A DNA stretch of 44,618 nt from NCBI GenBank assembly GCA_029860345.1, contig JAOUBJ010000011.1:128303-172920 (forward strand), written 5' to 3'. Source of the stretch: Candidatus Zixiibacteriota bacterium (GTDB lineage Bacteria > Zixibacteria > MSB-5A5 > GN15 > FEB-12). The notes under the pieces were generated by a model. That model saw nothing but the letters and a program-made list of their open reading frames with translations, was not told the DNA's origin and did not search any database. Below, in pieces: positions 1 to 44,618 of the stretch. Position 1 is the stretch's first letter. The number at the start of each line of letters is the position of its first letter. The position numbers and the translations under genes were made by a program.

Positions 1-311
1 AAGGCCAGGACGGGCAGAAACAGGAGTCGACTACCTGGCACAACATCGTCGCCTGGGGCAAACAAGCTGAGGTGATAAAGGAGTACCTGAGTAAAGGCCG
101 CGAGATTTACATTGAGGGTCGGATTGAAAACCGAAGCTACGACGACAAAGAAGGTAACAAGAAATACATCTCTGAAGTAGTCGTTCAGAATTTTCAGTTT
201 ATCGGTGGCCGGGGTGACTCCGGCGGCGGTTCGGATCCGTCCGGTCCGCCCGACTCAGCCCCTCCCCCACCATCAGGTGCGGCCTCCGACGACGACGACC
301 TTCCGTTCTGA
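1..311 (+). CDS. ssb: Single-stranded DNA-binding protein, C-terminal part
   Basis: The 5' end lies outside the window; the reading frame is open from base 3. The visible part has the end of the OB fold, including the SSB-typical stretch WHNIVAWGKQAE and the strand segment YIEGRIENRSYDDKEG. This is followed by a flexible Gly/Pro/Ser-rich linker and the acidic tip DDDDLPF. That tip is the conserved SSB tail that docks partner proteins such as exonuclease I, PriA and RecO. SSB coats single-stranded DNA in replication, repair and recombination, and normally acts as a tetramer. The stop at 309-311 is followed about 30 bases later by a strong terminator, so this is the last gene of its transcript. 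Family assignment is firm; only the N-terminal half is unseen. Confidence 0.96.
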   Translation, partial: GQDGQKQESTTWHNIVAWGKQAEVIKEYLSKGREIYIEGRIENRSYDDKEGNKKYISEVVVQNFQFIGGRGDSGGGSDPSGPPDSAPPPPSGAASDDDDLPF

Positions 312-338
312 TCAGATTCTGAACAACGATGTTCAATG

Positions 339-370
339 GCCTCGCAGTCAACACGATTGCGAGGCTTTTT
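339..370 (+). terminator. Rho-independent terminator of ssb
   Basis: Perfect 8-bp inverted repeat GCCTCGCA / TGCGAGGC (339-346 and 358-365) with an 11-base loop, followed directly by a run of five T. It lies 28 bases after the ssb stop. Confidence 0.85.
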
Positions 371-535
371 GTCGGAGTTATCGAAGACAGGTTTTGTCGT
401 TCGGTCGTTGTACTTGCCTGAGTAGCAACATGCAGTTGGCACCGGCGGGAAAACCTCGTCCCCGGGCACGTTTTTCGCCATGCTTCTTACCAATGAACCT
501 ATGCCGTACCTGCACTCTTACTTCGGAGCCTCCTG

Positions 536-1114
536 ATGTCCGATGACACCACTGTTATCACAACTCGCCGCTATCCCGGCGCTGCCGGTTTCTACCCGAC
601 TATCGGATTGATGGCCGGTTCGGCGGTGGCTTTGTCGGCCGCCGTTATAGTTTATTTCAACGACATTTTTGATACCGATGCATTGGCCACTATCGGCAGT
701 TCGTTCGAGCTGGCCCTGGTAACACTGATGCCCTACATGATCTCGGCGGCCGTGGCGGCAATCACGGCTATCGGCATCGTCAATATTGTGCCGCTGATGA
801 GGATTTCGGAATCGATTGAGTCGCTCCAACTAAGGCTGCGCGAAATGGCTGTCGGTAATCTCGCCTCCCGGGTACGGATCGAAGCCAATCTGCCGCAACT
901 GCGTCGGTTGTCGCGAGAACTGAATTACACCAGCGGAGATCTGGGTCGGCGCATTGCCGAGTGGAAGGTGGTCAACAGGCAGCAATGGGAGATACTTCAG
1001 GGCGTGCGCACCGCCGGTGAGAATCAGAACCATGAAGCTGTCTTGATGATGGTGGAGCAGATGGAGAGGAACTGGCAGAAGATCGCCGCCATCGAAGAGC
1101 AGTTCTCAACTTGA
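536..1114 (+). CDS. Two-helix membrane protein with HAMP-like domain
   Basis: A 192-residue protein. Two hydrophobic segments are visible, at about residues 21-43 and 58-88 (the second is long and Ala/Ile-rich), with a short loop between them. After the second helix comes a region (about 88-145) that looks like a HAMP linker: PLMRISESIESLQLRLREMA, then GNLASRV. The rest is predicted helical and charged and contains no kinase, cyclase or methyl-accepting domain. HAMP units normally pass signals from membrane helices to a C-terminal output module, so a protein ending soon after the HAMP is either a partner subunit or a structural membrane protein. The start ATG is preceded by GGAG about 10 bases upstream. 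The stop lies 16 bases from the convergent lpxD stop. No specific function is recognised. Confidence 0.75.
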   Translation: MSDDTTVITTRRYPGAAGFYPTIGLMAGSAVALSAAVIVYFNDIFDTDALATIGSSFELALVTLMPYMISAAVAAITAIGIVNIVPLMRISESIESLQLRLREMAVGNLASRVRIEANLPQLRRLSRELNYTSGDLGRRIAEWKVVNRQQWEILQGVRTAGENQNHEAVLMMVEQMERNWQKIAAIEEQFST

Positions 1115-1130
1115 TTTATCTAAGTCTGAT

Positions 1131-2165
1131 TTAGTCGTCTGACTTCTTTTCCAGCGAGCGGACGCGCCTAAAGAGTTCCGGCAAACGACTGAGGGAGGCT
1201 TCAATGCGTCGCGCCAGTCCAGCTTCCCGCGCCGGACTGCCAAGCACTGTCTGCTTTTCTTCTATCGATCGAGATACGCCCGATTGGGCCGCCACCCGGG
1301 CGCCGTCACCGATCTCAATATGACCGACCAAGCCCGCCTGTCCAGCCAGGATGACGCCACTGCCGATTTTGGTCGATCCGGAGATACCTACCTGCGCGAC
1401 GATAATACTGTGGGCGCCAATCTCGACATTATGAGCGATTTGTACGAGATTGTCGATTTTTGTCCCGCGGCCGATTCGGGTTGGGCCAAGAGCGCCGCGG
1501 TCGACTGAACAGTTGGAACCGATTTCAACATCGTCTTCTATCTCGACCGAGCCAACTTGTTTGATTTTCTTCAGTCCGGCAGCAGACTCGGCAAAACCGA
1601 AACCGTCGGAACCGACTACCGTTGAAGAGTGAATGATCACGGAATTGCCGATGCGTGTTCCATCCATGATGCACACACCCGGGTAAATCAAACAGTTATC
1701 ACCGAGCGTAACGTCCCGCCCCACGAAAACCGACGAGACCAATTGTGTTCCCTTGCCGATGATTGCCCCCGCCTTTATATGGCAGAGGGGTCCGATTGCC
1801 GCTGTGGAATCCACGCCGGCCGTGTCGTCGACCACGGCGCTGTCGTGGGTGCCCGTCTCCACGTGCGCCTGCGCCGGATACAACAGATCAAGCACCCGGG
1901 CAAAGGTGAGGTAGGGTTCCTTGTGTCTGAGGATAGCCGGATGCGAGCTGGGAGTTTCCAAATCCAGCACCACGGCACCGGCTTTGGTGGTATCAAGATG
2001 TGCTAAGTATTTCTTGTTGGCTACAAAAGTAATGTCGCCTTCAGCGGCCGACTCAATCGGCGCCGCACCGCTGATGATCAGGTCGGGGTCGCCCGAAAGC
2101 GAAGCCTCGGTCAGGCGGGCGATATCCCCAAGGGTCAGTTGAGTACCGTCACTCCAGTTCTTCAA
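1131..2165 (-). CDS. lpxD: UDP-3-O-acylglucosamine N-acyltransferase LpxD
   Basis: LpxD transfers a 3-hydroxyacyl chain from acyl-ACP to the 2-amino group of UDP-3-O-acylglucosamine, the third step of lipid A synthesis. The 344-residue length fits the family. The N-terminal uridine-binding domain (about 1-115) includes GDITFVANKKYLAHL. It is followed by a left-handed beta-helix of hexapeptide repeats (about 115-310: IGKGTQL, IGNSVII, IGRGTKI, IGSGVIL). The segment DNLVQIAHNVEIG contains the conserved catalytic-type His of the family. The start is a TTG at 2165 that overlaps the end of skp by 17 bases; alignment of LTLGDIARL with the usual N-terminus supports a start close to here. It is last in the bamA-skp-lpxD set, the same order as in enterobacteria, but fabZ and lpxA do not follow. 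Its presence indicates a lipid A-containing outer membrane. Confidence 0.96.
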   Translation of the reverse strand: MKNWSDGTQLTLGDIARLTEASLSGDPDLIISGAAPIESAAEGDITFVANKKYLAHLDTTKAGAVVLDLETPSSHPAILRHKEPYLTFARVLDLLYPAQAHVETGTHDSAVVDDTAGVDSTAAIGPLCHIKAGAIIGKGTQLVSSVFVGRDVTLGDNCLIYPGVCIMDGTRIGNSVIIHSSTVVGSDGFGFAESAAGLKKIKQVGSVEIEDDVEIGSNCSVDRGALGPTRIGRGTKIDNLVQIAHNVEIGAHSIIVAQVGISGSTKIGSGVILAGQAGLVGHIEIGDGARVAAQSGVSRSIEEKQTVLGSPAREAGLARRIEASLSRLPELFRRVRSLEKKSDD

Positions 2166-2682
2166 GGCGAGTCAACACCTCATCGGTTACGTCGTAGGTC
2201 TCCTTGATGTAGGCGACACTCTGTAGCGTAAGTATCAAGTCATAGTTTCCTTCGATAGCTACCGCTTCGATAGCCGTCTGGATGTTTTCCAGAATCGGTC
2301 GCAACAACTCCTGGTTCTTGCGCTCGGCCGTGCCGTTGGGTCCGAACACCTGCCTGGTGTAGGCATCCAGTGCTTCCTTCTTGGCGTTGATAGCCGCTTC
2401 CCGTTCGCGCTTCTTGTCATCGGAGAGGATCAGCTTTTGCTTTTCATACTCCTCTTCGATGTCCTGCAACTCCTGCTGTTTGGCCAGCGCTTCATCTTCC
2501 CAGGCTTTGGACTCCAGGTTCCAATCATCCTGAGCCCGCTGCCACGCCTTATACTCCTGCTGTATACGGTCCTCTTTGACGTAACCGAGTTTCATGCCCT
2601 GCGCCGACACTGTCGGGACGATCATGCACGAAACCGCGACCGCGACTAACAATACTGCGAGTAGATGTAGACTCCTGAACAT
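2149..2682 (-). CDS. skp: Periplasmic chaperone Skp/OmpH family
   Basis: A 177-residue protein with an N-terminal signal peptide (hydrophobic core LLAVLLVAVAVSCMIV, likely cleavage after VSA). The mature part is almost entirely charged helix (about residues 45-125, rich in Glu, Lys and Gln, with few breaks), matching the coiled-coil arms of Skp. Skp trimers hold unfolded outer-membrane proteins in the periplasm and hand them to the BAM complex. The segment YDLILTLQSVAYIKETYDVT near the C-terminus corresponds to the family's conserved end, which forms the trimer body. The start ATG follows AGGAGA at good spacing. It sits 29 bases after bamA and overlaps lpxD, so all three are probably co-transcribed. 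Sequence conservation in this family is low; the call rests on architecture and context. Confidence 0.9.
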   Translation of the reverse strand: MFRSLHLLAVLLVAVAVSCMIVPTVSAQGMKLGYVKEDRIQQEYKAWQRAQDDWNLESKAWEDEALAKQQELQDIEEEYEKQKLILSDDKKREREAAINAKKEALDAYTRQVFGPNGTAERKNQELLRPILENIQTAIEAVAIEGNYDLILTLQSVAYIKETYDVTDEVLTRLEELE

Positions 2683-2711
2683 ACTTGTCTCCTATCAATA
2701 ATAATTTGTTG

Positions 2712-5168
2712 TCATCGAAATGTGGACCCATACTGGAAGTGGGGCTTCCAGCCTGTCCCCTCTCCGTTAAAGTCATCGAGAGCATAACCGAAGTCGAAAC
2801 CGAGTGTTCCCAGTCCCGGTACGGTAACCCTGAAGCCGAGACCGGCGCCGCGATAGAGTCCGGTAATCGGTTTAATCTCGCGGCGGTGCAGCCAGCTATT
2901 GCCGGCGTCAAAGAAAATCAAGCCATAGATCGACTGCTTGGCGATAGGTATCTGCAATTCCATGTTGGCCACCAGCATGTATTTGCCGCGTACCCGGGTG
3001 CGGAAACTGGTGAAACTGGTGTCATCAGGTGGGTCTATGCCCAGCAAGGCATTGGGATCGTTATAGTAGAAAGCGGTATCGGACGATGTAACCAGCGAAT
3101 CCGGCGTCAGATCGCCACCGTTGTAGCCCCGCACGGTGCCGTCAAAATCTGTTCCGCCCGGGGTGAAACGGTCGGTGATGAGAATATGATCGTCACCGGA
3201 GGGCGACGTTACGACGCCATACTCAACCTTGGTGGCCAGCGACAGTCCCCAAAACAGCGGAAAGAATTTGGCCACTTCGATCGAGTGCTTCTGATAGTGC
3301 CAGAACCCACCCAAGAGTCCGCCGGTGTTTTCGAAGGTGTACGACAATCTGGAACCTGAAGTGGCAAACTGCGGCAAATCGCGTGAGTCGCGCGTGAGGT
3401 TGACGGCAAGACGCGAGGCGGCCCGCCACTCTTCATTATAGGCAGTCACCGAACCGGGATAGGGGCCGTAGAAATCCTGCTTGAGCAAAACATCCTGGGT
3501 GTCGCCGCGGTAATAGTATGACGCCTTGTAGGAGTTGCGCGCCTCGAAGGCTTCATCGAAATCGTAGAAGCGGTTTCGCTCCAGCGAGTAGGATGCATAC
3601 ATCCGAAAATAGTTGTCCGGCCAGCGCAGCCGTCTTCCCAAACGCAGCGAACCACCCTGCCTGCCCTCGGTGTAATCGTCGAACCAACGACGGTTGACCA
3701 TGAAAGCGCTGATGCCGAGCAGGGTGGGTCGGCCGAACATCCAGGGTTCAGTGAACGACATCGAAAAAGAATTACGACGCCGCCCAAACTCAACATTCAA
3801 ACCTACATTCTGACCATTACCCCGAAAATTGGGGATACCCAGGCCGACATTACCGACCAGTTTATCCTGACTGTTGTACCCGGCGCCGGCCATGACCTCG
3901 CCGGTACGCTTCTCGGTCACTTTGAATTCGATATCGACATCGCCGTTGGGCAGGGCCAGAGGGTTAGGAATCACGCCCTCGAAATAGTTCAGGGCCATTA
4001 CATCACGGATCGACCTGATCAGGTAGGCCTGATTGAAAATCTCACCCGGATAGACCTTGAGTTCGCGACGGATGACCTTTTCCTTGGTCTTGTAGTTGCC
4101 CACGATCTTGATCATATTGATATGCGAGGGCAGACCTTCGACGATTTCGTAATTCACGTCGATAATCGAATCCTGGCGAGTTGTGCGGGTGTCGGCCACT
4201 CGGGTGTGCAAATGCCCGATCTGGTAATAACCGGTGTAGATTTCTTCAAGCGATTTGTCGTAGTCCTCCCTATTGAATACCTCGCCCTCTTTGTACTTCA
4301 TCATGCGATTCAAGTAGGGCGTCTTGATGACATCGTTGCCTTCAAAGGCATACCCGCCGAAGTAGTAGCGGGGACCTTCGTACACATCGAGATAGATTGT
4401 CATACGGTTTCGGGTAGTATCGATAACGGTGGAATCAGAAATCAGGTATGCATCGATGTACCCTTTCTTGTGGTACTCATCGATGATTTTGACCAGGTCT
4501 TCGTCGTATTTGTCTTGCGCGAAATCAGACGATTTGAGAAAACCGCGCTTGCGGTTGCGCATCTTCTTGATGAGCTTCTTGGCTTTGACCCGCTGATTGC
4601 CGGTGAGGACCACTTTCTCGACCTTGACTTTGGATTGCTCATCGATCTTGAACTCAAGCGAGGCTTCGGTGGAATCGTCGTTGTACTTCAGTTGGTGCGT
4701 GATATCCGCCTGGAAGTAGCCTCTCTCGGCGTAGAGTGCGGCGATCTGGTTCTTTTTGTCGCGGATCAGATAAGGCGAGATGTATCCGCCTATACCGATA
4801 TCGACCAGTTCTTCCTTGAGGTCTTTCTCTTTGACCTTCTTGTAACCGTCGAACTCGATTCCGGTCAGTTTGGGCAATTCTTCAACGGTGATATAGACCT
4901 TCAGCCCGCCGGTGACCGGTTCGGCGTCAACGCGAACATCTGCGAAGATGCCCAGTCCGTAGAGCCGCCGGATTGTCTCGGACACATCGGTCGCGGCTAG
5001 CGTCTCCCCTTTCTCCAGTGAAGAAACCCCCATTATCAATGACCGACTGGCGGCGCGGTTGCCTACCACCTCGATATCGACAATTCGATACTCCTGGGCT
5101 TCTGCCGATACGGCCAGCGCCGACAGAACCAAAAGCAGAAGCAGAGCTGTCCGTGCTCTCGCTCTCAC
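2712..5168 (-). CDS. bamA: Outer-membrane protein assembly factor BamA
   Basis: An 818-residue protein with a signal peptide (ALLLLLVLSALAVSAEA). It has five POTRA domains (about 27-97, 98-178, 179-268, 269-348 and 349-425; for example YRIVDIEVVGNRAASRS at the start of the first). A C-terminal beta-barrel of about 390 residues begins near GEVMAGAGYNSQD. The barrel has the VRGY form (FDGTVRGYNGGDL) of the conserved VRGF/Y motif of Omp85 proteins. BamA is the core insertase that folds beta-barrel proteins into the outer membrane; the POTRA domains face the periplasm and receive substrates from chaperones such as Skp, which is encoded next. The start is GTG at 5166-5168 behind GAGG. The protein ends GSTFR, so the usual terminal aromatic residue is penultimate. 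Confidence 0.97.
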   Translation of the reverse strand: MRARARTALLLLLVLSALAVSAEAQEYRIVDIEVVGNRAASRSLIMGVSSLEKGETLAATDVSETIRRLYGLGIFADVRVDAEPVTGGLKVYITVEELPKLTGIEFDGYKKVKEKDLKEELVDIGIGGYISPYLIRDKKNQIAALYAERGYFQADITHQLKYNDDSTEASLEFKIDEQSKVKVEKVVLTGNQRVKAKKLIKKMRNRKRGFLKSSDFAQDKYDEDLVKIIDEYHKKGYIDAYLISDSTVIDTTRNRMTIYLDVYEGPRYYFGGYAFEGNDVIKTPYLNRMMKYKEGEVFNREDYDKSLEEIYTGYYQIGHLHTRVADTRTTRQDSIIDVNYEIVEGLPSHINMIKIVGNYKTKEKVIRRELKVYPGEIFNQAYLIRSIRDVMALNYFEGVIPNPLALPNGDVDIEFKVTEKRTGEVMAGAGYNSQDKLVGNVGLGIPNFRGNGQNVGLNVEFGRRRNSFSMSFTEPWMFGRPTLLGISAFMVNRRWFDDYTEGRQGGSLRLGRRLRWPDNYFRMYASYSLERNRFYDFDEAFEARNSYKASYYYRGDTQDVLLKQDFYGPYPGSVTAYNEEWRAASRLAVNLTRDSRDLPQFATSGSRLSYTFENTGGLLGGFWHYQKHSIEVAKFFPLFWGLSLATKVEYGVVTSPSGDDHILITDRFTPGGTDFDGTVRGYNGGDLTPDSLVTSSDTAFYYNDPNALLGIDPPDDTSFTSFRTRVRGKYMLVANMELQIPIAKQSIYGLIFFDAGNSWLHRREIKPITGLYRGAGLGFRVTVPGLGTLGFDFGYALDDFNGEGTGWKPHFQYGSTFR

Positions 5169-5208
5169 ATTACCTCAATAAAACAGTTTGTCCGGCATCG
5201 AACCATCT

Positions 5209-5306
5209 GTCATTGCGAGGTATCCCGTGCCCCGTGGGATGCCGCGGCAATCTCGGTGGAATCTTGCTCCATGACGAAGAGATTGCTTCGCTGCGCTCAC
5301 AATGAC
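5209..5306. repeat. Nested palindromic repeat, CATTGCGAG family, copy A
   Basis: The element begins GTCATTGCGAGG and ends CGCTCACAATGAC, which are near-perfect inverted ends. Inside, GCAATCTC (about 5251) is matched by GAGATTGC (about 5279). It fills most of the gap between rplU and bamA. Related copies lie at 6681-6790 and 10308-10388. The form is that of a small non-coding dispersed palindrome, with no coding capacity. Confidence 0.7.
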
Positions 5307-5338
5307 GTTTAACATCCTCATCCAGTTAGCCGCGCTAA

Positions 5339-5659
5339 TCAGGCCGATGGGCCGACGATCTTGTTAATCTTGATTTCTGAGTAATCCTGGCGATGTCCCT
5401 GGGTGAGGCGGTACTTGGTGCGGCGTTTCGCCTTGTACACGACGACCTTCTCACCTTTGCCGTGACCGACCACTTCGGCTTCGATCTTGGCGTTTTCGAC
5501 GAACGGCTGTCCGACTTGCGAGTTGTCGCCATCGGAGATCAGCATTACTTCCTCGATATCGAACTTGTCGCCTTCACCGGCTTTCATGAGGGGAACCTGA
5601 ACGGTGACTCCTTCTTCGGCCGTGTATTGAAAGCCGCCAACTTGAAAAACGGCGTACAT
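5339..5659 (-). CDS. rplU: 50S ribosomal protein L21
   Basis: A 106-residue protein starting MYAVFQVGGFQYTAEEG, with the L21 central and C-terminal pattern (VGQPFVENAKIEAEVVGHGKG, then KVVVYKAKRRTKYRLTQGHR), a full match in length and motifs. L21 binds 23S rRNA in the large subunit. The start ATG follows a GGAGG sequence (CCTCC on the plus strand at about 5666-5670). A plausible sigma-70 promoter lies at 5710-5737. Unusually, rpmA (L27), which nearly always follows rplU, is absent: the next 170 bases hold only a repeat and then bamA. Whether rplU is co-transcribed with bamA cannot be told from sequence. Confidence 0.97.
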   Translation of the reverse strand: MYAVFQVGGFQYTAEEGVTVQVPLMKAGEGDKFDIEEVMLISDGDNSQVGQPFVENAKIEAEVVGHGKGEKVVVYKAKRRTKYRLTQGHRQDYSEIKINKIVGPSA

Positions 5660-5709
5660 TTGTATCCTCCAACGTAGAAGTTATTTTCCAGCTTCAATTT
5701 AAGCCACGC

Positions 5710-5737
5710 AAAGTAACAAAAAAGCGTGTCAAGTCAA
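5710..5737 (-). promoter_or_regulatory. Candidate promoter of rplU
   Basis: On the minus strand TTGACT (5732-5737) and TACTTT (5710-5715) are separated by 16 bases, about 50 bases upstream of the rplU start. The 16-base spacing matches the other candidate promoters at 12057, 17279 and 42048. Confidence 0.55.
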
Positions 5738-5922
5738 GGCTAAACTGGCTTGCCTGTTTTTTGCCTTGGCGCCTTGTCCAAAGCCTTAAACTATCGAAGG
5801 TTGGCTGGGTTCCATTGAGGAGAGGGGGGTGGTAAACCACTTTTTTGCGCTTCGCGCGTACCTCATGGCGAGCGGAGTCGAAACCTGAAAGCTGCAGGCA
5901 CTCTCGTCCGCCTTTAGCGACT

Positions 5923-5955
5923 GTCACCCCGGCGAAGGCCGGGGTCCATCTTCTC
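5923..5955 (-). repeat. Palindromic CGCC(T)TCGCGGG-type repeat, copy 1
   Basis: Read on the minus strand it is GAGAAGATGGA, then CCCCGGCCTTCGCCGGGG, then TGAC, a short hairpin with the same outer words as the copies at 10396, 11865, 40966, 41878 and 41921. The stem bases differ between copies but stay paired. Confidence 0.65.
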
Positions 5956-5981
5956 TTGTCAGTGGCCTGTGCGTCTCCACT

Positions 5982-6015
5982 GTTCCCGCTGTGTTCTGTC
6001 CTACTCTGCGGGAAC
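5982..6015 (-). terminator. Hairpin abutting the stop of the zinc-ribbon gene
   Basis: Perfect 8-bp inverted repeat GTTCCCGC / GCGGGAAC (5982-5989 and 6008-6015). On the minus strand it begins at the base directly after the stop codon of the 6016-6315 gene. There is no T run, so it may be a 3'-end stabiliser or a weak terminator rather than a classical one. Confidence 0.4.
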
Positions 6016-6315
6016 TCAGTACCTCTGGCCACCGTTGCGCACAGATTGTCCGACTCCTTGGAAATACTTTGTGTAGATGTTGCATCCACACCTCTGACAA
6101 ACACGTGGATTCGTCCCCAAGCCTTGACCGCAATCGGCACACCAGTACAGGAGTTTGCGAAAAGCGAAGATAAATAGCGCGATGGCAATCAAGATAAGTA
6201 AGACACCTATTAGACACGCCTCGGTGTTATCGGGTTCGAGTTGGCATCCTACGCCAATTAGGAGAACGAGAAGCCCGAGCCCAAACCTTCCACCGCTGAA
6301 AGTATACTGCTTCAT
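6016..6315 (-). CDS. Small membrane protein with C-terminal zinc ribbon
   Basis: A 99-residue protein with two hydrophobic segments (about residues 12-24 and 34-52: ACLIGVLLILIAIALFIFAF). These are followed by a cytosolic-type zinc ribbon with two paired-cysteine knuckles, CADC (about 59-62) and CQRC (about 73-76), plus one further Cys. Zinc ribbons of this kind usually serve as structural or protein-binding knobs; no enzymatic motif is visible. The coding call rests on an excellent ribosome binding site (AGGAGGTGAT ending 3 bases before the ATG) and on the coherent helix plus zinc-ribbon layout. A hairpin abuts the stop. It lies alone among repeat-rich DNA, with no operon partner, and its function is unknown. 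Confidence 0.72.
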   Translation of the reverse strand: MKQYTFSGGRFGLGLLVLLIGVGCQLEPDNTEACLIGVLLILIAIALFIFAFRKLLYWCADCGQGLGTNPRVCQRCGCNIYTKYFQGVGQSVRNGGQRY

Positions 6316-6680
6316 AGCATCACCTCCTCACTAACATGTTCGTTTCTGGACTAAGGGCGGGTCAGGATGCTCGTTGAGATATCAAAAAAGTAGAACTGCG
6401 CTCCGCTCAAAGTTAATCTGGAAAACCAATATATGGCTCCAAGCCTTCTTACGCAACTGGCAAATTCCCTTAGCAGTCCCTGCGACTGCACTCAAGACGA
6501 CATAATCAAGCCGTGACTCTCGCCCTTCGGGGCAGCAATTTCGACCTACTGGCTTTGAAATCCGGACGAACGTCCGGGCCACCCAAGACAAGAATCCCGC
6601 GGCCATAAATGGCTTTCAAGGCGCGGGATGTCGGGACCACAATCCGCCGCGGCGGACTGACCTACGGTGCACGAGATGTC

Positions 6681-6790
6681 GTCATTGCGAGGAGGCCACG
6701 CCATCGGCGGAGACGACGCTGCAATCTCATCCGGTGAATGAACGAAATCGCCTCGCTATCCGCCGACGGCGGGGCTCGCTTGCACTTATG
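6681..6790. repeat. CATTGCGAG family repeat, copy B
   Basis: Begins GTCATTGCGAGGAGGCCACG; internal GCAATCTCAT is followed by GAAATCGCC. The right end is degenerate. The bases before it (GACCTACGGTG) match those before copy C at 10308, so the two copies share a longer composite. They lie on either side of the tyrosinase locus in the same orientation. Confidence 0.6.
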
Positions 6791-7005
6791 GGAACTGAGG
6801 AGGGTGTGAAAATGGATCAATTGTATACTTTTTTGTGCCCGGATTCAAACACCTCTCTTTTTAGATGCGTAAAACACACGAGCGGCAAATCTACAAAGAT
6901 ACCTCAAGCGTTGGACACCATTTGAGCCGGCAATACCTGTCGACGTTGTCGGCGCAATGTGTCCGCTAAGGAAGGGAGTTCGACAGATCGGAGCGTTCAA
7001 TTGAT

Positions 7006-7027
7006 CCGGTCTGAGTAATTCGACCGG
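7006..7027. promoter_or_regulatory. Inverted repeat upstream of the caddie gene
   Basis: Arms CCGGTC (7006-7011) and GACCGG (7022-7027) separated by 10 bases, 75 bases upstream of the caddie start. The arm-to-arm spacing would suit a dimeric repressor, but no promoter boxes were recognised around it and it could equally be a chance hairpin. Confidence 0.25.
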
Positions 7028-7102
7028 TACAGAGGATCGTACTCTGGCTCTGCCTGACGAGGTGACAAATGCGACCAGGAATAACAATAGGAGGACCAAG
7101 CG

Positions 7103-7345
7103 ATGGCAAAAAAGAAAGAAGCAACACCTTATACTGAAGAGCATGAGGTTGAAGGGCATGCTGTTCAAATCAGAAAAGAAGGGGATGTAGAACGGTTGCT
7201 GGTAGACGGCATTCCGCGGCGGTTCTTTATGCGAGGCGGTGGCTATGTGCTCTATGATAATGCCTACGCAACGCCCCAGAAAACCTTGCTGGCCGCGGTG
7301 AAAGAGCAATTACAGGGGACTACCGACAAAAGTGGATCGAATTAA
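7103..7345 (+). CDS. MelC1-like tyrosinase caddie (copper-loading partner)
   Basis: An 80-residue protein. Its second half, LLVDGIPRRFFM then GYVLYDNAYATPQKTLLAAV then LQG, lines up by eye with the end of Streptomyces MelC1. As I recall it, MelC1 there reads VDG, then LHVM, then a Tyr followed by a TP, then AARAAVDELQG. MelC1 binds apo-tyrosinase, helps load both copper ions and inserts a tyrosine into the active site. Tyr51 (or Tyr55) is the candidate counterpart. Unlike Streptomyces MelC1 there is no Tat or other signal peptide: the N-terminus is MAKKKEATPY. The gene has an AGGAGG site before its ATG, and its stop is 14 bases before the tyrosinase start, so the pair is one operon. The family call is by recalled motif pattern plus context, not by a computed alignment. 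Confidence 0.75.
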   Translation: MAKKKEATPYTEEHEVEGHAVQIRKEGDVERLLVDGIPRRFFMRGGGYVLYDNAYATPQKTLLAAVKEQLQGTTDKSGSN

Positions 7346-7359
7346 CGGAGGGATCAAAT

Positions 7360-10023
7360 ATGTACTGCCGACAGAATTTCATTGATGTTGCAAACGACAC
7401 TGACAAACTCGACCGATTAGCAGATGCACTGAATGAGCTTTATGATCGAGGTGTAATTGCAGAATTTGCCGATCAACACAATACGTTTTTCAACAATGGC
7501 ATTCACTGGGTGCCACAGTTTCTTCCATGGCACCGTCATTTCTTACTCAGGCTTGAACAGGAAATGCAGGCCATTGATTCGCGAATCAGTCTGCCTTTCT
7601 GGGATTGGACGAGAGCCGATGGCCGTTCACTTGAGGCCGATCCGTGGCTTTCATTCTTCGGCGGGCGTGCGAATTCGGGCGGGCGTTTTGATCACTGGGA
7701 TCTGGTCCGGACGCAACCGGAACCGACAACAAATACGCTACCAACCGTAGCCGAAATAAAAGAGGAACTGAGAAACAAGGCCAATTTCTTCGAGTATCGC
7801 GCCATTGAGTGCCAGAGTCATTTCCCGGGCCATACATGGACTGGCGGGACAATGGCCGGTGGTAGTTCACCAGCCGATCCTCTGTTCTATCTGCATCACT
7901 GTAACATCGATCGGCTGTGGGCCGTGTGGCAATTGAACAATCCCGGCGCCGAGCAGTATTCTACAGATCGGCGACCAAGCTGTGATAACACATCCATAGC
8001 GGCCGTGGCGCTCGGCGACCCGATGGTTGGAGGGGCTACACCGGAATCGATGCTGGTTCATACCGACCTTGGTTACCGCTATCCTCGTGACCTGGGTTTG
8101 GAGGTCGAAGTGGCCGGCGATTCTGACTTCGCGGGGTTCATATCAGGAGACCCCGTTGAGATCACACTTGCTACACCACAGATCATATTCAACGACGTAC
8201 CGGAAGGTGATACCACCAAACGCGCAGCGCTTTTTCAAATCACTGGGTGTGGATCGCTGTTATTCGAGGTAACCAATGGTCCAACCGGGTCGTTCTCACT
8301 TTTTGAACCAGGTCCATACCCTCACCCATCCGGGTCGTTCCCGACCGACGAACTTCGGATTTGGGTGATGTTCACCGGTGGTGCGCCCGACACCATCGAC
8401 CCGGGTGGAGTCATGTCTGTGGTTGCTCGGGACGATGACGGAAACGTCGTGGGAACTTTCAACGACATTCCCATTCTGGCAAACTCGGTGGCCCGCCCAT
8501 CCGTTGCGGTGGCGCTGATACTCGATGAATCAGGCAGCATGTTGTCGGACGCGGGCAACAACCGTACACGGATATCCGTACTCAGGGACGCAGCGACTAC
8601 TTTCGTGGATCAACTGTACGACGACAACGGTCTCACTCTGGTATCTTTTGCCAACAGTAGTGACAAACTGACCGATCTGCAGGTTGCAGGCTCACTTACA
8701 TCATCGGTTCGCAATGAAGCGCGAGGTGAGATTGCCTCTCATGGCCCACCCAATAATCAGCCGTTAACCTCGATTGGCTCCGGGCTTGAGGAAGCTGCCA
8801 ACATCTACGGTACATCATCTATCGCATCGGATTTCGATATCAAAGCATCGATAGTGTTCACCGATGGATACAATACAATAGCGCCGGACGTTGACGATGC
8901 TGCGGCGTTTATCAACGAACGAGTCTACGCCGTGGGCGTTGCCGACGCCGCCAACGTGAACAACGATACACTGTTCAAACTGGCCGACGACAGTGGTGGT
9001 TACACGCTCGTGACCGGTGCCATCGCCCAGGACGATGAGTTCTTGCTGGAGAAATTCTTCATTCAGATTCTGGCCGGAGTGATGAATCGCGACATCGTCA
9101 GCGATCCGGGTGGTTGGCTCACGGCCGGGCAGATAGCTCGTGTTCCTTTCCTGGTAACAAAGTCGGACATCGAGTTTGATGCTATCGCCTTGACGAGACA
9201 CCCGCACTACGTGGTTGTAGGCCTGGAAACACCGGATGGTACTATAATCGATGAATCTAAAGTACCGAGTGGCGCCTACCGGGCGGGAACCAACTCGAAC
9301 AGTTTCCGGATAGTCCTGCCGCTTGTGAACGAAGGTAAGGGCCACTGGGAAGGTAAGTGGAATCTGCTGCTGGCCCTGCGCTTCAAGCGGCGTGATGACG
9401 ATGTCAAGCGCCGTCATGCTGGTGCGATCTCATCGACACAATTCGGAGGTACGGCATCGTTGCCTTATGAGGCCTTAGTCCACACCAGGTCGAATCTTCG
9501 ACTCAGTGTGAACCTGGACCAAAGTGACATCACTCCCGGGTCGACGCTTCTGGTGCGAGCGGTGCTTTCGGAATACGGTCAGCCGCTTGAAACGCACTCC
9601 AAGGTAACAGCAACCGTAACGCGACCGGACAGAACCACTCAACAGCTATCTTTAGTCAGGTCAGCGCCCGGCGAATATGACACATCGGTAATCTCGTCGC
9701 AATCCGGTGTCTATCGGTTTCACATCAAAGCTAACGGTTTCTCCTCGCGCGGGCAGGCCTTTAGCCGAGAACACTTGCTTACAGCCGTTGTGGGACGTCC
9801 ATCCGAAAAACCAGCTACGCCGCCACGAGACTACAATGCGGCTATCATTTGTGAATTGATGAAGTGTTTGACAAGCAAGAAGGTGGTCAACGAGCATTTT
9901 ATACGCAAGCTGGAATCGATAGGCGTTGATTGGTTCCGACTACGAGACTGCATTGAGAAGTATTGCAGGGTCCATGATAAGAGTAGCCTGATTGACATTC
10001 TGAAGCGTTGTTCAAAAAAGTAG
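7360..10023 (+). CDS. Tyrosinase fused to a von Willebrand A domain
   Basis: An 887-residue multidomain protein. Residues 1-205 are a type 3 copper tyrosinase. The CuA site has His40 (likely), His49 and His58 in HWVPQFLPWHRHFLLRLE. The CuB site has His154 and His158 (HFPGH) and His179/180 in DPLFYLHHCNIDRLWAVWQ. Tyrosinases hydroxylate phenols and oxidise o-diphenols to quinones. Residues about 245-375 look like a beta-sandwich. Residues 381-590 are a vWA domain with an intact metal site (D389, S391 and S393 in DESGSM; T470; D502 in TDGYN). About 600-800 are further beta-sandwich, and a charged Cys-containing helical tail ends the protein. vWA domains bind proteins through a divalent metal. 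No signal peptide is visible. The start has GGAGGG 8 bases upstream. The preceding gene encodes its likely caddie. The substrate is unknown; protein-bound tyrosine is possible. Confidence 0.9.
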   Translation: MYCRQNFIDVANDTDKLDRLADALNELYDRGVIAEFADQHNTFFNNGIHWVPQFLPWHRHFLLRLEQEMQAIDSRISLPFWDWTRADGRSLEADPWLSFFGGRANSGGRFDHWDLVRTQPEPTTNTLPTVAEIKEELRNKANFFEYRAIECQSHFPGHTWTGGTMAGGSSPADPLFYLHHCNIDRLWAVWQLNNPGAEQYSTDRRPSCDNTSIAAVALGDPMVGGATPESMLVHTDLGYRYPRDLGLEVEVAGDSDFAGFISGDPVEITLATPQIIFNDVPEGDTTKRAALFQITGCGSLLFEVTNGPTGSFSLFEPGPYPHPSGSFPTDELRIWVMFTGGAPDTIDPGGVMSVVARDDDGNVVGTFNDIPILANSVARPSVAVALILDESGSMLSDAGNNRTRISVLRDAATTFVDQLYDDNGLTLVSFANSSDKLTDLQVAGSLTSSVRNEARGEIASHGPPNNQPLTSIGSGLEEAANIYGTSSIASDFDIKASIVFTDGYNTIAPDVDDAAAFINERVYAVGVADAANVNNDTLFKLADDSGGYTLVTGAIAQDDEFLLEKFFIQILAGVMNRDIVSDPGGWLTAGQIARVPFLVTKSDIEFDAIALTRHPHYVVVGLETPDGTIIDESKVPSGAYRAGTNSNSFRIVLPLVNEGKGHWEGKWNLLLALRFKRRDDDVKRRHAGAISSTQFGGTASLPYEALVHTRSNLRLSVNLDQSDITPGSTLLVRAVLSEYGQPLETHSKVTATVTRPDRTTQQLSLVRSAPGEYDTSVISSQSGVYRFHIKANGFSSRGQAFSREHLLTAVVGRPSEKPATPPRDYNAAIICELMKCLTSKKVVNEHFIRKLESIGVDWFRLRDCIEKYCRVHDKSSLIDILKRCSKK

Positions 10024-10028
10024 CGTGA

Positions 10029-10054
10029 ATGGACCAACAGCGAAGTCGGTCCAT
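10029..10054 (+). terminator. Hairpin after the tyrosinase gene
   Basis: Arms ATGGACC (10029-10035) and GGTCCAT (10048-10054), starting six bases after the stop codon. There is no T run, so termination by this element is uncertain. Confidence 0.35.
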
Positions 10055-10184
10055 GAAAGCAGTTCTTTCTTGTAGGTCGGGTCTCTCTTCTCTTGGAGAC
10101 CTGACAAAGTGTTCTGTGGGCGGTCTGTATTCAGGTAGGTCGAAAACCCTAGCCCGAAGGGTGAGAACCACGGCTTGACCGTGT

Positions 10185-10208
10185 CGTCCTGAGCGCAGTC
10201 GAAGGACG
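10185..10208. repeat. Constant-loop hairpin (GAGCGnAGTCGA family)
   Basis: Core GAGCGCAGTCGA at 10191-10202, flanked by perfectly pairing arms CGTCCT and AGGACG. Other copies with different arms are at 10489, 11965, 16257, 41820 and 42715. Confidence 0.6.
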
Positions 10209-10266
10209 GGTTTCGACATCTGCTGTCGCAAAGACAAAGCCAAAGAGTCACGCCATGCGCGTGATG

Positions 10267-10287
10267 TCGAAACCGCAGGGGTTTCGA
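10267..10287. repeat. Hairpin TCGAAACC / GGTTTCGA, copy 1
   Basis: Perfect 8-bp arms with a 5-base loop. The same arms recur at 41006-41026. Confidence 0.55.
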
Positions 10288-10307
10288 CCTACGGTGATGG
10301 AAAACTC

Positions 10308-10388
10308 GTCATTGTGGGGAAACGACGCGGCAATCTCATTGGGTAAGTGATTGAGATCGCCGCGCTCCGTACGGTCGCTGCCGATGAC
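10308..10388. repeat. CATTGCGAG family repeat, copy C
   Basis: Begins GTCATTGTGGGGAAACGACG, with internal GCAATCTCATTGGGT matched by GAGATCGC, and ends CCGATGAC. It is preceded by GACCTACGGTG as in copy B. Confidence 0.6.
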
Positions 10389-10395
10389 GAAGAAA

Positions 10396-10428
10396 GAGAA
10401 GATGGATTCCCGCCTACGCGGGAATGAC
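10396..10428 (+). repeat. Palindromic CGCGGGAATGAC repeat, copy 2
   Basis: GAGAAGATGGAT followed by the hairpin TCCCGCCTACGCGGGA and ATGAC. A second partial word GCGGGAATGACA follows at about 10439. Confidence 0.65.
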
Positions 10429-10488
10429 AGCGATGTGAGCGGGAATGACACCCCTGAATGGGGATTTCACGCTTCGCGCGTTGGCGAC

Positions 10489-10516
10489 TTCACCCCCTCG
10501 ACTCCGCTCGGGGTGA
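10489..10516. repeat. Constant-loop hairpin (GAGCGnAGTCGA family)
   Basis: Core in reverse orientation TCGACTCCGCTC (10498-10509). Arms TCACCCC and GGGGTGA pair fully apart from one extra C. Confidence 0.55.
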
Positions 10517-10641
10517 CAGGGCACTCCGATACTTGTAGTGGCTGAGTGACAAAGGGAGCGCGATTGACGTTCGCAGGTGAAAGAACCACTTCCCTCTCTG
10601 CTTCCACAATGCTATCTTGGGGCAGGCAGGAGGTTGTACTC

Positions 10642-11841
10642 ATGAAAAGATCAACAGCAGTAGTGAAGTGCGTCGTCAGTTGCGTCATCGCTATTGTCTC
10701 GATAGTTGCGGCGAGCACGTTCGGGAGCGAGGCAGATACTCACATCGGCGGCGAGTGCGATCAATACGTCGACTGGACATACGCTACCGGCGGGTGAGTC
10801 TTTGTTGCGCCCGCGGTCGCGGGTGACTTGGTCTATGTCGGATCGTGCGCCGGTGTCTTCTACGCTTTCGATGCGCTTACCGGCGGACTGAGCTGGAGCT
10901 TCGATGTGTCGGGCGATGGCGCCTACGAGTTTCACAGCAATCCGCTCATTCTCGACAGCGTGGTATACTTCGGGACCGATGAGGGCAAGAGCAGCAAACA
11001 GGGTTCGTTATATGCGTTGAATAGACTAAGCGGTGAGTTGCTCTGGAAACTGAATGTCGAAAACGGTGTCCCCTCAGACCCGGCAATTCTGGACAGTCTG
11101 ATATATGTAGTCAACTACGCAGGCATCCTGCTCGCCGTCAACCGAGCAACCGGTGTGACCGTCTGGGAGTTCGGCAGGGCACCGGTCGAGGAGGACAACT
11201 CGGTTTTGACAGACCTTCTGGGTGAGTCAAAACCAAAGAGGGGTCGGTCCAATCCTATGGTATTGGACAACTCGGTAATCTTCCACGGCAACCCTCAAAA
11301 ACTCTACGCGGTCGACGGTCAGTCGGGCCAAGAGATTTGGTCGCACAAACTGACAGATAAGATCAGCACTCAACTGATGCTGGTCGACAACCTCGTAGCG
11401 TATGGGACGGAATCGAAAAGCATCGTCTTTGTCAACAGTGTCGACGGGACGACCGTGCGCGTATCCACCCAGCCGCTGTCGCCAAGAAGCGCGATGAAAC
11501 TCCACGATGGTCGGCTGATCTATATGGGCTGTCTGGAAGAGAACGGGTCAAAGCGAGAGGTGGCGTCTATCGATCCTGACAATGGATCGGTTCACTGGAC
11601 AGCGTCAATGGATGGACTGGGTGAAACGAAAGGGTTTTGGTACAGCCCGCGGATTCATGTCTGGAAGGACAGGGTGATCCTCGGTACGTCCACAGGTTTG
11701 CTGGCGGGCTACAGTGTGTCGGATGGCGCGCTTGTTTTCAGTTGCCAGTTTGGTGGGCGTATCCGAGGCATAGGGAGCCACCGGGATATTCTATATGTAG
11801 GCACTTACGGCGGTAAGCTGTATGCAATGCGGTTGGAGTAG
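10642..11841 (+). pseudogene. Secreted PQQ-type beta-propeller protein with in-frame TGA
   Basis: A 400-codon frame from ATG 10642 (AGGAGG nine bases upstream) to the stop at 11839-11841 is interrupted once, by TGA at 10795-10797 after codon 51. The frame continues without shift on both sides. The N-terminus has a signal peptide (VVSCVIAIVSIVAASTFG). The rest is a series of PQQ-like blades: VYVGSCAGVFYAFDALTG, LYALNRLSGELLWK, LLAVNRATGVTVWE, LYAVDGQSGQEIWS, and a last strand ILYVGTYGGKLYAM. Such eight-bladed propellers include BamB and quinoprotein-like extracellular proteins; without catalytic residues this one is probably a binding scaffold. TGA may come from CGA (Arg) by one C-to-T change at a CpG, or from TGG. 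It is either a recent nonsense mutation, a sequence error or a recoded stop. No ATG restart is near; a TTG at 10828 is weak. Confidence 0.75.
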
Positions 11842-11864
11842 CAGGACGTCTGGGCTACGATAGT

Positions 11865-11900
11865 GAAGAAAAGATGGATTCCCGCCTTCGCGGGAATGAC
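11865..11900 (+). repeat. Palindromic CGCGGGAATGAC repeat, copy 3
   Basis: GAAGAAAAGATGGAT followed by the hairpin TCCCGCCTTCGCGGGA and ATGAC, 24 bases after the propeller gene. A partial second word (GCGGGAATGACA) follows. Confidence 0.65.
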
Positions 11901-11964
11901 AGAGGAGGCGCGGGAATGACAATGGCAAGGCAACAAATCGCTACTTCGCGCTATGCGCCGCGCC

Positions 11965-11988
11965 CGCCCTTCGACTGCGCTCAGGGTG
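11965..11988. repeat. Constant-loop hairpin (GAGCGnAGTCGA family)
   Basis: Core TCGACTGCGCTC at 11971-11982. Arms CGCCCT and AGGGTG pair with one G-T wobble. Confidence 0.55.
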
Positions 11989-12035
11989 ACGAGCGCCCCG
12001 CGAAACCTAGGGACACAGGGAGCGAAGCGCAAAAG

Positions 12036-12053
12036 ACAGGCTTGCCTGTTTTG
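12036..12053 (+). terminator. Terminator-like hairpin upstream of uvrB
   Basis: ACAGGC (12036-12041), TT, GCCTGT (12044-12049) and then TTT. The same arms form the terminator at 42627-42645. It insulates the uvrB promoter from upstream transcription. Confidence 0.55.
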
Positions 12054-12056
12054 TGA

Positions 12057-12084
12057 TTGCCGGGCAGAAACTTTTGGATATATT
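12057..12084 (+). promoter_or_regulatory. Candidate promoter of uvrB
   Basis: TTGCCG (12057-12062), 16 bases, TATATT (12079-12084), 26 bases upstream of the uvrB start. No LexA-type box was recognised. Confidence 0.5.
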
Positions 12085-12110
12085 GAGAGGTTGTACGTTT
12101 TACAAGGTGG

Positions 12111-14189
12111 ATGAGTCTGACTGATCAAATAAACCAGAAGCCCGAAATGGGTGACAAAACCGACGCGGCCGGCGCGTTTCAGTTGCAGTCGACCTTTGCC
12201 CCCAAAGGCGACCAGCCGCAGGCAATCGCCGAACTGATCGATGGTCTGAAAAGGGATCAGAAACACCAAACGCTGCTTGGCGTCACCGGCTCCGGCAAAA
12301 CATTCACGATTGCCAACGTGATAGCCCAGTGGGGCCGCCCTGCCCTGGTGCTGTCGCACAACAAGACACTGGCCGCGCAGCTTTTCGGTGAGCTTAAAGC
12401 CTTCTTCCCTAACAATGCAGTCGAGTTTTTTATCAGTTACTACGACTATTACCAACCGGAAGCATACATCCCAACCACCGACACTTTTATCGAGAAAGAC
12501 ACCTCGGTCAATGAAGATATCGACCGGCTGCGTCTGCGTGCGACAGCATCACTACTGGACCGGGAGGATGTTATAATCGTTGCTTCGGTATCGTGCATCT
12601 ATGGCCTCGGCTCTCCGGAAGAGTACAAACGCCAGTTTATGATGCTCGAAGTCGGCCGGGAATACGACCGTGATGAAGTTATCCGCAAGCTGATCGAGAT
12701 ACATTATAATCGTAACGATATCGATTTCAGTCGCGGCAATTTCCGTGTGCGCGGCGATACGATCGAACTGATCCCGGCCTACCATGAGAACGCTTACCGT
12801 ATCGAGTTCTTCGGTGATGACATCGAGAGAATCAGCGAGATCCACCCGCTGACCGGCGAGATTCTGGCTGATCGCAAAAAGCTGGCCGTCTATCCTGCCA
12901 AGCACTTTATCACCAGCCGCCCACAGCTTGATGTCGCTATCAAGCTGATCGAAGAGGAACTGGCTGTTCGTCTTGAACAGTTGCGGGCCAACAACTCGCT
13001 TTTGGAAGCACAGCGATTGGAGATGCGGACCCGATACGATCTGGAGATGCTCCGAGAGTTGGGATACTGCACGGGAATCGAGAACTACTCGCGGCATCTT
13101 ACCAACCGCAAAGAAGGTGAACGACCGTTCACACTTATAGACTTTCTGGGCGACGATTTCCTGACCATTATAGATGAGTCGCACCAATCGATTCCACAGG
13201 TGCGTGGGATGTTCCACGGTGACCGTAGTCGCAAGGAAGTTCTTGTTTCGCACGGATTCAGGTTGCCATCGGCTCTGGACAACCGGCCCTTGTACTTTGA
13301 GGAGTTCGAGAATCTGGTCAATCACAGAATCTATGTCAGCGCCACACCGGCCGACTACGAACTGGAAAAATGCGAAGGAGTTGTGGTCGAACAGGTGATA
13401 CGACCAACCGGCCTTTTGGACCCAATCGTAACGGTAAAGCCGCTGGCCACGCAGGTGGATGATCTGCTGGAACAGATCAAGCAACGTAAAGCCACCGGCG
13501 AACGAGTGCTCGTTACCACTTTGACCAAACGAATGTCTGAGGACTTGACCGATTATCTCAGCAAAGCCGGAGTGCGAGTGAGATACCTGCACTCGGAGGT
13601 TGCTTCGATCGATCGTACCGAGATAATTCGGGATCTGCGCTTGAAGGCGTTCGACGTGTTGATCGGCGTGAACCTATTGCGTGAAGGGCTCGATTTGCCG
13701 GAGGTATCGCTGGTGGCGATTCTGGATGCCGACAAAGAAGGCTTTCTGCGTTCGGCTCGGGCCTTGATACAAACAGCCGGCCGTGCGGCTCGCAACAAGA
13801 ACGGCGAGGTGATCTTCTACGCCGACAAGATCACCAACTCCATGCGCAAGGCTATAGATGAAACCGAACGTCGGCGCAAGAAGCAGCTTGGGTACAACCA
13901 GGAGCACAACATCCAGCCGGAGACGATTTTCAAGACGCGCGACGAAATCCTCCGGGCAACCCGGTTTGCCGACTCCAAAACAGTGGAAGAAGAGACGGTG
14001 GAAAAACCGTCGAATTTTGCCCAAATGGGAACCGAGGATCAGCTTGCGTTCATGATGACGGCGATGAAAAAGGCGGCCGACAACCTGGATTTTGAGACCG
14101 CTGTCCTGTTGAGAGATGAGATCACCCGTATAAAAGAAGAAATGAAAAAAAGCGCGGCAAAAAATGAGCCTCGCAGACTTGGTCCGTGA
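12111..14189 (+). CDS. uvrB: Excinuclease ABC subunit B
   Basis: A 692-residue protein and a full-length UvrB. The Walker A motif is GVTGSGKT (about residues 57-64). The beta-hairpin that clamps DNA has the invariant tyrosines in [13 protein letters not shown]. The helicase motifs [10 protein letters not shown] and [11 protein letters not shown] are present. The C-terminal UVR domain ([20 protein letters not shown]) contacts UvrC. UvrB verifies damage with UvrA and positions UvrC for dual incision in nucleotide excision repair. About 20 residues precede the usual family start; the ATG at 12111 has AAGGTGG immediately upstream. A terminator and a candidate promoter lie just before the gene. 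The next gene starts three bases after the stop, so it may be co-transcribed. Confidence 0.97.
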
Positions 14190-14192
14190 AAC

Positions 14193-15191
14193 ATGAAAAC
14201 TGATTATACAAAATTCGGCCGCCGGGCAGCCAGAAGGCTCGTCCTGACGGCAATTGTGGGGCTGTTGAGTTTACCTGTGTTGACCACCAACTGCCGGGAC
14301 AAACCAACCGTCGAGGACACCAACGATCATTTGGAACTGATCAGATATATTGAAAGCAACGAAGACGGGCGTTACCTGTTTCGGACCGACAGTGTGATTT
14401 TCGATTATCCTTATACCAAACCGGGTCGACCCGGGGTGGTCTTTCGCGACAGCCTGGACTCGGTAGGTCGACGCTACTTTACGGACATTCCAAACTATTG
14501 GGAGGTCAAAGATTTTGGAGCGCCGTTTGGAGTTGTGGACGATGCCGAAGTAAAAGTCACGGATGTCTTTTACATTCGCATAGTCGGTGACTCCGCGACA
14601 AGTGACTCCACTTCAGTCGCGCTGATTCCTCGCTATCAGCAGCGTGTGCTGCATCGATGGGCCTATTTTTTGAGATTCCGCCAGGACAGTGATGCTTATG
14701 CCGGCTGGCTGATGCACGGCTACAATGGCGGTATTCCGCACGAGGAACAATTCATGGAGATCATCAAATCCAACGGTGACAGGTTTCCCGGGGACGGGCG
14801 GGATTACAACCACATTCGGTACCTCGTGACCATTACAATAGAACATCGAGGCGATGACGGTGTGCTGGATTCGACCACAGACTCGACTTGGGGCCAACAA
14901 TCTAATCAGGCCTACGTGTTGGTGTCAGATATAGAGCGGATCGCCAAAGGTGATCGGTTAATTGTCAGGACACTGGATCCCTGGAGCGACTCTCCTTACA
15001 TGATTGTATCCGCCGAAGATGACATTGGTCCTGTCTACCGCCTTATGCATCGCCCGGAGACAGGTCATTACGTCGACACCATAAGGTCGCCTATGAACTC
15101 CGACAGAATCTGGAACACGATCAACTTCTTTGGGTTTCGGCTTCCTGACCGGCCCGGCGGTATTTGGTGCGTCCCGTACCGCGTGCAGTAG
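14193..15191 (+). CDS. Secreted or membrane-anchored protein of unknown function
   Basis: A 332-residue protein with a basic N-terminus (RRAARR) and a hydrophobic segment LVLTAIVGLLSLPVL ending LTTNC. The Cys resembles a lipoprotein site, but Asn just before it is not typical, so it may be a plain signal peptide or anchor. The remainder is polar, rich in Asp, Tyr and Arg, with many short beta-like segments and no recognised catalytic motif. It starts three bases after the uvrB stop, which suggests translational coupling. No good separate ribosome binding site is visible, as the preceding bases are the uvrB end. No family recognised. A repair link is not implied by position alone, as secreted proteins do not share the UvrB compartment. 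Confidence 0.75.
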   Translation: MKTDYTKFGRRAARRLVLTAIVGLLSLPVLTTNCRDKPTVEDTNDHLELIRYIESNEDGRYLFRTDSVIFDYPYTKPGRPGVVFRDSLDSVGRRYFTDIPNYWEVKDFGAPFGVVDDAEVKVTDVFYIRIVGDSATSDSTSVALIPRYQQRVLHRWAYFLRFRQDSDAYAGWLMHGYNGGIPHEEQFMEIIKSNGDRFPGDGRDYNHIRYLVTITIEHRGDDGVLDSTTDSTWGQQSNQAYVLVSDIERIAKGDRLIVRTLDPWSDSPYMIVSAEDDIGPVYRLMHRPETGHYVDTIRSPMNSDRIWNTINFFGFRLPDRPGGIWCVPYRVQ

Positions 15192-15376
15192 GCTAAGGCT
15201 ATCCGGGGGCGCTCGGTTTCTCTTGTAGTTCGATACCCCTGACCCGAGGGGTCGCCTGGCGACAACTGTCGGAGAAACCGGCACACCGATTTTTGTTGAA
15301 TATCAGTTAAGGGGCAGGGTACTTACGCAGAAGAAACAAGAGTATCGAGTGTTTTTGAAATTACTAAGGAGGTCAC

Positions 15377-16189
15377 ATGTCCAAAACTCAACGCATGTTC
15401 TTGCCGCTGGTGTTGATTGCTCTGTTCGCAGTCGGCATGGTAGGTTGTGGATCGCAAATCCCATCCGGTCATCGCGGCGTGTTCTATTACAAATTCGGAG
15501 GGGGAACCGAGCTCGGCAAGATCTACGATGAAGGCTTTATCTGGCACCTGCCGTGGAACAGCATGTTCGTCTACAAGACCCAGCTTCAGGAAAACAAAGA
15601 AGGGCTGACCGTGCTGTCCTCGGATGGCGCCACCATTCAGCTAGAGGTGTCAATACTGTATCGACCGCTGGCCAATCACATCGACTCGCTCCAGGTTTCT
15701 ATCGGACCGAACTACTATAATGTCTCGATAGCACCATCGATTCGGACAATTGCCCGAACCGTGGCCGGGCGGTACAAACCGGAGGAGATTTACTCGACCA
15801 AACGTGAGGAGATGGGAGCCGCGATTGTCTCTGAGATGCAGGCGGCCATGGCCGACAAGTTCCTTGAGATTGAGAACGTGCTGATCCGGGATGTAAAGAT
15901 TCCGGCTAAGATCACCGAGGCGATCAACTTCAAACTGACCGCCGACCAGGAAGCACAACGGAAGATGTTCGAGATTGAAAAGGAGAAACTGGAGGCCGAC
16001 CGAAAACGGGTCGAGGCGAAGGGTATCGCCGACTTCCAGAAGATTGTCGCGACCGGTATCACGCCATCATACTTGAAATGGAAGGGTATCGAGGCTACTT
16101 TAACGCTGGCTGAGTCCCAGAATTCCAAGGTGGTCATAATCGGTAGCGGCAAAGACGGCATGCCGCTGATTCTGGGTGGTGACAAGTAG
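15377..16189 (+). CDS. Prohibitin-like SPFH-domain lipoprotein
   Basis: A 270-residue protein. The signal peptide ends in a clear lipobox, VGMVGC (lipidated Cys at about residue 24). Residues about 28-210 are an SPFH/prohibitin domain: VPSGHRG-like start IPSGHRGVFYYKFGGGTEL, YDEGFIWHLPW, TIQLEVSILYRPL and IRDVKIPAKITEAINFKL. A charged helix (about 195-235, EAQRKMFEIEKEKLEADRKR) follows, as expected for ring- or cage-forming prohibitins. Bacterial SPFH proteins organise membrane microdomains and often bind the FtsH protease. Lipid anchoring rather than a transmembrane helix is seen in some prohibitin-family members. The start is supported by AAGGAGG. It is probably a single-gene transcript, with a perfect hairpin about 35 bases after the stop. 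Confidence 0.9.
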   Translation: MSKTQRMFLPLVLIALFAVGMVGCGSQIPSGHRGVFYYKFGGGTELGKIYDEGFIWHLPWNSMFVYKTQLQENKEGLTVLSSDGATIQLEVSILYRPLANHIDSLQVSIGPNYYNVSIAPSIRTIARTVAGRYKPEEIYSTKREEMGAAIVSEMQAAMADKFLEIENVLIRDVKIPAKITEAINFKLTADQEAQRKMFEIEKEKLEADRKRVEAKGIADFQKIVATGITPSYLKWKGIEATLTLAESQNSKVVIIGSGKDGMPLILGGDK

Positions 16190-16224
16190 GCGACCAAGAG
16201 GTCACCAACTGCACAATGTTGTAG

Positions 16225-16247
16225 GGCAGGATCCCTGCGATCCTGCC
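16225..16247 (+). terminator. Hairpin after the SPFH gene
   Basis: Perfect 9-bp arms GGCAGGATC / GATCCTGCC with a 5-base loop, 35 bases downstream of the stop. Only TT follows, so terminator activity is uncertain; it may be another dispersed hairpin. Confidence 0.4.
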
Positions 16248-16256
16248 TTGCAAACG

Positions 16257-16282
16257 TCATGCTGAGCGGAGTCGAAGCATGA
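16257..16282. repeat. Constant-loop hairpin (GAGCGnAGTCGA family)
   Basis: Core GAGCGGAGTCGA at 16264-16275; perfectly paired 7-bp arms TCATGCT and AGCATGA. Confidence 0.6.
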
Positions 16283-16340
16283 GCATGTAGGGCGGGTCCG
16301 TCTTCGCCTGCGCGCCGCGGCGTGAACCCGCCATTGCGTG

Positions 16341-16364
16341 GTGTTGGGCAACCTCGCCCGACAC
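16341..16364. repeat. Hairpin GTGTYGGGC family, copy 1
   Basis: GTGTTGGGC and GCCCGACAC pair around a 6-base loop (one wobble). A 24-base relative is at 17015-17038. Confidence 0.5.
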
Positions 16365-16447
16365 AGGGAAGCCTGACCTTTGTTCTTCGCGTGCTTAAGT
16401 GATGTGCGGCGAAGCCATAGTACCCATTTATGGGCGGCTTGACCGGC

Positions 16448-16756
16448 CTACCTAACCAGCACCATCTTTTTCGTTTGGGTCCTCTCCCCCGCTTCGACTC
16501 GATAAAGATATATTCCGCTGGCCACCGACAGACCCGAACCATCGGTCCCATCCCAGGACACACTTGCGTTGAACTTGGCGGTTGTGTGAGTGACAGAGTA
16601 GGTCGGCCATTCGGACGAGTTTGCCGAGGCGGCTTGACCGACCGAAAGGCCGGCTTGTGGTTTGGCGTTCGGAGGTGGACGGTCCTCGGTCGCTGCCATA
16701 ACCGGGCGGCCATGAACAATGAACATCAGCAGCGCCAAGTACCGGACTGTCTTCAT
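16448..16756 (-). CDS. Short secreted protein with sorting-tail remnant
   Basis: A 102-residue protein. The start was chosen at 16756, where GGGAGG lies 4 bases upstream, rather than the longer open frame. It consists of a signal peptide (VRYLALLMFIVHGRPVMA), a short low-complexity stretch and the final part of a FlgD-like sorting domain. The ending is SVSWDGTDGSGLSVASGIYL then RVEAGERTQTKKMVLVR. The giant protein downstream ends in the same way (WDGLDSHG, SASGVYFYR, KKMILLK). The usual first half of this domain (NYPNPFNP) is missing here. The gene therefore looks like an internally deleted relic of a secreted protein whose two ends remain. It could still be expressed, but a function is doubtful. 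Confidence 0.55.
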   Translation of the reverse strand: MKTVRYLALLMFIVHGRPVMAATEDRPPPNAKPQAGLSVGQAASANSSEWPTYSVTHTTAKFNASVSWDGTDGSGLSVASGIYLYRVEAGERTQTKKMVLVR

Positions 16757-16904
16757 CAAACCTCCCAGTATCCACAATATACCCTGCGACCGGCAATCCT
16801 GCCAGCCCAAACTTAAGTCAGTGTTGACGAACCTGCCGATTGCCGGGTCGGGGATTGATCCTGTGGCGGACATGACCTGACGCAACCATGTTTGGAGACT
16901 CTAT

Positions 16905-16928
16905 CAACAAGCCCTTCGGGGCTTGTTG
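16905..16928. repeat. TTCG-tetraloop hairpin
   Basis: Perfect 10-bp arms CAACAAGCCC and GGGCTTGTTG closed by TTCG, one of the most stable RNA tetraloops. The left half recurs at about 17060 (ATCAACAAGCCCTTCAGGG), where the right half has decayed. Confidence 0.55.
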
Positions 16929-17014
16929 CAAACCCACTGCGCCGTCAGGTGACGTGCCTTGCGGTGGAGGTGCTGTAAGGCGACTCGCCAGACAGCCAGT
17001 GGGTTGGACGGCAG

Positions 17015-17038
17015 GTGTCGGGCGGAGTCGCCCAACAC
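17015..17038. repeat. Hairpin GTGTYGGGC family, copy 2
   Basis: GTGTCGGGCG and CGCCCAACAC around GAGT, with one C/A mismatch. It has the same 24-base length as the copy at 16341. Confidence 0.5.
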
Positions 17039-17278
17039 CACCCACGATATGGACCTTCATCAACAAGCCCTTCAGGGTACGTTGCGGCAGTGTCATCGGC
17101 TGTTGAATTGCTGCACAGATGGTGTGAGGGCTGCTTGAGGCACAAACTGATAAACCACCTTCACAATAACGGCAGAGCGCTGCATTTAGACTTTATGGAA
17201 CCCTGCAACTACCAGCACTTTAACAGATTACCGGCTTGGCCTGGTTCTTGCGTCGTAGGGCCCTGAGACCTTTGTGTA

Positions 17279-17306
17279 TTGACTTATAAGCCGAAAAGGC
17301 TATATT
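17279..17306 (+). promoter_or_regulatory. Promoter of the giant repeat-protein gene
   Basis: TTGACT (17279-17284), 16 bases, TATATT (17301-17306). Transcription would start near 17313, leaving a leader of about 200 bases before the start codon at 17515. The best promoter match in the window. Confidence 0.65.
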
Positions 17307-17402
17307 GTGATGCTTGAGAAACTAAGCTGGAGTACTACATTAGCTTACTACGAATTGTCACACGAATTGTGTAGGAGCTTAGCAAAAGAAAATGATGCGC
17401 TT

Positions 17403-17467
17403 CTTGGGGGCATGTCGCCCCAAGTGCAAATACAAGGTGGTTGTATATCCACGATCCCCTATCGTGG
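17403..17467 (+). promoter_or_regulatory. Two hairpins in the leader of the giant gene
   Basis: Hairpin 1: CTTGGGG (17403-17409) / CCCCAAG (17418-17424). Hairpin 2: CCACGAT (17449-17455) / ATCGTGG (17461-17467) with a 5-base loop. Both are perfect and lie between the promoter and the ribosome binding site. They match no riboswitch that I recognise. Confidence 0.4.
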
Positions 17468-17514
17468 ACGAGATCGCTCCATTGCGATTTCGTGAACTCT
17501 TTTGGAGGAATTCA

Positions 17515-20500
17515 ATGATACGATCGAGGTGTCAGAACATACTGTTCATAACGATCGGTTTGATCTTACTTGCACTGCCGGCCTTTGCCGGTGATGGAGC
17601 CCTTCCCTCTGTTGATGGCGGCACGCCTCCCGGCGGCAATGGTACGGCCGTCATGCCGACCAGTCTGGTGGCACAGTCCCACGGTCGACAGATCGGCGAT
17701 ACAGTTGTCATAGACGGAACCGGTTTTGACGCCGGTGAAACTGTCTCCATAAAGATATCCCACGGAGACAATCCCGCCAACACAGGGCCGGAGTACGACT
17801 CGTTTGAAATAACTGCCGCTCCGGACGGTACGGTAAGAGCGGATTGGGTGATCAGTAACCCTGAGACTGTCTGGCAACCGCTGCTGTTCACAGCTACCGG
17901 GGCCAGTTCCAGCCAGTCGGCCAGCACGCTGCTGTCTGAGATCGGTTCAAGGATCACAATCATATCCATACCTGAAGTCATTGTACGAGATTCCACATTC
18001 GAAGTATCGGTGTCGCTGGAAGAGGATTGCTGCGACAGTTGTATGACTCCCTTGCCGGGCCGATTGGTAGAGTTCTATATTCACGAGGAACCGTGCGGCG
18101 TACCTATCGGCGGCACCCCCGCAGCGACAGCCATCACTGATGCCAACGGCATCGCCACAGCCAGTTTGATTCACTATGATGTCGGAGAGTTTACTTTAGG
18201 CGTCAAGTATTGGGGCGAGGACCAGCCGACTGAACAGGAGCCGCCAAACTCTGCCTGTTTCCCTGAAGAGCGGGTGAAAATCCTGGCTTCGATTGACTGC
18301 ACCTATTTGGAGATTATCCACCATCCGGTTTTGATATCATGCCCACCCGGTCACCTGGGTGAGTTCTTTGTTTGTGCCGGTGAGACCGTTTGTATGCCCA
18401 CCGACTTGTTCCATGAAGGCGCGGGCGGGTTGGTGTTTTCGCTCAGCCCGGACAGTCCGGGTACAATCGATCCGGTGACCGGAGAAATCTGCCTGACCCC
18501 GGACACTTCAGGTATCTACGGTGTCCTGGTAATCGCCACCGACTCTATCGGCCAGACCGATGATTGCAACGCCGAATTTACAATTGAGATGAATAGCGCG
18601 CCTGCTGTTACCCTTGGCGATGACCTGCTGTTGGGTCCCTGCTATCCGCAACAGATTTGCCTCCCGGTGGATGTTCTGGATGTTGACCAGAACATTGTCA
18701 ACCTGTCTGCCAATATTGGAACGCTTGGTGAAGGCGAAGTCTGTATCGATATCGAAGAGGCCGGCGTGTACGAATTAATCGTTGAGGTGGTCGATGAATG
18801 CGGCGAGACCGACACCGACACGCTGGTTATCACGGCCGACCAGGGTGAGCTTCCATACGTTGACCTGGGCGAGGATTTCGACAGGTTCCTCTGCGGACCG
18901 GATCAGGTCTGTATCGATGTAAGTACTATAGAAGTCTATCAGTCTCTTACCACCAGTCTCGGCACCTTTGATTTGGAAACGGGTCAGGTTTGTGTCGATG
19001 TTAATCAAGACGGTTCTTATGAAGTGATTGTCGCGGTCACGGATACCTGTGGACAGACCGTGACCGACACGGTTGTCTTCAGTATTACCCTCAACCAGGC
19101 GCCCAGTGTAATCGCTTCGGCTGATACGACTGTATACCCTTGCTACCCCAAGTCGATTTGTTTGCCGGTTTCGATAGAGGATGCCGATGGGAATATTGTC
19201 GAAATCAGTTCAAGTCTTGGCACTGTCAGTGAGGGATCTCTCTGTCTCGACATCCCGCAGGCGGGATCATACGAAGTTATTATAGAGGCCACCGACGAGT
19301 GCGGCGAAACCGATGCCGACACCGTTGTCATAACCGCCGATCCCGGCGAGACACCCTTTGTAACTCTGCCGGACGATTTCGACACGCTGCTCTGCGGCGA
19401 CGAGACGATTTGTGTCGATGTCGCTACCATAGCCGGCTACGCTTCTGTGACGACCAGTCTTGGCACCTACGACCCGACCACCGGTCAGGTTTGCTTCACC
19501 CCCCAGAGCGCCGACCTGTATCGCCTGGTCGTCGAGGTCACCGACACTTGCGGCAACTCAGCCTCCGACGAGATCAACATTCGGGTCTCAATGAACAAGC
19601 CGCCGACGATATCGGCGGTGTCGGATACTTCTTTCTACCTCTGTTTCCCGCAAGCGATATGTCTGCCGGTGAACATCGATGACCCCGATAACAATATTGT
19701 CGGTGTTTCCACCAGCCTGGGCTATTACGATAACGGCCTGGTCTGTTTCACGCCGTATTCCAGCGGCACATACGAAATCGCTGTGACCGTTACCGACGAA
19801 TGTGGCGAAAGTGCCTCGACCACGATCAACCTGACCATCATGACCGATCAGGACATCGCTATCGAGTGTCCCAATGACACATCGTTGTCCGTATGCGTAA
19901 AAGACACCGTCTGCATACCACTGGCCGGGATACCCGAGTCTGAATATGTCACTGTCGATATATGGGGCCTTAACGCCTGGTATGATCAGGCTAATCACGC
20001 CGTTTGTTTCTATACCGAATGTTCCAACCAGAGCTCGATTGAGATCATGGTCAACACACCGTGCAGCACCTACACCTGCGAATTCGATGTCCAGGTGGAA
20101 TGCAATGTTGACCCGCTGGTGCTGCTGCCGCCTGATACTACCATGATGCTCTGCGACTCCGACAGCATCTGCCTGCCGGTCGGAATAAGCGACCCGAATA
20201 ACAATCTGGCCGAAATCTCGGTCGAGGGCGGCACGTATGATCCGACAACCGGACTCGTCTGTTTCTTTGCCGATACTGCCGGTACCTACAAAATCACGGT
20301 GATCGCCTTTGACGATTGCGGCGCCGAAGCCTGGGATATTGTCTACGTGACGGTCGACTTCAACTCGGCTCCCGTCTGCAACGTCCCCGCCGATACGAGC
20401 ATCTTCTACTGTGGCACCATGGATATTTCGCTGCCGGTGTCGGGCACGGACGTCGACGGTAATTTGACCGGCTGCACGATCAAGAGCGGCCCCGGACAGC

Positions 20501-23500
20501 TTGTCGACGGCCTGTGGACCTACACGCCAACCGGTGACGAGACTGTTACCGTAACCATAGAATGCACCGACGAGTGCGGCGCCGCTTGTGAGAGTTCATT
20601 CACCGTAAGTTTCGACAAAAACCAGCCGCCGGCGGTGGCCTGTGTTGATTTTCTCGAACCGGTTTTCGTCTGTGATCTGAATAACGAAATCTGTGTCAAT
20701 GGTTTCGGCGCAATCGACGAGGACGGTAACCTCGACACTATGTGGGTGACTGTCAACGGCGTCGATTACCCAGTCGTGGACAACGGCATCTGCTTCGTAC
20801 CGACCGAAGGCAGTAACAACATGATTCTGTACGCCGTTGACGATTGCGGCGATACCAGTTGGTGCGACGCTGTGGTCGAGGTTATTGTCAACAGTGCACC
20901 GACCTGCCTGCTGCCCGACGATACGACCCTGTTCATTTGTGACCAGGTGGAGCTATGTTTTGATCTGGTAGCGGAAGATATTGACGGCAACCTCTCAGGC
21001 TGGGAACTGATCTCCGGTCCCGGCGCTATCAACGGCGACCAGTGGTGCTACGATGCTACGACATCGGAAACTGTCACAGTGACGGTCCGTGGCTTGGATT
21101 CCTGCGGTGCCTATTGCGAAAAGACATTTACCGCAACTATCCAGGCCAACCGGGCGCCCGAGGTTGTTTGCCCGGAGTTCCCCGATCCGATATTCGTGTG
21201 TGATCTGTCCGAGATATGTCTGGACGGCTTTGTGGCGTCCGATCCCGATGGCAACCTGGATTCGGTGGTCGTGACTGTAAACGCTATAGTGGTACCCTCC
21301 GACCAGGGGCGGATTTGCTTCACTCCTCAGGAAGGACCGAACCACATCACGTTTTCCGCGCTCGATTCCTGTGGGGCGGTGTCCCGATGCGAGACAATGG
21401 TGGTGGTTGCGCTCAATAGCCAGCCTACATGCATTGTCCCCGATGATACGACAATCTTCCTGTGTGATCTGACCGAGATCACACTACCGGTCACCGCCGC
21501 CGACATCGACGGCAACCTGGTCGCTTGCACGATTGTTGACGGACCCGGTCAGATTGTGAACGGTATGTGGACCTACACACCCGGCGGTGATGAGACTGTT
21601 ACCGTGACCGTACAATGCACCGACGAATGCGGCGCTACTTGCGAGAGTTCGTTCACTGTCGATTTCTCACTGAACAAGCCGCCGGTCGTCGCTTGCGGAG
21701 ATTTCTTTGAACCTATGTTCCTCTGCGAACTTGAGGAAATCTGTCTCAACGCTTTCGGAGCCATCGATCCCGACGACAACCTTGAATCGGTGTGGGTCAC
21801 TGTTAACGGTGCCGATTATCCGGTGGTTGAAGGCAGTATCTGCTTTGTGCCGGTCGAAGGCACCAACCTGATGACCCTGTACGCGGTCGATGCTTGTGGC
21901 GACACCTCCGCTTGTGGCACTTCGGTTGACATCGTGTTGAATACGGCGCCGACCTGCCTGATGCCCACCGACACCACTCTTTGGAATTGCGGACCGGTGC
22001 AACTCTGTCTACCGTTGATGGCCGAAGATACCGATGGTAACTTCTCTGGTTGGGAGTTGATCTCAGGTCCCGGCAGCATTGTCGATAGTTCCTGGTGCTA
22101 CACTCCTCAGGGTACGGAAACCGTCAGCGTTGTCGCTCGCGCTCTTGACTCATGCGGCGCCTATTGTGACCAGACGTTTTCGGTAACATTCGACCTCAAT
22201 TCGCCGCCTGAGTTAACGTGTCCCGATGACACTACAATAGCTGCCTGTAACAACAGCGTGATCTGCATCGGTGATTTCCTAGTCGTCGACCCTGATGACA
22301 ACCTGGAGACGGTCACGGCCACCCTCAACGGCCAGCCGATTACCATGACCGGCGCGACTATCTGTTTCACACCGATAGACGGCGACAACGTATTATCGGT
22401 CACGGCCATCGATGCCTGTGGCGCCGAGGCCAGTTGCGAAACAAATGTTACTGTCAACATCAACGAGCCTCCTGTCTGTTATCCGCCAAATGACACGGCT
22501 ATTGCTCTTTGTGAACCTGAAGAAATCTGTCTTCCGGTATCGGCGTTCGATCCTGACGGCAATTTCGATCATTGCGAAGTAGTCTCCGGAGTTGGGGAAA
22601 TCGTCGACGGCTATTGGTGTTTCACGCCCGACAAAGCGATCGGCGGAGTGATCACGATTCGTTGCTTCGATAGTTGCGGCGCTTACTGTGAGACCGAGTT
22701 TACGGTTGATATCGAACTTAACGAACCACCGATTATATATGACCGCGGGATTGCAGCGGCTTTGTGCGAGATTGGCCAGGTCCGTGAAGTAGGCGCTATC
22801 GGCTTCGATCCCGACGGTGACCCGTTGACCTTCATCCTGCTTGATGGACCGGGTACTATAAACTCAGAGACCGGCTTGATCACCTATTACCCCGACACTT
22901 CCGGCGTCTACACATTTGAGGTGGCCGCCTACGACACTTGCGCGGGCGATACCGGTTTCGTCTGGGATACTATCAGTATCAACACGCCGCCAGAACTGAT
23001 CACATTTGATTCCACCATTCAGGTGTGCGGCATTGCCCAGGAAATCTGTTTCGACGTTATCGGCAGCGATCCTGATGGTGATGTGATCACAATTACTCAG
23101 GAATCCGGCCCGGGCGTCTTTACGATTCTAACCGACAGTTCCGGGCAGACTTGTTTTATGCCTGAAGATGTCGACAGCGCCACTTACGTCTTCACCTATT
23201 GTGTAACCGATCCTTGTACCGGTGCGAAAATCACCAGCGAGATCTGTCCCGAGTGTCCGCCCTGCATACCGGACACTATCAGGATTACGGTGCTGCGCAA
23301 TCGCCCCCCGGTGGTCGTATGTCCCGACCCGCAGCGGTTCTCCATCTGTGAACCGGAGACGCTCTGTTTCGATTTCAACCCCGGCGATCCGGAACTACAG
23401 CAACTGTCGGTGAACATTCTTTCCGGCAACGCCGTCTATGACAACGGCAGCATCTGTTTCGACGCCGTAGGTTCCGATCAGTTCGATATCGTTATAGAAG

Positions 23501-26500
23501 TTGTCGATGATTGCGATGCCAGCGACACCTGTATAGTCCCGGTGACAATCGAAGGCAACTATGCACCGGTCGTTTCATCGGCCGATGATTTCGAGAAGTT
23601 CCTGTGTGAGCCGTCGGAGATTTGTTTCGATGTTGCCGTCTCGGATATTGATCAGGACATTGCTACGATTACCACCAGTTTCGGAACGTACAATCCGGAT
23701 ACCGATCAACTCTGTTTCTACGCCGACACCGCCGGCAGCTACATCATCATCGTAACAGCGACAGATTCCTGCGGAGCTTCAACGTCTGATACGACTACAG
23801 TAACGGTGGAATTGAACGAGGCGCCCTATGTCGACGCCGGTGACGATTTCGAAATCGGTCTGTGCGGACTCACCCAGGTTTGTTTCGACCTGACTGTTGG
23901 TGACCCCGATGGTAACCTGGTCACGATCCTTTCGAGTATGGGTACGTATGATCCGCTAACCGGCCAAGTCTGTTTCGATGTCGAGTACGACGGTACCTAC
24001 GAACTTATTATTGAAGCTACCGATGAATGCGACGTGACGGCCGTCGACACTGTCCATGTGACGGTAACGTCCGGCGCCCCGCCATTTGTCGATCTGGGCG
24101 CCGACTTAGACCTCGGCCAATGTGAGCCGCGCGAAGTTTGTGTTGATGTCAATACGATTGACGTTTTCCAGTCGCTGACCACGACCCTTGGCGTCTATAA
24201 CGAAACTACATCGCAAATCTGTTTTACCCCGGAAGGCGGCGGCGAGTACACTATGATCGTCACTGTGGTGGACTCCTGCGATCAAATGGCTGCGGACACA
24301 GTTAACATTTTGGTCGGCACCAACCGTCCGCCCATCGCCACCGGCATGCCGGACAGCACGGTCTACCTGTGCTATCCGCAGACCATCTGTCTGCCGATTG
24401 AAATCTCCGATCCCGACGGCAACATTCAGAGTATTAATGTGACCGGCGGTTCCTACAACGACGGCCAGGTCTGTTTCACACCATACGATAGCGGCACTTT
24501 CGAGATTATCGCCACGGTCACCGACAGTTGCGGTGAGACCGATGCCGACACCGCCTATGTTACGATCCGGACCGATCAGGGCATCCAGATTGTATGCCCC
24601 AACGATACTACCATATTCACCTGCGTGGGTGACACATTCTGTCTGCCCATCGGCGGGATTCCGGAAATTGCGGAAGTTAACGTGACGGGGATCAACACCT
24701 GGTTTGACGAGGAACTGCAAAGCATCTGCTTCTACTCCGAGTGTGGCAATACCAACAACGTAACCGTCGAGGTCACCACGCCGTGCGGCAGTCACAGTTG
24801 CAGCTTTACGGTAGTAATCGAGTGCAACCACGATCCGCTGGTGCTGCTGCCGCCGGACACGACTATGATGTTCTGTGGATCATCGGAGGTCTGTGTGCCG
24901 GTGGGTGTCTACGATCCGGACGGCAACCTGGTCGACGTAACCGTCGAAGGCGGACTGTACGATCCGCTTCACGGTCAGGTCTGCTTCAACGCCGACACCG
25001 CCGGTGAGTATACCATCGTTGTAACCGCCATAGATGAGTGCGGCGAGTTGGATTCCGATTCGATCAACGTTACCATTGAGTTCAACACGCCGCCGGTCAT
25101 AATCTACGAATGGGCCGACAGTGTTATAGCCACCTGCGTTCCCGAAGTCTGTGTGCCGATTTCGTTCGGTGATGCCGAGGACAACCTGGTGGAAGTATTG
25201 ACTGATGTTGGCTACTATGACGAATCTACCGGCGAGATCTGTTTCGTTGCCGAAACTTCCGGCCAGTACTGTGTCAGTGTTATTGCTATCGATGACTGCG
25301 ACCTGGCTGATACGCTCAACGCCTGTGTGACCGTCGACATCGGTGAGTACGTACAGATCACCTGTCCCGAAGATACCGTGCAAGCCGAGCCGATCTGCGG
25401 CCCTGAAACTGTTTGCGTGCCGCTTGATATCATCGGCAACAACTACACGATCACAACATCATTCGGCAGCTACGCAGAAGGTGAACTGTGCTTCCAGGCC
25501 GACACTGCGGGAATCTATGAGATTACCGTCATCGGTACGGCCGACTGTAACAGCGATACCTGCGACATTCTGGTGAAGGTCATTATTCCGGATGAAGCAA
25601 CGATCGCCTGTCCGGCCGATACCGCGCAGCTATTCTGCGGTCCCGATACACTGTGCTTTGACTTTACCGTATCGGCCGCCACGACCAGCGTGGCTGTCTC
25701 GGAACCGGCCTATTTGAGTGAAGGCATGGTCTGCGTACCGGTTCTCGAACCGGGTACGATAGAGGTTACGATGATTGCATCGTCCAACTGCAACGCCGAC
25801 ACCTGCGCTTTCACGGTAACGGCAACCTTCAACAGCCCGCCGTCGGTCGTGACAGGTCCCGACACTACCCTGACGGTGTGCGAACCTTATGAGGTTTGTA
25901 TTCCGTTCACCGCCGACGACCCGGATGATAATATCATAGAGATTTCATCCACGCACGGTGACATTATCGACAACGAAGTCTGCTTCACCCCGGACGGTTT
26001 CGGTATTCATGAGGTCATCGTCTCGGTGCGTGATGCTTGCGGTGAAGCTGCCTACGATACTACTTTCGTGAATGTCCTGTCGGGCGGGTCACCGCTGATC
26101 GTCTGTCCGCCGACTACGGTGTTTGACACCCTTTGTGGTCCGGACTCAATTTGCATCACCATGCCGATCAGTCCTGCCAACGCGGAAGTTACGATCTCGC
26201 CCAATGGTTCATACAATCCCCAAACCGGCGCAATATGTGTTTATATCGACCAGACCGGTCTGTATAGCATCATGGTCACGGCCGAGGCTCAGTGTGGCAT
26301 TGATACCTGCGTCTTCGATCTTGACGTACAGATTCCCGAGGCGCCGGTGGTATCTTGTCCTTCGAATGTCGATACGCTGCTCTGCCTGACCGAGCCGGTG
26401 GAACTTTGCTACCCGGTCTCGGCAACCGGGACCGATATCACTATTTCCGTGTCTTCGCCGGCTGTCTACTCAAACGGCCAGGTCTGTCTGCCGATTGAAG

Positions 26501-28374
26501 AACCGGGCACCCATGAAGTGACGGTGATCGCCACCGGTCGTTGTGAGGCGGATACCTGCACCACAACAATCAACGTCACGGCCGATCAGCCGCCTGAGCT
26601 ATTCCTGCCGCAGGAGACGCTCACCTTTGACCGCTGTATCGATGATACGACCTTGATCTGCATTGATGGCATCTACGCCACCGACTTGGAAGGCGGGTTC
26701 ACTCTGTCGCAGGTCTGCGGACCCGGCGATTTTGAACTGGTCACCGATGACTCAGGCAGGGTCTGCTTCCTGCCCGATGCCTTCGGACTCATCGAGTTCT
26801 GTTTTGAAGTCGACGACGGCTGCAACATCACCGATGGTTCCTTCTGGGTCGATATTCAGGAATTGCCGGACTGTGATGTCTGTGTCCGGATGTCTCTCAA
26901 TAGTCATGAGTGTACGCCGGTGGGATTGATCAAGACGGTCGATCTGATGATCGAAGCTCGCGAGTACCTGGGTGGATTCGACGTCCTGTTGGCCTACGAC
27001 GCATCGGTGATGGCTTTCACCTTCGCCACTATCGAAGGTTCTGCGGTCGACGGCTGGGAGTATTTCGAGTATCGCATAGGCGCCGCCGATTGTGGCCAGT
27101 CCTGCCCCTCGGGCCTGATTCGCTTTGTTGGTATCGCCGATATCAACAATGGTCCGCACCATCCGCCGCCGGACAGTCGACTGCCCCATGGTGTCCTGGT
27201 CGAGATGCAGTATCAGGTGGCCAATGACCAAAACCTGGGCGACCAGTTCCTGCCGATCAATTTCGCCTGGTACTCATGCGCCGACAACGCCTTCTCCGAC
27301 ACCTCAGGTAACGACCTGTTTGTGGACGTGCGCATCTTGAACGCCGAGGGCGGCATGATCTGGGATGAGTTGGACGACGTCAATTATCCCGAAGAATCCC
27401 GCCCCTTCGGGCTGGGCACGCGCGATGAGTGTTTTGGCGGCGGTAAAGTCGATCCAATCCGCTGCGTCGAATTCATCAACGGTGGCATCTGCGTCATCCA
27501 CCCGGATTCAATTGACGATCGCGGCGACATCAACCTTAACGGCGTCCCCTATGAGATTGCCGACGCTGTGGTCTTCTCCAACTACTTCATTCATGGATTG
27601 GTCGTCTTTGTCGAAAACCTGGCCGGACAGATCGCCGCAACCGATGTCAACGCCGACGGTGTGACCCTCAGTGTGGCCGACCTGGTCTTGCTCATCCGGG
27701 TAATCGTAGGTGACGCCGATCCCATACCGAAACTGAATCCGTACCCCGAAGACCTGATTGTGTCGACTGAGGCGCTCGATGGACGATTGAATATCTCGAC
27801 CGATGCCGTCAGTAACATTGGTGCCGCTTACTTCGTCTTTGATGTCGAACCCGGTACCGAAATAGAACAGCCCTCCCTGGCCGGCGCCGCCGACGACATG
27901 GACCTGTTGTACACCGTCGTTGACGGGGAACTCCGTGTGCTGATCTACAATCTGGGTACCAACCGGATTGAAGCGGGCGAGCATAGCCTCATTGAGATTC
28001 CCTTCTCAGGCGAGGCCGGACCGATTCTGAAGAGTCAGGAAATCGTCGACTACCATGGCCGTCCATACAACTGTGTCGGCAAGGGTGGCGCCTTGCCCAC
28101 CGACTTTGGGCTGTCGCAAAACTACCCCAACCCGTTTAATCCGGCCACGACGATCAGTTTCTCGACACCGCAGGCGACAGCCTGGACCCTGCGAATCTAC
28201 AACGTTACCGGCGCGCTGGTCCGTAGTTTCGAAGGTCAGGCCAATGCCGGCCACCAGTCGGTCACCTGGGATGGCCTCGATAGTCACGGTTCGGCATCGG
28301 CATCCGGTGTTTATTTCTATCGCCTCGATGCCGGCAGTTTCAACGATACCAAGAAGATGATTCTCTTGAAATAA
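17515..28374 (+). CDS. Giant secreted repeat protein with cohesin-like, dockerin-like and sorting domains
   Basis: A 3,619-residue protein. The start was chosen at 17515, where GGAGG sits 6 bases upstream and a signal peptide follows (ILFITIGLILLALPAFA); the frame upstream to 17392 lacks these. Residues about 40-270 hold two or three Ig-like domains. Residues about 273-3119 are about 33 tandem units of roughly 85 residues with the pattern C-x5-IC(L/F/V)PV, D-x-DGN, VCF, G-x-Y-x-I-x-V, DECG. These give about four Cys and one acidic, probably calcium-binding, turn per unit. A cohesin-like domain (about 3120-3272) and a dockerin-like segment follow (RGDINLNGVPYEIADAVVFS and ATDVNADGVTLSVADLVLLI, about 3336-3406). 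A second short beta domain precedes the C-terminal sorting domain (about 3530-3619: NYPNPFNPATTISF to KKMILLK). Probably a surface or extracellular adhesin-like fibre. The secretion machinery is not in the window. Confidence 0.95.
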   Translation: MIRSRCQNILFITIGLILLALPAFAGDGALPSVDGGTPPGGNGTAVMPTSLVAQSHGRQIGDTVVIDGTGFDAGETVSIKISHGDNPANTGPEYDSFEITAAPDGTVRADWVISNPETVWQPLLFTATGASSSQSASTLLSEIGSRITIISIPEVIVRDSTFEVSVSLEEDCCDSCMTPLPGRLVEFYIHEEPCGVPIGGTPAATAITDANGIATASLIHYDVGEFTLGVKYWGEDQPTEQEPPNSACFPEERVKILASIDCTYLEIIHHPVLISCPPGHLGEFFVCAGETVCMPTDLFHEGAGGLVFSLSPDSPGTIDPVTGEICLTPDTSGIYGVLVIATDSIGQTDDCNAEFTIEMNSAPAVTLGDDLLLGPCYPQQICLPVDVLDVDQNIVNLSANIGTLGEGEVCIDIEEAGVYELIVEVVDECGETDTDTLVITADQGELPYVDLGEDFDRFLCGPDQVCIDVSTIEVYQSLTTSLGTFDLETGQVCVDVNQDGSYEVIVAVTDTCGQTVTDTVVFSITLNQAPSVIASADTTVYPCYPKSICLPVSIEDADGNIVEISSSLGTVSEGSLCLDIPQAGSYEVIIEATDECGETDADTVVITADPGETPFVTLPDDFDTLLCGDETICVDVATIAGYASVTTSLGTYDPTTGQVCFTPQSADLYRLVVEVTDTCGNSASDEINIRVSMNKPPTISAVSDTSFYLCFPQAICLPVNIDDPDNNIVGVSTSLGYYDNGLVCFTPYSSGTYEIAVTVTDECGESASTTINLTIMTDQDIAIECPNDTSLSVCVKDTVCIPLAGIPESEYVTVDIWGLNAWYDQANHAVCFYTECSNQSSIEIMVNTPCSTYTCEFDVQVECNVDPLVLLPPDTTMMLCDSDSICLPVGISDPNNNLAEISVEGGTYDPTTGLVCFFADTAGTYKITVIAFDDCGAEAWDIVYVTVDFNSAPVCNVPADTSIFYCGTMDISLPVSGTDVDGNLTGCTIKSGPGQLVDGLWTYTPTGDETVTVTIECTDECGAACESSFTVSFDKNQPPAVACVDFLEPVFVCDLNNEICVNGFGAIDEDGNLDTMWVTVNGVDYPVVDNGICFVPTEGSNNMILYAVDDCGDTSWCDAVVEVIVNSAPTCLLPDDTTLFICDQVELCFDLVAEDIDGNLSGWELISGPGAINGDQWCYDATTSETVTVTVRGLDSCGAYCEKTFTATIQANRAPEVVCPEFPDPIFVCDLSEICLDGFVASDPDGNLDSVVVTVNAIVVPSDQGRICFTPQEGPNHITFSALDSCGAVSRCETMVVVALNSQPTCIVPDDTTIFLCDLTEITLPVTAADIDGNLVACTIVDGPGQIVNGMWTYTPGGDETVTVTVQCTDECGATCESSFTVDFSLNKPPVVACGDFFEPMFLCELEEICLNAFGAIDPDDNLESVWVTVNGADYPVVEGSICFVPVEGTNLMTLYAVDACGDTSACGTSVDIVLNTAPTCLMPTDTTLWNCGPVQLCLPLMAEDTDGNFSGWELISGPGSIVDSSWCYTPQGTETVSVVARALDSCGAYCDQTFSVTFDLNSPPELTCPDDTTIAACNNSVICIGDFLVVDPDDNLETVTATLNGQPITMTGATICFTPIDGDNVLSVTAIDACGAEASCETNVTVNINEPPVCYPPNDTAIALCEPEEICLPVSAFDPDGNFDHCEVVSGVGEIVDGYWCFTPDKAIGGVITIRCFDSCGAYCETEFTVDIELNEPPIIYDRGIAAALCEIGQVREVGAIGFDPDGDPLTFILLDGPGTINSETGLITYYPDTSGVYTFEVAAYDTCAGDTGFVWDTISINTPPELITFDSTIQVCGIAQEICFDVIGSDPDGDVITITQESGPGVFTILTDSSGQTCFMPEDVDSATYVFTYCVTDPCTGAKITSEICPECPPCIPDTIRITVLRNRPPVVVCPDPQRFSICEPETLCFDFNPGDPELQQLSVNILSGNAVYDNGSICFDAVGSDQFDIVIEVVDDCDASDTCIVPVTIEGNYAPVVSSADDFEKFLCEPSEICFDVAVSDIDQDIATITTSFGTYNPDTDQLCFYADTAGSYIIIVTATDSCGASTSDTTTVTVELNEAPYVDAGDDFEIGLCGLTQVCFDLTVGDPDGNLVTILSSMGTYDPLTGQVCFDVEYDGTYELIIEATDECDVTAVDTVHVTVTSGAPPFVDLGADLDLGQCEPREVCVDVNTIDVFQSLTTTLGVYNETTSQICFTPEGGGEYTMIVTVVDSCDQMAADTVNILVGTNRPPIATGMPDSTVYLCYPQTICLPIEISDPDGNIQSINVTGGSYNDGQVCFTPYDSGTFEIIATVTDSCGETDADTAYVTIRTDQGIQIVCPNDTTIFTCVGDTFCLPIGGIPEIAEVNVTGINTWFDEELQSICFYSECGNTNNVTVEVTTPCGSHSCSFTVVIECNHDPLVLLPPDTTMMFCGSSEVCVPVGVYDPDGNLVDVTVEGGLYDPLHGQVCFNADTAGEYTIVVTAIDECGELDSDSINVTIEFNTPPVIIYEWADSVIATCVPEVCVPISFGDAEDNLVEVLTDVGYYDESTGEICFVAETSGQYCVSVIAIDDCDLADTLNACVTVDIGEYVQITCPEDTVQAEPICGPETVCVPLDIIGNNYTITTSFGSYAEGELCFQADTAGIYEITVIGTADCNSDTCDILVKVIIPDEATIACPADTAQLFCGPDTLCFDFTVSAATTSVAVSEPAYLSEGMVCVPVLEPGTIEVTMIASSNCNADTCAFTVTATFNSPPSVVTGPDTTLTVCEPYEVCIPFTADDPDDNIIEISSTHGDIIDNEVCFTPDGFGIHEVIVSVRDACGEAAYDTTFVNVLSGGSPLIVCPPTTVFDTLCGPDSICITMPISPANAEVTISPNGSYNPQTGAICVYIDQTGLYSIMVTAEAQCGIDTCVFDLDVQIPEAPVVSCPSNVDTLLCLTEPVELCYPVSATGTDITISVSSPAVYSNGQVCLPIEEPGTHEVTVIATGRCEADTCTTTINVTADQPPELFLPQETLTFDRCIDDTTLICIDGIYATDLEGGFTLSQVCGPGDFELVTDDSGRVCFLPDAFGLIEFCFEVDDGCNITDGSFWVDIQELPDCDVCVRMSLNSHECTPVGLIKTVDLMIEAREYLGGFDVLLAYDASVMAFTFATIEGSAVDGWEYFEYRIGAADCGQSCPSGLIRFVGIADINNGPHHPPPDSRLPHGVLVEMQYQVANDQNLGDQFLPINFAWYSCADNAFSDTSGNDLFVDVRILNAEGGMIWDELDDVNYPEESRPFGLGTRDECFGGGKVDPIRCVEFINGGICVIHPDSIDDRGDINLNGVPYEIADAVVFSNYFIHGLVVFVENLAGQIAATDVNADGVTLSVADLVLLIRVIVGDADPIPKLNPYPEDLIVSTEALDGRLNISTDAVSNIGAAYFVFDVEPGTEIEQPSLAGAADDMDLLYTVVDGELRVLIYNLGTNRIEAGEHSLIEIPFSGEAGPILKSQEIVDYHGRPYNCVGKGGALPTDFGLSQNYPNPFNPATTISFSTPQATAWTLRIYNVTGALVRSFEGQANAGHQSVTWDGLDSHGSASASGVYFYRLDAGSFNDTKKMILLK
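18330..26870 (+). repeat. Coding tandem array of about 33 units (period about 255-260 bases)
   Basis: I counted 33 occurrences of the unit hallmark (a Cys followed five to seven residues later by IC or VC, then LP/FD/VP). Examples are CYPQQICLPV near 18640, CFPQAICLPV near 19645, CEPEEICLPV near 22510, CYPQTICLPI near 24370 and CEPYEVCIPF near 25880. Some units lack one Cys (CGTMDISLPV, CDLTEITLPV). Nucleotide identity between units is mostly low, but some multi-unit blocks are clearly duplicated. Confidence 0.85.
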
Positions 28375-28399
28375 AAGACCCACCTTGTATTTTGCCCTT

Positions 28400-28429
28400 G
28401 AACGTCCGGTCAACTTTGGCCGGACGTTC
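28400..28429. terminator. Hairpin terminator between convergent genes
   Basis: Perfect 10-bp arms GAACGTCCGG (28400-28409) and CCGGACGTTC (28420-28429), with CTATTTAT following on the plus strand. It lies 25 bases after the giant gene and directly abuts the rlmH stop, so it can serve both. Confidence 0.75.
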
Positions 28430-28900
28430 CTATTTATGGTAATCGGTGTTGTGCAAAACGGAGAAGCCGCGGTATAGTTGTTCCAACAACACCAGCCGCA
28501 CCAACTGGTGCGAGAATGTCATCGGCGACAAGGACAGCACGTGATCCGACGCGGCAATAACTGTTGCATCCAACCCAAAGGCACCACCGACGATGAAACT
28601 GATGACGCCGTTTGACCGACCTTGCCAGGCTTCGAGCTGCGCGGCAAATCCACCTGAGTCGTAACTGCGGCCGTTGTCGGCAAGGGCGATGTGAAGACCC
28701 TTGCCGAGTTTTTCGGTGATTCGCGGTGCCTCACGTTTCTTGATTTGCGTCGGGTTCAGGCTCTTCGCCGCCTTCTCCGAGGCAAGAACCGTCCAGGAAA
28801 CCTCAGCCCAGCGTGAGAGCAGTTTCTCATAGTGGGCGCAGCCCTCGCTGACCCAGGTATCTTTATCCTTCCCGATGGCGATGAGACGGATTTTAATCAA
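28430..28900 (-). CDS. rlmH: 23S rRNA pseudouridine-1915 N3-methyltransferase RlmH
   Basis: About 156 residues. RlmH is a SPOUT methyltransferase that uses SAM to methylate pseudouridine 1915 in helix 69 of 23S rRNA. Visible family features are the N-terminal KIRLIAIGKDKD, the SAM-binding glycine-rich stretch ISFIVGGAFGLD, and the C-terminal knot SLSPMTFSHQLVRLVLLEQL with YRGFSVLHNTDYHK. The start was chosen as TTG at 28900 because the following residues match the usual N-terminus and AAGG lies 9 bases upstream. An in-frame TTG at 28918 would add six residues but has no ribosome binding site. It overlaps the end of yjbQ by 8 bases and is the last gene of the dtd-to-rlmH operon. Confidence 0.95.
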   Translation of the reverse strand: MIKIRLIAIGKDKDTWVSEGCAHYEKLLSRWAEVSWTVLASEKAAKSLNPTQIKKREAPRITEKLGKGLHIALADNGRSYDSGGFAAQLEAWQGRSNGVISFIVGGAFGLDATVIAASDHVLSLSPMTFSHQLVRLVLLEQLYRGFSVLHNTDYHK

Positions 28901-29291
28901 GGGGAGCGACCTTGACAATCAGTTGTCGTTGCCGGGGACCGTCGAACTCGCAGAAGTAGACAGCCTGCCAGGTGCCGAGCACAAGTCTGCCGTTTTCAAT
29001 AAGGATTTGCTGGGAGGAGCCTACAAGTGATGCCTGAACGTGTGCATCGGAGTTGCCCTCGGCATGATGGTATCCGTCGCTCTGTGGTATTTCTTTGCCC
29101 AGTTTATACAGAATGTCGCGAGTGACATCAGGATCGGCATTCTCGTTGATGGTAATAGCCGCTGTCGTGTGCGGGACGAAACAATAGACGAATCCTGACA
29201 GGTGATCCTGATCGGCTACGATTTCCTGCAACCGCGAGGTAACGTCGATCATCTGTCGGCGCTCCTGAGTCTTAACAGTCAGCGTTTTCAT
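28893..29291 (-). CDS. yjbQ: YjbQ/UPF0047 family protein
   Basis: A 132-residue protein with full-length UPF0047 features: FVPHTTAAITINENADPDV, DGYHHAEGNSDAHVQASLVG and GTWQAVYFCEFDGPRQRQL. The conserved His, Glu and Asp residues sit in one metal- or phosphate-binding pocket in known structures. Members of this family can show weak thiamine phosphate synthase activity, but the physiological role is unsettled. Its ATG overlaps the ftsY stop (ATGA-type overlap at 29288-29291), so it is translationally coupled to ftsY, and its end overlaps rlmH. The tight position in an operon for translation and membrane targeting is notable, but the family has no known link to those processes. Confidence 0.93.
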   Translation of the reverse strand: MKTLTVKTQERRQMIDVTSRLQEIVADQDHLSGFVYCFVPHTTAAITINENADPDVTRDILYKLGKEIPQSDGYHHAEGNSDAHVQASLVGSSQQILIENGRLVLGTWQAVYFCEFDGPRQRQLIVKVAPLD

Positions 29292-30199
29292 GCGAACAGT
29301 GCCTCGGAAAACTGCTGTGGGTCGAACCGCTGCAAGTCATCGATCCCCTCACCCAGGCCAATGAACTCAACGGGAACACCCAGCTCCTCAGAGACGGCGA
29401 TCATCACGCCGCCTTTGGCCGTACCGTCCAATTTGGTCACGATGATACCGTCGCAACCGACCGCCTCGGTGAACACTTTGACCTGCGACAGTGCATTCTG
29501 GCCGGTGGAGCCATCAATAATCAACTTGCTGTATACCGGTGCGCCGGGCGCTGCTTTGTCGATCACCCGTCGAATCTTCTTAAGCTCTTCCATAAGATTG
29601 GACTTGGTGTGCAGTCGTCCGGCCGTGTCAACGAGTAAGATATCCACGCCTCGCGCGACGGCCGCTTTGGCTGCATCGAAAGCAACCGCGGCCGGATCGG
29701 AACCACTCTGTGAACGAACGATTTCAACATTACTGCGCTGCGCCCAAATTGATATTTGCTCAATGGCCGCCGCGCGAAAAGTGTCACAGGCCGCGATCAT
29801 GGTTTTCTTTCCCTCGGATGCAAACAGGGTTGCCAGTTTACCGATAGTAGTGGTCTTACCGACACCATTGACGCCGACAATCAACCAGACAATCGGTTTG
29901 GCGCTGTCGGTACCCTGCTGGGCCCGGCTTTGGCTTAGGATTACGGCTATCTCTTCCTGCAAAAGGGCCATGACATCGACGCCTTCGGTGAGATTGTTCT
30001 GCCTCGCCTTCAGGCGAACGGCCTCGATCAACCTCATGGTAGCCGCTACGCCGACATCGGCTTCTATCAGCACCTGTTCGATTTCCTCAAGCAGTTCATC
30101 ATCAATGCGACGTCTCAGGACGACTTCAGAGAGCTTTCCGAGGATGTTGTCCTTGGTGCGGCTGAGAGAGTTCTTCAGCTTCTGGAAGGTGTTGAGCAT
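29288..30199 (-). CDS. ftsY: Signal recognition particle receptor FtsY
   Basis: A 303-residue protein. The start is ATG at 30199 (the frame stays open further upstream without protein-like content). It has the NG core only: an N domain of helices (LSEVVLRRRIDDELLEEIEQ), then the SRP GTPase motifs G1 GVNGVGKTTTIGKL, DTFRAAA, DTAGRLHTKSNLM and TKLDGTAKGG, and the closing GLGEGIDDLQRFDP. FtsY docks ribosome-SRP complexes at the membrane and hands nascent chains to SecYEG. The acidic A domain of enterobacterial FtsY is absent, as in many other phyla. It starts 13 bases after the smc stop; smc-ftsY adjacency is also known from Firmicutes. Confidence 0.97.
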   Translation of the reverse strand: MLNTFQKLKNSLSRTKDNILGKLSEVVLRRRIDDELLEEIEQVLIEADVGVAATMRLIEAVRLKARQNNLTEGVDVMALLQEEIAVILSQSRAQQGTDSAKPIVWLIVGVNGVGKTTTIGKLATLFASEGKKTMIAACDTFRAAAIEQISIWAQRSNVEIVRSQSGSDPAAVAFDAAKAAVARGVDILLVDTAGRLHTKSNLMEELKKIRRVIDKAAPGAPVYSKLIIDGSTGQNALSQVKVFTEAVGCDGIIVTKLDGTAKGGVMIAVSEELGVPVEFIGLGEGIDDLQRFDPQQFSEALFA

Positions 30200-30212
30200 T
30201 CTAACGGTCCGG

Positions 30213-33200
30213 TCAATCCTCGGGGCTGTTGTCGTCGGCGACGGTGAGATCCGATTGCAATCGTTCGGCAATGTTGTCCGGGAGTACTGTCGCTTCATTG
30301 TCCACTGAGTCCACTGAGTCACCTGAAGTGGGCTCTGCGCTTTGCACATCGTGCTCATCCGAAGGTTCCGGGTTATTGATCACCAACCGCCCGGTATGTT
30401 CATCCTCCGCGACATCTGAGAACTTGACGGCAACAAGCTGCGACACCCCTGGTTGCTCCATAGTGACGCCATAGAGATTCTCGGCGGCCTCCATGGTAAT
30501 CTTGTTGTGCGTGATGATGACGAACTGTGTTTGAACGCTGAAATTGCGAATGATATTCAAGAAACGTCGGCAGTTGGCGTCATCCAAAGGCGCGTCAATC
30601 TCATCGAGAATGCAGAACGGCGACGGCTTGACCAGGTACAGCGAAAAGAGCAAGGCAATCGAGGTCAGGGCTCGTTCGCCGCCCGACATCATGGTGATAG
30701 ACAAGAGCTTCTTTCCACGTGGCCGTGCGATAATCATGATATCCGATTCCAGCGGATCTGACGGATCCTCAAGGTAGATATCCGCCTCGCCGCCGGTGAA
30801 GAGATCCACGAACAGTTTTTTGAAATTGGCTCTGGCCTTTTCGAAAGTCTCCAGGAAGAGTTGCCGCGCGGTATGGTTGATCTTTGAGATAGTCTTTTTC
30901 AGATCATCCTTGGCCGTTGTTAGATCGTCAAGTTGCTCTTTGAGGAAGACTTCCCGCTCGTTGGCCTTTCGATATTCCTCCAGGGCCAGGAGGTTCACGG
31001 CACCGAAATTCTTCAGACGTTCCTTGCGATCGGTCAAGTAGGCACGCGCTTCTTCGTCGTTGAGTTTGTCGTCAGGTCGTGTCGCTTCGACGGTGTCGAT
31101 ATCAACTTCATACTCATCAAGAATCCGCTGACGAATGGCGCCTATCTCGGAGTCGAAAGTATTGACACGCATTTCCAGTTGATGGATCTGCTCACTCACC
31201 GAGTCTTTTTGAGCCCGGACCTCTTTGAGTTGTTCTTCGCGCTTGGACACATGCGTCATCACATCAGACTGTACGGTGCGCATCCGATTCTGACGTTCGG
31301 TGGCATCGTCACGCGCACGGAAAACGTCCTTGAGGTCTTTCTCCAACGTAACCACGGTTTCGTCGGCAGAGGCAATCTCTGTGTGGGAGCGTTGAATCTC
31401 ATTCTGTTTGGCTTCGACACTGCTCTGAATCTCAAGTTTCAACTCGGCCAAATGTGCTATTTTGCTGGCGAATTGCTCGGATCGGCTGCGTGATTCGACT
31501 CGCTCGACCTGCAAGCGAGACACATTATCCATAGCCTGCCCGGAACTGCTCTCAAGCGTATCCAGATCGGCGGAGGCTTTGGACATAGTGTCCACCAACT
31601 GCTGTTTCTGATCGGCCAGTTGCGTAAAGTCCAGCCCCAGGCTGTATTGTTGCCCGGCCAGCTTCTTGAGTTTATCGGAAAGGTCGCCCTTCTCTTTGGA
31701 CAGTCGTGCCAGTTCATCGCCAATGGTGCCCAAGCGATACTCGGTTTCGTTTATCTTCCGACCAGCTTCATTGATGTCTTCGACGAGACTTTCCAGCTTG
31801 TCGGATAGTCCGGTAGACTCACCGCGAGCTTCGGCTATGGCGGCGTTGTTGGAATCCTTGTCCTTCTGAACCAGTTGTTGCTTCTCAGATATCTCGGTCA
31901 TCATCCGGTCTTGCTCGGCCAGCTTTTCTTCGCGCCGGAACAACGGGAACTTCTCCTCGGCGCCGCCGGTGATGATGTTCTGACTGTACAGGATACCATC
32001 GGTGGAAACTGCGTTGAACCCATAGGGCAGCCGACCGAGGATTTCAGTGGGGTCGGCCGAGGCGGTGAACACGGCGGTGCGAGAGAGAACCGCCTGCATC
32101 AATGGTTTCAATCCTTCCTCGGTGTTAACGGAACTGTCCAGCCAACCGAGAAAACTCTCGGTGGGGATTTCGGGACGTTTCACCACCGGATTCAAGGTGC
32201 CTGAGTCCGGCACGAGGATTCCGACCTTACCTCGACCCTGCGTTTTGAGATAATTAATAACCTCTTCGGCGCTTGAACGACTGTCGCAGATCATGAAGCC
32301 GGCCATCTCGCCAAGGGCGGCTTCCATGGCCGCTTCGAGCCCGGCAGCCGGGACGAACTTCTCAGCGACGGTGCCCTTTATGCCGGTAAAACGATCCCTG
32401 ATCTCCATTACTTCCACCACGCCGGTAGCATAGCCTTCGTAATGCAGGATCATGTCTTCAAGCAGATTGCGGCGAGCCTGACAGGCTTCCAGAGACGCCC
32501 CCAGGTTGGACAGCTCAAGGGTAAGCTCTTCGCCTCGTTCGATCAGTTGCTCCATGCGTTGCGATAGGGAAGCAACCGTTTCCTCGGTGGCCGACTTTTC
32601 GGCTTTCACTTCGTCGAGCACCTGTTGTTCGTCCGACAATCGGCTCTGAAGCGATGCTCGATCGGCCTCCTGTTGCGCCACTTGTTCCTCAATAGCGGTC
32701 ATGGACTCGCCCAGCTCCTGTTGTTGACGAGTCAGGTTACTGTCCTCGGTCTTGCCCGAGGATAGTCTGCCCTCCAGGTCCACCAGTTTCTGGTTGTCCG
32801 TATCCTTGACCGTGCGCGCCTCGAGCAACTGTTTGTCGGCTTCAGCCTGAGCTTCTTCGGCCTCCTTCAACCGTTGGGCCAGCTTTTCATGCTCGGCCTC
32901 TTGTTCGGTCATTTCCTGCCGGCTTTGTTCTGTCTGTTCGGCTAGAATCTCAGCCCGTGCCTGAAGAGCCTGGATATCATTTTGGTTGCGTTCGATGAGA
33001 GTGCGGGCGTTGGCTCTTTTTTCGACCAGCACAGATATTTCTCGCTCCAGTGAATGAGCTTTTTCGGAAACGTCGTACACCTCACCCGAGACACTGCTGA
33101 GTTCCTGGTCCAGGTCCAACTGTTCTTTCCGATCAGCTTCCAACTGAGCACTGATTCGGTCGACCGATGCCTCTCGTTCCAGTTTCTGATCGCTCAAAGC

Positions 33201-33947
33201 GTTGAGTTGATCTCGCAGCTGTTGTTTTTCAGACTGGGCGTTCTTCATTCCGTTCGAGTTAAGGTACAATTCCCAGTCTCTGATATCATTCTGAAGGTCT
33301 TGATAGCGCTGCGCCTTCTTCTGCTGCCGATTGAGCGAACGTACCTGAGTCTGCACCTCGGAGTAGATGTCGTTCAGCCTGAGCAGGTCCCCTTCGGTTG
33401 CTTCGAGTTTGCGCAGAGCGGCTTTCTTTCGCTGTTTGTACTTGGTGATACCGGCCGCTTCCTCGAAAAGAAATCGGCGTTCCTCGGCCTTGTCGGAAAT
33501 GACGGCATCGATCATCTCCTGCTGAATGACCGAATAGGAATGCGCCCCCATACCGGTGTCGTAGAACAAATCATGGATGTCGCGCAAACGGCAGGGTACT
33601 TTGTTGAGAAGATACTCCGACTCGCCCGACCGGAAGAGACGTCGTGTCACCTGCACCTCGTTGTATTCGGTCGGCAGGATACCTCGATTGTTGATCATCG
33701 ACAGGGTCACCTCGGACATGCCGAGCGACTTGATTTCACGGGTACCGTTGAAAATGACTTCTTCCATCTTGCTACCGCGCAGGAGACTGACCCGCTGTTC
33801 ACCAAGCACCCAGCGCAGGGCGTCGAGGATATTGGTCTTGCCGCAGCCATTGGGTCCGACGATGGCCGTGATACCGTTCGAAAACCTGAGTGCCGTCTTG
33901 TTGGCGAATGATTTGAAACCGAGGATGTCAAGCCGCTTTAGATACAC
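30213..33947 (-). CDS. smc: Chromosome segregation protein SMC
   Basis: A 1,244-residue protein. The start is GTG at 33947 with GGAGG five bases upstream; MVYLKRLDILGFKSF is the standard N-terminus, and the longer open frame overlaps the preceding gene in another frame. Features: Walker A GPNGCGKT (about 32-39), a long coiled coil (about 170-500), a hinge (about 500-665, including GIKGTVAEKF and GEMAGFMICDSRSS), and a second coiled coil (about 700-1020). The signature MMSGGERALTSIALLFS (about 1085) and Walker B CILDEIDAPLDD (about 1112) follow. A roughly 50-residue acidic, Ser/Thr-rich tail follows the ATPase head and is longer than usual. SMC dimers with ScpAB extrude DNA loops and organise replication origins. 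scpA and scpB are not in the window. Confidence 0.97.
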   Translation of the reverse strand: MYLKRLDILGFKSFANKTALRFSNGITAIVGPNGCGKTNILDALRWVLGEQRVSLLRGSKMEEVIFNGTREIKSLGMSEVTLSMINNRGILPTEYNEVQVTRRLFRSGESEYLLNKVPCRLRDIHDLFYDTGMGAHSYSVIQQEMIDAVISDKAEERRFLFEEAAGITKYKQRKKAALRKLEATEGDLLRLNDIYSEVQTQVRSLNRQQKKAQRYQDLQNDIRDWELYLNSNGMKNAQSEKQQLRDQLNALSDQKLEREASVDRISAQLEADRKEQLDLDQELSSVSGEVYDVSEKAHSLEREISVLVEKRANARTLIERNQNDIQALQARAEILAEQTEQSRQEMTEQEAEHEKLAQRLKEAEEAQAEADKQLLEARTVKDTDNQKLVDLEGRLSSGKTEDSNLTRQQQELGESMTAIEEQVAQQEADRASLQSRLSDEQQVLDEVKAEKSATEETVASLSQRMEQLIERGEELTLELSNLGASLEACQARRNLLEDMILHYEGYATGVVEVMEIRDRFTGIKGTVAEKFVPAAGLEAAMEAALGEMAGFMICDSRSSAEEVINYLKTQGRGKVGILVPDSGTLNPVVKRPEIPTESFLGWLDSSVNTEEGLKPLMQAVLSRTAVFTASADPTEILGRLPYGFNAVSTDGILYSQNIITGGAEEKFPLFRREEKLAEQDRMMTEISEKQQLVQKDKDSNNAAIAEARGESTGLSDKLESLVEDINEAGRKINETEYRLGTIGDELARLSKEKGDLSDKLKKLAGQQYSLGLDFTQLADQKQQLVDTMSKASADLDTLESSSGQAMDNVSRLQVERVESRSRSEQFASKIAHLAELKLEIQSSVEAKQNEIQRSHTEIASADETVVTLEKDLKDVFRARDDATERQNRMRTVQSDVMTHVSKREEQLKEVRAQKDSVSEQIHQLEMRVNTFDSEIGAIRQRILDEYEVDIDTVEATRPDDKLNDEEARAYLTDRKERLKNFGAVNLLALEEYRKANEREVFLKEQLDDLTTAKDDLKKTISKINHTARQLFLETFEKARANFKKLFVDLFTGGEADIYLEDPSDPLESDIMIIARPRGKKLLSITMMSGGERALTSIALLFSLYLVKPSPFCILDEIDAPLDDANCRRFLNIIRNFSVQTQFVIITHNKITMEAAENLYGVTMEQPGVSQLVAVKFSDVAEDEHTGRLVINNPEPSDEHDVQSAEPTSGDSVDSVDNEATVLPDNIAERLQSDLTVADDNSPED

Positions 33948-33963
33948 GATGCCTCCATTGTGA

Positions 33964-34539
33964 TCAATTGTGTTTCCCGACCTGTGACGCCTTGGTGGCG
34001 CTCTTGATCGTGGATAGGGTTCGCAGCATGGAGCGATAGATGTTTCGCTCATCGCGCAGATACCTGGTTTTGATCTCCAGGTTGTAGTAGGGCTCACCGA
34101 GGTGGTTGCCGCGTCCAACGCGCACCGCTGCCGGGAAGTTCAAGAGGACACCTGAAGTAAATGGTGTCGTGTTCAAATTGAGGTCCAGAATCAGATCGAA
34201 ATCGAATTCTTTCAATGTTTTTGTATAGCTTTTCTTGGGCAGGCCGGACCAGGTCATCTGGTCGGCGGTAGGGGACAGAATGTGGAAGCCCTTGCGAGGA
34301 TACATGTCATAAACCCGAACGCCGGGCAGCGATAACAGCGAAATCTCGGCCGCCTTGAACAACTCCTTGATTTCGGGCAGGAACTGTTTTAGCAGAGTGA
34401 GTTCTCGCAGGCCGCCGGGCAGACAGATGAGTATGCGCTTCGGCTTAGCCAATGACTTTGGAAAGGCCACCGACTCAGGTTCCATGTTGTTCTTCAGCCG
34501 CCTGAGTTGGATCCGTCCGACCATCGACTTGAAACTCAT
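33964..34539 (-). CDS. Glycosyltransferase-9-like protein, N-terminal half only
   Basis: A 191-residue protein. Residues about 33-160 resemble the N-terminal Rossmann domain of ADP-heptose:LPS heptosyltransferase-type (GT9) proteins. There is a first strand and glycine turn KRILICLPGGLRELTLLKQF, a strand AEISLLSLPG, the FDFDLILDLNLN strand typical of GT9 (normally DLVIDL), and a VRVGRGN turn. The C-terminal nucleotide-sugar-binding domain is entirely absent: the protein stops about 40 residues later. It is intact as an open frame, sits 16 bases before smc and 3 bases after rodZ, and so is probably maintained. It may be a non-catalytic relative rather than a truncated enzyme. No clear function. 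Confidence 0.65.
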   Translation of the reverse strand: MSFKSMVGRIQLRRLKNNMEPESVAFPKSLAKPKRILICLPGGLRELTLLKQFLPEIKELFKAAEISLLSLPGVRVYDMYPRKGFHILSPTADQMTWSGLPKKSYTKTLKEFDFDLILDLNLNTTPFTSGVLLNFPAAVRVGRGNHLGEPYYNLEIKTRYLRDERNIYRSMLRTLSTIKSATKASQVGKHN

Positions 34540-34542
34540 ACG

Positions 34543-35559
34543 CTATAACCTGCCTCCGCCGCTGTCGCTGGATGTCCCGGTCTCCGCTTGTGAAGGAGCC
34601 GTCACCTCGGGTTCTGATCCGGCTGAGTCGACGGCGCCGGAGTTCGGGCTTTCGGGAGGTGACGATTGGGGTGTACTCTGAAGTTGTGGCGTACCACTTC
34701 GGGATGCCGTCAATGGTCGATCGAGAAACTTCTGTAGGTTGACCTGGTCGATTTCTATGCCGGCGATCCGGCCACTCTCCGGATTACGCAGATTGACTTG
34801 TTGGCCGTTGAGTTCGGTCGCTACCGCCGAGGGAACGCCTATCGAGACGCGCAGTCGATACTTGGCCGTGACTTCGTATCGCCGGCCCGGCGTCAGCGTT
34901 CGATATATGGCCGTGTCGCCGTCGGAAGTGACCGACGCCCAACTTTCGGTTCGGGCCATCAGAACCAGGGTCATGGGCTGTGGTGCAGAATAGTCAGGAA
35001 CGTCCCAGTTGTAACCGACCGTGTCGTCGTTGGCCTTAGTTGCCGCAGGCTCAATCTCGGAGTTTGCGCCCGGCAGGGAATCAACTTCGCTCTCGGTGCC
35101 GGTATCATCAAAAAACAGTTCATTGGCTACCACCACCAATATGAAAATCACAATTACCGCACCCAGAATATAGCCGAGCTTCTTGAACTGGTTGCCGTTC
35201 TTGTCGCTTGCCGTCGAGTCGGATGATGCCAGGGACTTATCACCGGCCGGGGCGGCTGGGGAGGGATCACTGCCTTTGACCGAAGAAGGCTGCTCATCCA
35301 TAGGCAGGTCTTCGAGGTCCTGTTGAATCGCCTCGACTGTTGCCTCATAATCGATTCCCAGCTCTTCAGCGTAGGATTTGGCGAACAGCTTGAAATAGAG
35401 TTCCGATGGCAGCCGGGTTGCATCACCGTCTTCCACCGCCTGAAGGTTGGACTCGGTGATCTTCAGGTTGGTAGCCAGGTCCGCCAGTTCGATCTCCTGG
35501 CGCACCCGTTCCATCTGGAGCAGCTTGCCGATCTTTGAATGCAATTCCGTCATAGCCAA
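34543..35559 (-). CDS. rodZ: RodZ-like cell-shape protein
   Basis: A 338-residue protein with the RodZ layout. An N-terminal Cro/xre-type helix-turn-helix spans about 10-75 (IGKLLQMERVRQEIELADLA then ESNLQAVEDGD then LPSELYFKLFAKSYAEELG). A Ser/Pro/Asp-rich linker, one transmembrane helix (about 128-149, LGYILGAVIVIFILVVVANE) and a periplasmic DUF4115-type beta domain (about 200-305, ARTESWASVTSDGDTAIYRT then GRRYEVTAKYRLRVSIG) follow. The protein ends in a low-complexity tail. RodZ links MreB filaments to the wall-building elongasome. The first Met could be residue 1 or 3. mreB itself is not in the window. Confidence 0.9.
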   Translation of the reverse strand: MAMTELHSKIGKLLQMERVRQEIELADLATNLKITESNLQAVEDGDATRLPSELYFKLFAKSYAEELGIDYEATVEAIQQDLEDLPMDEQPSSVKGSDPSPAAPAGDKSLASSDSTASDKNGNQFKKLGYILGAVIVIFILVVVANELFFDDTGTESEVDSLPGANSEIEPAATKANDDTVGYNWDVPDYSAPQPMTLVLMARTESWASVTSDGDTAIYRTLTPGRRYEVTAKYRLRVSIGVPSAVATELNGQQVNLRNPESGRIAGIEIDQVNLQKFLDRPLTASRSGTPQLQSTPQSSPPESPNSGAVDSAGSEPEVTAPSQAETGTSSDSGGGRL

Positions 35560-35573
35560 CTTCGTGTCCGGTC

Positions 35574-36191
35574 CTACTGTTTAGTTACCAGCAGCCTTTC
35601 GGCCAGATTGTCCAGCAAAAGGCGCGGTAAACCGATTACATTATCCAGTCGACCTTCGATTCTGTCAACCAAAAAAGCCCCCATCCCTTGTATACCGTAG
35701 GCGCCGGCTTTATCCATCGGCTCGCCACTGTCTATGTATGCCTCCAGTTGTTGGGCGCTGACTGAGTTGAAAAACACTTTGGTCAATTCATAACCGGAGG
35801 CCGCGATAGACCCTCGATATGTCAGCGCCACGCCGGTGCAGACCACATGCTGTCGTCCTGAGAGGCTGGTCAGAATGCGCAAAGCATCTGCTTTGTCGGT
35901 CGGCTTGCCCAGCAGTTGGTTACCGAGCACTACAATTGTATCGCAGCCGAGAACGATTGCCTCGGCATCGGCATGCTCGGCCACCCAGAGCGCTTTCTCC
36001 CCGGCGACACGCTGAGCGAAGTCGTATGGGTCTTCACCCGGCTTGTGATCCTCTCTGACATCTGGGATGATTTGCTCGAATGCCACACCGGTCTCCCCCA
36101 GAAGCCTCACCCGACGCGGCGAACCGGAGCCAAGCACCAACCGGTAGCGCAGGGCCAATTGCTTTAGCGACTCAGCCGTCATGGTCGACAA
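35574..36191 (-). CDS. maf: Maf-family nucleoside triphosphate pyrophosphatase
   Basis: A 205-residue protein with Maf motifs. These are the N-terminal phosphate-binding LGSGSPRRVRLLGETGV, the EKA segment (VAGEKALWVAEHA), the catalytic-region CDTIVVLGNQLLGKP, SGRQHVVCTGV, and KAGAYGIQGMGAFLVDRIEG near the end. Maf proteins hydrolyse non-canonical or methylated nucleoside triphosphates (dTTP/UTP/m7GTP type) to monophosphates and affect septation when overexpressed. It overlaps dtd by 20 bases. The start may be ATG 36191 or the ATG three codons later. rodZ follows 15 bases downstream, a common neighbourhood for cell-division and shape genes. Confidence 0.95.
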   Translation of the reverse strand: MSTMTAESLKQLALRYRLVLGSGSPRRVRLLGETGVAFEQIIPDVREDHKPGEDPYDFAQRVAGEKALWVAEHADAEAIVLGCDTIVVLGNQLLGKPTDKADALRILTSLSGRQHVVCTGVALTYRGSIAASGYELTKVFFNSVSAQQLEAYIDSGEPMDKAGAYGIQGMGAFLVDRIEGRLDNVIGLPRLLLDNLAERLLVTKQ

Positions 36192-36615
36192 TCACCGTCA
36201 CCGGCCCCACGTTGGTAAAGCGAACATCCATTTTGGCCCCGAACAGACCGGCAGCCACCTTCAGACCGAAACCTCCCAGATGCCTGATAAAGCTGTCATA
36301 CAGTTGCTCGGCCTGGGCCGGTTCCATCGCTTCATTGTAGGATGGGCGGCGGCCTTTGCGCGTGTCGGCATAGAGAGTGAATTGGGACACTACCATGATT
36401 TCACCACCGATGTCCAGCGCCGAGAGATTCATCTTGTCGGCTTCATCCTCAAAAACGCGCAGGTTGATCAGTTTATCTGCCAACCAGGCGCACGACTGTT
36501 CCTGGTCGCCCTTCCTGGTACCGAACAACACCAGCAGTCCGGCCGCTGTCGAACTGTGTAGTTTACCGTCGATCCATACTTCAACACCTGATGTTCTTTG
36601 CACAACTAGTCGCAT
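36172..36615 (-). CDS. dtd: D-aminoacyl-tRNA deacylase
   Basis: A 147-residue protein of standard DTD length. It carries the two hallmark motifs: SQFTLYADTRKGRRPS (family SQFTL) and the C-terminal NVGPVTV (family NxGPVT), which together form the cross-subunit active site of the homodimer. DTD removes D-amino acids and glycine mischarged on tRNAs, so protecting translation fidelity. The start ATG 36615 is preceded by AAAGGAG. It is the first gene of the eight-gene minus-strand operon, with a candidate promoter at 36688-36716. Confidence 0.96.
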   Translation of the reverse strand: MRLVVQRTSGVEVWIDGKLHSSTAAGLLVLFGTRKGDQEQSCAWLADKLINLRVFEDEADKMNLSALDIGGEIMVVSQFTLYADTRKGRRPSYNEAMEPAQAEQLYDSFIRHLGGFGLKVAAGLFGAKMDVRFTNVGPVTVIVDHDG

Positions 36616-36665
36616 AGCACTCCTTTGAGCGTTGAATATACTCAGGTACCGGCTAAAGACAAACG

Positions 36666-36695
36666 GTTTTAGAAAGTCGACGTAATCAGTATAAT
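36666..36695 (+). promoter_or_regulatory. Candidate promoter of the activase gene with shared upstream element
   Basis: GTTTTAGAAAGT (36666-36677), 12 bases, TATAAT (36690-36695). The same 12-mer at the same distance from TATAAT occurs at 42833-42862, upstream of an unrelated gene. Confidence 0.55.
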
Positions 36696-36716
36696 ATTAG
36701 TATAAATCACTTGCAA
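36688..36716 (-). promoter_or_regulatory. Candidate promoter of the dtd operon
   Basis: On the minus strand TTGCAA (36711-36716), 17 bases, TATACT (36688-36693). Its -10 box overlaps that of the divergent activase promoter, so the two polymerases could not bind together. Confidence 0.5.
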
Positions 36717-36740
36717 TTGACAGTGGACAGGTATTCTTTT

Positions 36741-39700
36741 ATGCGCATGGAAGCAAAACGTTTGTCTCTCGGAATCGACATCGGTTCGGTGTCGGTAAAA
36801 CTGGTACTGCTTGAAAACGAGAAAATCGTAGACTCCGCCTATCGTCGTTTTCGCGGGAATCCATTTGAAACACTCAAAGAGTTGCTGGACGAGAAGTTTG
36901 GCCACCTGACTTCGCAGCCGGTTTATGTAGGCTGTACCGGAATCGGCGGCAAAACCACGCAGAGCGTTCTGGGTGGTCGATTCTTCGGCGAGATCGGCGC
37001 CCTGGCCGAAGGCAGCTATTTCGTGGTACCTGAGGCCAAGACTGTTATTGAGATGGGGGGCGAAGATTCCAAGCTGCTGCTTTTGGACTCAGAGCGCAAA
37101 CTAGTCGTCGATTTTGCCATGAACGCTCAATGCGCCGCCGGTACCGGGTCGTTTTTGGACCAGCAGGCCGGTAGACTGAAAATCAGCATTGAGGAAGAGT
37201 TCGGCCAGATGGCCTTGAAGTCTAAAAACCCACCGCGCATTGCCGGACGCTGTTCGGTCTTTGCCAAGTCCGACATGATTCACTTGCAGCAAGTGGCAAC
37301 GCCGGACTTTGATATCGTGGCCGGTCTTTGTTTTGCCGTTGCCCGCAATTTCAAAAGCTCAATTGCCCGAGGCAAAAAGTTCGTCAAGCCAATCGCCTTC
37401 GAAGGCGGCGTGGCCGCTAACCCCGGCATGGTGCGCGCATTTACTGAGATACTCGATCTGGAACCGGGCGAACTGATTATTCCCGAACACCACAACGTAA
37501 TCGGCGCGGTCGGCGCCGCGCTTCTGGCCGAACAGAAAGAGGCATTGGTAGACGAGTTTGATCCTGCCAAGATCGAAGCCTATCTCAAGTTTCGGGAAGT
37601 ACCGGAATCCGGGCGTGCAGCTCTGTCCTTCAATTTCCCAGACACCAAGCACTACGACATTACGCAAGCGAACCGTCCAGATGATATCGACGGCCTTGAT
37701 GTCTTCCTGGGCATCGATGTCGGCTCACTTTCGACCAACCTTGTCCTGATCGATAAAGATCACCGCGTCATTGCAAGACGCTACCTGATGACCGAAGGTC
37801 GCCCCATTGAGGCGGTGCGGCGTGGCCTGGAAGAGATCGGCGAAGAAGTCGGGTCGCGTGTAAACGTCAAAGCGGTCGGCACCACCGGCTCCGGGCGCTA
37901 CCTGACCTCTGATTTTGTAGGTGGCGACATCGTGCGAAACGAGATTACCGCGCAAGCCACTGCGGCCATTGCCATTGATCCCGAAGTCGACACGATTTTT
38001 GAAATCGGCGGGCAGGATTCAAAGTACGTATCGATAGACAAGCGAACCGTCATCGATTTTGAAATGAACAAAGCCTGCGCCGCCGGCACCGGCTCATTCC
38101 TGCAGGAGCAAGCTGAGAAACTGGCTATCCGCATCGAGCATGAATTCGGCGAAAAAGCGCTCAAAGCGCAGTGTCCGGTCGGGTGCGGCGAACGTTGTAC
38201 GGTGTTTATGGAATCCGATCTGGTTGCGCACCAACGTACCGGCGCCAACAAAGATGATCTCATAGCCGGACTGGCCTACTCTATTGTCAGCAACTACCTC
38301 ACCAAGGTGGTCGGCGACCGACATATCGGTGACAACATTTTCTTCCAGGGCGGCGTGGCCTGGAACAAAGCTGTCGTCGCGGCTTTTGAAAAACTGACCG
38401 GCAAAACCGTTACGGTGCCGCCGCACCACGATGTGACCGGCGCTATCGGTGCGGCCATCCTGGCCATCGAGAAGCTCGAGGACCCCAGTTTTGAAACCTC
38501 CTTCCGAGGTTTTGACGTGCATAAGCGCAAGTATACGGTCAGCAGTTTCACATGCGAAGACTGCTCCAACCAGTGCGAGATTCACAAGGTCGACCTTGAA
38601 GGCGAAGAACCTTTGTATTATGGCAGCCGGTGCGAAAAATACGACGTCTCACAACAGAGTAAAGAGAATCTCCCGCCGGATTATGTCAAGATACGCCAGA
38701 AATTGCAGTACAAGCGCTATCTGAAATTCAAGAAACCCGATAAGCCACGAGGGCGTGTCGGTATTCCCAGGGTCCTGCACTTTCTTGAATACTATCCGTT
38801 CTGGATGGCTTTCTTTGATTCACTCGGTTACAAAGTGGTCAACTCCGATATATCGGATCAGAGCATCGTCGAGGATGCGCTGGAACTGTTTTCAGCCGAA
38901 ACCTGCTACCCGATCAAGCTTGTCTATGGACACGTGGCCAACCTGATAAAAAAAGAAGTGGACTACGTCTTCCTTCCCTCGCTGATCAAAGTAGCCGAAG
39001 AACACGACGAGAAAAAGGACGGCGCCTATATCTGTCCGTATGTTCAGGCCATCGGATCATCGGTCCGACCCGTTTTCGACTTCGACAAGCTTGACGTCAA
39101 ACTGATTACATCGGCGATAAAGCTGAGCCATGACACGGCCAATCTCAAGAACGGTCTCAAACAGGTGGCGGCCGATTTCAAACTGTCCGACCGTCAGTTC
39201 AAGAGCGCTGTCGAGTGCGGTCTGCGTGCCTACAAAACATACAAACAAGAACTGCACGCCGAGGGCGAAAAGATATTAAGCGAACTGAGACCGGACGAAA
39301 AAGTCCTGGTCATAATCAGCCGGCCGTACAACGGCTACGACCCGCGGCTTTCGATGGAACTGCCCGAGAAGATTCGTGACCTCGGTCTCAAAGCCGTACC
39401 GCTGGATTTCCTGGCCCCCAACGGTGATGAAACCAGCCCATACATGTACTGGCGCTACGGACGACGGATTCTCGGAGCGGCCGACAGGATTCGCAAGAAT
39501 CCGAATCTGTTCGCTGTCTATATCACCTCGTTTGGATGTGGACCGGATTCGTTTATTACTCACTTCTTCCGCAAACAAATGTCGGGTAAACCGTATTTGC
39601 AACTGGAACTCGATGAACACTCGGCCGATGCCGGCATGATTACCCGATGTGAAGCGTTCATTGACTCGCTGCGCTTCTATGAATTCACACCGCCGGTGTC

Positions 39701-40940
39701 ATCGTTCAACGTTGCAAAACCTGAATATGGCGCAGGCGAAAAGACAATCTACATTCCGAACATGTGCGACCATGCTTACCCGATTCGGGCGGCTATGGAA
39801 CGGTGCGGACTCAACGCTGAAGTACTCGATGAACCGGATGAACAGACTGTCGAAATCGGCAAGAAATTCTGTTCCGGCAAGGAGTGCTTCCCCTGTGTCA
39901 CCACTACCGGTGACATGATCAAAAAACTGAGAGACCCCGAAACCGACCGGAAGAACTCGGTCTTCTTCATGCCGGGCGCCGACGGACCGTGTCGGTTTGG
40001 TCTGTACAGCCAGTACCACCGGATCGTGCTCGACGATCTTGGCTACCAAGACGTACCGATCTTCTCCCCCAACTCACGCGACGGCTACGCTCAGTTTGGA
40101 CTTGAGAACACGCCGTTCAGGAAAATTGCCTGGAGCGGTTCGGTGGTTGTCGATTGTCTGATCAAGATGATGCACCGGACTCGTCCCTATGAAGTGAACT
40201 CAGGCGAGACCGAGAAGAAATACTACCACCATATAGGCCGTCTCGACCATGCCATACTCAATGACATCTCTATGGAGACGGTGTTGACCGAAGCTGCGGC
40301 TGACTTCTCTGAAATTGAGACCAAGGGTGAACGTCGACCGATCGTGGGTGTCGTTGGTGAGATTTATCTGCGCAACAATCGGTTCTCGAACAACTTCCTG
40401 ATCGAAAAACTTGAAAAGCTCGGCCTTGAGGTCTGGCTGGCTACTTTCTGTGAGTGGCCTATGTATACTTCGCTTGATTTCCGCCGTGACGCATGGTTGA
40501 AACGTGACTACAAAGGGCTGCTCAAGGGTTCTATCCAGGTGCTCATGCAACAACGATCTGAACACCAGATGGTCAACACGGTATCCCGCACTCTGGATAT
40601 TGGGCACGAGTATTCTACCAGCAAGATTCTGGAACTGGCCTCAGCCTATTTGCCGCGCGACTACAAGGGCGAAGCGCTGCTGTCCATCGGCAAAGCGATT
40701 GAGATGGCCCAGCAGGGTGCTGGTGGTGTGGTGAACGCTATGCCGTTTAATTGCATGCCGGGCACGGTGGTCAGTTCTTTGTCCAAGAAAGTCTCCGACG
40801 ACCACGACGGCATCCCCTGGCTGAACATCAGCTACGAAGGCTTGCGCGACTCCGGCGAAGAGACGCGACTGGAAGCTTTCGCCGAACAGGTCAAATCTTT
40901 CTCAGGCGGGTTAGCGAAGAGGGTGAAGAGTAGGGTGTGA
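36741..40940 (+). CDS. Fused BcrA/HgdC-type activase and HgdB-like Fe-S protein
   Basis: About 1,399 residues from ATG 36741 (an upstream in-frame TTG is less likely). Two tandem ASKHA ATPase domains follow each other. The first (about 10-270) has LGIDIGSVSVKLVLL, EMGGEDSKL, NAQCAAGTGSFL and GRCSVFAKSD. The second (about 320-590) has LGIDVGSLSTNLVLI, EIGGQDSKY, NKACAAGTGSFL and GERCTVFMESD. Each has the two Cys that, in HgdC-type activators, share one [4Fe-4S] cluster across a dimer, so the fusion may form it within one chain. A Cys-rich linker (CEDCSNQC) follows, then a DUF2229-type segment (GIPRVLHFLEYYPFWMAFFD) and a C-terminal half resembling the HgdB dehydratase subunit. Activators inject ATP-driven electrons into 2-hydroxyacyl-CoA dehydratases or benzoyl-CoA-type reductases. 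Such large fused forms are widespread in anaerobes, but the substrate is unknown. Confidence 0.88.
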   Translation: MRMEAKRLSLGIDIGSVSVKLVLLENEKIVDSAYRRFRGNPFETLKELLDEKFGHLTSQPVYVGCTGIGGKTTQSVLGGRFFGEIGALAEGSYFVVPEAKTVIEMGGEDSKLLLLDSERKLVVDFAMNAQCAAGTGSFLDQQAGRLKISIEEEFGQMALKSKNPPRIAGRCSVFAKSDMIHLQQVATPDFDIVAGLCFAVARNFKSSIARGKKFVKPIAFEGGVAANPGMVRAFTEILDLEPGELIIPEHHNVIGAVGAALLAEQKEALVDEFDPAKIEAYLKFREVPESGRAALSFNFPDTKHYDITQANRPDDIDGLDVFLGIDVGSLSTNLVLIDKDHRVIARRYLMTEGRPIEAVRRGLEEIGEEVGSRVNVKAVGTTGSGRYLTSDFVGGDIVRNEITAQATAAIAIDPEVDTIFEIGGQDSKYVSIDKRTVIDFEMNKACAAGTGSFLQEQAEKLAIRIEHEFGEKALKAQCPVGCGERCTVFMESDLVAHQRTGANKDDLIAGLAYSIVSNYLTKVVGDRHIGDNIFFQGGVAWNKAVVAAFEKLTGKTVTVPPHHDVTGAIGAAILAIEKLEDPSFETSFRGFDVHKRKYTVSSFTCEDCSNQCEIHKVDLEGEEPLYYGSRCEKYDVSQQSKENLPPDYVKIRQKLQYKRYLKFKKPDKPRGRVGIPRVLHFLEYYPFWMAFFDSLGYKVVNSDISDQSIVEDALELFSAETCYPIKLVYGHVANLIKKEVDYVFLPSLIKVAEEHDEKKDGAYICPYVQAIGSSVRPVFDFDKLDVKLITSAIKLSHDTANLKNGLKQVAADFKLSDRQFKSAVECGLRAYKTYKQELHAEGEKILSELRPDEKVLVIISRPYNGYDPRLSMELPEKIRDLGLKAVPLDFLAPNGDETSPYMYWRYGRRILGAADRIRKNPNLFAVYITSFGCGPDSFITHFFRKQMSGKPYLQLELDEHSADAGMITRCEAFIDSLRFYEFTPPVSSFNVAKPEYGAGEKTIYIPNMCDHAYPIRAAMERCGLNAEVLDEPDEQTVEIGKKFCSGKECFPCVTTTGDMIKKLRDPETDRKNSVFFMPGADGPCRFGLYSQYHRIVLDDLGYQDVPIFSPNSRDGYAQFGLENTPFRKIAWSGSVVVDCLIKMMHRTRPYEVNSGETEKKYYHHIGRLDHAILNDISMETVLTEAAADFSEIETKGERRPIVGVVGEIYLRNNRFSNNFLIEKLEKLGLEVWLATFCEWPMYTSLDFRRDAWLKRDYKGLLKGSIQVLMQQRSEHQMVNTVSRTLDIGHEYSTSKILELASAYLPRDYKGEALLSIGKAIEMAQQGAGGVVNAMPFNCMPGTVVSSLSKKVSDDHDGIPWLNISYEGLRDSGEETRLEAFAEQVKSFSGGLAKRVKSRV

Positions 40941-40965
40941 CCTCTGTCACCTCGATGTGATTTTT

Positions 40966-40998
40966 GTCACCCCGGCGAAGGCCGGGGTCCATCTTCTC
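40966..40998 (-). repeat. Palindromic CGCC(T)TCGCGGG-type repeat, copy 4
   Basis: Identical over its length to copy 1 at 5923-5955 (GTCACCCCGGCGAAGGCCGG on the plus strand), 26 bases after the activase stop. Confidence 0.65.
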
Positions 40999-41005
40999 CG
41001 GTAGG

Positions 41006-41026
41006 TCGAAACCCGTGCGGTTTCGA
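41006..41026. repeat. Hairpin TCGAAACC / GGTTTCGA, copy 2
   Basis: Perfect 8-bp arms with the loop CGTGC. The same arms as at 10267 with a different loop. Confidence 0.55.
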
Positions 41027-41052
41027 TAGGTCTCGAAAGAGCGGGGAGGCGA

Positions 41053-41769
41053 ATGGTTTTTGACTGGTCCAAGACAATTTTCCCACTACTAATCGCAGAC
41101 TGCGGTGAGAACGGCCAGCCGGTGAACCCAAAGTTCTTGGGAACGTGCTTCTTCACCGTGATGGAGGGTTACCCAATCTTCGTGACGGCCAAACATGTAA
41201 TAGAGGGATACGAGGACAAGATCGGGGACGGCTCCAAAAACCTGTTCTTCGCAACAAGATATGGTAAGAATGATGCCATAGGGCTGCCAGCGGGATCAGG
41301 GGTGGCCTTTCACAACCGGATTGATATCGGGATTCTGATTATCGAACCACGGTCCTTCGCTCGGTACAAAGATGAATTCAGACAGTTGGAGATCAGCTAC
41401 TCCGAACTGCCGTTGGGCACCGAAGTTTTTACATTCGGCTATCCCGACTCCGCCGAAATCTATGACGAATTCTCCAGGAAGAAGGTCCCAACTATCAACA
41501 ACTTTTGCTTTAAAGGGTATGTTTCAAACATCGCCGACGAATCCGTTGTTGGGGGGACGAAGCGCACGTACTTCCTGAGCTTTTCGGGCATGCCAGGAAT
41601 AAGTGGTGCACCTCTTGTGAGCAAAGGAGATGACAAGCTGAATTGCGTAGGGCTCGTGTTCAGTAACAAACTACTTGATGGCAGGTACGAGTTCGGCCTA
41701 GCTTGCGACGCCGAACCTCTTCTTGATATGAAGACCATTATTAGTGACTTCAAGAATCAGAAGGCATAG
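41053..41769 (+). CDS. Trypsin-like serine peptidase without signal peptide
   Basis: A 238-residue protein with a chymotrypsin-fold pattern and an apparently complete triad: His48 in FVTAKHVIEG, Asp91 in NRIDIGILII and Ser184 in FSGMPGISGAPLVS (family GxSGxP). No signal peptide, membrane segment or PDZ domain follows, unlike HtrA proteases, so it is predicted to be cytoplasmic and single-domain. The ATG has GGGGAGG five bases upstream. It stands alone, bounded on both sides by intergenic hairpin repeats (40966-41026 and 41820-41947). Its A-rich codon choice (AGA, ATA and AAT are common) looks different from that of the neighbouring activase. Stand-alone trypsin-like proteins of this type occur as accessory genes, sometimes as effectors in defence systems, but nothing next to it supports that role here. 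Confidence 0.8.
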   Translation: MVFDWSKTIFPLLIADCGENGQPVNPKFLGTCFFTVMEGYPIFVTAKHVIEGYEDKIGDGSKNLFFATRYGKNDAIGLPAGSGVAFHNRIDIGILIIEPRSFARYKDEFRQLEISYSELPLGTEVFTFGYPDSAEIYDEFSRKKVPTINNFCFKGYVSNIADESVVGGTKRTYFLSFSGMPGISGAPLVSKGDDKLNCVGLVFSNKLLDGRYEFGLACDAEPLLDMKTIISDFKNQKA

Positions 41770-41819
41770 GTCCTGGGTGCCAGTCACAACCCTCGTTTGG
41801 GACGGGTCTTTTATCGCGT

Positions 41820-41845
41820 TCATGGTTCGACTCCGCTCACCATGA
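41820..41845. repeat. Constant-loop hairpin (GAGCGnAGTCGA family)
   Basis: Core TCGACTCCGCTC at 41827-41838, flanked by perfect 7-bp arms TCATGGT and ACCATGA. Confidence 0.6.
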
Positions 41846-41877
41846 GGTGGTTGGATAGGTGCGAACTCGCCATGTCC

Positions 41878-41947
41878 GTCATGCTGGCGGAGGCCAGCAT
41901 CCAGGTCTTCGAATTCAGAACTGGATTCCGGCCTTCGCCGGAATGAC
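41878..41947. repeat. Head-to-head pair of palindromic repeats
   Basis: One copy on the minus strand (41878-41903, GTCATGCTGGCGGAGGCCAG then CATCCAG) and one on the plus strand (41921-41947, CTGGATTCCGGCCTTCGCCG then GAATGAC). The outer words GTCAT / ATGAC and inner words ATCCAG / CTGGAT are mirrored, so the pair forms a larger inverted repeat. Confidence 0.55.
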
Positions 41948-42047
41948 AAAAATGAACTCTTCCCCTGACACCCGTCGCCCCCACCATGAATGGTGGGCCA
42001 CCCAGACTAGCCTAGGCCCGCACCGACAATAGAGTACAAAATCCCCT

Positions 42048-42075
42048 TTTACTCTGAATCATTACTGCATATATT
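42048..42075 (+). promoter_or_regulatory. Candidate promoter of trxA
   Basis: TTTACT (42048-42053), 16 bases, TATATT (42070-42075). The predicted leader to the trxA start is about 180 bases and begins with the hairpin at 42098. Confidence 0.45.
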
Positions 42076-42097
42076 AGCGTCTAAGAATTGACGCCGT

Positions 42098-42123
42098 CTC
42101 ACTGAGTCTGAAGACTCAGTGAG
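42098..42123. repeat. Perfect palindromic hairpin in the trxA leader
   Basis: 12-bp arms CTCACTGAGTCT and AGACTCAGTGAG separated by two bases. No T run follows, so it is not a standard terminator. It could be a protein-binding palindrome or a leader hairpin. Confidence 0.5.
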
Positions 42124-42259
42124 CACAAGACAAAAACCCCACAGCCCCGCCTGGGGCGGGGTGGGCCACCGAACGGTGACAATGCGTGGAACCGTGCGGT
42201 GAAAACGGCGTTAAAGTGAAAAGAAATCTGACGACCTTTTGATAGAACTTGGAGAACCG

Positions 42260-42586
42260 ATGAGCAAACCGATTGAAATTACCGACGACAGCTTCGACGC
42301 CGAAGTCCTGCAATCCGACACACCGGTAATCGTCGACTTCTGGGCCACCTGGTGCGGCCCCTGCAAAATGATTGCACCCATCCTTGAAGAAATCGCAACC
42401 GAGTACGGCGATAAAGTCAAAGTGACCAAGCTGGACGTTGATTCCAACAACCAGACCGCCGGTAAATATAACATTATGTCGATTCCATCATTGTTGATCT
42501 TCCAGAACGGCGAGGTGGTCGACCAAATCGTCGGCGCTGTGCCCAAAGCTCAGTTGACCGACCGGTTGCAGAAGGTGCTGGCTTAG
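42260..42586 (+). CDS. trxA: Thioredoxin
   Basis: A 108-residue classic thioredoxin with the active site WCGPCK (Cys32 and Cys35) in VDFWATWCGPCKMIAPIL, the cis-proline loop MSIPSLLIF and the C-terminal GAVPKAQL. It reduces disulfides in cytoplasmic proteins such as ribonucleotide reductase and peroxiredoxins, and is itself reduced by thioredoxin reductase (not encoded here). The start is ATG 42260 with GGAG seven bases upstream; an earlier in-frame TTG (42239) would add seven non-homologous residues. A strong terminator follows at 42627, so it is probably monocistronic. Confidence 0.97.
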   Translation: MSKPIEITDDSFDAEVLQSDTPVIVDFWATWCGPCKMIAPILEEIATEYGDKVKVTKLDVDSNNQTAGKYNIMSIPSLLIFQNGEVVDQIVGAVPKAQLTDRLQKVLA

Positions 42587-42599
42587 TCTGCTGGATTGT

Positions 42600-42622
42600 G
42601 TCAGGAGCGCAAGGCTCCTGAC
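42600..42622. repeat. Hairpin GTCAGGAGC / GCTCCTGAC, copy 1
   Basis: Perfect 9-bp arms with the loop GCAAG, directly after trxA. It is repeated at 42738-42760 with a different loop. Confidence 0.55.
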
Positions 42623-42626
42623 CTAC

Positions 42627-42645
42627 ACAGGCAAGCCTGTTTTTT
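42627..42645 (+). terminator. Rho-independent terminator of trxA
   Basis: ACAGGC (42627-42632), AA, GCCTGT (42635-42640), then TTTTT. A very stable short hairpin 40 bases after the stop. Confidence 0.75.
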
Positions 42646-42714
42646 GCGTTTCGCCTGATGAATCACATTTTGCGCCTCGCGCCCTACGGCCTCACGCTGA
42701 GCGCTCACCAACTT

Positions 42715-42738
42715 CACCCTGAGCGAAGTCGAAGAGTG
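42715..42738. repeat. Constant-loop hairpin (GAGCGnAGTCGA family)
   Basis: Core GAGCGAAGTCGA at 42721-42732. Arms CACCCT and AGAGTG pair with one mismatch. Confidence 0.5.
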
Positions 42739-42760
42739 TCAGGAGCACAGGGCTCCTGAC
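42738..42760. repeat. Hairpin GTCAGGAGC / GCTCCTGAC, copy 2
   Basis: Same 9-bp arms as copy 1 at 42600, loop ACAGG. It directly adjoins the constant-loop hairpin before it. Confidence 0.55.
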
Positions 42761-42832
42761 CAGCGGCCCTTTCTCTCCCCCTGAACAACCTGGATAATCT
42801 CCACGATACGGGAGCTTTTTGTCTGGAAATCC

Positions 42833-42862
42833 GTTTTAGAAAGTGGTAGTATGGTGTATAAT
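42833..42862 (+). promoter_or_regulatory. Promoter of the small-peptide/rhomboid unit
   Basis: GTTTTAGAAAGT (42833-42844), 12 bases, TATAAT (42857-42862). The upstream element and its distance to the -10 box are identical to those at 36666-36695, while the spacer bases differ. Confidence 0.6.
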
Positions 42863-42863
42863 A

Positions 42864-42882
42864 GACCGGAGCGAGTCCGGTC
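42864..42882 (+). promoter_or_regulatory. Leader hairpin just before the small-peptide ribosome site
   Basis: Perfect 7-bp arms GACCGGA (42864-42870) and TCCGGTC (42876-42882) with loop GCGAG. The ribosome binding site AGGAG (42883-42887) begins at the next base. The transcript would start near 42868, so only part of the left arm may be in the RNA. Confidence 0.35.
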
Positions 42883-42894
42883 AGGAGTATCTGA

Positions 42895-42984
42895 ATGAGT
42901 TGGCATGAGATTCTGTCCTGGGTCCTGGTCCTGGCCCTGGGTTTGCTCTTCTTGAAAGTGTTACCCCGTTTCGGCGGTGGCTGA
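42895..42984 (+). CDS. 29-residue single-helix membrane peptide
   Basis: A small gene of 29 codons. The peptide begins MSWHEILS, continues as one hydrophobic helix (WVLVLALGLLFLKVL, about residues 9-23) and ends PRFGGG. Support for expression is unusually good for such a short frame: AGGAG seven bases before the ATG, a TATAAT promoter with a conserved upstream element (42833-42862) and a gene-free surrounding. No homologous family is recognised. The basic C-terminus suggests the N-terminus may face the periplasm. It lies 133 bases upstream of the rhomboid protease gene on the same strand, with no terminator between, so the peptide may be co-transcribed. It could be a regulator, or a substrate of that intramembrane protease; this is inference only. 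Confidence 0.55.
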   Translation: MSWHEILSWVLVLALGLLFLKVLPRFGGG

Positions 42985-43117
42985 GGGCCGAAAGTAGATT
43001 CTCTCCCGGAGGGAGATGAACAGGATAAGAAAAGTAACTAGGAAGCCGTTCAAGCGTACCATAAAGCTGATAGCTCTGCCCTGAATGGTTTAGCTTAAAC
43101 AGCCGATATAAAGCACA

Positions 43118-43942
43118 ATGAGACCTTTTCAGTTTCAAAGTCGGCCTAATCGTGGCTCAATGAGTTTCGGGCCGGGTAAACTACTGCCTTTTATCAAGCT
43201 GATGCTGATAACCAACGGCGTGATGTTCTTCGCCCAGTATTTCTACCCGGCGCTGACAGGCGCCCTTGGCCTCACTCCGGCCGCCTTCTTCAACCAGTTT
43301 CCCAACCTGCTCTACCAGCCGTTTACCTATATGTTCCTGCACGGTGGGTTCGGTCACATATTTTTCAACATGTTCGCCCTCTGGATGTTCGGCACCGAGA
43401 TCGAAGCCAGTTTCGGCACCAAAAGTTTTGGTAAATTCTATATCTTGGCCGGATTGTCGGGAGCCTTTCTGACCCTGATCGTCAACTCATCGCAACCTTA
43501 CCCGATGATCGGCGCCTCGGCCGCTATCTACGGTCTGCTGGTAGCCTATTGGATAATGTTCCCCAACCGTCATCTGTACATTTATTTTCTCTTCCCGGTG
43601 AAGGTCAAATATGCCATTCCGGGCATGATGATTCTGGGTTTTCTTTTCTCAGGCGGCCATGTCGCCCACTGGGCGCACCTTGGCGGAGCACTGTTCGGAC
43701 TCGCCTATCTCAAGTTGGACTTGCGTTGGATTAAGCTGGGGCGAAAGATCAAAGATTACAAGTACCAAAGGCAGAGCGCCAAACTCGAGAAGAACCGCGT
43801 AAAAGCCGAAGAAATAATGAAACGAGTCGATGAGATCCTGGACAAGATAAATCAAGTCGGTATCGATAATATCAGCAAAGCTGATCGTAAATTCCTCGAG
43901 GAAGCGTCAACGCACCTGGCCGACAAGAACATCAAGGATTGA
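43118..43942 (+). CDS. Rhomboid-family intramembrane serine protease
   Basis: A 274-residue protein with six or so membrane segments and the rhomboid signature. It has the TM2 loop FLHGGFGHIFFNMFALWMFG, the TM4 serine in IGASAAIYGLL (Ser134) and the TM6 histidine in HVAHWAHLGGALFG (His187), giving a complete Ser-His dyad. Rhomboids cleave transmembrane segments of substrate proteins within the bilayer. A cytosolic C-terminal extension of about 70 residues (LGRKIKDYKYQRQSAKLEKN onward) is charged and helical, a form seen in many bacterial homologues. The ATG at 43118 has a weak ribosome site; ATG 43160 is an alternative start. The next gene begins nine bases after the stop, so the two are almost certainly co-transcribed. 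Confidence 0.95.
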   Translation: MRPFQFQSRPNRGSMSFGPGKLLPFIKLMLITNGVMFFAQYFYPALTGALGLTPAAFFNQFPNLLYQPFTYMFLHGGFGHIFFNMFALWMFGTEIEASFGTKSFGKFYILAGLSGAFLTLIVNSSQPYPMIGASAAIYGLLVAYWIMFPNRHLYIYFLFPVKVKYAIPGMMILGFLFSGGHVAHWAHLGGALFGLAYLKLDLRWIKLGRKIKDYKYQRQSAKLEKNRVKAEEIMKRVDEILDKINQVGIDNISKADRKFLEEASTHLADKNIKD

Positions 43943-43950
43943 GCAGAGGT

Positions 43951-44618
43951 ATGGCAAAACGAGTATTACTGGCTGAATCGTCGGACACTATCCGGGGAGT
44001 TGCTACAACCGTCCTGAGACAGAACGGTTACGACGTGATCTCCGTGGCCACTGCACAGAAAGCGTTGGAAGTGCTTAATCACACCCAACCCAACCTCATT
44101 ATCACAGGTAGTAGCCTGGCCGGCTCCGGTGGCAGTCTTTTTCACGAACGACTGGCCAGCGACAACCGATTCGCGGCGACGCCTTTGCTCTTGTTGGTCG
44201 AGCCCGGCCAACCTTCGCCTGCCTATCCGGATGAAGCCGTCATGAAGCTGCCATTTGACCCAAAAGAGTTCCTGGACCGGGTGGCTGCATTCACTGCTAC
44301 AACAACGCCCGAACAGCAAGGCTCTCCACTCAATCCGCTGGAGGGGGCCGGCCTTGAGGAAGCTGCAATCGATGCCGCTTTGGGACTTGACCAACTTGAG
44401 GTGACTGATTCTGAAGTTATGGACAAAACGACCTTAGGCAAAACCAAGAAGCCCAAAGTCACCGATAAGATGATCGGATTTGACCACTCTGATTCCACCG
44501 ACACCAACATGAGCGACTCTTCACGGGTCGAGTCAATCCTTATCCAGGAGGAATCCGGCGACATCAAGCCGAACGCCGATTCATCTCATCGCCCAACACC
44601 ACTGAATGCATCCCGTAA
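43951..44618 (+). CDS. Receiver-like protein lacking the phosphoacceptor, partial
   Basis: Open from ATG 43951 (GAGG about 4 bases upstream) to the end of the window, 222 codons seen. Residues about 1-115 have the response-regulator receiver fold pattern: RVLLAESSDTIRGVATTVLR, then NGYDVISVATAQKALEVL, then PNLIITGSSLAG, then the conserved Lys and following proline in VMKLPFDPKEFL. The Asp that is normally phosphorylated (position of Gly in IITG) is missing, and the first acidic pair is reduced to ES. The domain should therefore not take part in normal phosphotransfer. What follows is acidic, Ser/Thr-rich and apparently disordered. The C-terminal part, which would define its role, lies outside the window. 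It directly follows rhomboid in one operon. Confidence 0.8.
   Translation, partial: MAKRVLLAESSDTIRGVATTVLRQNGYDVISVATAQKALEVLNHTQPNLIITGSSLAGSGGSLFHERLASDNRFAATPLLLLVEPGQPSPAYPDEAVMKLPFDPKEFLDRVAAFTATTTPEQQGSPLNPLEGAGLEEAAIDAALGLDQLEVTDSEVMDKTTLGKTKKPKVTDKMIGFDHSDSTDTNMSDSSRVESILIQEESGDIKPNADSSHRPTPLNASR

Follow-up and report, generated by a model that had tools for sequence, protein, structure and literature searches.

Why should a tyrosinase be joined to a vWA domain and encoded beside a caddie? The question is raised by a locus at positions 7103–10023 of a 44,618-nucleotide stretch of DNA (the window) from a Candidatus Zixiibacteriota bacterium, where the gene for an 887-amino-acid (aa) tyrosinase–vWA protein follows one for an 80-aa partner. 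The first-pass annotation had proposed a possible new copper-oxidase system. The fusion itself proves to be real, but the arrangement is not specific to tyrosinases, as the copper enzyme is only one head of a family in which the heads are swappable.

A Two-Gene Operon

The locus is a two-gene operon on the plus strand, with the caddie-type partner encoded first (7103–7345) and the tyrosinase–vWA chassis protein second (7360–10023) after a gap of 14 bp. Each gene has its own ribosome-binding site, GGAGG at 7090–7094 for the partner and a strong GGAGGG at 7347–7352 for the enzyme. The larger open reading frame is not a chance one, given its length, its six aligned copper ligands, and full-length homologues with 53–61% identity in other phyla. 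Its product is the sole match to PF00264 in the 4.76-Mb genome. Mis-assembly and a contaminant contig are ruled out by agreeing base composition and by the housekeeping genes that flank the locus (uvrB and genes for a BamA-type Omp85 protein, LpxD, SMC, and an SRP54/FtsY-type GTPase). PADLOC matched none of the window proteins to a known antiphage defense system.

The Tyrosinase Head

The tyrosinase head occupies about residues 1–245 (7360–8094) and matches the Pfam Tyrosinase model PF00264 at 1.9e-29, with 104 bits against a cut-off of 22.6. Alignment with MelC2 assigns H40, H49, and H58 to CuA and H154, H158, and H180 to CuB, and all six ligands are kept. An AF2 model of the 887-aa protein, built from 12 homologues (mean pLDDT 72.9), retrieves Streptomyces tyrosinase with Foldseek (1wx2_A, TMt 0.68; 6j2u_B, E 3.5e-10). 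The complete type 3 copper site with two histidine sets that had been read from the letters is borne out by the Pfam match, the alignment, and the fold, and the predicted dinuclear center rests on ligand conservation together with the fold match. The matched Streptomyces structures were solved together with caddies.

The likely chemistry is a separate matter. Asparagine directly after the first CuB histidine (HisB1+1) is linked with monophenolase activity in bacterial tyrosinases. In the MelC2 alignment this residue is F155 in the locus protein, and across the seven-member clade of window-type enzymes it is Phe, Val, Ala, or Gly. None of the seven has the asparagine, so hydroxylation of tyrosine to DOPA cannot be taken for granted. 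This suggests that the window-type enzymes would oxidize diphenols or aminophenols more than they would hydroxylate tyrosine. The nearest characterized folds to the head include the o-aminophenol oxidase 9t62 as well as MelC2.

A Divergent Caddie

The AF2 model of the 80-aa partner (pLDDT 80.7) retrieves Streptomyces caddies at every one of Foldseek ranks 1–21, with probability 1.00 and TMt up to 0.71; the best E-value, 1.7e-3, is modest because the protein is small. Sequence searches found no match for it in Pfam or NCBIfam up to E 1, PF06236 included, or in the PDB, and its homologues gave no MelC1-family match up to E 5. Those homologues lie directly 5′ of the main gene in related loci. By its predicted fold and its position the partner is a caddie, one of a divergent kind outside the MelC1 sequence family. 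The caddie named in the first-pass annotation is thus upheld by fold and gene position but not by sequence family.

The tyrosine of a caddie (Tyr98 in MelC1) reaches into the copper site of the enzyme (PMC11608171). Y55 of the partner aligns with this active-site residue. At the positions of MelC1 H82, M84, and H97 the partner has R, F, and A; these are the positions mutated in the Streptomyces caddie structures that Foldseek retrieved. A caddie-like relative in Microvirga has Phe at the position of the plug tyrosine. No signal peptide is evident by hydropathy at the N terminus of the partner, MAKKKEATPYTEE, where the best 12-mer scores 0.77 as against 1.65 for Streptomyces clavuligerus MelC1, and there is no Tat signal peptide of the MelC1 kind. 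The partner would therefore appear to lack the Tat export that MelC1 gives.

The vWA Chassis

The rest of the 887-aa protein is a chassis of about residues 267–875 (8158–9984), arranged as a beta domain, the vWA domain, a second beta domain, an Ig-like domain, and a Cys-containing helical tail. The vWA domain (8503–9081) matches VWA_2, PF13519, at 3.2e-6, above its cut-off, and the 887-aa model finds vWA structures with Foldseek (4fx5, E 1.2e-12). The intact MIDAS described from the sequence (DESGSM, T470, D502) is confirmed residue for residue, with D389/S391/S393, T470, and D502 unchanged in 44/44 chassis rows. The Ig-like or YtkA-like beta-sandwich at about residues 700–812 (9457–9795) is placed by a weak YtkA match, a filamin-type Ig match of the chassis profile, and AF2 strands. 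The helical tail (9832–10017), seen in the AF2 model, has cysteines conserved in the 44-row alignment (C836 in 35 rows, C864 in 38), which suggests a disulfide and possibly an extracellular life.

The locus protein scores 770.6 bits against a chassis profile trained on 21 rows, itself among them, and covers profile positions 1–608 of about 610. It aligns over its full length with a Microvirga homologue and over the chassis with a Caballeronia protein that has another head. Judged from such alignments, the chassis is one conserved unit, homologous end to end under different heads. The Ig-like beta regions of the first-pass annotation are present, but they are not loose additions, as they form this unit together with the vWA domain.

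A Rare and Patchy Family

The family was not found when the 887-aa protein alone was searched against genome contigs; a four-row chassis alignment was the query that recovered it. A plasmid search yielded a homologue from Microvirga ossetica that extends over the full length (53% identity over 98%), a Haloarcula homologue covering 80% of the 887-aa protein, and the Caballeronia protein, which shares only the C-terminal two thirds. Both the Microvirga and the Haloarcula genes have a small open reading frame directly 5′ of the main gene. In the Caballeronia protein an M14-type carboxypeptidase takes the place of the tyrosinase, and Pfam confirmed the M14 family on a relative (L032). Looking for the same domain order in other genomes, a check proposed at the outset, thus turned up both full-length fusions and the chassis under other heads.

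Full-length chassis proteins occur in Planctomycetota, Bacillota, Pseudomonadota, Acidobacteriota, Bacteroidota, Actinomycetota, Thermodesulfobacteriota, and Myxococcota, in a Bathyarchaeota metagenome-assembled genome, and in haloarchaea, which makes at least 10 phyla when that of the host is counted. The chassis is rare and patchy in its distribution. It was found in 1/132 genomes of the host phylum (by single-protein search), 1/398 of Pseudomonadota, 3/297 of Acidobacteriota, 7/299 of one actinomycete order, 5/249 of the Paraburkholderia family, and 3/246 of Planctomycetota, counts that include the genome at the center of each search and a few partial or weak matches. No second full-length tyrosinase–vWA fusion was found among the 132 genomes of the host phylum, and neither phages nor viral contigs contained a match to the chassis.

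Exchange of Heads

Pfam matches on representatives establish a diverse set of heads on the chassis: M14 (1.1e-35), S8 (8e-37, 5e-48), M64 (5e-32, 1e-34), lysyl oxidase (6.6e-23), tyrosinase (4e-26, 2e-38), and LodA (LodA_N 7.5e-63, LodA_C 1.2e-22). The remaining heads were assigned by sequence similarity and by catalytic motifs in the translations. The N-terminal part of two further proteins (L025, L028) has no Pfam match and counts as one more head type. A trypsin-like sequence with a vWA domain (L103) was left out of the family because the chassis profile matched it only in part.

The trees argue that heads have been swapped repeatedly on the chassis, which on this basis is a mobile module. 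The chassis tree of 44 rows requires 12 head changes, or 11 when the longest branches are removed (35 rows); the minimum would be 6. Its starred branches force at least three changes for M14, at least three for S8, and at least two for tyrosinase. In the AU test, a single clade was rejected for M14 (p-AU 1.5e-56) and for S8 (0.0012) and was borderline for tyrosinase (0.040). The clearest case does not depend on a tree. One acidobacterium (L027) carries, in a row, an S8–chassis gene, an M14-type partner, and an M14–chassis gene. Over 610 residues the chassis of the two enzymes share 76% identity, while their heads are unrelated (best BLAST E 2.9). The same order of S8 then M14 is found in Cellulomonas, with the second chassis truncated. 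A vWA domain that merely hitch-hiked in one lineage is ruled out by the head catalogue and the trees.

Partners, Neighbors, and Cell Location

The partner goes with the type of head, and most heads have a coupled small partner of their own. Window-type tyrosinases have a caddie-like open reading frame of about 70–90 aa (66 aa in Haloarcula). The M14 partner, roughly 100–140 aa with a conserved C-terminal motif, overlaps or abuts the start of the enzyme gene, and the M64 partner, 144–164 aa and similar in three loci, overlaps it. One LodA locus (L113) has an overlapping LodB-like FAD oxidoreductase downstream. The chain of the S8 proteins itself has a long N-terminal extension, propeptide-like by inspection. 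No obvious caddie was found beside the tyrosinase heads of three loci from other clades (L033, L039, L042).

Beyond these head-specific partners, a comparison of neighborhoods across loci found no other gene conserved around the chassis. A conserved secretion or toxin island is unlikely, as apart from those partners the loci have no neighbors in common. By a crude hydropathy test, 33 chassis main proteins have no evident signal peptide, and no membrane segment is evident in these members. Two distant surface relatives from the host phylum (L005, L006) have a clear signal peptide and a membrane anchor. The absence of a signal peptide would equally suit an intracellular role.

Comparison with Known Systems

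The locus is most readily compared with Streptomyces MelC1/MelC2 (architecture I; PMC9454253), with which it shares a caddie-fold gene followed by a tyrosinase, the six-histidine site, and a tyrosine at the plug position. It differs in that its caddie lacks a sequence-model match, the Tat signal, and the H82/M84/H97 residues, in the added vWA chassis of about 610 aa, and in scoring 111.5 bits where the MelC2 equivalog cut-off (NCBIfam) is 450. The zymogen tyrosinases (architecture II; PMC9454253) likewise have a catalytic head followed by a C-terminal extension rich in beta sheet, but here the extension is a chassis common to unrelated enzymes and there is a separate caddie. Caddie-type tyrosinases with a propeller, on Methylobacter and Streptomyces sp. 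NBC_00868 plasmids, also combine a small caddie-like open reading frame, a head, and a C-terminal binding-type module; they carry a propeller (with a fucose-lectin match in the Methylobacter protein) where the locus protein has the vWA chassis. Since related caddie-tyrosinases carry this lectin-type propeller at the place of the chassis, a binding-type module behind a caddie-tyrosinase head is a recurrent design.

Other parallels lie outside the tyrosinases. A survey of LodA-like quinoproteins reported a vWA match in members from Amycolatopsis vancoresmycina and Cryptosporangium arvum and called for experiments (PMC4417212); an oxidase is joined to a vWA domain there too, and LodA loci found here carry the chassis (L099–L102, L108). 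That survey describes a pfam13519 match in LodA only and covers neither the wider chassis nor its other heads nor the tyrosinase form. The SpaC pilus adhesin, the LapA vWA domain, the inter-alpha-inhibitor heavy chain, and mussel byssus PTMP1 have MIDAS-type vWA domains, several with beta-sandwich companions, but they have no enzyme head, and ordinary signals direct their secretion or anchoring. Polymorphic toxin and effector systems share interchangeable enzymatic domains, a constant module, and an adjoining partner gene. They differ in that the constant part of the chassis proteins is C-terminal, the partners are maturation or latency factors, and secretion genes are not found nearby.

The statement that no tyrosinase with a vWA module had been characterized agrees with a review of bacterial tyrosinases that recognizes three architectures, none with a vWA domain (PMC9454253), and with a further account that does not mention vWA (PMC11608171). 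Searches of the open-access literature found no account of the common chassis or of the swapping of heads. The chassis proteins look to be a mix-and-match family not described before, whose members are probably targeted, latent enzymes; the novelty of the family is provisional.

A Proposed Targeted, Latent Oxidase and Its Rivals

The best explanation, judged about evenly probable, is that the locus encodes a latent, targeted oxidase whose caddie-held copper head is placed on its target by the MIDAS–vWA chassis. The caddie-type partner, the type 3 copper head on a chassis of about 610 residues, and the exchange of heads have their basis in sequence and fold, and we infer the other steps. The caddie would help in copper loading and, with Tyr55 plugging the active site, would keep the enzyme inactive in the cell that makes it. 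Export of the complex could follow a route that needs no signal peptide, or the complex might act once the cell has lysed. The chassis would then keep the enzyme attached to a given protein or cell surface, where release of the caddie would let the copper head oxidize phenols (o-diphenols, o-aminophenols, or exposed tyrosines), and the resulting quinones could cross-link or damage the target. Family members with peptidase or lysine oxidase heads may work in an analogous manner, and in most cases a partner of their own would restrain them.

Latency by a caddie is established for Streptomyces (PMC9454253); it is proposed for this locus on the strength of the caddie fold, the gene position, and the plug tyrosine. 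Targeting by the vWA domain is likewise suggested by the unchanged MIDAS and by the presence of the same chassis under enzymes most of which have proteins as substrates. The first-pass idea that the vWA domain brings the enzyme to a protein partner thereby receives indirect support, from the peptidases of three Pfam families and the lysyl oxidase on this chassis and from the constancy of the MIDAS. LodA itself oxidizes free lysine, so acting on proteins is not strictly true of every head, and the LodA heads weaken a protein substrate as the sole reading. Points that count against the targeted oxidase are the HisB1+1 Phe, the loss of the H82/M84/H97 residues from the caddie, the Phe plug in Microvirga, the tyrosinase–chassis proteins without a caddie, and the want of a conserved secretion or substrate neighbor. 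A broader claim, that one adhesive vWA chassis found across domains carries at least six latent enzymes, most with a safety factor in cis or in trans, to a single kind of target, be it a surface or a protein, is tentative and falls somewhat short of an even chance.

Some of these points would fit an ordinary oxidase of small phenols, with melanin-like or o-aminophenol chemistry, in which the chassis stabilizes, oligomerizes, or stores the enzyme and the vWA domain has no targeting role. Free MelC2-type enzymes act on small phenols, the nearest characterized folds include 9t62 and MelC2, and HisB1+1 is not Asn. Such a reading is unlikely, however, as the chassis also lies under peptidases and lysyl oxidase, which have no small phenol substrates in common, and a MIDAS unchanged in all 44 rows is unlike a mere spacer. 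Heads that change while the C-terminal module stays constant, a coupled partner of protective type, the patchy distribution, and carriage on plasmids recall instead an antagonistic weapon released by contact or lysis, with polymorphic protease or oxidase heads (yielding H2O2 or quinones), a delivery chassis, and partners that protect the producer; LodA-like oxidases are reported as antimicrobial in PMC4699246. This is quite unlikely, given that no secretion-system or defense gene is conserved nearby (PADLOC gives a generic subtilase match only), that N-terminal heads on a C-terminal constant part are the reverse of most polymorphic toxins, and that caddies and propeptides are maturation factors rather than typical immunity proteins. 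An intracellular enzyme, a cytosolic complex whose chassis docks to a protein complex in the cell, where it would modify or process proteins in a regulated way, is improbable enough to rank as a minor candidate. The 33 members without an evident signal peptide or membrane segment, unlike L005 and L006, would suit it, but the tail cysteine pair and those signal- and anchor-bearing relatives point to an extracellular ancestry, and copper oxidases and broad proteases would be hazardous in the cytosol.

Implications

What had seemed an isolated odd fusion becomes a family with a predicted rule, by which the chassis should set the destination of the enzyme and the head its chemistry. The M14 and M64 partners, which have no annotation, may represent new families of inhibitors or propeptides. 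Genetically accessible carriers, among them Paenibacillus ehimensis, Paraburkholderia, Caballeronia, and Dyadobacter, offer a route to the function of predicted copper oxidases and proteases that lack a signal peptide. If the targeted reading is true, the MIDAS chassis would be a natural targeting module that tolerates unrelated heads and could find use in engineered protein cross-linking or processing.

Chassis genes with other or incomplete parts

The clearest exchange of parts comes from locus L027 of the compared genomes, where an S8-chassis gene and an M14-chassis gene lie in tandem (7218-14023). The conserved chassis, which carries the vWA domain, is 76% identical between the two, whereas the N-terminal enzymes, or heads, are unrelated (S8 versus M14). 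This tandem is a natural head-swap pair.

One Bathyarchaeota MAG and one Phycisphaerales MAG carry a chassis with an N-terminal head that has no Pfam match (L025:8551-11848 and L028:8572-11932), coupled in both loci to an upstream partner of ~152 aa. The M14-chassis copies at L036:12343-14349 and L047:12083-14275 terminate within the chassis. Beyond the L036 copy lie genes judged by inspection to encode a probable sigma factor, a subtilase and a CHAT-like protein. In L111, the LodA-chassis gene has a neighbour 109 bp upstream (115-2841), whose 908-aa product matches the chassis weakly (62 bits) and has an N-terminal part of unassigned type; a 641-aa LodA-like ORF lies downstream.

Other window genes and other tyrosinases

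Downstream of the window's tyrosinase gene is a PQQ/BamB-type beta-propeller ORF (10828-11841) with a putative TTG start, from which no signal peptide is obvious. The window also encodes a 3660-aa surface-type protein (17392-28374). Its repeats are of the Ig, cadherin and PKD types, and a Por secretion-type sorting domain closes the chain.

Elsewhere, a caddie-like ORF accompanies a tyrosinase with a C-terminal repeat propeller (L119:1248-3243 and L120:1218-3312). The L120 propeller is fucose-lectin-like (5.5e-15); of these proteins, the one from Methylobacter has repeats that are near-identical copies. A relative of the window organism encodes two tyrosinases in L014, one of 282 aa lying ~0.6 kb downstream of the other, an 873-aa fusion (6960-9578). 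The latter joins tyrosinase, galactose-oxidase-like kelch and E-set regions in one chain, possibly a two-copper-enzyme chain.
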